Shown piece after piece: positions 1 through 36,856 of a DNA stretch of 36,856 nt. The DNA is from a virus, in IMG/VR virus record IMGVR_UViG_3300037106_000027, positions 1 through 36,856 of that record; one strand, 5' to 3'. Under the pieces are notes generated by a model. The model searched no databases. It was not told the DNA's origin and was given only the letters and a program-made list of their open reading frames with translations. Positions within the stretch are counted from its first letter, which is position 1. The number at the start of each line of letters is the position of its first letter. Made by a program: the position numbers and the translations under genes.

Positions 1-2
1 CG

Positions 3-183
3 GGCTGCGGCGGCTGCACCGTGATCAAGTGGCGATACCACAACCCGGAGAGGACCGTAGTGCTCGGGGTTCAAAGGCTGGCGAGGACGCTGGCGAGGCG
101 CACGGACGCGATCCACATGAAGCGGTTTGACGTGAGGATCGACGTGGTTGGTGACGAGGAGAAGGCCGGTGCCGCTCACTCCT
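3..183 (+). CDS. C-terminal fragment of an unidentified protein (5' end outside window)
   Basis: An open frame enters from the left edge and ends at the TGA at 181-183, giving about 60 residues. It begins with a Cys-Gly-Gly-Cys pair and is otherwise basic, ending in an acidic-then-small tail. Its last 15 bases overlap the chosen start of the next gene, which fits the overlapping arrangement of the genes that follow. Codon third positions are G/C rich like its neighbours, which is why I prefer this frame over the antisense ORF covering the same bases. I do not recognise the family. The CxxC could be half of a zinc site, but the rest of the protein is missing. Confidence 0.45.
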
Positions 184-588
184 GAGCAACGGAAGCTCTG
201 CGACGCCAACGGCGACCGCATCTACAACGGTCGGGCGTATGAGGCGCGGCGGGCGCGGCTGATCGAGCGCGCGGGCGACAAATGCGAGTTTTGCCGTGTG
301 CCGAATTACAAGACGGTCCGGCGGGCGCACGGGGGTTCCTGGAAGCATGGCGACCACTGGTACTCTCCGGACGGTCTTCCGCCCCGCGCGTGGCGCAAAG
401 TGCGCACGGTTCGCATCGTGCTGACGCTGGCGCACCTGTGGCACGATCCGCAGCGCAACGCCGACGACGAGCTGGCGATGCTGTGCCAGTGGTGTCACTT
501 CCACCACGACACGGGCCAGCACAAGCAGACGCGGATCGCGCACAAGGACGCCAGGCGGCCGCTGTTCGCAGCGTTGGAGGCGGCGTGA
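169..588 (+). CDS. HNH-endonuclease-like zinc protein
   Basis: About 139 residues. It has a CxxC pair (CEFC) near residue 40, then a stretch LTLAHL, an Asn a few residues later (PQRNADDEL), and a closing CQWCHFHHD. This Cys-pair, His, Asn, CxxCH-x-HH order is the layout of HNH nucleases and of their inactive relatives in phages. The frame opens at a TTG at 148, but the GTG at 169 is preceded at 4-5 bases by the purine run GAGGAGAAGG, so I place the start there. It overlaps the upstream gene by 15 bases and the next by 4 (GTGA). HNH proteins often sit near packaging genes, but here TerS/TerL lie 2.4 kb away beyond a minus-strand block, so a packaging role is not implied. Confidence 0.7.
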   Translation: MPLTPEQRKLCDANGDRIYNGRAYEARRARLIERAGDKCEFCRVPNYKTVRRAHGGSWKHGDHWYSPDGLPPRAWRKVRTVRIVLTLAHLWHDPQRNADDELAMLCQWCHFHHDTGQHKQTRIAHKDARRPLFAALEAA

Positions 589-818
589 CGGAGACGCAAA
601 AGCTGATCCAGACTAAGATGAGCGCGGTCGTGTGGATGACGGCGCGCGAGATCGCCGACAAGGCCAACCCCGCAGGTAGTGTGGTGCACGGGCTGGGCGT
701 GCTGCTGCGCTTGGGTCTCATCGAAGCGAAGCTGCTGCGCATGCGCCCGTTGAAGGTGTACGGCTACCGATTAGCGAAGGGCGAGGAGGTGGCGCGTGCC
801 AACAAAGCAGCCTCCTAA
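585..818 (+). CDS. small winged-helix-like DNA-binding protein
   Basis: 77 residues, starting at a GTG that overlaps the stop of the HNH-like gene (GTGA at 585-588). The middle reads as helix-turn-helix plus wing: an AREIADKAN helix, a Gly-rich turn, a helix GLGVLLRLGLIEAKLL, then a beta-like MRPLKVYGYRL. The pattern 'helix, LxxLGLI, basic, V-Y-G-Y-R-L' is typical of winged-helix proteins. The longer open frame extending back to 282 is a shadow over the HNH gene. Likely a small regulator or DNA-associated accessory protein; its target is unknown. Confidence 0.6.
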   Translation: MTETQKLIQTKMSAVVWMTAREIADKANPAGSVVHGLGVLLRLGLIEAKLLRMRPLKVYGYRLAKGEEVARANKAAS

Positions 819-1065
819 GCTCGCAACGAAGGGGGAGGTCACCCACAAGGTACGGTTGGATCGCGATGGCTACGTGCGGTGCCGCGTCTGCAGCTGCACC
901 GAGCGCGAGCCGTGCGATCCGCCGTGCTCGTGGGCGGAAGAGGACCTGTGTTCCCTTTGCGCCAGCGCGGTGGACGCTCTGTTCCACTGGGAGAGCGGCG
1001 CGCATCGCCCGAGCTGGGCGGCGCTGCGGCGCGACGTCGCGCGACTGCTGGGGGGAATGCGATGA
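796..1065 (+). CDS. small zinc-ribbon phage protein
   Basis: 89 residues from a GTG at 796, overlapping the previous gene by 23 bases. The centre holds CRVCSCTEREPCDPPCSW followed by EDLCSLC, a run of Cys residues able to bind one or two zincs. I have seen the C-x2-C-x-CT..PC...C-x-W...LCS-x-C pattern in small phage and prophage proteins of unknown role. The C-terminal half is helical and basic (PSWAALRRDVARLL). It sits in a translationally coupled run of small genes. It is probably a nucleic-acid or protein-binding accessory protein. Confidence 0.6.
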   Translation: MPTKQPPKLATKGEVTHKVRLDRDGYVRCRVCSCTEREPCDPPCSWAEEDLCSLCASAVDALFHWESGAHRPSWAALRRDVARLLGGMR

Positions 1066-1286
1066 AGGTCGGCGACACGGTGGAGGTCCTGACGCCCGGG
1101 GCGCTGTTCCCGAAGGACGTGCTTGGCAAGGTGAATCGGATCGCCGGCGACCGCGTCGTGGTCTGCTTCCCTGGGAATTGGCGGGTCTACTACCTACCTG
1201 ATCAGATTCGAGTGGTCGATTCCGTGGAGGAAGGTAAGGAGGTGCGGATGGCGCAAGAGGCCACGGCGAGGGCCGTGGTCACATGA
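1062..1286 (+). CDS. small KOW/SH3-like barrel protein
   Basis: 74 residues. The ATG at 1062 overlaps the previous stop (ATGA) and has GGGGGGAA just upstream, so I use it rather than the longer in-frame opening at 879. The first 50 residues alternate hydrophobic residues in a small beta-barrel pattern (MKVGDTVEVLTPG ... GKVNRIAGDRVVVCFPG ... YYLPDQIRVV), much like KOW or SH3-like domains. The tail is Ala/Val rich and encodes a 7-bp hairpin at 1261-1278. It is the last gene of the left plus-strand run and converges with the minus-strand regulator at 1343. The function is not known. Confidence 0.6.
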   Translation: MKVGDTVEVLTPGALFPKDVLGKVNRIAGDRVVVCFPGNWRVYYLPDQIRVVDSVEEGKEVRMAQEATARAVVT

Positions 1287-1329
1287 TCGTGATACCCGGC
1301 AACGAGCGGGCGGGTCCGCCCTGCCCGCT
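1261..1329 (+). terminator. two GC hairpins at a convergent gene junction
   Basis: CCACGGC (1261-1267) pairs with GCCGTGG (1272-1278) around a 4-base loop. AGCGGGC (1305-1311) pairs with GCCCGCT (1323-1329), and the stem can be extended inward. They lie at the end of the plus-strand run and before the convergent minus-strand gene, where a terminator is expected. Neither is followed by a T-run on either strand, so they are not classic intrinsic terminators. The second hairpin overlaps one of two CCCTGCCC octamers (1319-1326 and 1331-1338). Confidence 0.35.
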
Positions 1330-1342
1330 TCCCTGCCCTGCC

Positions 1343-1846
1343 TCAGAGCTTCTCCAGGTCGAGGCGGTTCACCCGCAGCGGGGCCTTCTCGCCCGTACAC
1401 GCGACGCGGATCTTGCCCATGAGCCCGGCTGCGCGGATCATGGCCATCGGCAGGCCGGTGATGTGGGCGGCGCGGCGCACGCCTACGTAGTAGGGCTCCG
1501 GCTCCGGCGGGCCCAGCCTGGCGCCGAGCTTCTCCAGGATCGGGCCGAGTTCCTGCATGTGGCTGATCGAGGCGGCGAAGGCGTCGAGCGCGGAGGCGAC
1601 CGGGGCGACGGTGGCCAGCGCGTTCGCGTAGACCTCGCGCGCCGGTGGCTGGGGTTGGCCTGGCGGGATGGCCGGCACCAACTCACCGGATTCGAGCTTG
1701 TCCTTCAGGGCCTCCACGTCTCCGATGGAGTAGCGACCGCGGCCGATGCGGCGGAGGTGCCCGGCTTTGGCGTAGCGTTCGACCTGGCGGATGCTGCATT
1801 GCAGACGCCTGGCGGCGTCGTCTCGGGTGAGGAATGGCTTGGTCAT
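1343..1846 (-). CDS. regulator with MerR/excisionase-type HTH at both ends
   Basis: 167 residues. Residues 5-50 (LTRDDAARRL, RQVERYAKAG, GRYSIGDVEAL) are a clear MerR/excisionase-type (HTH_17-like) winged helix. A Pro-rich linker and a helical middle (about 60-115) follow. The C-terminus (GVRRAAHITGLP, RAAGLMGKIRV, LRVNRLDLEKL) repeats the same pattern, so the protein appears to carry two related DNA-binding domains. There is no Shine-Dalgarno before the ATG. A TATACT hexamer ends 7 bases upstream of it, so the message may be leaderless. It probably controls phage genes and perhaps its own promoter through the palindrome at 1865-1881. Confidence 0.7.
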   Translation of the reverse strand: MTKPFLTRDDAARRLQCSIRQVERYAKAGHLRRIGRGRYSIGDVEALKDKLESGELVPAIPPGQPQPPAREVYANALATVAPVASALDAFAASISHMQELGPILEKLGARLGPPEPEPYYVGVRRAAHITGLPMAMIRAAGLMGKIRVACTGEKAPLRVNRLDLEKL

Positions 1847-1853
1847 CGGGATA

Positions 1854-1881
1854 AGTATACGACGCGCGGGCCTGGCCCGCG
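1854..1881 (-). promoter_or_regulatory. candidate leaderless promoter with palindromic operator
   Basis: Read on the minus strand, TATACT (1859-1854) is a near-consensus -10 box placed so that transcription would begin at or next to the ATG of the HTH gene. No good -35 hexamer is present. Instead the spacer/-35 zone holds a perfect interrupted palindrome, CGCGGGCC-T-GGCCCGCG (1865-1881). A short inverted pair, ATAAGTA (1851-1857) and TACTTAT (1921-1927), brackets the region. This suggests a regulated promoter, possibly autoregulated. Confidence 0.4.
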
Positions 1882-1899
1882 TGACGTTTTGGGCCTTAG

Positions 1900-2031
1900 A
1901 TGATCTGGTATTCGGTGGTGGTACTTATAGCCTGCGCGGGGGCGGTACTGGTCTCTGGATGGTGGAAGAAGCGGAAGGCCGGCCGGGAACTCGCACAGAT
2001 GCGGCAGCATTGCCGCGACTACCATTCGTAG
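1900..2031 (+). CDS. 43-residue single-pass membrane microprotein
   Basis: A small ORF from ATG 1900 to TAG 2031. Residues 2-22 form one hydrophobic segment (WYSVVVLIACAGAVLVSGWW), followed at once by KKRK and a charged helical tail of about 17 residues. That is the layout of a small membrane-anchored protein with its tail in the cytoplasm. It diverges from the HTH gene at 1846 and converges with the Fis-like gene. No strong ribosome-binding site is visible, which is the main reason for caution. The other plus-strand ORF covering these bases (1791-2048) looks like a shadow. The role is unknown. Confidence 0.4.
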   Translation: MIWYSVVVLIACAGAVLVSGWWKKRKAGRELAQMRQHCRDYHS

Positions 2032-2102
2032 CCCGTGCGGAGCGATGATCGGTCGCCCCGCGCGAGGTTGTTGAACTCAATCTGACGTGAGCGCGACCGC
2101 TC

Positions 2103-2297
2103 TCACGCCGCCCGTTCTCCCCAATCGGAGTACTCCTCGGGTCGAATCTCGAGCTGCTGAAGCCTTCGGTAGAGCGTGGAGCGGCCCATTTGGAGAACAT
2201 AGGCCGCGCCGTCTTTGCTGCCGTGGGTTGCGCGCAGTCCGTTCACGATCGTCTCGCGAACAGCTTCGATAACGGTTTTGGGAGCGGGCGCGCTCAC
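2103..2297 (-). CDS. Fis-type helix-turn-helix protein
   Basis: 64 residues. The C-terminal half (GAAYVLQMGRSTLYRRLQQLEI) is a textbook Fis/NtrC-type (HTH_8) helix-turn-helix: an Ala-rich first helix, G/S turn and a TLYRRLQQL recognition helix. The N-terminal half is a short helix as in Fis. Its start overlaps the stop of the upstream minus-strand gene by 4 bases, so the two are co-translated. It is smaller than host Fis (about 98 residues) and has no receiver or ATPase domain. It is likely a phage regulator or DNA-bending protein. Confidence 0.65.
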   Translation of the reverse strand: MSAPAPKTVIEAVRETIVNGLRATHGSKDGAAYVLQMGRSTLYRRLQQLEIRPEEYSDWGERAA

Positions 2298-2542
2298 TCG
2301 TTCTTGCCCCCTGCAAGTAAGAGAACAATGCCGGCGGCGAGGCCGCCGAACAGAAAAATCCGAACGTCAGACAGCAAACGGATGCGATTGGCTTCGGAGC
2401 GGCGGAGATCGCCCATAACAGGGCACTCCTGTTCTGAACAGAGAACACGGGGGGCGCTGGGTCGCCATTTCGCATCGGCCATTGCTAGCCTCTGCATTTG
2501 CTTCAGGATAGGCCGGAAAACTCTTAGTGTAAAGTTCTTCAC
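2294..2542 (-). CDS. small membrane-anchored protein
   Basis: 82 residues from a GTG at 2542, chosen because GGAGAGGAG lies 6 bases upstream of it on the minus strand; the frame opens further back at 2602 without such a site. It is basic at the N-terminus, has two Cys (CSEQEC) in the middle and ends in one hydrophobic helix (IFLFGGLAAGIVLLLAGG) plus KNE. This predicts a C-terminal membrane anchor. It is co-translated with the Fis-like gene and divergent from the terminase block. It is not a recognised family. Confidence 0.5.
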   Translation of the reverse strand: MKNFTLRVFRPILKQMQRLAMADAKWRPSAPRVLCSEQECPVMGDLRRSEANRIRLLSDVRIFLFGGLAAGIVLLLAGGKNE

Positions 2543-2595
2543 GTTGTTCTCCTCTCCATTGGCCATTGGCTGCCCGCGTGCCGATGTAGGGTTGG
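2543..2595. promoter_or_regulatory. divergent intergenic region upstream of the virion block
   Basis: These 53 bases separate the minus-strand membrane-protein gene from the first packaging gene, so promoters for both sides should lie here or just inside the flanking genes. A tandem CATTGGC repeat occurs at 2557-2563 and 2564-2570. GCCGATGT at 2580-2587 resembles the -10 element of FliA-type sigma factors (GCCGATAA), but no matching -35 stands at the right distance. Functional assignment is weak. Confidence 0.3.
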
Positions 2596-3111
2596 ATGGC
2601 ACCGAAGAGTAAACCGAGAAAGCCCACCAGCCAGGCCAAGCGCAGAGTTCGGCGCGTGAAGGTCGCGCAGGGATTACTGGCCGGCAAGACGCCGGCGGTG
2701 ATCGCGCAGGAAGAGGGGATCAGCCGCGCGACAGCTTGCCGCGACGCTGCTTCTCCCGAATGCCGCATCCTCATCGCGAAGGCCCTGGACGGGCGCGCGG
2801 TGCGTATCGAGTCGCTCATAGATGATTCCTTGGACGCCATCGCCGCGGCGCTCAAGGCCTGCGCGTTTCAGCTCGTCGTCACCGACACCACGAAGGGCGA
2901 AGGCGGCGAAGTGCGCACGCACAAGTCCGTGCAAGTGGGCGTCGACCACTACGCGCGCATGACCGGGGTGCGGCGCCTGATTGACCTCTGTCTCGCTGGG
3001 AGACCCACTCCGAAACCCGATGAGGGACCCAAGGAGCTGGAGTCGATCACGTTTGAGCAGTTCAAAACTCTCCTGGAGAAACACACCCGTGGAAATACAG
3101 GCACGGAATGA
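2596..3111 (+). CDS. terminase small subunit-like protein (TerS)
   Basis: 171 residues, ATG at 2596. After a basic N-terminus rich in Lys/Arg (residues 1-22), residues 23-50 form a helix-turn-helix (AQGLLAGKTPAVIAQEEGIS, RATACRDAASPE) of the kind small terminase subunits use to bind pac/cos DNA. A long helical region follows (about 55-135), suited to ring oligomerisation, with an acidic C-terminus. It is the first gene of the virion block and lies upstream of TerL, separated only by the sigma-factor gene, whose start it overlaps by 23 bases. Identification rests on position and HTH layout, not on a specific signature. Confidence 0.6.
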   Translation: MAPKSKPRKPTSQAKRRVRRVKVAQGLLAGKTPAVIAQEEGISRATACRDAASPECRILIAKALDGRAVRIESLIDDSLDAIAAALKACAFQLVVTDTTKGEGGEVRTHKSVQVGVDHYARMTGVRRLIDLCLAGRPTPKPDEGPKELESITFEQFKTLLEKHTRGNTGTE

Positions 3112-3625
3112 GTTGGTCGAGAGGCACCTGCACCTGGCCAGGGCCGTTGCTTCGGCTCTGGTGAGCAGGCTGCCGTCCAACGTGGATATCAGGGAAGACC
3201 TGGAGGCTGAGGCCTCTTTGCAGTTGATTGCAGGCGTGGAACGGTACGACCCGCGCCGGGGGGTTCCCATCGACCTCTGGCTGACGCGGTTTCTGATGTG
3301 GCGTACCAGGGAAATGTTCCGGCGGCGGAACCTGCGCGAGGCGAAGGCGGACCAGTTACTCGATACCTACGACCGCGCCGACCCCGCGACGCAGGAGAGG
3401 GACGTTGACCACGCCCGGGTGCGGGCCAAAGTGCGGGCCCGGATCAACGAGCTGCCTGAACGCAGCCGCAAGGTGATCGAGATGCGCTACGACCACGGGC
3501 ACCGGCTGAAGCAGATCGGCAAAGACCTCAAGGTGAGCGAGAGCCGAACCTCACAGATCCACACGGAGGTGATGGCCGAACTGCGCGCCGATTGGAGGAT
3601 GCAGGAGCTGAGGCGTGCTGCGTGA
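3089..3625 (+). CDS. phage sigma-70-family factor, FliA/WhiG-like
   Basis: 178 residues. Region 2 spans about residues 10-75 (IREDLEAEASLQLI, VERYDPRRGVPIDLWLTRFL, RTREMFRR) and matches the core-binding and -10 region of sigma-28-type factors. Region 4 spans about 121-170 (LPERSRKVIEMRYDHGHRL, KQIGKDLKVSESRTSQIHTE) with a clear recognition helix. Region 3 is largely missing, replaced by a charged linker, which makes it ECF-sized though its regions read as FliA/WhiG. I start at GTG 3089, with GGAGAAA upstream, because residues encoded before it are not sigma-like. It overlaps TerS by 23 bases and TerL by 4. It would redirect host RNA polymerase, probably to late genes. Confidence 0.85.
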   Translation: MEIQARNELVERHLHLARAVASALVSRLPSNVDIREDLEAEASLQLIAGVERYDPRRGVPIDLWLTRFLMWRTREMFRRRNLREAKADQLLDTYDRADPATQERDVDHARVRAKVRARINELPERSRKVIEMRYDHGHRLKQIGKDLKVSESRTSQIHTEVMAELRADWRMQELRRAA

Positions 3626-5376
3626 CGTATGAGGGTCAGTACCTGACTGACTATGACGCGGCGTGGAACACGCACGCGAAGTGGTGCCGGCAGTGCCTCA
3701 CCATCCGCAATAAGCGCGGCGTGCCCGTGCCGATGTCGCTCGGCCCGGCGCAACGCCGGCTGAGCGATAAGATCCGCGAGCTGCGCGCAGCGGGGCGGCC
3801 GGTGCGCATCGTCTACCTCAAGGCCCGGCAGGTCTGGGTCTCCACCGGATTCGCCGCAGAGGTCATGCACGAGGTGCCCTTCGCGCCTGGGCAGCGCGCG
3901 CTGGTGGTCGCGCACGATGAGGACAGCGCCACCAACATTTTCGGCTACTACAAACAGTTCCATCAGGCGTTCAAGCCTTTCGCCAGGGGGCTGCCTCCGC
4001 AAGCGCGGTTCAGCGAAGAGGGGCTGATCGAGTACGTCAACGGCAGCCGCATCGAGGTGGCCACGGCGGGCACGACGACGGTAGGCCGCTCGAAGTCGCT
4101 GCGCTTCCTGCACCTGAGCGAGTTCGCCTTCTGGCCGAATCCCAAGGTGCTGATGGATGGGCTGATGCAGTCCGTCCCCGACGATCCCGACACGATGGTG
4201 GTGGTCGAGAGCACCGCCAACGGCATGGGCGGCGAGTTCTACCAGCTCTGGCAGCGCGCGATGGATCCGGCTGTCGAGACCGAATGGGTGCCGCTGTTCT
4301 TCGCCTGGTGGGAACACCCGGAGTACTCGCGCGATCTGGAGTGCTCGCGCCGCGAGTTCCAGGAGTCGCTCGACGCCGAGGAGCAAACGCTGATGCGCGT
4401 GCATCAGGTGACGTTCGAGCAGCTCGCCTGGAGGCGCTGGAAGATCGCCAACGACCTGGGCGGCAGCGTCGAGTCGTTCCATCAGGAGTTCCCTTCCACA
4501 CCCGACGAAGCCTTCATCGCGTCGGGCCGGCCGCGCTTCAGCCAGCCGCACCTGTCGCGGATGCCGGTCCGGGACGGGATGCGCTGCAACCTCGAGCTCG
4601 ACCAGGACAGCGGGCGCGAGACCGTAGCGGTTGTGGCCGACGAGCACGGCATCCTCACCGTCTTCAAGCGCCCGGCGGAGCGGCATCGCTACTCGATTGG
4701 CGTGGATGTGTGCGAGGGCGTGGATGTGAACGCGATCGCGGGGCGCAGCCAGATCGGTGGGGAGAATCCGGACTTCTCCGTGTCGTGCGTCTTGGACATT
4801 GAGACGTGCGAGCAAGTCGCGCTGATGCGCTGGCGGTTGCAGCCTTCGGCCTGGGCGCGGATGAATTACCTGCTGGGGCGCTGGTACAACTGGGCGTACA
4901 GCACGCCGGAAGCCAACGGGCCGGGGATCGCCTTCCTGGAGGAGCTGCTGCGCCTCGGCTATCCACCCGGCAAGATCTATCACCGCGAGCCCGACCCGAG
5001 CGAGCGCTACAGCACCGAGGCCTCGAACACCCTCGACAAACTCGGCTGGAAGACGACGACGGTCACCCGGCCGCAGCTCATCAGCAAACTGGACCGCGCC
5101 ATTCGCGACATGTCGCTGCAGATCTACGACGCGGTGACGCTGAGCGAGTGCCGCAGCTTCGTCATCAAAGCCTCGGGCAAGGCGGAACACGCCAACGGCT
5201 GCCACGACGATACCGTCATCGCGACGGCGCTGGCGCTGGTGGGCCTGGAGGCGGCGCCGCAGAGTGCGGACATTCGCGCGCAGCGCAAATCAGTCGAGCA
5301 GCTCGCCGGCCTCGGCGGTGTGCGTCGGTACGGCCAACGCCGATCAGAGGGTAGAGGTGCATTGATACGGCTTTGA
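3622..5376 (+). CDS. terminase large subunit (TerL), ATPase-nuclease
   Basis: 584 residues, starting at a GTG that overlaps the sigma-factor stop (GTGA at 3622-3625). ATPase domain: Walker-A-like KARQVWVST at residues 67-75 and Walker B FLHLSE at 162-167, with Glu167 the likely catalytic residue. RNase-H-like nuclease domain: Asp362 in SIGVDVCEG, Glu440 in AFLEE and the Asp529-Asp530 pair in HDDT followed by an Ala-rich helix, the three acidic clusters expected for the two-metal site. Length is within the usual TerL range. It pumps DNA into the prohead and cuts it, docking on the portal encoded downstream. Confidence 0.92.
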   Translation: MTYEGQYLTDYDAAWNTHAKWCRQCLTIRNKRGVPVPMSLGPAQRRLSDKIRELRAAGRPVRIVYLKARQVWVSTGFAAEVMHEVPFAPGQRALVVAHDEDSATNIFGYYKQFHQAFKPFARGLPPQARFSEEGLIEYVNGSRIEVATAGTTTVGRSKSLRFLHLSEFAFWPNPKVLMDGLMQSVPDDPDTMVVVESTANGMGGEFYQLWQRAMDPAVETEWVPLFFAWWEHPEYSRDLECSRREFQESLDAEEQTLMRVHQVTFEQLAWRRWKIANDLGGSVESFHQEFPSTPDEAFIASGRPRFSQPHLSRMPVRDGMRCNLELDQDSGRETVAVVADEHGILTVFKRPAERHRYSIGVDVCEGVDVNAIAGRSQIGGENPDFSVSCVLDIETCEQVALMRWRLQPSAWARMNYLLGRWYNWAYSTPEANGPGIAFLEELLRLGYPPGKIYHREPDPSERYSTEASNTLDKLGWKTTTVTRPQLISKLDRAIRDMSLQIYDAVTLSECRSFVIKASGKAEHANGCHDDTVIATALALVGLEAAPQSADIRAQRKSVEQLAGLGGVRRYGQRRSEGRGALIRL

Positions 5377-5918
5377 ATGTCCTGTGCAGAGGCGTGGCGC
5401 TGGCGAACGGGCAACACGATTGTGTGGTCTGCCATGGCGAGGGCTGGATCACGTGGGTGCGCCAGCCGCACGCCTGCAATTGCGTCTACCGCGCCGTGTT
5501 CCGGCTGTGCCTGGAGCGGCATCACCGGATGCGCTACGAGTTCAACGCCTGCCGGCCTTCGGTGAGCAAGCTGCGGCGCGGCGGCCTGGTGGCCGGCTAC
5601 CCGAGCGTGGAGTACATGGCTGACTTCGAACTGCTCTGCCGGCGCGTCCTCGATCCGTGGCACCGGAAGTTGTGGCGGCTGTTCCACATGCAGGAGCGGG
5701 AGTTCACCGACTGCCTGCTGCCGCTGCGGACGAACCGGGGCGCGTTCTTCCACGGCGTTTACCGCGTCGAGGAGCGTGTGGGGCGGGCGGCGATTGAGAT
5801 GGAACCGTACCCGCTTTACCCCTTCTCCGCCTACTTCGGGGGCACCGCGGTCGTGTTGATCCGCTCGCCAAAGGCGGAGGGCCGGTCCGTGTCCCACATT
5901 CAGGCGTTGGCCGCTTGA
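5373..5918 (+). CDS. zinc-finger protein with a possible HTH C-terminus
   Basis: About 181 residues from TTG 5373, which overlaps the TerL stop; a GTG at 5394 with AGAGG just before it is an alternative start. Near the N-terminus CVVCHGEG ... HACNC is a DnaJ-like Cys pattern. The C-terminal half (ADFELLCRRVL, HRKLWRLFHM, TNRGAFFHGVYRVEERVGRA) reads as a helical domain resembling an HTH or sigma region-4-like fold. From memory, similar zinc-plus-HTH proteins occur in proteobacterial phage islands, but I cannot name a family. Its position after the sigma factor and TerL would suit a transcription accessory such as an antiterminator; that is inference. Confidence 0.5.
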   Translation: MNVLCRGVALANGQHDCVVCHGEGWITWVRQPHACNCVYRAVFRLCLERHHRMRYEFNACRPSVSKLRRGGLVAGYPSVEYMADFELLCRRVLDPWHRKLWRLFHMQEREFTDCLLPLRTNRGAFFHGVYRVEERVGRAAIEMEPYPLYPFSAYFGGTAVVLIRSPKAEGRSVSHIQALAA

Positions 5919-5950
5919 CGGGCTGACGCCGATCAAAGGGTAGGCGGGAC

Positions 5951-6340
5951 ATGGCGAAAACGAAGCCGGGAGTTGGATTGGGCGCGCTGGTCGACGAACT
6001 GGGGGCGCTGGAGCCCAAGGTTGCGGCGATTCGACCGCTGCAGAAACGCGCGGACGCGATCCGCGCGGAGCTGAAGTCCACCTGCAGGAACCCGAAGAAG
6101 GGCGCGCGGTTCAGTGGCGAGAAGTACACCGCCGAGATCACGGAGCAGGAGGAGCGCAGAGAGATCCTCTCGGCCGAGGCGGTCTACAAGGCGCTGGGGC
6201 ATGCCCGCTTTCTCGACCTGGCGGTGATCCCCGTGGGCGCCCTGGAAGAGGCGCTGCCGCTTCAGAAGTTCGAGCCGCTGGTCAAGCTGCGCCACTGCGG
6301 CCCTCGCAAAGTCACGATTCGACCGATCACGGAGGCTTAA
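5951..6340 (+). CDS. conserved phage hypothetical protein, coiled coil
   Basis: 129 residues, ATG 5951 preceded by AAAGGGTAGGCGGGAC. The N-terminal half is a predicted coiled coil (ELGALEPKVAAIRPLQKRAD). The middle contains a basic strand pair (YTAEITEQEERREIL) and the end a compact alpha/beta segment (AVYKALGHARFLDLAVIPVG). The general form, a coiled coil followed by 'E-R-R-x-I ... Y-K-x-L-G ... F-L-x-L-A', occurs in small phage proteins of unknown function. Its TAA overlaps the ATG of the holin-like gene (TAATG). Function unknown. Confidence 0.6.
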   Translation: MAKTKPGVGLGALVDELGALEPKVAAIRPLQKRADAIRAELKSTCRNPKKGARFSGEKYTAEITEQEERREILSAEAVYKALGHARFLDLAVIPVGALEEALPLQKFEPLVKLRHCGPRKVTIRPITEA

Positions 6341-6525
6341 TGCAGAACGTTTCTCGGAACTGGAAGACCACGCTCAGCGGCATCCTCACGATCCTGCTGG
6401 GCGCGTTCGCGATCTACACGGACCATTCAAAGGCCGCCGACCCGACGACCATGAGCATGATCGTCGGCGGCGTGGGCCTGATTCTCGCCAAGGACGCCAG
6501 CGTCGCGGGCGTCGCAACGAACTGA
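6340..6525 (+). CDS. holin-like small membrane protein
   Basis: 61 residues. Two hydrophobic stretches, about residues 9-26 (TTLSGILTILLGAFAIYT) and 36-50 (TMSMIVGGVGLILA), are separated by a short polar loop, with an NWKTT start and a charged KDAS after the second helix. Size and two-helix layout fit phage holins that permeabilise the inner membrane to release the endolysin. The M15-like peptidase at 9888 is the probable partner. It is translationally coupled to both neighbours. No holin family signature is certain, so a structural membrane role remains possible. Confidence 0.6.
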   Translation: MQNVSRNWKTTLSGILTILLGAFAIYTDHSKAADPTTMSMIVGGVGLILAKDASVAGVATN

Positions 6526-6526
6526 C

Positions 6527-8821
6527 ATGCTCCCGGGCCAGCCGCCGCAGCTTCCGATTCCGCCTGCGCAGTCGCCGCAGCCACCCTTGCCGCCGCCGGA
6601 TCTCCCGCCGCCGCCGGCAAGGGTTCCTCGCAAGGCCTACGCGCCGCAGATCGAGCTGCCCGACCACGAGCTGCAACGCCTGGCCAACCGGATCGAGGAA
6701 GGCTTCGAGGCGGCGCAGGTGGACCACACCGAGCGGATGGCGCGCTTCACTCGCGCCTATGCGCGCTGGCGCAACCGCGCCGAGCCCGCGGAAGCGGGCA
6801 AGGAAGACAAGGCGAATTTCCGCGTCCCGATGACGCAGTGGCAGACCTACATCAAGTGGGCCAAGGAGCTGGAGGCCATGTTCGGCGACGACGCCGAGAT
6901 CGTGGCCGAGCCGGTCGGCCCGAGCGATCACCGCAGCGCCGAGAAGGTCGAGGCCTTCGTCAATTGGCGGGTCTTCAACTCGATGCAGTTCGTCTCGCCG
7001 ATGGCGGTGTTCAGCTTCCGCAAGATCCTCTTCGGACGCGCTCACGCGCTGCTGGAGTGGGACCGGCGGACGTTTCGCGTGCCGATGGAAGACGGGGGCT
7101 GGGAAGACCAGGTCTGCTACGACGGCCAGGTGTTCAAGCCGCTCTGGCCCGACGACCTGGTGGTGCCAGGCGAGGACGCCGAGACGATTCAAGACTTCTC
7201 GTGGGTGATCCGCAAGTTCGACGCCACGCCCGACGACCTTCTGCACGGCGAGGATGATGGCACCTACGCCAACATCAGCGACAACCTGGATCAGATTCTC
7301 GCCTGGAGCGAGCAGCGGCAGCGGCGCACCTACGACGACCCGATGAAGCGCGAGGCCGACGAAGCCGAGGGCGTGGTGCGCGAGGGCAGCATGAGCGCGG
7401 CGAACACGCTGCGCGTGTGGGCCTGGTACGGGCGCTGGAGGCGACTGAAGGGCCGCAAGAGCGCGCGGCCGGAGAACGCCAAGGGGCGCGAACGCTATGA
7501 GAGCGATCTGCTGGTGTACTACCTGCCAGATTTGCGGCTGGTGGTCGGATGCCAGGACCTGGCAGAGATGTTCCCGACGTCGCCGGACCGGCGTCCGATT
7601 GTTGAGGCGGCGCTGGTGCATGACGGTAGCTACTGGTCGCCCGGGTTCTTCGAGCTGCTGGAATTGGTCGAAAACGAGCTCACTGTGGCCCACAACCTGG
7701 GCTCGCAGGCTGGGCAGTTTTCCGTGGGCCCGATCATTTTCTACGATCCGGCCAGCGGCTTCGATCCCGACAGCTTCGTGTATGAGCCGTTCGTCAGCGT
7801 GCCCGTCAAGAATCCTGCGGGCATCAACATCGTGCAGCCGAAGGCCGATCTGACTTACCCCATTACCGTAGGGCAGCAAGTTCAGGCCATCGGCGAGCGG
7901 TTGACCGGCCTGGATGATTCCAACGTGGGCCGCAGCTCCGACCGACCGAACGCGCCGCGCACCGCGCGGCAGTTCATCGGCCTCCTGGAGCAGGGCAACA
8001 TTCGCGCGTCGCTCGACACGCGCATGATGCGCGAGGATACCGCCCTCATACTCCGGCGGATCTGGGCGCTTGAGCAGATGTATGGTTCGGCGCGGGTGTT
8101 TTTCCGCGTCACCGAGGAGGACGCCAAGGGGCTGTTCGAGACCAGCCAGGGCGGCGCCTGGATGACGAGCGAGGAGCGCGGCGGCCGCTATGACTTCAAG
8201 CTGAATTTCGCCACGTCGGTCTGGTCGCGCGAAGCGCAGAAAGAGCGCCAGATGACGCTCTACCAACTCGACCTTCAGAACCCGCTGGTGGTGCAGAATC
8301 CGCGGGCGCTGTGGAAGGTTACCTCCCAGGTTCACAAGGCGCTGGGCGATCCGAACTTCGCCGACCTGGTGCCGGAGCCGCCCGACATGGGCGGCCCGAA
8401 GACGCCGCAAGAGGAGTGGACCTTGATGCAGGAGGGCCAGGACGTCACGATCCGGCCCGAGGACCACGACGACCTACACCTGCTGATCCATTTCAAGCAG
8501 TTGGCCCAAGAGCAAGCTGGGACCGACCCGGACGTGGGCGCGATCCAGATGCTGAAGCAGCACATCACGGATCACCAGCGGCAGCGGCAGGAAAAGAAGC
8601 TCATGGGCGCGCTGGCCAGCGCACTCACCACGCAGATCGCGGGGGCGCAGCGGCCAGGGATGCCGATGCAGCCGGGCGCTGCCGGCGCGCCAGGCATGGA
8701 CGGCTTGCAGCAGTTCCTGGGTCAGATGTCGGCAGCCGGGCAGCCACCGCAGAACGTAGCGCCGCCGCAACAGCCGGCGGCAGAAACCGGAGAAACACCG
8801 AACGATGAAGCAGGCCTATGA
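6527..8821 (+). CDS. portal protein
   Basis: 764 residues. A Pro-rich N-terminus (1-45) leads into a mixed helical body with NFRVPMTQWQTYIKWAKELE, FSFRKILFGRAHALLEW and WPDDLVVPGEDAETIQDFSW, and later long helices (NELTVAHNLGSQ, TARQFIGLLEQG) that look like the crown/stem of podovirus-type portals. The C-terminus is Gln/Gly/Pro-rich and low-complexity. Size, position soon after TerL and before scaffold and capsid, and the 'D-D-L-V-V-P-G' block support portal. No ribosome site precedes the ATG, so it probably relies on coupling with the gene ending one base before. It forms the dodecameric DNA channel that docks TerL and the tail adaptors. Confidence 0.8.
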   Translation: MLPGQPPQLPIPPAQSPQPPLPPPDLPPPPARVPRKAYAPQIELPDHELQRLANRIEEGFEAAQVDHTERMARFTRAYARWRNRAEPAEAGKEDKANFRVPMTQWQTYIKWAKELEAMFGDDAEIVAEPVGPSDHRSAEKVEAFVNWRVFNSMQFVSPMAVFSFRKILFGRAHALLEWDRRTFRVPMEDGGWEDQVCYDGQVFKPLWPDDLVVPGEDAETIQDFSWVIRKFDATPDDLLHGEDDGTYANISDNLDQILAWSEQRQRRTYDDPMKREADEAEGVVREGSMSAANTLRVWAWYGRWRRLKGRKSARPENAKGRERYESDLLVYYLPDLRLVVGCQDLAEMFPTSPDRRPIVEAALVHDGSYWSPGFFELLELVENELTVAHNLGSQAGQFSVGPIIFYDPASGFDPDSFVYEPFVSVPVKNPAGINIVQPKADLTYPITVGQQVQAIGERLTGLDDSNVGRSSDRPNAPRTARQFIGLLEQGNIRASLDTRMMREDTALILRRIWALEQMYGSARVFFRVTEEDAKGLFETSQGGAWMTSEERGGRYDFKLNFATSVWSREAQKERQMTLYQLDLQNPLVVQNPRALWKVTSQVHKALGDPNFADLVPEPPDMGGPKTPQEEWTLMQEGQDVTIRPEDHDDLHLLIHFKQLAQEQAGTDPDVGAIQMLKQHITDHQRQRQEKKLMGALASALTTQIAGAQRPGMPMQPGAAGAPGMDGLQQFLGQMSAAGQPPQNVAPPQQPAAETGETPNDEAGL

Positions 8822-9329
8822 TCCGATCACTGTACTGAACCTTTTCCCGACCTACGCCACGCAGGAAGACTACACGCGGGCGACGGGAAAGCCGTGTCCT
8901 CCCTGGACGCTCGACAAGCACCCGAAGTACTGGTTCGATCCCAAGCCGAAGAAGATGACCACCGGGCCGGATGGGACGGCGTACACCATGTACACCAACA
9001 GCTTTCTGGGCAGCTTCGACCCCGACACGCAGGCGCCGATTTTCGAGTCGCTGATGCTGAGCCTCACCGAGGCGGCCACGGTCAACATTCCCCCCACCGG
9101 GACAGGCGAGACGAACGTGCCCGGCGCCGATGCCAACCCCGTCCAGTGCCCATCGAAGGCCCTCACCGCCAACCAGCAGATTGTGCGCTACGGCGTGTTG
9201 CAGATCCCCGCTGTCCGAAACCTGGACGTGCCGCTCCCCAGCGACGACGCAAGCAACTTCACCAACGCCGACCGGGCGCTGCTGGTGGGCATCGCCAACA
9301 AATTGCAGGTGCAACATTGCGAGCCGTAG
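8805..9329 (+). CDS. hypothetical protein after portal
   Basis: 174 residues, overlapping the portal stop by 17 bases. It is Pro/Asn/Thr rich with few charged helices and many beta-like segments (GTAYTMYTNSFLGSF, YGVLQIPAVRNLDVPLP). A Trp/Tyr-rich block (CPPWTLDKHPKYWFDPKPKK) stands near the N-terminus. No signal peptide or known motif is seen. Given its place between portal and scaffold genes and its beta-rich composition, it may be a minor virion protein. Not recognised. Confidence 0.6.
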   Translation: MKQAYDPITVLNLFPTYATQEDYTRATGKPCPPWTLDKHPKYWFDPKPKKMTTGPDGTAYTMYTNSFLGSFDPDTQAPIFESLMLSLTEAATVNIPPTGTGETNVPGADANPVQCPSKALTANQQIVRYGVLQIPAVRNLDVPLPSDDASNFTNADRALLVGIANKLQVQHCEP

Positions 9330-9628
9330 GCGATCTTCCGAAGCTCCACAGCACCGGGCGCGAGTACATGCCGCCGCCCCTGCCGCGATCCAGGATGCGG
9401 TTCGTCGGCAAGCGCAAGAGCGTTCTCGAAGAAATCGGCGAGCTCGAGCCGGAACGCCTGGCGGGCTTGCTGCGCGCCTACCCGGTGGACATGCACGAAC
9501 TCAAGCGGCTGTTCGTGCAGTGGGCCACGGCGCATGACAAGGGCCGCTGGCCGTACTGGCTGGAGGCCTGGCTCGACTTTCGCACCGAGGCGCTGACGCC
9601 GGCCGTGCTGAAGGACATCTGCGCGTGA
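9317..9628 (+). CDS. small helical hypothetical protein
   Basis: About 103 residues. I place the start at TTG 9317, preceded by AGGTG 6 bases upstream and overlapping the previous stop; an ATG at 9368 would remove 17 residues. The N-terminus is basic (RSRMRFVGKRKS), followed by helices (EEIGELEPERLAGLLRAY, DMHELKRLFVQWATAHD) and an aromatic stretch (GRWPYWLEAWLDFR). Strong G/C third positions support the frame. It ends in a GTGA overlap with the next gene. Unknown function, probably virion-associated or assembly-related from its context. Confidence 0.55.
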   Translation: MRAVGDLPKLHSTGREYMPPPLPRSRMRFVGKRKSVLEEIGELEPERLAGLLRAYPVDMHELKRLFVQWATAHDKGRWPYWLEAWLDFRTEALTPAVLKDICA

Positions 9629-9888
9629 AGATCGCGACGCACGCCGAGACTCCCCTTGATGGGGTGGACCGCGAGCACCTGGAGCAGACGCTCCGGACCC
9701 GCGGGTGGCAGATCATCGAGCGGCGACTCGTGGCCATGCTGCAACGCGAAAGCGGACGTTGCGAATCGACCGACGATGAGTTGTCAATCCGGCGGGCGCA
9801 AGGCGCCGTTGCGGCGGTTCGCGAAGTACTCGCCCTGCCGGCGGGCATCCTGCGCGAGATCAATGAGCGGCAGCGGAGGAGGGGCTGA
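9625..9888 (+). CDS. small helical hypothetical protein
   Basis: 87 residues from a GTG that overlaps the upstream stop. It is nearly all helical and charged (DREHLEQTLRTRGWQIIERR, RRAQGAVAAVREVLALPAG), ending in a basic tail (NERQRRRG). The TGATG at its end couples it to the M15-like peptidase gene. No known domain is visible. The pattern resembles small virion or assembly factors found beside portal genes in podoviruses, which is inference only. Confidence 0.55.
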   Translation: MKIATHAETPLDGVDREHLEQTLRTRGWQIIERRLVAMLQRESGRCESTDDELSIRRAQGAVAAVREVLALPAGILREINERQRRRG

Positions 9889-10214
9889 TGCTGAGGATCA
9901 AAGCGGGGGCGACTGGCGCGCGGTTGAGCGGCTTGCGCGTTGAGATCCTGGCCGCGCTCATGGTCGCCGTCTCTGTCTACGACAGCGCCAAATGCGACCT
10001 GCTGCTGACCTGTGGGACGGATTCGAAGCACATGGCGACCAGCCTCCACTATGTCGGCCTGGCGATTGACATTGCTCTGCCTAACGCCGTGCCGGTGGAG
10101 GTCTCCGCCATCAAGCAGGCGCTGGAGTGGGCGCTGGGCGACGACTACGACCTGGTGGTGGAAGAGGACCACTGGCACATCGAATTTCAGCCGAAACGCG
10201 GCGTGAATTTATGA
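9888..10214 (+). CDS. M15-like D-Ala/LD-carboxypeptidase, probable endolysin
   Basis: 108 residues. The motif SLHYVGLAIDI (His54 ... Asp61) and HWHIEF (His95, His97; Asp94 just before) are the SxHxxGxAxD and HxH signatures of the M15 (VanY/endolysin) zinc-peptidase fold. His54, Asp61 and His97 are the likely zinc ligands. It is a bare catalytic domain without a cell-wall-binding module or signal peptide, so a holin would be needed for export; the holin-like gene at 6340 is the nearest candidate. Its place among virion genes also allows a role as a virion-borne wall-degrading enzyme. Start by TGATG overlap. Confidence 0.75.
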   Translation: MLRIKAGATGARLSGLRVEILAALMVAVSVYDSAKCDLLLTCGTDSKHMATSLHYVGLAIDIALPNAVPVEVSAIKQALEWALGDDYDLVVEEDHWHIEFQPKRGVNL

Positions 10215-10564
10215 GGGGGCTGGTGGCGGCCATCCTGCGCCTGCCGCACCGCTGCCGGTTCTGCGGCAAGTTCTACCCCATTGAGGAGTTCGTTGGGGGC
10301 GGCCCGTCGACCGGCTACTGCCTGCGCTGCTATGGCGACCTGGCCGTCAAAATCGCCCTGCTGCGGGGGATTCGAGGCTGCCAGGAGTGCGGGGCCAGCT
10401 TCGAGCTGCTAACCGCTCGGGCGGCTGGTGCCGATGTACGGATGCGGATGTACGCCAAAGACGGCGTTTGGCAGCTCCTCTGCGGCGCCTGCGGCGATTC
10501 CTACGAGCGAAAGCGCTTGGACATGTTCGGTTCGACTCCGTACCAGCTTGAACGCGATGCGTGA
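10211..10564 (+). CDS. small double zinc-ribbon protein
   Basis: 117 residues from ATG 10211, overlapping the peptidase stop (ATGA). Four CxxC pairs are present: CRFC, CLRC, CQEC and CGAC, enough for two zinc ribbons. The first pair is followed by GKFYPIEEF, a ribbon-like beta turn. The C-terminus is helical (DSYERKRLDMFGSTPYQLER). The longer open frame beginning at 10127 overlaps the peptidase gene and is a shadow. Such proteins usually bind nucleic acid or act as adaptors; no specific role can be given. Confidence 0.6.
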   Translation: MRGLVAAILRLPHRCRFCGKFYPIEEFVGGGPSTGYCLRCYGDLAVKIALLRGIRGCQECGASFELLTARAAGADVRMRMYAKDGVWQLLCGACGDSYERKRLDMFGSTPYQLERDA

Positions 10565-11499
10565 ATATGCCTTCTGAAGTCGAGGAGTTGGTCCCAGCAG
10601 CAGACGAGATCGAGGGCGGGCAGCCTGCGGCTGACGATCCCTCACTGAACCCGCTTGACGACCGGATCACCGCCGATGGTGATCCCGCGCCACGCAAGGA
10701 AGCCACTCCACCCCCAGGACCGGACAAGGAAGTTCGGCGGCTCGAGAAGCAGCTCGCCCGGGAACGCACCGCCCGGCGGGACGCGGAAACGAACGCGCGG
10801 ACGTGGTACGACCGCCTAACAGCGGCTCAGAGCACAGGGAAGCCGGCCGCCGAAAAGGTGGATCCGGAACTGGCGAAGGAAGAGGATCTCGTCGACGCGA
10901 TCCAGAGCGGCGACAAGGGGCGCATTCGCACGGCGCTGAAGCAGGTTGGCCTGGCCACCGTCGATGATGTGGAGACGCACATCTCGCGCGGCGTCGAGGC
11001 CAAGATGGCGACGGTGACGCGGGACGCGGGGATCTACGACCGTTTCCCTGACATGCGCGACACCAAGAGCGAGCTTTTCCGCACCGCGCAGCAGATCTAC
11101 GCCAGGCGCATGGACGCCGATCCGCACGCCAGGACCAACCCGTTTTTCATGGAGGACTGCACCAACGCCGCGGCGATGGAGCTGGGAGTTGCGCCGAAGC
11201 GGGCGGGCGCACGCCTGCCGAAGTACGACGGCGTGCTGCCCGAGGGTGACGACGACGAAGAAAACGACGAGCCCGAGCTGGTGGGGCGCGGGAAGGGCGA
11301 GGAGCCCGAACAGGAGCGCGCCGACCGCATCAAGAGCCAGGCGGCCGGATCGGGACGCGCCAGAGGGCCGGCACGAACCGGCAGCGACGACCGTCTGAGC
11401 TCGCAGCAGCGCGAAATCGCGCGCAAGTTCGGGCTGACCGAGGCCGAATACGCGAAGCACGCCAGGCAAGGCGTGCGGATGGCCGGGCGGCCGAGGTAA
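10561..11499 (+). CDS. scaffold-like protein
   Basis: 312 residues from a GTG overlapping the previous stop; an ATG two codons later could also serve. The first 55 residues are acidic and Pro-rich. Residues 55-85 form a coiled coil (KEVRRLEKQLARERTARRD). The middle holds helices (DLVDAIQSGDKGRIRTALKQ), then a very acidic run (EGDDDEENDEPELV) and a basic, Gly/Arg-rich C-terminus. Charge segregation, coiled coil and position directly before capsid genes are typical of phage scaffolds, which build the prohead and leave before maturation. No protease gene was seen. Confidence 0.6.
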   Translation: MNMPSEVEELVPAADEIEGGQPAADDPSLNPLDDRITADGDPAPRKEATPPPGPDKEVRRLEKQLARERTARRDAETNARTWYDRLTAAQSTGKPAAEKVDPELAKEEDLVDAIQSGDKGRIRTALKQVGLATVDDVETHISRGVEAKMATVTRDAGIYDRFPDMRDTKSELFRTAQQIYARRMDADPHARTNPFFMEDCTNAAAMELGVAPKRAGARLPKYDGVLPEGDDDEENDEPELVGRGKGEEPEQERADRIKSQAAGSGRARGPARTGSDDRLSSQQREIARKFGLTEAEYAKHARQGVRMAGRPR

Positions 11500-11501
11500 C
11501 G

Positions 11502-12200
11502 ATGGCAACCACCAAAAAGTCACATCACGGCAAGCCTGCGGGGGCGGGTTCGTTTGTTTCCCCTTCCCCCGCCGCTTCCTTGACGATCAACGGCAAGCCG
11601 ATCCCTGCGGAGTTTGCGCACGCGATCGCGTTCCAGTACACGGACCAGGGCATCGAAGAGGCCAACCGTGGGCGCGTCCTGGAGAAGGGCGCGGGCGTGA
11701 CGGTGATCCGCGCCGAGGGCTTCGACGCTGACATGGAGCACCGGCGCGACGCCGGCGACGGCAAGATCGACATTTTCACCGCCCCCGATCCGCTGAAAGA
11801 AGCGATCGACAAAGTGCGGGAACCGGGCTTCAAGTACAAAGCACTGAGCCCGAAAGTCATCGAACGGCGTGGGCTGCGGGGCTTCGAGGTCTGCAGGGAC
11901 CCGAAGACCGGCCAGGCCGTGACGATGGCGAACATGGTGGTGGGGCGGATGCCGAACGCAGTCGCGGACCAGCGCAACAAGCACTACCGCGACATCGGCA
12001 ATTCGGCCCTGGCGGAGTCCGAAAGGCATTTCAAAGCGCAGCAGGAACAGTTGATTCAAGCCCGTGGCGGTGTGGGACTCAGTGTCCTCAGCCCCGGCGA
12101 ATCACTGCACGGCGCGGACCTGGGCGGCCAGGATCGCGACGTCACCGTTGGTCTGCGTTCTCAGCGTGGCAACAGCCACTTCATCGAAGAAGCGGCGTAA
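11502..12200 (+). CDS. hypothetical capsid-region protein
   Basis: 232 residues, ATG two bases after the previous stop. The N-terminus is basic and low-complexity (KKSHHGKPAGAGSF). The middle has a mixed alpha/beta pattern (RVLEKGAGVTVIRAEGF, DADMEHRRDAGDGKIDIF, GLRGFEVCRDPKTGQAVTMA), and residues 150-195 are helical. It lies between scaffold and decoration genes, so it may be a capsid-assembly or minor head protein. No catalytic motif is obvious. Not recognised. Confidence 0.6.
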   Translation: MATTKKSHHGKPAGAGSFVSPSPAASLTINGKPIPAEFAHAIAFQYTDQGIEEANRGRVLEKGAGVTVIRAEGFDADMEHRRDAGDGKIDIFTAPDPLKEAIDKVREPGFKYKALSPKVIERRGLRGFEVCRDPKTGQAVTMANMVVGRMPNAVADQRNKHYRDIGNSALAESERHFKAQQEQLIQARGGVGLSVLSPGESLHGADLGGQDRDVTVGLRSQRGNSHFIEEAA

Positions 12201-12251
12201 GCCGCAGCTCCGATTCCAGCCGCAGCGAAATCAGACAGAAGGAGTGTGTCT

Positions 12252-12776
12252 ATGGCGAACGTGAACAATCCCTTCGGCCTGCGCTCTCTCGGCGTCACGC
12301 TGAGCGGGGGCGCGCCGCAAATCGAACTTTATGACAAGGTCGTCGGCTACGGCACGGCGGTCTTTCCCGGCGATGCCGTCAACCAGGTGGCGGACGGCTC
12401 GATCGAGAAATCGGCGACGCCAGGCTCGACGCTGTTCAGCGGCGTGGCACTGGACTACGGCGCCGCCCTCAAGGCCACGGATCACCTGGTGATCGTCAGC
12501 CCCGACGCGATCTTCGTGACACAGTGCGACGACGATGCCACCGGCCTGGTGGCCGCGGATCGCGGCCTGAACTGCAACCTGATCCTGGGCGCGGGCAGCG
12601 CGACCACGCTCAAAAGCGCTCACCAGCTCGACACCAGCACCAAGCAGACCACCAGCACGCTCGACATGAAGCTGCGGCGGCTGTTCGGTGTTCCGGACAA
12701 CGCCTACGGCGAATGGTCCCGCTGGGAAGTGGTGTTCAACAACCACCGCAACGCGATGGGGACGACTGCCGTCTAG
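12252..12776 (+). CDS. capsid decoration-like protein
   Basis: 174 residues. The ATG at 12252 has GGAG at a 7-base spacing (12241-12244), so it is preferred to the in-frame GTG at 12246. The protein opens MANVNNPFGLRSLG, a start I know from capsid-associated proteins of environmental phages, then runs as a beta-rich body (VVGYGTAVFPGDAVNQVADG, HLVIVSPDAIFV) with no long helices until the C-terminus. It precedes the major capsid gene by 38 bases with its own ribosome site, implying high expression. Likely coats or cements the head. Confidence 0.65.
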   Translation: MANVNNPFGLRSLGVTLSGGAPQIELYDKVVGYGTAVFPGDAVNQVADGSIEKSATPGSTLFSGVALDYGAALKATDHLVIVSPDAIFVTQCDDDATGLVAADRGLNCNLILGAGSATTLKSAHQLDTSTKQTTSTLDMKLRRLFGVPDNAYGEWSRWEVVFNNHRNAMGTTAV

Positions 12777-12814
12777 CGGAAACCCGCGAAGACTGAACAG
12801 GAGAAGACACAGAA

Positions 12815-13744
12815 ATGATGATCAGAACTCAGTACCCCGACCTCTTCTTGGCGAGCATGTTGCCCGCCATCAACGCCAGCGTGATGAAACGGTTCCAGCG
12901 CGACGCTCCGGTCTACTCGCAGGTGTTCCGCGTGGAGACCAGCTCGCGCTCCATCGAGCAGCACAGCGAGATCACCGGCCTCGGCAACATGGTCGAGATC
13001 CCCGAGGGCGGGGACATGCGCTACGACTACAGCGTGCCCGGGTTCGACAAGACCTTCGTGCACAGCCAGTTCGGTTTGGGCTTCAAGGCCAGCCGGCTGC
13101 TGGCCGACGACGACCGCTTCGGCATCATCAAGAAGCTCTCCAGCGAGCTGGGACGCTCCGCCGCCGAGACCATCGAGCTGGCGGCCGTCAGCGACTTTAA
13201 CAACGGCTTCACGGCTGGCTCTACGGCCGGCCCGGATGGCGTGGCGCTGTTTTCGACCGCACACCCGATGGTGAAGAGCGGCGCCACGCAGGCGAACACG
13301 CTCAGCTCCGCCGCCGACCTGGACATCGCGTCCCTCGAACTGGCGCTGACCGACTTCCGGCTGATGAAGGACCCGGCCGGCAAGATGATCCGGTTGGAGC
13401 CCAAGCAGCTCATCATCCCGGCGCAGCAGGAGTTCGCCGCCGCCGAGATGCTGAAGGGCACGATGCGGTCCGACACCGCGAACAACACCATCAACGCCTT
13501 CAAGAACCGCATCGGCATGGAGTCGTTCGACTCCATCCTCGTCTGGAAGTACCTCAGCGACGCCGATGCCTGGTTCATCCGCGCCGACAAGGAAGACATC
13601 GACCTGATCTTCTACTGGCGCGAGCGCTTCAACGTGGTCCACGAGGTTCACTTCGATTCGAGGACGATCAAGACCGCTTCCTGGATGCGGTTTTCACACG
13701 GCTGGTCCAACTGGTACGGCCTGTATGGAGTTCCGGGGGTCTAA
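12815..13744 (+). CDS. major capsid protein (HK97 fold, Mu gpT-like)
   Basis: 309 residues; ATG 12815 or the adjacent ATG 12818, with GGAG at 12800-12803. The central motif run DFNNGFTAG ... PDGVALFSTAHP, then NTLSSAADLDIASLELAL, DFRLMKDPAGKMIRLEPKQL and IPAQQEFAAAEMLKG, is the pattern of Mu gpT-like HK97-fold capsid proteins. The C-terminus (ADKEDIDLIFYWRERFNV, TASWMRFSHGWSNWYGLYG) fits the P-domain/A-domain strands. Length is usual for the family. A GC-rich hairpin follows the gene. Together with the decoration-like protein it forms the shell. Confidence 0.85.
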   Translation: MMIRTQYPDLFLASMLPAINASVMKRFQRDAPVYSQVFRVETSSRSIEQHSEITGLGNMVEIPEGGDMRYDYSVPGFDKTFVHSQFGLGFKASRLLADDDRFGIIKKLSSELGRSAAETIELAAVSDFNNGFTAGSTAGPDGVALFSTAHPMVKSGATQANTLSSAADLDIASLELALTDFRLMKDPAGKMIRLEPKQLIIPAQQEFAAAEMLKGTMRSDTANNTINAFKNRIGMESFDSILVWKYLSDADAWFIRADKEDIDLIFYWRERFNVVHEVHFDSRTIKTASWMRFSHGWSNWYGLYGVPGV

Positions 13745-13766
13745 GCGGCCCTGAAGACAGATTGAC

Positions 13767-13788
13767 GGGGCTGCCTGCGCGCGGCCCC
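13767..13788 (+). terminator. possible terminator after major capsid gene
   Basis: GGGGCTG (13767-13773) pairs with CGGCCCC (13782-13788), with one G-U pair and an 8-base loop, 22 bases after the capsid stop. It is followed by TCCTCT rather than a T-run, so any termination would be partial. The next gene has its own ribosome site (AAGGAC ... AAGGAAAA), so a partial stop here could set the high capsid-to-tail ratio. Confidence 0.4.
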
Positions 13789-13817
13789 TCCTCTGAAAGG
13801 ACACAAGGAAAACCACC

Positions 13818-14801
13818 ATGGGAATCACGAAATTTGACATTCTCCAGGCCAACGCCTACTTGGGGGCGATGTTCCCCTCGCGGGGCAAGGACATCTTCGT
13901 CCTACCGAGCAGCGGCAAGGACGGCAACGACGGGCTATCGCCGTACACTGCGGTGAAGACGCTCCCTGCAGCTCTCGCGCTGGCCACGGCCAACCGGAAC
14001 GACCGGGTGTGGCACATCAGCGAGGGCAACTCTGCCGCGCTGTGCACGGATTACCAGTCCAGCACGCTCGACTGGAACAAGGACGGCGTCCATTTGTACG
14101 GCGTGAACAGCGGCGTGAGCGCTTCGCCGCGCAGCCGGGTCAGCCTGCTTGCCGCATACGCCACCGCTTCCAATCTGTTCACTGTCTCGGCGTCCAACTG
14201 CCGGATTCGCGGGATGGGGTTTTGGGCGGGAGTCGCCAGCGTGCTGCCGACCGGCTGCGTGAAGGTGACCGGCCAGCGCAACCGCTTCGAAGGTTGCCAC
14301 TTCGTCGGCATCGGCGCGACCACCAACGATATTGCGGCGGCCTACTCTCTGAAGCTCGACGGAGCCGAAGAGAACGAATTCGACCACTGCGTGATCGGCA
14401 CTTTCAACACGGTTCGCGGCGCGGCGCTCAACAGCGAGATTCTGTTCGACACCGGCGCGAAGGAGAACCTGTTCGAGAATTGCCGCGTGATCAGCCAGGT
14501 CAGCCACGCCAGCAACCACGTTCTCGTCGAGTTCGCGGACGCGACCAGCGTGGACGGGTACAACTACTTCCAGAACACGAAGTTCCTGTACCAGTCGGCG
14601 AACTACGGCGTGGGCGCGACGGGCGTCATGCGCATCCCGGCTCTGACGCAGGGCTACATCCTCGTCGATGAGCGCTGCGGGGCGCGGTCTGACTCGAGTG
14701 CCGTCACCGTCAAGTGGGACGTCAACGACAACAACAAGATCGTTCTGCTGGGCGCGGCGACTCCGGCGGCCGACACCACGGGCGTAGGCCGGCTGGTCTA
14801 G
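13818..14801 (+). CDS. beta-helix structural protein, capsid- or tail-associated
   Basis: 327 residues with a clean ribosome site upstream. Residues 25-70 (DIFVLPSSGKDGNDGLSPYT, VKTLPAALALATA) form the start module often seen before parallel beta-helices. The body alternates short strands and Asn/Cys turns (CRIRGMGFWAG, NRFEGCHFVGIG, NEFDHCVIGTF, ENLFENCRVIS), the rung pattern of pectate-lyase-like right-handed beta-helices. No catalytic site can be assigned. Its place directly after the capsid gene, rather than with tail genes, suggests a capsid-surface fibre or a vertex/tail appendage. Confidence 0.7.
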   Translation: MGITKFDILQANAYLGAMFPSRGKDIFVLPSSGKDGNDGLSPYTAVKTLPAALALATANRNDRVWHISEGNSAALCTDYQSSTLDWNKDGVHLYGVNSGVSASPRSRVSLLAAYATASNLFTVSASNCRIRGMGFWAGVASVLPTGCVKVTGQRNRFEGCHFVGIGATTNDIAAAYSLKLDGAEENEFDHCVIGTFNTVRGAALNSEILFDTGAKENLFENCRVISQVSHASNHVLVEFADATSVDGYNYFQNTKFLYQSANYGVGATGVMRIPALTQGYILVDERCGARSDSSAVTVKWDVNDNNKIVLLGAATPAADTTGVGRLV

Positions 14802-14848
14802 GCCGGGCCTGAGCTCGCTGACGACGCGACCGTGAGGAGGATCGACCG

Positions 14849-15190
14849 ATGACGGGACAGCTTCATTTCAAAATCGCCGCCGGGGCGTCGCTCTCGGGGG
14901 CCTGGATGGTGGGGAACCGCGTGCCTGTGCGCATCGAGATGCCCGCAGCATGGGACGCGGCCAACCTCACCTTCCAGACCTCGCATGACGGCGTCACCTT
15001 CCAGAACAAGTACGACGGAATGGGCGCGGGGGCGGAGTTCACGGTAGGCGCGGCAGCCGCGCGCAACATCGACCTGAACCCTGCGGATTGGATCGGCGTG
15101 CGCTGGCTCAAGATCCGCAGCGGCACGGCGGGCACGCCCGTCACGCAGAGCGCGGCGCGGGACATCTACCTCATCACTCAGGAGGTGTAG
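14849..15190 (+). CDS. small beta-sandwich virion protein
   Basis: 113 residues; ATG 14849 with GAGGAGG a few bases upstream. It is nearly all beta: FKIAAGASLSGAWMVG, VPVRIEMPAAWDAANLTFQT, DGVTFQNKYDG, RWLKIRSGTAGTPV. The 'P-x-x-W-x-x-A-x-L-T-F-x-x-S-x-D-G-x-T-F' block and the late 'I-R-S-G-T' recur in beta-sandwich proteins of phage heads and fibres. It is probably a decoration or fibre-base protein. The carbohydrate-binding-like shape would also allow host-surface attachment. Confidence 0.6.
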   Translation: MTGQLHFKIAAGASLSGAWMVGNRVPVRIEMPAAWDAANLTFQTSHDGVTFQNKYDGMGAGAEFTVGAAAARNIDLNPADWIGVRWLKIRSGTAGTPVTQSAARDIYLITQEV

Positions 15191-15192
15191 CC

Positions 15193-16362
15193 GTGGCCTC
15201 ACGAGCAACCCTACAAGCTCCGCGCGTGGTGCGCAGCGGGCTGGTGGCCGGCTGGCGCATGGGCTGGGACAACCTGCTCCGCTGCGCCTGCGAACTGGAT
15301 AACACGACTTGGTGGACCGGGTCCAGCGTCAGCGTCACGCCGAACTCGGTAGCCGCACCGGACGGCACGATGACGGCTGACACCATCACGCCGTCGAGCT
15401 CAAGCGGCTACCTGTTCCAGAAAGACACGCGCTGGAACTACGCCAACGTGGTCCTCACCTTCAGCGTTTGGCTGCGGGTGGCCAGCGGGACGAAAACCGT
15501 TACCATTGGCGGGCTGGACAATGGCGGCGGGCGCTTCACGAATAACGTCACGGTGACGACGACGTGGCAGCGGTTCTCTACGACGGGCTCGACCACCTAC
15601 TCAACCGAGTTCTGGGGGGCCTTCATCCAATCGCAGAACAACACCACGCCGTTCTATGCCTGGGGCGCCCAGATGACCGAAGGCAGCGCCGTGCTGGGGC
15701 TGCAAAGCAACGGCGCCGCCCTGACCATATCCGACTTCAGCGGCCTGGGCAACAGCCTCACCGTTCCCGCGACTCCCTACAACCCCTACACGCGCCTGGC
15801 GGGCTTCAGCTTCGTCGGCCAGGCCGGCGTTGATCCTCACGACTACGCCGACGCGGCGGTGGAGTCGCTGAGCGGGGTCAAGCTGCTCTGCTCGAGTGCG
15901 CAGGCCTGGACGGCGGTCGTGGCGGCGCAGGTGCCGGCGGCGCAGCCGCGCGTCAGCTTCGGGACGCTCCTGGGCCGCGCCAGCGACACAGCAGCCAGCC
16001 GCACCTTCGAGCTGGGCGCGACGAACACCGGCCCGGCCTTCTTCGCTTACCTGCGGGGGAGCCTGACCGCCTTGCCCGCGAACGACGCGCTCTGGCACGT
16101 CCACACGATCCGCTGGGACGGGGCGAGCGCGAGCTATTGGATGGACCGAGGCGCGGCCGTGGCCTGCAACGTGGGCGCGGCGGCCGAGGAAACCGGGCAG
16201 CGGATCATCGTAGGCGGCCGAACCAACGGCACCAAGAGCTGCATGTCCGGCATGGTCGGCTGCGTTCTGGTCTACAACCGTGCGCTGGGCGAGCGCGAGA
16301 TCCACCGCAACTACAAGGCGCTGGCGCGCGAGCTGAAACCGCGAGGGGTGACTCTGCTATGA
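15193..16362 (+). CDS. lectin-like (LamG/concanavalin A-type) virion protein
   Basis: 389 residues from GTG 15193, placed 8 bases after a GGAGG; the longer opening at 15088 overlaps the previous gene. Residues about 25-165 resemble a carbohydrate-binding beta-sandwich (DGTMTADTITPSSSSG, FSVWLRVASGTKTVTIGG, TWQRFSTTGSTT). Residues about 200-389 form a LamG/ConA-like domain (AWTAVVAAQVP, LWHVHTIRWDGASASYWMDR, GMVGCVLVYNRALGEREI), ending with the 'Y-N-R-A-L-x-x-x-E-I' signature. Likely a host-glycan-binding fibre component. Its ATGA end couples it to the adaptor-like gene. Confidence 0.7.
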   Translation: MASRATLQAPRVVRSGLVAGWRMGWDNLLRCACELDNTTWWTGSSVSVTPNSVAAPDGTMTADTITPSSSSGYLFQKDTRWNYANVVLTFSVWLRVASGTKTVTIGGLDNGGGRFTNNVTVTTTWQRFSTTGSTTYSTEFWGAFIQSQNNTTPFYAWGAQMTEGSAVLGLQSNGAALTISDFSGLGNSLTVPATPYNPYTRLAGFSFVGQAGVDPHDYADAAVESLSGVKLLCSSAQAWTAVVAAQVPAAQPRVSFGTLLGRASDTAASRTFELGATNTGPAFFAYLRGSLTALPANDALWHVHTIRWDGASASYWMDRGAAVACNVGAAAEETGQRIIVGGRTNGTKSCMSGMVGCVLVYNRALGEREIHRNYKALARELKPRGVTLL

Positions 16363-17219
16363 CCTGGGGCGAGATCCGGCTGCTGCTGGTGCGCTTCCGC
16401 GCGGGCATTGACGTGGCTCAAGTGACCTCCTGGATGCAGGCGCGCTATGAGCTGATTCTCGACTTCCACGCCTGGAAGGGGCTCGAGGTCGAGACCTACC
16501 TGCAGACGGTCGCGGTGTATCAGACGGGCACCGTCAACGTCACGCAGGGCTCGACGGCGATCACCACGACGGGCACCTGGACCGGCTTCACCGGCCGCAA
16601 GATCCGCGTGGGCGGGCGCAGTGAGTTCTACACCATCACTTACTCAGGCTCGGCCTGGTCGCTCGACCGCGTGTACGAAGGCGACAGCGACGCGGCGGCG
16701 AGCTACTACGTTTTCCAGCACGTCTACGCGCTGCCCGCCGACCTGAAGACCCTCACGGCGCTGGACTCACCGGACACCGGCCTGCCTTTGGCGGACTGGA
16801 CCCGGGAGCAAATGCGCGAGGCGGTGGGGCGCGGGGCCACGCTGGGGCGGCCCGCGGCCTGGGCGCTGACCGACGCCGGCGACGTGGAAATCTGGCGGGT
16901 GCCGGAGGCCTCGACGGGCATACCGCTGCGCTACATCAAGACGGCTCCGGCCTTCACCGGAACGAACACGCGCGACTCCCCCCTGTCCTGGGTGCCGGCC
17001 AACACCATCATGGAGGGAGTGCGCGCGGACATCCTCTTCGCGCTCGAAGACTACAACGGCTCCGACCGCAAGGAGCGGGCCTTCGCCGAACAGCTCGCCA
17101 CGATGATGGGCAACGAAGCCATTCGCAAGGGCCCGCGCCCGCTGCGGATGGCCAGCGAGTACACACACCACCGGGTAGAGCGCGGCCTGCCGCGCAGAGG
17201 GAACTTCAGACTGCCATGA
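16359..17219 (+). CDS. head-tail adaptor-like protein with inserted beta domain
   Basis: 286 residues from ATG 16359, which overlaps the lectin gene stop. The N-terminus (VRFRAGIDVAQVTSWMQARY, ELILDFHAWKGLE) and C-terminus are helical. Between them lies a beta insertion (QTGTVNVTQGSTAIT, FTGRKIRVGGRSEFYTI, WSLDRVYEGDS), then VFQHVYALPADLKTL. This 'V-Y-x-T-G-T-V-x-V-T-x-G-S ... Y-x-L-P-x-D' pattern occurs in podovirus adaptor proteins that join portal and tail. The end is basic. Assembly partner: probably the portal above and the nozzle protein at 20663. Confidence 0.6.
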   Translation: MTWGEIRLLLVRFRAGIDVAQVTSWMQARYELILDFHAWKGLEVETYLQTVAVYQTGTVNVTQGSTAITTTGTWTGFTGRKIRVGGRSEFYTITYSGSAWSLDRVYEGDSDAAASYYVFQHVYALPADLKTLTALDSPDTGLPLADWTREQMREAVGRGATLGRPAAWALTDAGDVEIWRVPEASTGIPLRYIKTAPAFTGTNTRDSPLSWVPANTIMEGVRADILFALEDYNGSDRKERAFAEQLATMMGNEAIRKGPRPLRMASEYTHHRVERGLPRRGNFRLP

Positions 17220-19237
17220 ACACCCCAAAGTATCCACTGGCCGCCGTCGCCTTGAAGGACTTCGGCATCGCGCGCAACCGCGCCGAGACCACGCTGCTGG
17301 CGGCGATCACGTCGGCCTCGCAGACCACCTTCACGGCCTCGGGCAGCGGCTTCGCCGCGCCCTGCTTCGTCACCATCGACAACGAGATTCTGGCGATCTA
17401 CGACGTGACGGGCGACACCTTCACGGTGGGTTATGCGAGTTCGGGCAACGTGGACGGGCGTGGCTGGGACACGGCCAACGGCGGAGGCGCGGCCGCGGCG
17501 CACCTGCTTGGCGCGAAGGTGCGCATCCTGATCGACGCGCAACCGCTCAACCAGGCGTCGGTTGAATTGGTGGAGATCGAGAAGAAGCTCTCAACCGAGT
17601 TCATCAGCGTGCTGGACAAGGGCGCCGATCCTACGGGCAGGACCGACTCCACCGCCGCCTTTCAGGCCGCCATCGACGCGCTGGACATCAGTACGACCTA
17701 CGGCACGCTGCGCGGCACGCTCTACATCCCCAAGGGCGAGTACCTGATCTCCAGCATCGTGCTGAAACCCCGCATGACCATCCAGGGCGACACGAGCGTG
17801 ATCCGCAAGACGGGCTCGTCGACCGACCCGATGATGTACCTGCCGGATCTGGGCGTGTTCAGTCCGGACGTGATCCTGCGCGACTTCCAGCTCTTTGGCG
17901 ATCCGACCATCGTGCATGACGGGATCTTCCTCGATGGCCGGGCCTCGGTCGCCGGCGGCATCAGCAACGTGCTGGTGTACTGGTGCGGCGGCAACGGCAT
18001 CCACCTGGACCAGGCCAACGTCTATTACCTCCGCAACATCACCGCCCACGCCAACGGCCTCAGGGACATCTTCATCGAGCACTCGAACGACGTTTGGATG
18101 AGCGACATGACGACGCAGGGCGGGTATGCGAGTGACCCGATCCGGTGCTCCGTCGCGATCGTGGAAGCCAACACCTGCCAGGGCATCTACGGCAAGAACT
18201 TCCATTTCGAGCAGAACGAGTCGGTGCCGCACCTGAAATTGAACGGGGTCAGCGGCTACGACTTCAGCCAGTTGTCGCACTACTTCATGAACCCCACCGG
18301 AAGCCCGCGGACAGTCCCGGTGGTCATCGACATTGTGAACTCGCACGGGCAGATCCGCGAGAGCACGACCATTGTGAACAACGGCACGGTGACCATCACC
18401 GCCCACATTCACGACTACCTGGCGGGGACGTGGGACGACTACTACCCGAACTACCCCGTTACGGTGACCGGCTTCTACGGCGCCGGATCGGTTGGCTGCT
18501 GGTCGCGGCAGAGGGACGTTGCGACCCAGTGGGGCAACCACTACATCGCGGCCAAGCCCCCGGCTGCCGACCTCCCGAACTACTACTTCGGGATGTGGCT
18601 GGCCGGCAACGCCTGGATCTTCGGCGACGCCGAAGGGCCAGGACTGGGCAGCAACCTGCGGCGCAAGGCGGACAATACCGGCTTCGAAGCGATCGACAAG
18701 AGCAAGCCTTGTTGGGGCGTGATGTGCAACTACCTCAACGACACCATGACGGTGTTCCGCGCTCCTGCCGGCGCGAGCTTCGTGCCGGCGACGATCTTCA
18801 AGATTGAAGTCACCGGCGCCGGCGCGAAAACCTTCGTCGGCGCGATTCCCGGGCAGACCGGCAACGTCTACGAGGTGCGCAACGAAGCGGGTTCCCCGGT
18901 GTTCGCCGTCACCCCGGACAGCCTCACTCACGTGGCGGGGTTCAAGCTGGGGGCCGCGTCGGTCACGGCGGGGACGTTTGCCGTGCCGTCCAACGTGGCC
19001 AGCATGCGCTGCGACGCCACGGCGGGCCCGGTCACTCTCAGCCTGCCATCGGCGGCCACGGTGCCGGGGCGAGTGTTGTGGGCCAAGAAAGCCGACGCCA
19101 GCGCGAACCACGTCACGCTTACGCCAGCGGGCGGCGAAACCATCGACGGGGCCGCATCCTACGTGCTGGCGACGCTCTGGAAGTACGTGCAGATTGTCAG
19201 CGACGGCACCGCCTGGATGATTGTCGGGGCGAACTGA
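17216..19237 (+). CDS. tailspike/tail fibre with pectate-lyase-like beta-helix
   Basis: 673 residues. Residues 1-110 are a beta-rich head-binding part. From residue 132 (VLDKGADPTGRTDSTAAFQ, GTLYIPKGEYLISSIV) begins a Pectate_lyase_3-type beta-helix, running with rungs to about residue 400. The last 110 residues (TFAVPSNVASMRCDATAGPV, NHVTLTPAGGETIDGAASY, VQIVSDGTAWMIVG) form the beta-sandwich module often closing phage fibres. Probable receptor-binding spike, perhaps a polysaccharide depolymerase; Asp/Glu candidates exist but no active site can be asserted. ATGA overlap with the gene before. Confidence 0.75.
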   Translation: MNTPKYPLAAVALKDFGIARNRAETTLLAAITSASQTTFTASGSGFAAPCFVTIDNEILAIYDVTGDTFTVGYASSGNVDGRGWDTANGGGAAAAHLLGAKVRILIDAQPLNQASVELVEIEKKLSTEFISVLDKGADPTGRTDSTAAFQAAIDALDISTTYGTLRGTLYIPKGEYLISSIVLKPRMTIQGDTSVIRKTGSSTDPMMYLPDLGVFSPDVILRDFQLFGDPTIVHDGIFLDGRASVAGGISNVLVYWCGGNGIHLDQANVYYLRNITAHANGLRDIFIEHSNDVWMSDMTTQGGYASDPIRCSVAIVEANTCQGIYGKNFHFEQNESVPHLKLNGVSGYDFSQLSHYFMNPTGSPRTVPVVIDIVNSHGQIRESTTIVNNGTVTITAHIHDYLAGTWDDYYPNYPVTVTGFYGAGSVGCWSRQRDVATQWGNHYIAAKPPAADLPNYYFGMWLAGNAWIFGDAEGPGLGSNLRRKADNTGFEAIDKSKPCWGVMCNYLNDTMTVFRAPAGASFVPATIFKIEVTGAGAKTFVGAIPGQTGNVYEVRNEAGSPVFAVTPDSLTHVAGFKLGAASVTAGTFAVPSNVASMRCDATAGPVTLSLPSAATVPGRVLWAKKADASANHVTLTPAGGETIDGAASYVLATLWKYVQIVSDGTAWMIVGAN

Positions 19238-19243
19238 GGGGCC

Positions 19244-20056
19244 ATGAAACTGGAGGATCTGCGCCAGCTCGCGTACCTGGACCTGGACGAAGATCCGGCC
19301 AGCCCGAGGTACTACACGGACGCCGAGGTCCGCGACGCGCTCAATGAGGCGGAGCGGTTCTTCTGCCTGCTGACGCTCTGCCTGGAGACGACCCGGCCTT
19401 TCGCGCTGACGCCTGGCGTGCGGTTCTACCCGCTGCTGCGCGAGTGGCACGACTGGATTGCGCCGCTGCGCGTGCGCTTGTCGAGCGACGTGGCGGAAGG
19501 GATCACCGCGCTCGACGACGGCGTCACCGCCGACACGGCCATGCCGAACGAGCAGGCGCATCCGGGCCTGGTCGCTTCAGCGACGCCAAAACTAGCCCCC
19601 TCGACCATGAGCGAGATGTGGGGTCTCAATTCCGACTGGCTGACCGCCACGGGCTACCCTGAGCGCTACGGATGTCTGGGCTTCGATCTGCTGTTTCTCG
19701 ACAAGGTGGCGACGTTGGGCGGCGTCAAGCTGCTGATCACCTACGCGCGGTCGCCGCGGCCGATGGTGCTGGACACCGACGCGCCCGAAATCCTCGAGGC
19801 CGACCATCACGCGCTGGTGGATGGCGCGGTCTCGCTGCTGCGGATGAAGGAAGGCGGCGACGAGCTGGCTGGCGCCATGGCCGGACTCGGCCGCTACCTA
19901 CAGGTGGCCGCGAAGCGTGCGGCCCAGGTGCGGGGCCGCAGCCTGGCGCAACGCTACGACAAGCTCCCGCTGGAGCTGGAACGCTACGACTTCTCGCGGC
20001 TGCTCAAGATCCGGCCCGACCTGGCGCCGCATCGCAAGGGGGTTCCGAATGGTTGA
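19244..20056 (+). CDS. adaptor-like virion protein
   Basis: 270 residues. The N-terminus (LEDLRQLAYLDLDEDPASPR, YYTDAEVRDALNEAERFFCL) is the helical start typical of phage head-tail connector or adaptor proteins. A mixed beta part follows (GVRFYPLLREWHDWIAPLRV), then LLITYARSPRPMVLDTDAPE and a final long helix bundle (DGAVSLLRMKEGGDELAGAM, RYLQVAAKRAAQVRGRSL). It overlaps the next gene by 8 bases. The 'P-E-I-L-E-x-D-H-H-x-x-L-V-D-x-A' segment followed by a helix is shared by related connector proteins. It likely assembles under the portal. Confidence 0.6.
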   Translation: MKLEDLRQLAYLDLDEDPASPRYYTDAEVRDALNEAERFFCLLTLCLETTRPFALTPGVRFYPLLREWHDWIAPLRVRLSSDVAEGITALDDGVTADTAMPNEQAHPGLVASATPKLAPSTMSEMWGLNSDWLTATGYPERYGCLGFDLLFLDKVATLGGVKLLITYARSPRPMVLDTDAPEILEADHHALVDGAVSLLRMKEGGDELAGAMAGLGRYLQVAAKRAAQVRGRSLAQRYDKLPLELERYDFSRLLKIRPDLAPHRKGVPNG

Positions 20057-20663
20057 CCTCAGCCTGTGGCTCCCTGCTCTGTGCGCCCGGCTCAACGCCG
20101 CCGGCGTGGCCGACCTGGTCTTCTGGACCGAAGCGGAGCTGTACCAGCGCGCCACGGGGGCGCTGCACTCGCTGGCGCGGGAGAGCAATCTGTTCTGCGA
20201 AGCCTGCCCGCCGATCACGTCGGCTGAACCTTTGGTGCCGATCCCGGCTGAGCACCTGGCGCTGTTTCTGGTGGCGCGCGACGGAACCGTGCTGACTCCG
20301 GCCAGCGTGGCGGAACTCGAGGCTCTGGATTCCGACTGGGAAGAGACGGCCGTCTCCGGAGGCGGCAGCGTCACGCACTGGGTGGGCGACTACCTGGGGC
20401 TGCGCTTCCTGCGCTTCTACCCCATCCCGGCGACCTCCGCTGACGTGCTGCTGGTGCGCGCGTGTCTGCCCTCGATCCCCACCGCCAAGTCGGCGGGCGT
20501 GGCGATTCCCGCGCCCTTCGCCGACTACCTGGCGCTGGCGACGCTGCGGGACGCCAGGGCGAAGCAGGGCGACGCGCGGATGCCCGAGGTCGCGCAGCAC
20601 ATCGACCAACGCCTGAAGCTCTACGACCAGGTGGTGCAGGCGTATTGGGGGGGCGGGTACTGA
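20049..20663 (+). CDS. adaptor-like virion protein, second copy type
   Basis: 204 residues from ATG 20049; the opening at 19917 lies inside the previous gene. It opens with a helix (VDLSLWLPALCARLNAAGVA, WTEAELYQRATGALHSLARE), has a beta middle (HLALFLVARDGTVLTPASVA, LGLRFLRFYPIPATSADVLL) and ends in helices (PFADYLALATLRDARAKQGD, QHIDQRLKLYDQVVQAYW). The layout parallels the preceding gene, so the two could be paralogous adaptors forming consecutive rings. Ends in TGATG overlap with the nozzle gene. Confidence 0.55.
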   Translation: MVDLSLWLPALCARLNAAGVADLVFWTEAELYQRATGALHSLARESNLFCEACPPITSAEPLVPIPAEHLALFLVARDGTVLTPASVAELEALDSDWEETAVSGGGSVTHWVGDYLGLRFLRFYPIPATSADVLLVRACLPSIPTAKSAGVAIPAPFADYLALATLRDARAKQGDARMPEVAQHIDQRLKLYDQVVQAYWGGGY

Positions 20664-23149
20664 TGCAGACCCAGAGCGAACAGCTTTTGGCGGGCAGCCT
20701 CAACCTGCTGCCTCCCGCCGACCAGATCCCCGACCAGGACGCCATCGCGCTCCAGAACTGGCGCGCCGACCAGGCCGGGGCGCTGCGCTCCCGCAAGGGG
20801 AGTGCCGCCGTGCTGTTCAGCGTGGCCGAGACCGTGCGCGCCATCTTCAAGGCGGCCGGCGCGACAGTGCGGCGCTACTACGCCGCGGGCTCGATGATGT
20901 ACCGGAACTCGTCCGCGATCGCGGCGGGGCTGGAGCTGCACCCTCCCAGCATCGCCAGCATGAACGGCTGGGCCTGGATCATGAACCGGGGCCGGCAGAT
21001 CAAAGACGACGGGACGCACACCTACGCCTGGACGCCGGCAGCTCCGGATGCCGCGCCGACTGACAGCACCGCAAGCGGCGGATTGCTTAACGGCGACGTG
21101 AGTTACTGGGTTACCTGGGACACCGACGCGGAGCACGAATCGAACCCCTCGCCCGAGTTGGCGCTCACCGCCCTAGTGAATCAGAAGGTCACCATCACCC
21201 GGCCTTCGGCAGTGCCCGACGCGCAGGTTACCACCTGGAACCTGTACCGCATGGACGACGTACTGCCCGAACCGTACAAGGTGAATTCGGCGCCGATTCC
21301 GCTGGCGACGACGACGTTCCTGGACGATGGGGCAACCGGCACGCTCTCCGCCGCCGACCTGGCGGGGCGCGGCGAGGTGTTGAGCTTCGACCACGATCCG
21401 GCGCCAATGGCGCGCGGCTGCTGCCAGTTCCAGAGCAAGATGCTGGCCTGGTCCACGGCGGAACATCCCAACCGGCTGTATTGGTCGATGACCGAGAAGC
21501 CCTGGTGTTTCCCCGGCTCGGCCGACGAAGAAGAGGGCAACTGGACGCCGGTAGGTGAAGAGGATGAGGAGTTAGTAACGGTCGCCGACTTCCCCAAGTT
21601 GGCCATCCTGCTCAAGGAGCGGTCCATTTACCGTATGGTGGGCGATCCCGACGAAAGCTGGTCTGAGATCGACCGCATCGCCCCCGACATCGGCCTGGTG
21701 GGTGAGAAGGCCTGGTGTCATGCCGGCGGGCGCGTTTACCTGCAAGGCGGCGAAGGCATCTACCGCGTCGACGGCGAGACCTGCGTCAAGGTCTCGCCCC
21801 AGCTCGACCCGATCTTCAAGGGCGACGCGCTCTGGTTGGGCGCGCTGCCCGCGCTGCCCATCAACCCGGATCCGGTTATTCGGGCGCTTTCGTCGATGGA
21901 GTACATCAATGGGCGGGTGTATTACTCCTACGCCGACAGCTCGGCCACGCTGCCGAACACGACGCTGGTGTTCGACGAAGCCGGCAACCGCTGGTATTCG
22001 GATTCCCGCGCCTTCGACGCCCTCTACTACGAAGGCCAGGGCGGGCTGCTGCTGGGGGCCATCCGGGGCTCAGTCTTCCCGCTGGAGTCGGGGCTCACCG
22101 ACAACGGCCTGGCCATCGACCTGGTCTACCAGTCGCGCTACTACAACCAGCAGGCGCCCAACAACGACAAGACCTACGTCGATCTGACCATCGAGCACAA
22201 CACGGGCGGGCGCGTGCTCACCGTGCTGGCCTACCTCGACAACGGCAGCCGCGTCGTCAACCTGGGCACGATTTCGTCCTTGGTCCGCACGTCTACGCCG
22301 TTCCGCTTTAATGAGGGCGACGGCGAGACGGCTCGGAACGTCTCGATCCGGCTCATCAGCAGCGGCACCGGCAGCATTGACGCCGAGATTTTCGGGATCG
22401 GTTTGCAGTATTATGTGAACCCCCCTGACGGGCTGACCTGGGACTCCGGCAAGGTGACGCTAGACCCGCTCAAGGTGCAGCAGGTGGACTGCGTCGCCTT
22501 CGACGTGGAGGCGACGGCGGGCGCGGAGCTCGACTGGAAGGTCAGTACAGACCTCCCGGGCGACGAGCTGCAAGTGCGGGACAGTGGCAGCACCGGAGAG
22601 GACGGCACGGCCACCATCCGGCGTTTCACGATGCCCCTGTTGGCGGTACGCGAGGCGCGCTGGCTGCGCGCGGTGCTGACCTCGGCGAAGCCCTTTCAGA
22701 TTCGCGGCGCCTACATCCACGCCCGCACGATTGGGGTCTACCTGGCCGGGACCCAGGACGTCTATCGCAGCGATCAGCTCACGCTCGGCACGGCGATGCT
22801 CAAGCTGTGGCGCGAGATGCGGGTGTACTGCGACACCGATGGCACGCTGACCGGGACGTTCCTCACGGATCTGCCCGCCGAGAGGATGGACGCGCGAGCC
22901 TCCGGCCCCCTCGACACCACGGTTACGACTCCGGGGGCGCGGTGGATGCGGTTGCGGTTCGACGGCTCGACGCGCGGCCGCGCGGGTGAGGTGCAGCTCC
23001 GCGCCAGCGCTCCCGCCCGGATCTACGCCCTGCAGGTGCGCGCCAAGGTGCTGGGGGCGGGCCTGACGGGCTGGCAGTGGGTGGACGTGCCCCTCGCGGA
23101 GACTTCGCCGGCGTTTCAATGGGTGGCGCTCGGGGGAGGCTCTCAGTGA
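20663..23149 (+). CDS. tail nozzle-like protein (beta-propeller), P22 gp10-type
   Basis: 828 residues from ATG 20663 (TGATG overlap). The N-terminus (LLAGSLNLLPPADQIPDQDA, LQNWRADQAGALRSRKG) is typical of podovirus tail proteins that begin 'x-G-x-N-L-x-x-P'. The body has repeated blades (QFQSKMLAWSTAEHPNRLYW, FPKLAILLKERSIYRMVGDP, HAGGRVYLQGGEGIYRVDGE, EYINGRVYYSYADSSATLPN), consistent with the beta-propeller of tail hub/nozzle proteins such as P22 gp10 and T7 gp12. The C-terminal third is beta-sandwich-like. It probably closes the tail channel and holds the fibres. Confidence 0.7.
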   Translation: MQTQSEQLLAGSLNLLPPADQIPDQDAIALQNWRADQAGALRSRKGSAAVLFSVAETVRAIFKAAGATVRRYYAAGSMMYRNSSAIAAGLELHPPSIASMNGWAWIMNRGRQIKDDGTHTYAWTPAAPDAAPTDSTASGGLLNGDVSYWVTWDTDAEHESNPSPELALTALVNQKVTITRPSAVPDAQVTTWNLYRMDDVLPEPYKVNSAPIPLATTTFLDDGATGTLSAADLAGRGEVLSFDHDPAPMARGCCQFQSKMLAWSTAEHPNRLYWSMTEKPWCFPGSADEEEGNWTPVGEEDEELVTVADFPKLAILLKERSIYRMVGDPDESWSEIDRIAPDIGLVGEKAWCHAGGRVYLQGGEGIYRVDGETCVKVSPQLDPIFKGDALWLGALPALPINPDPVIRALSSMEYINGRVYYSYADSSATLPNTTLVFDEAGNRWYSDSRAFDALYYEGQGGLLLGAIRGSVFPLESGLTDNGLAIDLVYQSRYYNQQAPNNDKTYVDLTIEHNTGGRVLTVLAYLDNGSRVVNLGTISSLVRTSTPFRFNEGDGETARNVSIRLISSGTGSIDAEIFGIGLQYYVNPPDGLTWDSGKVTLDPLKVQQVDCVAFDVEATAGAELDWKVSTDLPGDELQVRDSGSTGEDGTATIRRFTMPLLAVREARWLRAVLTSAKPFQIRGAYIHARTIGVYLAGTQDVYRSDQLTLGTAMLKLWREMRVYCDTDGTLTGTFLTDLPAERMDARASGPLDTTVTTPGARWMRLRFDGSTRGRAGEVQLRASAPARIYALQVRAKVLGAGLTGWQWVDVPLAETSPAFQWVALGGGSQ

Positions 23150-24510
23150 ACAAGCAGACGCTTGTGGAGCTGCCTGCCGGCACGCTGCCGGATGAGGCCC
23201 TGGCGGTGGTCAACGACCGCATGCGCCGCGTCGGTGGACGCCTGGCCGAACACGCCACAGCCTTCGACGATCTGCCCGTGATTCTCAGCGGAACGCACTT
23301 CGAGCGGATCAACCTGCACCAGGCGAAGAAGTACCCGGTCGATTCGACCTTTTGGGAGACGGATCGCAGCTCGCAGTACGTGCTGCGGATGTACGGCGCC
23401 ATCAAGGCCTGGTTCTACGAAGAGGGCCTTGCCCGCGGGCTGCGCGCGGAACGCTACACGGACCTGAGCGCCCTGGACACAGATTTCCGCTTCTACGCGA
23501 AGGACAACTACGTCACCTACCGTTGGACGGGCTCGGCCTGGGAACCAATGCCAATGGTCGGCGTGATCGCGGTGGACACGCACGCCAACCGCCTGGCGAA
23601 GTATCCCGCCACGGACTACCCAGTGGCTTCCCACTTCCGCGAGAGCGATCGCGGCGCGCTGTACCGCAACACGGGCTCGGCGTGGGTCTACGAGAGCGGG
23701 ATCATGCGCACCGCGACCATTGCGGACAAGCCCACCGGCCTGGGGGCCAACGATGTGGGCTTCCTGTGGTTCACCGCCGACTACAAGCACACCTGGCGCT
23801 GGCTGGGCAGTGCGTGGACGTATGAGGACGATCCCAGCGGCGTGTTCCTGTACACCGACTCCGATCCTGGAGCGGGCTATCACCTGTGCGATGGCTCGAC
23901 GGTCACGCGCACCAGGAGCGACGCCACGACGGCCAGCGTCACGCTGCCGGATGAGACGGCCGGCTCGCTCCGCAAGGGCGCAGGGGCCTACAGCGGGACG
24001 GTGAATGCGGCCGTGGCGGCGAGCCTTACCGGCGCCCCTGGCGCGGCCTCCGCTGGGACGCCAGCGGGAACGGTCTCGCAGCCTTCGCTCACCTTGGATT
24101 CGTACACGCCGGCGGGGACGGTCTCGGCTCCGACGTTCACTGGAACGGCTCTGGGAACCCACGTCCACGAATTGCCGATGGACATCTCCAGCACTACCGT
24201 GGCCAGGTTCATCGTTGGCTCCCCGTTCGCATCGTCCGGGTCGTCTCACATGGCCAACAGCAAGGTGACGACGACGCCCGACTCCACGAGCGCCTGGACG
24301 ATCCAGAGCGGTCCAACGGCTGCCGGGACTCCAGCAGGCTCGGTGTCGGCTCCGTCCTTCACGGGGACGGGGGCCGTGCCAACGGGCACGGTTTCGCAGC
24401 CGACGTTCAGCGGTACCGCGATGGCGGATCACACCCACAGCGCCGGGACGCTGGCAGTGTCGGGGGGCTCGGAGGCGAATTTGGAGGTTTTGCCGTACTT
24501 CCGCTTGTGA
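23146..24510 (+). CDS. tail fibre with collar-type end and repeats
   Basis: 454 residues from GTG 23146 (GTGA overlap). The N-terminal region has three related modules, each with 'F-R/W-E-x-D-R ... Y-R-x-T-G-S-A-W' (for example FWETDRSSQYVL, FRESDRGALYRNTGSAW, TWRWLGSAWTYEDD). Then comes a collar-like segment (GYHLCDGSTVTRTRSD, SVTLPDETAGSLRKGAG) as in phage collar/microcystin-dependent proteins. The last 160 residues contain four degenerate PxGTVSxPxF repeats and two H-x-H motifs (GTHVHELP, ADHTHSAGT) like the iron-binding H-x-H sites of fibre tips. Probable receptor-contact fibre. Confidence 0.7.
   Translation: MNKQTLVELPAGTLPDEALAVVNDRMRRVGGRLAEHATAFDDLPVILSGTHFERINLHQAKKYPVDSTFWETDRSSQYVLRMYGAIKAWFYEEGLARGLRAERYTDLSALDTDFRFYAKDNYVTYRWTGSAWEPMPMVGVIAVDTHANRLAKYPATDYPVASHFRESDRGALYRNTGSAWVYESGIMRTATIADKPTGLGANDVGFLWFTADYKHTWRWLGSAWTYEDDPSGVFLYTDSDPGAGYHLCDGSTVTRTRSDATTASVTLPDETAGSLRKGAGAYSGTVNAAVAASLTGAPGAASAGTPAGTVSQPSLTLDSYTPAGTVSAPTFTGTALGTHVHELPMDISSTTVARFIVGSPFASSGSSHMANSKVTTTPDSTSAWTIQSGPTAAGTPAGSVSAPSFTGTGAVPTGTVSQPTFSGTAMADHTHSAGTLAVSGGSEANLEVLPYFRL
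24061..24416 (+). repeat. four degenerate repeats coding PxGTVSxPxFxGT
   Basis: Within the fibre gene, related units lie at about 24061-24090, 24108-24150, 24331-24370 and 24379-24416. Each codes Pro-(Ala/Thr)-Gly-(Thr/Ser)-Val-Ser-(Gln/Ala)-Pro-(Ser/Thr)-(Leu/Phe). Base identity between units is moderate, so this is an old protein-level repeat rather than a recent tandem expansion. Confidence 0.6.
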
Positions 24511-24543
24511 GGGGGCTGTTGCCGATTGAAGGAAGAGGGGGAT

Positions 24544-25050
24544 ATGGGGATCACGGTCGCATCGCCGTTTCCGGCTTGGGCGCTGCCCCAAGTGTGGGCC
24601 TGGATCGAGTCGTTCCGAGACCGCGTGTGTGACGACTACGCCCCGAAGTCCCTGGATGAATTCCTGGCGGAGTGGGAACAACGGCAGCCACGGGAGCGGA
24701 GCTGGGCGGTCTACGAAGAAGACGAGATCGGCGGCGTGATCGCCGTGCAGACCGTCAACCCGGATGCGGCGCTGTGCCGCTGCTACTTCAAGCGGGCGGC
24801 CTGGTCGACGGCGGTGGTCGTGCCGGCGCTGCGGGCGGTCTACGCCGAGGTATTCCAGGGCTCCACGGTCAAGATCAGCCTGCCGGTGTTCGAGGACAAC
24901 TGGGATTTGCGGCGGCTGGCGCTGAACGCCGGCGCCGTCGAGGAGACGCCGAAGCATCGGCCTTTGCGCGACGCGACCAGGCGCGACGGGAAGTTGATCG
25001 GGGTTCGGATTCTATCGGTTTTCAAGGGGGTGAGCCATGGGGTTGCTTGA
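24544..25050 (+). CDS. GNAT-like protein at the internal-virion-protein locus
   Basis: 168 residues. ATG 24544 is preferred to TTG 24526 because GAGGGGGAT stands just before it. The pattern fits a GNAT acetyltransferase fold: an N-terminal helix with YAPKSLDEFLAEWEQRQ, strands RSWAVYEEDEIGGVIAVQ and AALCRCYFKRA, helix VVPALRAVYAEVFQ, strand TVKISLPVFEDN and a closing ALNAGAVEETPKH. The acetyl-CoA-binding loop (R/Q-x-x-G-x-G/A) is not evident, so it may be inactive. As I recall, T7 gp13 and relatives have a GNAT-like fold and sit at the same place in the gene order, which suggests a virion-assembly role. Overlaps the next gene by 14 bases. Confidence 0.6.
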   Translation: MGITVASPFPAWALPQVWAWIESFRDRVCDDYAPKSLDEFLAEWEQRQPRERSWAVYEEDEIGGVIAVQTVNPDAALCRCYFKRAAWSTAVVVPALRAVYAEVFQGSTVKISLPVFEDNWDLRRLALNAGAVEETPKHRPLRDATRRDGKLIGVRILSVFKGVSHGVA

Positions 25051-25681
25051 CACGTTGGGTTCGATCGGGGGGGCGATAGCGGCTCCTTTCACGGGGGGTC
25101 TGAGCTCCCTCTTGATGCCCGCGCTGGGTGCGGTGGCCGGCGGGTTGAATAACCGCAGCACCTTGTCGGCCGGGCAGAAGGCGGTCTCCGGCTCGCTGGA
25201 GGACCAGCTCAACTCGATCATGACCGACCCGAGCGCCGGGACGAATCCCATGCGCGTCGCCGGGCGGGCGCAGATCAATAGCCTGTACGCGGGCGCGCCG
25301 GACCAGATCGCGCGCCAGATGTACGCCCGCGGCTTCGGGGCCAGCGGCAAGGAGGGCAAGGCGGTGATTCAGTCCGACATGGCGCGGCGCGGCCAGATGT
25401 CGAACCTGGAATCGCAGCTCGCCGAGTACGCCCTGCAACGCCAGCTCGCGGCGATGAAGATCGCGCAGGGGTACGTCGAAAGGCCGGTGGGCGGGAACGT
25501 CGCCGGCGGCGCGATCTCGGGGGGACTCCAGACTCTCATGGCGATGATGACGGCCAAGGGCGGGGCCGGCGGCGGGGGCGGCGGGCTGACGGTGAACAAC
25601 CTGCCGACCTGGAACGGAAGCGCTGGGGGGCTGACGCCTTACCAGCTCTCCCCTGGCTACGGCGTGGACTACGGGGGGTAA
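25037..25681 (+). CDS. probable ejection/internal virion protein with Gly-rich amphipathic N-terminus
   Basis: 214 residues. The first 38 residues (GLLDTLGSIGGAIAAPFTGG, LSSLLMPALGAVAGGL) are a Gly/Ala-rich hydrophobic stretch able to insert in a membrane. This is common in podovirus internal proteins ejected before the DNA. The middle is helical (SGSLEDQLNSIMTDPSAGTN, NLESQLAEYALQRQLAAMKI), the C-terminus Gly-rich and low-complexity. Its position between the GNAT-like protein and the giant last protein corresponds to the T7 gp14-like slot. Exact family not recognised. Confidence 0.55.
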   Translation: MGLLDTLGSIGGAIAAPFTGGLSSLLMPALGAVAGGLNNRSTLSAGQKAVSGSLEDQLNSIMTDPSAGTNPMRVAGRAQINSLYAGAPDQIARQMYARGFGASGKEGKAVIQSDMARRGQMSNLESQLAEYALQRQLAAMKIAQGYVERPVGGNVAGGAISGGLQTLMAMMTAKGGAGGGGGGLTVNNLPTWNGSAGGLTPYQLSPGYGVDYGG

Positions 25682-25687
25682 ACCAAC

Positions 25688-26935
25688 ATGCCAACGAACA
25701 ACCCGATCATCGACGGGATCATGGACGGGCTCCTGATCCGCGAGCACATGGCGAAGATGACGCAGGACCAGGGCGACTACGAACACCGCATGGCGGCGGA
25801 CCAGCGCGCGCAGCAGGAGTTTGAGAACAACATCGTCCAGCAGCGATGGCAGCACCAGCACCAGCAGACTCAGGACCAGCTTCAGGACATCAACACGCGC
25901 CTGGCGCTGGGCACGAACCCGGGCCTGATCCAGGTGCAGCCAGGCGAGGACACGCGCACGGTGCAGTTGCCGCTCGACGAGACGATGCAGAAGGCCTACG
26001 GCGGCATCCCTGCGCTTTCGATGAGCGTGCCGATCGACAACACCGTCGAGTATGGCGGCCGGCGCTACGCCATGCGCAGCGCGGAGGAACTCGAAGCCGA
26101 CAAGATGCGCGATCTGAACGCGACCAGCGCGCTGAAGCTGAAAGACACACTGGCGGCGAAGAGCCTGGAGCAACAGATGAACCAGGTGTATGTGCCGGGC
26201 ATCGGCTACGTGGACAAGAGCGTCGCTCCGAGCTTCATCAACTCGGCGTCGCGGGAGAAGGAGGGCGCGGCGAACCGAACCAACGCCGTCACGGTCGCCA
26301 ACATCCGCGGCTCGGCGACGCGCGACACAGCGGCGCGCCGCGACCAGTTGACCCCCAGCGGGGTCGAGTCTGTCCAATCCAACATCCGTAGGGATTTGGC
26401 CGCTCAAGAGCGGGCCGAAGCGCCGCTGGAGCAACTGCGCCAGCGGATCAAAGCCAAGGGGGATGGTAAAGCACTCAACTACACGACCTTCGATAGAGAC
26501 GGCCTTCCGGCTACTGTCAGTCTCACGTCAGAGGAGGCCACACAACGGCTCGGGGAAGTGGAGAACTCGCTGGCCGGGATTCGCAAGAAGAAGGCGCAGA
26601 TCTACCAGCGCATGCTGAACCACGGCTTCATCACTAGCGACGACTACGAGCGCATGGTCGGCGATTTGGGTCTGCCACCCGAACAGAAGACGCCCTCGCC
26701 GGCTCCCCAGTCGCACGCGCCCACAGCCGCTCCCACGCCGGCGCCGACGCCTGCGCCGAAACCGGCGGCAGCTCCGGCGGCCAATCGCCCCGCCAGCGCC
26801 GCCTCAACCGCGAGGCCGCCGCAGGCTGCGCTCGACGCCATTCCGCCCGGGCAGACGGCGACGTTCCGCAATGGCCAGGTGTGGACGAAGAACGCCGCTG
26901 GCCAGGTTACCCAGATCCAACCGCAGGCCCAGTGA
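25688..26935 (+). CDS. probable internal virion protein, coiled-coil and Pro/Ala-rich
   Basis: 415 residues. Residues 20-70 are Gln/Arg-rich and helical (RMAADQRAQQEFENNIVQQR), followed by a conserved-looking beta part (RTVQLPLDETMQKAYGGIPA, NTVEYGGRRYAMRSAEELEA). Further helices run to about 330, with a domain around ERMVGDLGLPPEQK. Residues about 335-385 are a Pro/Ala linker. The end (AIPPGQTATFRNGQVWTKNA) is a small beta motif. The TGATG end couples it to the giant polyvalent protein. It fits the T7 gp15-like slot by position; no sequence signature proves this. Confidence 0.5.
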   Translation: MPTNNPIIDGIMDGLLIREHMAKMTQDQGDYEHRMAADQRAQQEFENNIVQQRWQHQHQQTQDQLQDINTRLALGTNPGLIQVQPGEDTRTVQLPLDETMQKAYGGIPALSMSVPIDNTVEYGGRRYAMRSAEELEADKMRDLNATSALKLKDTLAAKSLEQQMNQVYVPGIGYVDKSVAPSFINSASREKEGAANRTNAVTVANIRGSATRDTAARRDQLTPSGVESVQSNIRRDLAAQERAEAPLEQLRQRIKAKGDGKALNYTTFDRDGLPATVSLTSEEATQRLGEVENSLAGIRKKKAQIYQRMLNHGFITSDDYERMVGDLGLPPEQKTPSPAPQSHAPTAAPTPAPTPAPKPAAAPAANRPASAASTARPPQAALDAIPPGQTATFRNGQVWTKNAAGQVTQIQPQAQ

Positions 26936-29900
26936 TGCCGAGCGAATGGGACATCGTCGATGTGTCGAAGCCGCCCGCCAAGCCCGACCCTTGGGCGGTC
27001 GTCGCGATCTCCCCATCCGCCACGCCGGCACCGCCCGCCGCTGACTCGAGCCCCAACGTCCCCGGTGCCGAGAAGACCGGCCTGCCCGGTCTGCCCGCCA
27101 TGCCCGTCTCGGTGACCGAGGAGCCGACGCTCCTCGAGCGCATCGGCAACGTGTTCGGTAAGGGCGCGCAGAATGCTGCCGACTTTCTGCTGCAGAACGC
27201 CAAAATGGGCATTGCGCCAGGCGCGCCCGTCGCTGCTGCGGCCCCTCCGCCGGGAATTACCGCGAAGCAGGCGACGCAGGCGGCCAAGACCTACGAGACC
27301 CCGATGCTCCCGGTCTCCGAGTTACTCCCCGAGAGTCCCAACGACGGGAACGTGACTAAGTTCGCCAGGGGGGCGCTCCAAGGGGCCGAGGGGCTGACCA
27401 CTCCGGTCAACCTGGCGCTGATGGCGGCGCTCGGCGCGGCCGGAGCTACGGCCAGGGCGTCAGTTGAACCGGCAGTACAGCAAGGCTGGCATTTGGCCGA
27501 CGCGGCGCTTTCCGCCTACTTCTCGGGCCAGGCCGCGCACGGATTGTATGGTGCCGGCAAGGATGCCGTGGAAGCGGTCGGCAAGGGCGACTGGGGCAAG
27601 GCCGCGACCGACCTCGGTTTGGGCACGGTGGACGGTCTGATCGCCTACTTGGGAGCGCGCAATGCCTTCAAGAACGTGCAGGGCGCGGCGGAGATCGGCC
27701 GGACGCAGCGCATTCTCCAGGAGAACCTGAACCGGCGGGAGGCCGCGCGGCGTGCGGCTGAACCCAAGCCTGCCACGGAGTCGATTCCGCCTGCTTCCGG
27801 CGCAGTTCCCACCGCGACGCGGCTGCTGCCTCCTGGGGAAGCGCCCGAAGCCAAGCCGCCAGCGCCGCCGCCTGAACTGCCGGGAGGGAAGAAGCTGCTG
27901 GCCCCCGGAGAAGCGCCGCTGCCCGAACCGCCGCCTGAAGTGCCTGCCGGATGGCAGATCGTCAAGAGCGAGCCCGCGCCTGAAGTCGAGCCAGCGGCTC
28001 CTCGCTCGGGGAGCGCGTGGCCGCAGGGGATCGCGCCGCCCGTGGGCGTCGAGGTGTTCGACCGCGCGGCGGAGCTGGCCCGGAGCCGAGGCAGCATTTC
28101 GCCTATCGTGCTTCAGCGTGAGCTGGAGATTCCACAGCTCGAGGCTCAGGGACTCTTCCGCCGCCTCATTGGCCAGGGGGTCGTCGACCGGATTGGACGC
28201 ATCCCCGCGCCGCCGGAGGATTCCGGACCGGCAGCGGCCCCGCCCCAGAGTGGAGCAGCCAAGGGCGCGCCCGCGATCCAGCCGAAGCCCGACTCAGTCG
28301 ATTACTACGACCAGGCTGTCAGCCTGGCGCGCCAGAACGGCGCGATCAGCCGCACCGGTCTGCAGAACGCGTTCGGCCTGAACCGGGACGACGCGCAGTC
28401 GCTGCTCAGCCGGATGATCCAGGGCGTCAACGGCGAGCCGGGCGTGGTCTCGCCGAACGGTAGGTTGATCGCTCCGCAGAAACCCGCTGTTGCGCCGGGC
28501 GGCCAGCGGGAGCTGCCGCTTGTGGCGCAGGGACCGGCGCAGGCGAGCCCGGAGAGCCCGGTCGAGGCTCCTCCATCCCCCGAAGCTCCCCCGCTTCCGC
28601 CAGCGGCCCCGCAGCCGCCGCAAGCGACGCTCTACGACCGCGCCGTCGAGTTCGGCGCGAAGTACGGCAAGGTCAGCCAGGCCGGTCTGCGGCTGCACCT
28701 GGGCATTAGCGCCAGTCGCGCCGACTCGCTTCTGACGCAGTTGTCGCAAGCGGGAAAGATCGACCCGAACACCAAGAAGTGGATCGGCGGCAGGACCGCC
28801 CCCATCGGCAAGCCGGCTCCTCCGCAGATTCTCCCCATAGACAACCGCCCGCCCATGACCTCGGCCCAGCCGGGCGCGCCCGTGACTCCGCTCCCGGCGC
28901 CGGCGCCCGCGCCCGCGGGCGATTTCGAGGGCGCGGCCGACGATCTTCCGCCCGAGCGGGTGGGCCGCACGGAAGAGGTCAGCACGCCCGAGGGGACGAA
29001 GGCGCAGGCGCAATGGCGGGTCGTCGATCTCGCCCACGACAACCTGCTCACGTCGCACAGTTACGCCGGGGTGGAGAACCCGGAGTATCCGCAGGAGTAT
29101 CAGAACCGCGACCGCTCGCGCATCGCCAGCGAGACGCAGATCCGCGGCATCGCCGCCAACCCGGTTGCCAAGCGGCTCAGCCAAAACTACCTGACGAGCG
29201 AGGGCGCGCCGATCTACGCCAACCGCGACGGCCGGCGGACGGTCATCTCCGGAAACGGGCGGACGGAAGCGATCAAGCTGGCCTACAAGCAAGGCACCGC
29301 CGCGGGCTACCGCGCGGGCCTGCCCGAGGAGCTGACCGCCGCCGGGATCGATCCGAAGGTGCTCGAAGGAATACAGCAGCCGATGCTGTCCAGGGCGCTG
29401 GTCGGCAAGATGCCGCTCGGCCGCATCGCCCGGGAATCCAACGCGCCCAGCGTCGCCGAGCGCAGCCCGGTCGAGCTGGCGCGGGCGGATGCCAAGCGCC
29501 TCACCGGCGCGCTGATGGAAGCCTTCAAGCCAGGCGAGGACGGGCGGATCGTCACCACCGAAAACTGGCCCTTCATTCAAACCTTCTTCCGCGAGCTGCT
29601 CACCGCCGCGGAGCGGGGGAAGTACACGCTCGGCAACGGCGGCATCAACCAGGCCGGCATCGCGCGCATTCGCAACGCGGTTTTCGCCAAAGCCTACGGG
29701 GAGTCGGCCGCGCTCGAAAACGTGGCCGAGGATCCCGACGACAATGTGCGCAGCATCACCGCCGCCATGCTGCGCGCGGCTCCGTCGTTTGCGCGCGTGG
29801 GGGAAGGCGTCGCCGCGGGCACGCTCCACGATCTCAACATCGCGCCCGACGTTGCCGCCGCCGCCGGCAAACTGTCGAGCCTCCGCGCGCAGGGCACCAC

Positions 29901-32900
29901 GGTCGAGGACTACCTGAACCAGGAGGAGCTGTTCGCGCCCGAACTGTCCCCGCTGGGCCGCGAGATGCTTCGCGTCTTCGGCGTCCACAGCCGCAGCTCC
30001 GCCCGGCTGGCGGAGATTCTGACTAACTACGCCAGCGCCGTCGAGGCGCTCGGCAGCCCTCAGCAAGCCAGCTTGCTGGGTGATACAATTCCGACCAGGG
30101 CCGAAGTTCTCGAGGCGGCAGTCGAGGCCACCGAGGCGAGAGCCAAGCTCCTGGCTGAGCAGCGAAAGGCCAAGAAAGATGTACAGTCCCAAGCACGTAA
30201 CGACGCGGCCGGCAGTGGTGGCGAAGTTGGTGACGTTGATGGACAAGGTCCATCAGGGCCAGACCGCGCAGCAGATCCGGCAGGAGTTCGAGCAGGAGCA
30301 GAAGCTCCGCCAGTTCAATCCGCCCCCCGGCAGCAAGCCCCAGTAGCGCCGTCGCCCCGACCTCTAGAACCGCAGCAACCGCCCGCGGCTACGACTGCGG
30401 CCTGGCGAGCGGGTGCTTCGGCGTTGCCTATCGACGTTCAGGAGATTCGTGATTGGTTGCGGGACAACGAAGGGACCGGGAAGCCTGCGACCGTTGAGTA
30501 CGCGAGGCAGTACCTGGCTGGGGCGGACTCTCAGGCCCGGCCGATGCCGCAAGCCGAACCGGCGGCGCAGCCGAAGGCGGAGGCATCCGCACCTGCCCCG
30601 CGCTTGCCCCACGAGCTCGCCAGTGCGAAGCCGAACTATGCCTTCGGAGCGAAGGAGTTCGCCCTCGATTTCGAGAGCGACATCGACAAAGCGGCTTTCA
30701 TCGCCGCGCAGTTTAAGCCATCGAAGGCCGATGCGCAGTACGTTGGCTTCGTTCGCCAGGCGACGGGGCTGTCGACGCAAGCGGTTCGATCCGCCGGTGT
30801 GCGCGTGCGCTCGGCCATCAAGGAGTTGGCGCGTGACGCAGAACCGGGAGTGCTGCGCGTGCCGGACGTCTTGGGGCGGCGCCTGAAGCCACCAGGGGGC
30901 GAGACATTCTTCGCCCCGAAGTTGAAGGATGCCCGCGGCGCGCGAAGCCCGCAAGAGTACTTCGCCGCGGCCGACTCCCGATACGAGGCGTTGCTGCGGG
31001 ATCGACCTGGCCATATTTACGTGAACGCCCCGGCCCACGGGTTAATTGTGAGCGCGCTGCGCCACGCGGGCCTTCCCGCGCAGAACTTCGCCGGCCTCAC
31101 GCTGGGACCGGCGGATGCCAACTTGCTGTACCGCGCCCTCGGGGAGTTTGAACAGACCGAGCAGGAGCCCGGCGTCCGCGCCGCGATTGGTCAGATGCGC
31201 GCGGCCATGCGCCAGGCGGCTGGCGAGAGCAAGACTCTGACTTTCGTAAGGAGCGGCCCCGACGTCTCCGCCATGGAACGGCGGACCGCGCGGCGGGAGG
31301 AGGAATTCCATCGGCAACAAATTCTGCGCACGCGCGGGAAGGTGCTCGAAGGTCATGTCGACTCACAGCGCCTCAGTCAAAACCAAACGGTTCACAAAGG
31401 CCTGAGGGCCATAGAGCGTGACCGCCACGAGACCGGGCAGCGCGCTTATGTGGAACTGGCTGCGAGCTTGGCCAGCGGGCAGTGGGGAGATCTCGGGCTG
31501 ACGCGAGAGGAGGCCATCGATGCGCTCCACGCTTACATCGGCGAGATCGTCCGGCTCCACGGAGACCAGGCAGGAGGTATTATCAACCATGTCCACCCAG
31601 CAATCCGAAACGCTGTCCAGGAACGACTGGCGGCATCCGGACAACCTGCAACAGTGGCTGCGCGAACGCTACGGCGACGGCCAGGTCACGACGCCGGGCC
31701 AGGTAGCGGCGGACAATTTTACCGACCTCTTCGAGGCGTACCGGAGGGGCGGCCAGAAGACCTTCCGAGCCAAGTTCGATCAGATCTTTCCGCCCGAACA
31801 GCACCCGTAGAACACGCCGGGCCCGGAACTCTGGACCTATTCGGAGAAGAGGCCAACCAAACCAGCCGCGAAGCCGCCAAGAGCGATGCCGCCAAACTCG
31901 AAGCCGACCGGCTCACCGCCGAGTTCGGCAGCGCGCTGAATCGCAATAACCTCCGCAAGAAACTGAAGCCCGGCGAAAAGCCGCAACAGGGCGACCTGTT
32001 TGGAGGGATGCCGGAGAAACCCGCGCAGGGCAAGCTACTGTTTCAGAAGGGCGGGACTGGTCCGCACGGTCCGATCTTCACCGAGTTCCGGCATGACGCC
32101 GCCGGCGCGATCGCCAAGCTGCGCCAGGCGCAGAGCGGCGAAGCCGTGGCGGCGCTGCACCATCCCGCGGTCGGGGACATTGATCTGATTTGGGGCGAGA
32201 GCGGCACTAGTCCGGGAAACGGCTACGGACTGGCAAAGCTGGCGAAATGGCATCCGGAAATCCTGGACAACCTGCAGGAGACGCTGGACACGATGACCGC
32301 TGCGGCGCGCAACGAGAACACGGTTCAATTGGACAGCGCGACGCACCACGCTGTCGTCCGCAGAAATTGGAAAGGGAACCCTAAGACTTGGCTGCTAACG
32401 GCCTTCGAAAAGAAGCAGCCGTCACTAGCCGGAAGGACGATGGACATTTCCGGCACGCGAGAGGCGCGGCGGGATGACACAGCTCCCCCGCCGAGTGGCG
32501 GCACTTCCAGTATGGCCCCAACCGGAGAGGGCGGCAAGCGGGAAAAGACCTCAGATTTCTGGAAAGACGAGAGCGGCGAATTCGACCTGGCGAACCTGCG
32601 GGCAGGGCTGCGCGAGAAGTTCGGCGAAGCGGCGAACCAGGCCAACTACACCGGTCTGGGAGCCAAGGACATATTCCTACGCAACTTGTCGCAATTGGAG
32701 AAAACTAGCTCCGCGGGCCACGCCGCAGCGGTCCGTGCGGCCGCCAGCAAGGGACAAGTGGCAGCACTGCTGCGCGCCGCCGTTCCGCGCATCGAGGCGG
32801 CCATTGGCAAGCGCGGGCCGACGTGGACCGAGTTCAGAACGGCGTTGATCGAAAGCCGGCTGCGGGGGATCCGCGAGCGGTGGCGCGCCATGGCCGAGCA

Positions 32901-35055
32901 GGCTCTCGACATGAGCCCGGCGCAGATGCAGGCCAGCTTCGACAATGGCGTGCTGACGCTGCTGGAGAACATCCAGGACAAGCGAGGCCTCGGGCAAGAC
33001 TTGGCCGAAACCGCCGCCGCGATGTTCCAGTCCGCGCAGGAGGGCGACCTGGCGCAGAAGAAACCCGGAGAGCCCGCCTACCCCGTGCTGAGCGAGGGCC
33101 CCCACCTGCGGGCGCTGCGAGACTTTCTCTCGACCACTTACCTCGACGCGGCCGAGTCGGTGGCCGAAGTCTTGCCGGATGAGTTCTTCCATCGTATTAC
33201 CAGCAGCCCTGGATTTGCGCGCGGCCTCGAAGCGTACCGCGAACTGCTCGAGAAGCCGATGGCCGACAATCACGCCCTGAACGAGGGCGTGTTCAGCGAT
33301 GCTCTGGGCCCGGTGGGAGCCTACTATCCGCTGGTGCCGGTCACGAGCGCCGAGGCGGCGCAGGCGAAAGCCCCGGGAACGACCTCAGGCTACCGCAAGC
33401 CGCGCAACATCTCCAATGATTTCGCCACGGGCCTCGCGCTCCGGTACGACGCGGGAATGGAGGCGCTGCGCAACCGCTTGACGCGAGCGATCAAAGCTAA
33501 CAACAAAGCTGCGCTGATCCAGACGCTGGAAGACGAAGGGCTGCTGCGGAAGATGCGGCCGAACGAAGTAGCGGGGGACGTCATCAACATCGGCGGCGAG
33601 GATTTCAAGGCCGACTACATCAAATCCGAAGGCGTATTGGTTCCGACCTGGCTCCGAAAGGAGCTGGTTCCGATTCTGGAACTCGAAGGCCGGCCGCACC
33701 AGCTGGTTCAATATGTCAACCAGGTGATGCAGGTGTTGAACAAACTCTCTCTAGTGGGGCCGCTCAATCTCGTTTACCATGCCACGAACCTGCTGGGGAC
33801 TTTGACCTTCAACACACCTTTCATCCCCGGGTCTGTCCTGGGGGAGAAGGTTGGCAACTCGCCGTTAACAAAACAGTTCTACGCCCTGGTGCGCATCCTT
33901 CACACCGACCCCACAACCGCGGACGCGGTTGCAGACATGACCGAGATGGCCAAGGTGGGCGCCTTGCCCGACCGCTTCGGCTCGGAGACCTTCTCCCAGC
34001 GGTTCGCCGAGCAACTCGGCGCCGAAGACAAGATGTGGAGGTTCGAAGTGGGCGGTAGGAATCTGGCCCTCCCGAAGAGCGCGGGTCCGATCCTCTTCGG
34101 CCCCAAGGGCATGGACATTCGGGCGCGCCTGCTGATGTGGCGGATCGCGAAACAACTCCAGCCGCAGGGGAACCCGCAAAGCTGGGCTAGGTCCACGAAT
34201 CAACTCGGCGTCTACGTGCGTGGGATGCAGAGCGACATAGAACGCGCGCTGAAGGCGAGCGGTTTCTCTCCGTTCTTCACCGCCGGTTCCACGATGGTGC
34301 GCAACGGGATCAACGGCTTTCTGGGACGTGGCCCGATCACGAGCGACAAGTTCAGTTATCGACTAAAACAACTACTGACGGGGGGGGCCCCTGCGCTCAT
34401 CGCCATCTGGGCTCTGATCAACAAGGCGTACCGGGGCAAGTGGCCCTGGGAAGAGCCAAATTCGAAACTCTTGGCGTTCGCCGTGAAGCCGGCCGACCGC
34501 AATTCCGCACTGGGCCGGGCGCTGTGGGGCTCGAAGCCGGGCACGGCCTACGTGAATCTGGCCTTCATCAATCCGTTGCTGGCGCGCGGCCTGCGCGCAC
34601 TGGGCATCATGGACGCCTACGAGACGCGGCAGCTCGGCGGGTCGTTCGATCAGATCACGAAAGCCGCAGTAAAGGGATCGGCGAATGCGTTTATCGGGCC
34701 GGCCGCCGGCCCTCTGGTGCGGACCGGCATGATCGCCGCGACGGGCCGCGAGCCGTATCTGACGGACGTGCAGGATGTGACCTTCATGCGAGCGGCGGCG
34801 AAAAAGCCGGGATTCCTACGCAGTCGCGTCGAGTATGGCAAAGAGGCCGCGCTCAGCCTCAATAATTTCTTTGGCAACCTGGCCACGGCTACTGGGATCG
34901 GGTACGAAGCGGAGCGCGCAGCGAAGACCGGTAACGCTGCGTTGCGGATGCTCACCGATCTGGCTGCACCCCGCCTGGTGGGAACGGTTTCGGATCAGTC
35001 GGCCAAAGCGAGACGGCTGGCCAACGAGCGCCGGGCAGCGGCGCGGGAGCGGTGA
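26935..35055 (+). CDS. giant polyvalent ejection protein: 3x FtsK-gamma-like, ddrB/ParB, PBECR nuclease
   Basis: 2706 residues from ATG 26935 (TGATG overlap). Order: Pro-rich N-terminus; helical membrane-like domain about 129-250; Pro linkers with PGEAP repeats; three FtsK-gamma-like winged helices at about 372-425, 453-512 and 564-620; a ddrB/ParB-type domain at about 690-1050 (VVDLAHDNLLTSH, VISGNGRTEAIKLAYK); a short domain at 1223-1306 (FALDFESDIDKAAFIAAQ); a REEEFH helix near 1453-1459; a toxin-like PBECR-type nuclease at about 1707-1825 (GDIDLIWG, GLAKLAKWHPEIL, KTWLLTAF); and a long helical C-terminus resembling LPD38-type domains (LSLVGPLNLVYHATNLLGTL; LLTGGAPALIAIWALINKAY near 2480-2500). 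Such polyvalent proteins enter the host with DNA and may counter host defences or act on the host chromosome. Domain names come from pattern recognition. Confidence 0.8.
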   Translation: MPSEWDIVDVSKPPAKPDPWAVVAISPSATPAPPAADSSPNVPGAEKTGLPGLPAMPVSVTEEPTLLERIGNVFGKGAQNAADFLLQNAKMGIAPGAPVAAAAPPPGITAKQATQAAKTYETPMLPVSELLPESPNDGNVTKFARGALQGAEGLTTPVNLALMAALGAAGATARASVEPAVQQGWHLADAALSAYFSGQAAHGLYGAGKDAVEAVGKGDWGKAATDLGLGTVDGLIAYLGARNAFKNVQGAAEIGRTQRILQENLNRREAARRAAEPKPATESIPPASGAVPTATRLLPPGEAPEAKPPAPPPELPGGKKLLAPGEAPLPEPPPEVPAGWQIVKSEPAPEVEPAAPRSGSAWPQGIAPPVGVEVFDRAAELARSRGSISPIVLQRELEIPQLEAQGLFRRLIGQGVVDRIGRIPAPPEDSGPAAAPPQSGAAKGAPAIQPKPDSVDYYDQAVSLARQNGAISRTGLQNAFGLNRDDAQSLLSRMIQGVNGEPGVVSPNGRLIAPQKPAVAPGGQRELPLVAQGPAQASPESPVEAPPSPEAPPLPPAAPQPPQATLYDRAVEFGAKYGKVSQAGLRLHLGISASRADSLLTQLSQAGKIDPNTKKWIGGRTAPIGKPAPPQILPIDNRPPMTSAQPGAPVTPLPAPAPAPAGDFEGAADDLPPERVGRTEEVSTPEGTKAQAQWRVVDLAHDNLLTSHSYAGVENPEYPQEYQNRDRSRIASETQIRGIAANPVAKRLSQNYLTSEGAPIYANRDGRRTVISGNGRTEAIKLAYKQGTAAGYRAGLPEELTAAGIDPKVLEGIQQPMLSRALVGKMPLGRIARESNAPSVAERSPVELARADAKRLTGALMEAFKPGEDGRIVTTENWPFIQTFFRELLTAAERGKYTLGNGGINQAGIARIRNAVFAKAYGESAALENVAEDPDDNVRSITAAMLRAAPSFARVGEGVAAGTLHDLNIAPDVAAAAGKLSSLRAQGTTVEDYLNQEELFAPELSPLGREMLRVFGVHSRSSARLAEILTNYASAVEALGSPQQASLLGDTIPTRAEVLEAAVEATEARAKLLAEQRKAKKDVQSQARNDAAGSGGEVGDVDGQGPSGPDRAADPAGVRAGAEAPPVQSAPRQQAPVAPSPRPLEPQQPPAATTAAWRAGASALPIDVQEIRDWLRDNEGTGKPATVEYARQYLAGADSQARPMPQAEPAAQPKAEASAPAPRLPHELASAKPNYAFGAKEFALDFESDIDKAAFIAAQFKPSKADAQYVGFVRQATGLSTQAVRSAGVRVRSAIKELARDAEPGVLRVPDVLGRRLKPPGGETFFAPKLKDARGARSPQEYFAAADSRYEALLRDRPGHIYVNAPAHGLIVSALRHAGLPAQNFAGLTLGPADANLLYRALGEFEQTEQEPGVRAAIGQMRAAMRQAAGESKTLTFVRSGPDVSAMERRTARREEEFHRQQILRTRGKVLEGHVDSQRLSQNQTVHKGLRAIERDRHETGQRAYVELAASLASGQWGDLGLTREEAIDALHAYIGEIVRLHGDQAGGIINHVHPAIRNAVQERLAASGQPATVAARTLRRRPGHDAGPGSGGQFYRPLRGVPEGRPEDLPSQVRSDLSARTAPVEHAGPGTLDLFGEEANQTSREAAKSDAAKLEADRLTAEFGSALNRNNLRKKLKPGEKPQQGDLFGGMPEKPAQGKLLFQKGGTGPHGPIFTEFRHDAAGAIAKLRQAQSGEAVAALHHPAVGDIDLIWGESGTSPGNGYGLAKLAKWHPEILDNLQETLDTMTAAARNENTVQLDSATHHAVVRRNWKGNPKTWLLTAFEKKQPSLAGRTMDISGTREARRDDTAPPPSGGTSSMAPTGEGGKREKTSDFWKDESGEFDLANLRAGLREKFGEAANQANYTGLGAKDIFLRNLSQLEKTSSAGHAAAVRAAASKGQVAALLRAAVPRIEAAIGKRGPTWTEFRTALIESRLRGIRERWRAMAEQALDMSPAQMQASFDNGVLTLLENIQDKRGLGQDLAETAAAMFQSAQEGDLAQKKPGEPAYPVLSEGPHLRALRDFLSTTYLDAAESVAEVLPDEFFHRITSSPGFARGLEAYRELLEKPMADNHALNEGVFSDALGPVGAYYPLVPVTSAEAAQAKAPGTTSGYRKPRNISNDFATGLALRYDAGMEALRNRLTRAIKANNKAALIQTLEDEGLLRKMRPNEVAGDVINIGGEDFKADYIKSEGVLVPTWLRKELVPILELEGRPHQLVQYVNQVMQVLNKLSLVGPLNLVYHATNLLGTLTFNTPFIPGSVLGEKVGNSPLTKQFYALVRILHTDPTTADAVADMTEMAKVGALPDRFGSETFSQRFAEQLGAEDKMWRFEVGGRNLALPKSAGPILFGPKGMDIRARLLMWRIAKQLQPQGNPQSWARSTNQLGVYVRGMQSDIERALKASGFSPFFTAGSTMVRNGINGFLGRGPITSDKFSYRLKQLLTGGAPALIAIWALINKAYRGKWPWEEPNSKLLAFAVKPADRNSALGRALWGSKPGTAYVNLAFINPLLARGLRALGIMDAYETRQLGGSFDQITKAAVKGSANAFIGPAAGPLVRTGMIAATGREPYLTDVQDVTFMRAAAKKPGFLRSRVEYGKEAALSLNNFFGNLATATGIGYEAERAAKTGNAALRMLTDLAAPRLVGTVSDQSAKARRLANERRAAARER
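28048..28794 (+). other. three FtsK-gamma-like winged-helix domains in tandem
   Basis: Within the giant protein. Copy 1 (28048-28206): VEVFDRAAELARSRGSISP ... LQRELEIPQLEAQGLFRRL. Copy 2 (28291-28470): YYDQAVSLARQNGAISR ... GLQNAFGLNRDDAQSLLSRM. Copy 3 (28624-28794): LYDRAVEFGAKYGKVSQ ... LRLHLGISASRADSLLTQL. Each shows the (L/Y)YD-x-AV ... G-x-(I/V)S ... LQ-x-x-(F/L)-x-I-x-x-x-x-A-x-x-L-(I/L)-x-x-(M/L) pattern of the FtsK gamma (KOPS-reading) domain. Linkers are Pro/Ala-rich. None has an attached FtsK motor. Confidence 0.7.
30179..30346 (+). CDS. nested ORF 1 inside the giant gene (55 residues)
   Basis: ATG 30179 to TAG 30346, in the +1 frame relative to the giant protein. It codes a compact helical basic/Gln-rich protein (TRPAVVAKLVTLMDKVHQGQ, AQQIRQEFEQEQKLRQF, then NPPPGSKPQ). 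By hand count about 50 of 55 codons end in G or C (about 91%), while the main frame over the same bases has about 37%. So the codon signal switches frame here. The main-frame product is a Gly/Pro/Ala linker. Ribosome site is weak: GAAAGG 9 bases upstream. Likely a real overprinted gene, or evidence of a mis-framed region. Confidence 0.5.
   Translation: MYSPKHVTTRPAVVAKLVTLMDKVHQGQTAQQIRQEFEQEQKLRQFNPPPGSKPQ
31572..31588 (+). promoter_or_regulatory. perfect ribosome-binding site inside the giant gene
   Basis: AGGAGGT at 31572-31578 with a 10-base spacer to the ATG at 31589. It is one of the strongest Shine-Dalgarno matches seen in the window and lies within the open frame of the polyvalent protein, so it decides the start of nested ORF 2. 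Confidence 0.65.
31589..31810 (+). CDS. nested ORF 2 inside the giant gene (73 residues)
   Basis: ATG 31589 to TAG 31810, in the +1 frame. It reads as a real small soluble protein: a polar N-terminus, WRHPDNLQQWLRERYGD, VAADNFTDLFEAYRRGGQK, then TFRAKFDQIFPPEQHP. By hand count about 61 of 73 codons end in G or C (about 84%), against about 44% in the giant gene's own frame. A perfect AGGAGGT precedes it. The main frame here codes an Arg/Pro-rich, linker-like stretch just before the nuclease domain (about 1707-1825). It could be an inhibitor of that nuclease or an independent gene, which is inference. The ATG at 31520 gives a longer version without a ribosome site. Confidence 0.6.
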   Translation: MSTQQSETLSRNDWRHPDNLQQWLRERYGDGQVTTPGQVAADNFTDLFEAYRRGGQKTFRAKFDQIFPPEQHP

Positions 35056-35059
35056 TGCG

Positions 35060-35314
35060 ATGCGCGGCGTGACGCGGCGGGCCTGGTTTCTGGTGCTGGC
35101 TGGAGTCCCCCTGGCGGCGCGGCCGTCGCTGCGCGATGAGGTCGCGATCGCGGGCAACGCGCACAGCGTGCAGTATGCGGAATGGACGAAGGCCATGAAC
35201 GCGCACCGCGCCCCCGGGACTGTCGACGCGCGGGTAGTGGAAGCCTGGGGCCCGCTGCCGGAGCTGTGGCGGCGGCTAGAAAAGGCCTGGCGGCATTGGA
35301 TGCTGGGGAGTTGA
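35060..35314 (+). CDS. small protein with signal-peptide-like N-terminus
   Basis: 84 residues from ATG 35060, with GGGAGCGG upstream; the opening at 34835 overlaps the giant gene. It begins MRGVTRRAWFLVLAGVPLAARP, a basic end plus short hydrophobic core ending in Ala-x-Ala-like residues. This is a possible Sec signal or, with RR before a hydrophobic stretch, a twin-arginine signal. The mature part is polar with Trp-rich C-terminal helices (LPELWRRLEKAWRHWM). It lies between the giant protein and a one-helix membrane protein, where lysis genes are common, so a spanin-like role is conceivable. Not recognised. Confidence 0.5.
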   Translation: MRGVTRRAWFLVLAGVPLAARPSLRDEVAIAGNAHSVQYAEWTKAMNAHRAPGTVDARVVEAWGPLPELWRRLEKAWRHWMLGS

Positions 35315-35318
35315 GGCG

Positions 35319-35528
35319 ATGAGTGCGAATCCGGAGATTTACATATCGATTGTGCTGGGCCTGATCGCCGTCGCGGGACAGCTCTGCAACGTGATCCTGA
35401 ACCTGTCGATCAAGGCCGCGATCCTGGCGAGCGAGAAGGCCGCCCGCGAAAAGGTCGAGGCCGACTTCGTGCTGGAAAAGACGTGCCAGGCCCGAATAGT
35501 CTGCTCCCCGCGGCGCGACTACGCCTGA
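35319..35528 (+). CDS. small membrane protein, possible second holin or spanin part
   Basis: 69 residues; ATG 35319 with GAGG just upstream. One hydrophobic helix (residues 7-30: IYISIVLGLIAVAGQLCNVI) precedes a charged coiled helix (AAILASEKAAREKVEADFVL) and a Cys-containing tail. This resembles type III holins or inner-membrane spanins with an N-terminal anchor. It is the last plus-strand gene of the virion block and converges with the minus-strand gene at 35569. Confidence 0.55.
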   Translation: MSANPEIYISIVLGLIAVAGQLCNVILNLSIKAAILASEKAAREKVEADFVLEKTCQARIVCSPRRDYA

Positions 35529-35568
35529 CGGCCGGCGGCGAGTTCCCTGCCCTGGGCTTCGCGCTGCA

Positions 35569-36045
35569 TCACGTCAACGCCTTTCGGGCCTTTGCCGCTT
35601 CCCTTTCGCGAACCGCCGCATACGTGATTCCGGGCTGCTTCCGAGCGTACTTCCTCATGAGGTCTATGGCCTTGTCGAGGTTGGCGACCGCGCGGTGCTT
35701 GTCCCCCCTGTGCTCCTTCCAAATCTGTGCCCGATACATCCGCAGTTTACGCAGCGTTGCGTCGGCGAACGGGATCCGCTCGCCTGACTGGAGGACGATA
35801 CGGCGCGGCACCGAAAAGCCGAGAGAGAGTTGGAGATCCGTCTCGCCCCGGACTTTCAGGCGACGGGCACGGACGAGCCCGGCGAGCTTTTCAATGATCC
35901 ACTCGCGGGAAAAATGCGCGATCAACTCCGGGATGGAATCGTACAAGGTTTCGGCAACCACGCGACTTGGCGCGGTCGCCTCCGCGTCCCTGGCAGCCAT
36001 TTCAACGGCGACGGTTAACTCCTCGGCGACGCTCAGTCTTGCCAT
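35569..36045 (-). CDS. hypothetical protein, helical C-terminus
   Basis: 158 residues. I start at the ATG at 36045 because GAGGAG stands 6 bases before it on the minus strand; an earlier start at 36102 lacks a site. The N-terminus is helical (SVAEELTVAVEMAARDAEAT), followed by AHFSREWIIEKLAGLVRARR and a beta part (ETDLQLSLGFSVPRRIVLQS, GERIPFADATLRKLRMYRAQ), then a basic helical C-terminus (NLDKAIDLMRKYARKQPGIT). Not a family I recognise. It belongs to a minus-strand run with two microproteins upstream. Confidence 0.6.
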   Translation of the reverse strand: MARLSVAEELTVAVEMAARDAEATAPSRVVAETLYDSIPELIAHFSREWIIEKLAGLVRARRLKVRGETDLQLSLGFSVPRRIVLQSGERIPFADATLRKLRMYRAQIWKEHRGDKHRAVANLDKAIDLMRKYARKQPGITYAAVREREAAKARKALT

Positions 36046-36137
36046 CTCGTGCTCCTCTTGGGGTGTTCGAGTGACTCCGCTATCGCGTGGCTCTTCCGCC
36101 ACAAGTTGCAGGGCGAGGCTTTGTCGTTTATTTTCAT
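36033..36137 (-). CDS. possible microprotein (34 residues)
   Basis: ATG at 36137 with GGAGGG 9 bases upstream; stop at 36033, overlapping the start of the next gene in another frame. The product is polar and basic (MKINDKASPCNLWRKSHAI), with no hydrophobic core. Its ribosome site is good but the coding signal is weak. It may be a leader that couples translation of the gene at 36045, rather than a functional protein. Confidence 0.3.
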   Translation of the reverse strand: MKINDKASPCNLWRKSHAIAESLEHPKRSTRWQD

Positions 36138-36153
36138 TGGTTCGAGCCCTCCA

Positions 36154-36288
36154 TCAGCTCGTCGATAGCTCAGAATCCGCCTCGATGACGTGTTCGCAAA
36201 TCGATCGAATCGGGGCTCCCGAAGGGGCCACGATCAAAGCGTTATCTAGTATTTCTTCCAGTTGTTTGGCGAGAACCGTCTTTAGCAT
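36154..36288 (-). CDS. microprotein with strong ribosome site (44 residues)
   Basis: ATG 36288 to TGA 36154 on the minus strand. GGGAGGT lies 5 bases before the ATG, one of the best sites in the window. The product is amphipathic (MLKTVLAKQLEEILDNALIV), then a small loop (APSGAP) and IRSICEHVIEADSEL. It is too short for a known domain; the pattern suits a short helical adaptor or inhibitor. It is the first of three minus-strand genes and follows a hairpin at 36306-36321. Confidence 0.5.
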   Translation of the reverse strand: MLKTVLAKQLEEILDNALIVAPSGAPIRSICEHVIEADSELSTS

Positions 36289-36305
36289 TTTCCACCTCCC
36301 TTGAT

Positions 36306-36321
36306 ACGCCCGCTTGGGCGT
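36306..36321 (-). promoter_or_regulatory. short hairpin upstream of the microprotein gene
   Basis: ACGCCC (36306-36311) pairs with GGGCGT (36316-36321) around GCTT. On the minus strand it lies 18 bases before the ATG at 36288, between the tandem-repeat gene and the microprotein, with no T-run. It may stabilise or modulate the downstream message. Confidence 0.3.
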
Positions 36322-36355
36322 TCGTGTAGCTTTTCCGCCACGTAGTTGCTGCAGA

Positions 36356-36598
36356 TCACTGCTTAGCCTTCTTTCCCCATCGGGCTTGTGCCGCTGCCTT
36401 GGCGATCTCCTTGCGCCGTTCCGGGCTCAGTTTCGCCGTGCGCATGGCAGCCAGGCCCACCGCGAGAGCGTTCCTGGGCGGGACCTGCTTAGCCTCACGG
36501 CTTGGCTGAGACTTCGCCCAGCGGGCCTTGGCGGCGGCTCTCCCAATTTCGCTCCGCCGCTCGGGCGGTAATTTCGTCCGAGTTTTCTTCTTGCTCAT
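36356..36598 (-). CDS. small basic protein with two LxPERRxEIxxAAAxARW motifs
   Basis: 80 residues from the ATG at 36598; the opening at 36658 adds a hydrophobic stretch without a ribosome site. Two near-identical motifs stand out: LPPERRSEIGRAAAKARWAK and, nearer the C-terminus, LSPERRKEIAKAAAQARWGK. They are joined by a short linker with NALAVGLAAMR. The protein is highly basic (N-terminal MSKKKTRTK). Such short RR-x-E-I-x-x-x-A-A-x-A-R-W motifs occur singly in small bacterial proteins. Two in tandem suggest a dimer-like nucleic-acid binder. Function unknown. Confidence 0.6.
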   Translation of the reverse strand: MSKKKTRTKLPPERRSEIGRAAAKARWAKSQPSREAKQVPPRNALAVGLAAMRTAKLSPERRKEIAKAAAQARWGKKAKQ

Positions 36599-36662
36599 CG
36601 TATCGGCAGAGTAGCACAACGCATATGCTAGCGCAAGCACAAAAGCGGTCGATAACAATAAT
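36599..36662. promoter_or_regulatory. divergent intergenic region
   Basis: A relatively A/T-rich 64-base gap between the minus-strand basic protein and the partial plus-strand gene. It contains the palindrome GCATATGC (36621-36628). A weak minus-strand promoter guess is TTGCGC with TACTCT 17 bases later, which would give a very short leader. No confident call. Confidence 0.3.
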
Positions 36663-36856
36663 GTGCTGCCTCAGTCACAGCCACAAGCCGCAGCCACCGT
36701 TCGGTTGCCGCGGTCGGCCTCGCGGCGCGGGCAGGTCACGTACTGCAAGCTGCTGCGCGCAGCGCGGCCGAACCGCACCTCCGGCGGCTGGGACCTCGAC
36801 GGGGAGTTGCTACGTCCGGGCGCAACGCTCAAGGAATGCGAACTGTGGCCGGCGGC
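36663..36856 (+). CDS. N-terminal part of a hypothetical protein (3' end outside window)
   Basis: The frame opens after an upstream stop and starts at GTG 36663, running off the right edge with 64 residues. After a Gln/Ala-rich start it reads SRRGQVTYCKLLRAARPNRT, then SGGWDLDGELLRPGATLKEC and ELWPA. The 'G-x-V-x-Y-x-K-L-L-R-A-A-R-P ... G-W-x-L-x-G ... L-R-P-G' flow and high G/C third positions suggest real coding. I associate similar sequences with phage or accessory-region hypotheticals, but cannot name one. No ribosome site is visible. Confidence 0.5.
   Translation, partial: MLPQSQPQAAATVRLPRSASRRGQVTYCKLLRAARPNRTSGGWDLDGELLRPGATLKECELWPA

Follow-up and report, generated by a model that had tools for sequence, protein, structure and literature searches.

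What does a sigma factor do between the two terminase genes of a phage? The question is raised by a virus record of 36,856 nucleotides (hereafter the window, meaning this whole stretch of DNA), which is linear and a fragment, most early genes being missing. In one survey, sigma factors were present in about 13% of phage genomes (PMC9429907). An earlier note on this DNA had described a FliA/WhiG-type factor overlapped by packaging genes and proposed that it drives the virion block. Our analysis of the ORF, its counterparts in related loci, and its surroundings (Table 1) leads to a similar answer: with a probability of roughly two in three, the ORF encodes a late sigma that redirects host RNA polymerase to the packaging and virion operon, its own gene included.

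Table 1 Features around the sigma gene of the window. L003 is the closest distinct relative.
Feature	Position	Strand	Basis or remark
Fis-type HTH protein	2103..2297	−	PF02954 (HTH_8), 5e-8; 81% amino acid identity in L003
Small predicted membrane ORF (MGDLRRSEAN...)	2294..2416	−	ATG frame kept in L003; longer upstream starts broken there
Sigma-70-type promoter-like site, TTTACA-17-TATCCT	2505..2533	−	For leftward genes; conserved in L003
−10-like block GCCGATGTA ahead of terS (speculative)	2580..2588	+	Conserved in L003; resembles the FliA −10 element GCCGATAA
Probable small terminase (TerS)	2596..3111	+	Position, HTH; same-slot relatives in L003, L004, L008, and L009
Sigma-70 family factor	3089..3625	+	178 aa; regions 2 and 4 only; Pfam, NCBIfam, and PHROG matches, AlphaFold2 model, PDB fold
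Sigma region 2 (core binding, −10 recognition)	3113..3331	+	Residues 9–81; PF04542, 1e-6
Linker of ~35 aa where region 3 would be	3332..3442	+	Lowest model pLDDT; no Sigma70_r3 match
Sigma region 4 (−35 recognition HTH)	3443..3586	+	Residues 119–166; PF04545, 8e-14
Large terminase (TerL)	3622..5376	+	phrog_2 terminase large subunit, 7e-23; GTG start
Cys-motif (CxxC...CxC) protein with sigma-region-4-like HTH	5373..5918	+	Candidate second regulator

A predicted two-domain sigma factor upstream of terL

The sigma ORF starts with GTG at 3089, preceded by ctGGAGaaa, and ends with TGA at 3625, in agreement with the coordinates first assigned to it. In Pfam searches, Sigma70_r2 and Sigma70_r4 scored 28.9 bits (cut-off, 24) and 51.3 bits (cut-off, 24.1), respectively. 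Sigma70_r3 (PF04539) gave no match in the window sigma and 1 weak match among 25 members of the family, so that the original description of region 2 plus region 4, nearly without region 3, was borne out. Both domains of the sigma-70 superfamily are present, and the NCBIfam superfamily model TIGR02937 scored 72.3 bits against a cut-off of 42.9. The AlphaFold2 model based on a 25-row alignment was all-helical with a mean pLDDT of 91.4, and its top PDB matches were sigma chains (WhiG 6pfv, FliA 1rp3, and principal sigmas). By domain content and predicted fold, the ORF is confirmed to encode a genuine two-domain sigma-70 protein.

FliA_WhiG (TIGR02479) was the best NCBIfam subfamily for the window sigma, but its score of 83.4 bits, obtained over two stretches, lay far below the curated cut-off of 189.6 bits, which two host FliA-type proteins pass (224.8 and 228.2 bits). 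The region 3 expected of FliA/WhiG proteins is lacking in the phage sigmas, whereas region 4 is similar (ESR.SQIH motif). Eight phage sigma members scored 42–100 bits for the FliA_WhiG model, which was the best NCBIfam subfamily for most of those scanned. When the phage sigma profile was compared with the Acidobacteriota genomes of the clade MAG loci, prophage copies aside, the best host matches were FliA-type proteins (~1e-40), well ahead of most other host sigmas, including ECF-like ones. The window sigma has the architecture of ECF (group IV) factors, namely regions 2 and 4, a short linker, and no region 3, but by sequence it is nearest to FliA_WhiG and not to the ECF subfamilies. In the sigma tree, the window, L003, and a Bryobacterales prophage (L039) grouped together (99/97), and the deep branches were poorly resolved. 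Host FliA nested among the phage members, but on long branches and weakly supported, and the sigma may have been acquired once or more than once. The window sigma apparently derives from a FliA/WhiG-like stock that lacks region 3. Thus, the search with the sigma-28 HMM upheld the FliA/WhiG label as the nearest subfamily and did not uphold it as membership by the curated cut-off.

Overlap with the packaging genes

The stop codon of the upstream ORF (3109–3111) lies within the sigma gene, giving an overlap of 23 nt, and the sigma TGA (3623–3625) overlaps the TerL GTG (3622) by 4 nt (GTGA). In the same manner, the TerL stop and the TTG start of the next ORF overlap as TTGA. L003 shares the start position of the sigma and the GTGA junction. 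The overlap with both packaging genes suggests that the sigma is co-translated with them. Of the two terminase labels given earlier, that of the large subunit is confirmed by its PHROG match. The TerS candidate had no confident TerS family match, and its identity is probable, resting mainly on position, the HTH, and weak homologies. With this proviso for the upstream gene, the overlap by packaging genes on both sides was as the earlier note had stated.

Conservation of the sigma gene beside terL

All ORFs of 128 loci and of the window were searched with a profile derived from the sigma. The TerL clade was defined by a TerL profile score of >560 bits (49 non-redundant loci), and 45 of these were assessable, having a sigma match upstream or else 1.2 kb or more of sequence on that side. 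The sigma ended within 300 nt of TerL in 26 of the 45 loci and lay within 3.7 kb of it in 9 more; none was found in 10. Shared ancestry makes these loci non-independent. Among 50 loci outside the clade with >1.2 kb of upstream sequence, none had a sigma adjacent to TerL. Three loci outside the clade had a partial sigma-like ORF ~1.5–2 kb off, and the short stretches of more distant terminase loci taken from Acidobacteriota genomes (L139–L167) contained no such sigma. TerL identity of the clade to the window was ~38–91%, and identity to the window sigma was mostly 18–31% among the aligned sigmas (54% for L003); the slot is thus better conserved than the sequence. The boundary of packaging genes in a late operon, where a late sigma or an Xpf-type regulator would be sought, is where the gene was found in the window map and in these 26 loci. 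The ten clade members without a sigma near TerL imply that the sigma is not obligatory or that other regulators substitute for it.

A role mainly in reprogramming host genes, as a moron or auxiliary gene like the sporulation-like sigmas of Bacillus phages, would make the location among packaging genes incidental. Some phage sigmas act on genes of the host and are not needed for lytic growth (PMC9429907), and the window sigma is nearer to host FliA than to other host sigma families. Morons are usually sporadic, yet the slot beside TerL is common to most of the clade; moreover, the overlaps described above point to co-translation with packaging genes. We consider a primarily host-directed role unlikely. 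A late sigma serving the phage operon is supported by the retention of the gene in the clade despite identities of only ~20–30% between most of its members.

The search for the sigma in cultured phage records gave no match. The nearest cultured TerLs, among those listed, had <30% identity, and the cultured phages CRP-7 and MW202692 have no gene annotated as sigma beside TerL. Two loci of the clade search showed variant arrangements: L079 has two sigma-like ORFs in tandem immediately 5′ of TerL (4853–5943), and L006 has the sigma in two overlapping ORFs in different frames, region 2 followed by region 4 (1358–1889), for which a frameshift, an error, or a programmed slip are candidate readings.

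In the sigma-less locus L037, from a Terriglobia MAG, a NusG-like protein (NusG, 8e-10; KOW, 9e-6) is encoded 5′ of TerS (~7870–8375). A search for NusG in 44 viral records of the clade found none, and this MAG locus is the only one with a match. The protein is possibly an antiterminator replacing the sigma; if this neighborhood is the site of the late-transcription regulator, such a protein ahead of TerS would be expected.

Divergence of the sigma gene from that of L003

The DNA of the window and L003 is ~86% identical over 6.6 kb around TerL, and the sigma gene is the least similar segment: its DNA windows were 0.63–0.73 identical, against 0.83–0.95 for TerL, 0.85–0.98 for the portal gene, and 83–95% for most flanks. 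The dN value of the sigma (0.38) exceeded those of TerS (0.17) and of the gene downstream of TerL (0.10). The sigma also had a raised dS (0.89, against 0.28–0.46 elsewhere), so that purely fast evolution is less likely than an exchange of alleles or an earlier split. Omega was 0.43 for the whole sigma, 0.19 for region 2, and 0.83 for region 4, and the two proteins were 66% identical in region 2 and 42% in region 4. The stronger divergence of region 4 could reflect altered promoter specificity. With packaging and portal genes otherwise similar, the raised divergence of the sigma opens the question whether sibling phages are set apart by promoter specificity.

The same divergence, together with the omega of region 4, would also be expected of a gene that is decaying or unconstrained and retained only through its overlap with essential packaging genes. 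The open frame, the full domains, and the omega values of the whole gene and of region 2 argue against decay, and relaxed selection explains the raised dS less well than an exchanged or older allele does; we regard this explanation as very improbable.

A protein that has lost region 3 and whose region 4 changes fast might also no longer be a full sigma, its region 4 bringing the host holoenzyme to a late promoter as an ArpU/RinA-like activator would. The late regulators known from the vicinity of terS are activators (PMC13123087). However, region 2, which is better conserved than region 4 between the window and L003, was recognized in 24 of 25 sigma relatives, versus 18 of 25 for the main region 4 model of Pfam. 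Sigmas of the ECF group function with two domains and no region 3. We consider an activator role improbable here.

Promoter-like sites of the rightward operon

The genes from 2596 to 35528 form one dense rightward block with spacers of at most ~75 nt. The 6.5 kb common to the window and L003 contained, over both strands, a single sigma-70-like site, TTTACA-17-TATCCT, identical in position and spacing in both phages, and no sigma-70-like promoter for the rightward operon was found there. This absence favors control by the phage sigma as weak evidence, because the promoters of a GC-rich Acidobacteriota host may differ from the sigma-70 consensus. The leftward site would serve the small membrane ORF, the Fis-type HTH gene, and another HTH gene. 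Behind this conserved site lie two leftward HTH genes, at 1343–1846 (HTH_17-like) and 2103–2297 (Fis-type).

Most candidates for a cognate promoter were rejected. The FliA consensus TAAAGTTT-N10-12-GCCGATAA scored at best 11 of 16 on the plus strand of the window and 12 on the minus strand, and Markov sequences gave 11–12. TAAAGTTC at 2530, 5′ of TerS and conserved in L003, was considered as a −35 element, but it is more readily accounted for by the leftward TTTACA, of which it is the reverse complement. The 6-mer GCCGAT occurred in three spacers (expected, 0.3), but sets of nine random segments also often have 6-mers in common. For the −10-like block GCCGATGTA, which is kept as a speculative element, sharing among spacers was not above the null. 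The motif search suggested in the earlier note thus found no motif common to the spacers beyond chance and no cognate late promoter. As a refutation of late control this is weak, because one dense rightward block could run from one promoter.

A Cys-motif protein encoded after terL

A protein family with conserved cysteines is encoded in ~20 clade loci, usually immediately 3′ of TerL. In 12 aligned members, the Cys residues (CxxC, CxC) are invariant and the HTH stretch is conserved. The protein of the window has no Pfam family match, and members gave only marginal PHROG matches. In hhalign comparison with the sigma alignment, the region-4 part was aligned with an E-value of 5e-4 and a probability of 33%. 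The AlphaFold2 model resembled sigma region-4 domains (SigD, SigC, and SigE; TMt ~0.7, 2–3 Å), with E-values that are individually insignificant. From these comparisons, the Cys-motif protein is plausibly a region-4-like regulator. The family is unannotated in Pfam and PHROGs and deserves a name. In L028, which has no sigma, the Cys-motif protein is encoded immediately 5′ of TerL. A tentative extension, which we hold to be doubtful, is that the terminase module carries a two-part switch, with the sigma before TerL and a Cys-motif partner after it, and that the promoter specificity of the sigma diversifies between sibling phages faster than its surroundings, so that related prophages sharing a host do not fire each other's late genes.

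Host and lifestyle

TerL relatives in IMG/VR were 31–100% identical to that of the window. Among 84,980 cellular genomes, all loci with at least 39% identity to the window TerL were in Acidobacteriota (L035, L036, L037, and L039). The L039 contig, from Bryobacterales, carries a TerL-clade phage region beside clear chromosomal genes (phosphoribosyltransferase, UPF0182, amidohydrolase, and protein kinase). Because the cellular loci of the clade are all in Acidobacteriota and one lies on a clear bacterial contig, the window phage probably infects soil Acidobacteriota, a conclusion that is strong for the clade. No further close-clade member was found among 396 genomes drawn from Acidobacteriota. 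Integrases are present in 4 viral relatives and, with the bacterial genes of the Bryobacterales contig, fit temperate phages that use bacterial RNA polymerase. A T7-type RNA polymerase (PF00940) had no match in the window or in 14 relatives, in line with the earlier statement that the window has no polymerase gene; as the search control was also silent, the absence itself is unproven. Acidobacteriota are abundant in soil, and their viruses are little known (PMC11924767).

Comparison with known late regulators and proposed function

T4 gp55, named in the earlier note, is a late sigma of region-2 type that works with sliding-clamp-linked co-factors; by description, it is likened to the window sigma as a proposed phage late sigma. 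For phiEco32 and 7-11, redirection of host RNA polymerase to late genes by phage sigmas has been proven, and the 7-11 sigma (gp47) drives late genes with the host core enzyme from a gene deep inside the late cluster (PMC8948821). By description, the window sigma resembles gp47 and phiEco32 gp36 as a probable late phage sigma that would act with host core RNA polymerase; gp36 lacks region 4, unlike the window sigma, and multiple late promoters are mapped in those systems. Xpf of PBSX, which has relatives in Bacillus phages, is encoded in the order Xpf-TerS-TerL, with the late cassette under its control, and is a small sigma-like protein next to the terminases (172 aa in B. pumilus) (PMC8347963). 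It differs from the window sigma in gene order (sigma-TerS-TerL versus TerS-sigma-TerL) and in its hosts, and the two are likened by description. RinA and Ltr are encoded just 5′ of terS or the late promoter and switch on packaging and structural genes (PMC13123087); these too are late regulators beside the terminase, but small activators (Ltrs, ~130 aa) and not two-domain sigmas. Hence, the contrast drawn in the earlier note, that phage sigmas usually sit with late regulators rather than in the terminase operon, is a false one: Xpf, RinA, and Ltr lie beside the terminase, and the late cluster of 7-11 includes its sigma gene. Only the slot between TerS and TerL is unusual. New are the conserved TerS-sigma-TerL order, the raised divergence of the sigma, its FliA-like stock combined with the lack of region 3, and the region-4-like protein encoded nearby.

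In the mechanism that we propose, the sigma would bind host core RNA polymerase, displacing the housekeeping sigma on phage DNA, and would recognize a promoter upstream of TerS, where the rightward operon starts, whereby packaging and virion genes would be transcribed late. Because the sigma gene is the second in the operon that it would activate, positive feedback would turn a low basal level of transcription into an all-or-none late switch. The host sigma would serve the leftward regulatory genes from their conserved sigma-70-like promoter, and the region-4-like protein after TerL may, as a guess, assist the switch. Driving the virion block is thus the best-supported function, favored by conserved synteny, the precedents, and the lack of a rightward sigma-70-like promoter; this part of the earlier proposal stands, and a cognate promoter was not obtained. 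The suggested link between packaging and late transcription would at present amount to co-expression. If the proposal is true, lysogeny or early growth would give way to virion production through a simple switch that amplifies itself, and in uncultured phages the sigma would help to locate late genes and to time them.

Other features of the window

A GC-rich inverted repeat, GGGGCtgcctgcgcgcGGCCCC, lies at 13745–13817 in the spacer 3′ of the capsid gene and is perhaps an attenuator or processing site. The gene at 17216–19237 probably encodes a tailspike, with a fold of pectate-lyase/rhamnogalacturonase type (PF12708, 3e-14). The region 26881–35055 encodes a protein of 2724 aa with ddrB-like ParB, FtsK gamma, and weak PBECR1 matches, which suggest a polyvalent protein that leaves the virion together with the DNA.
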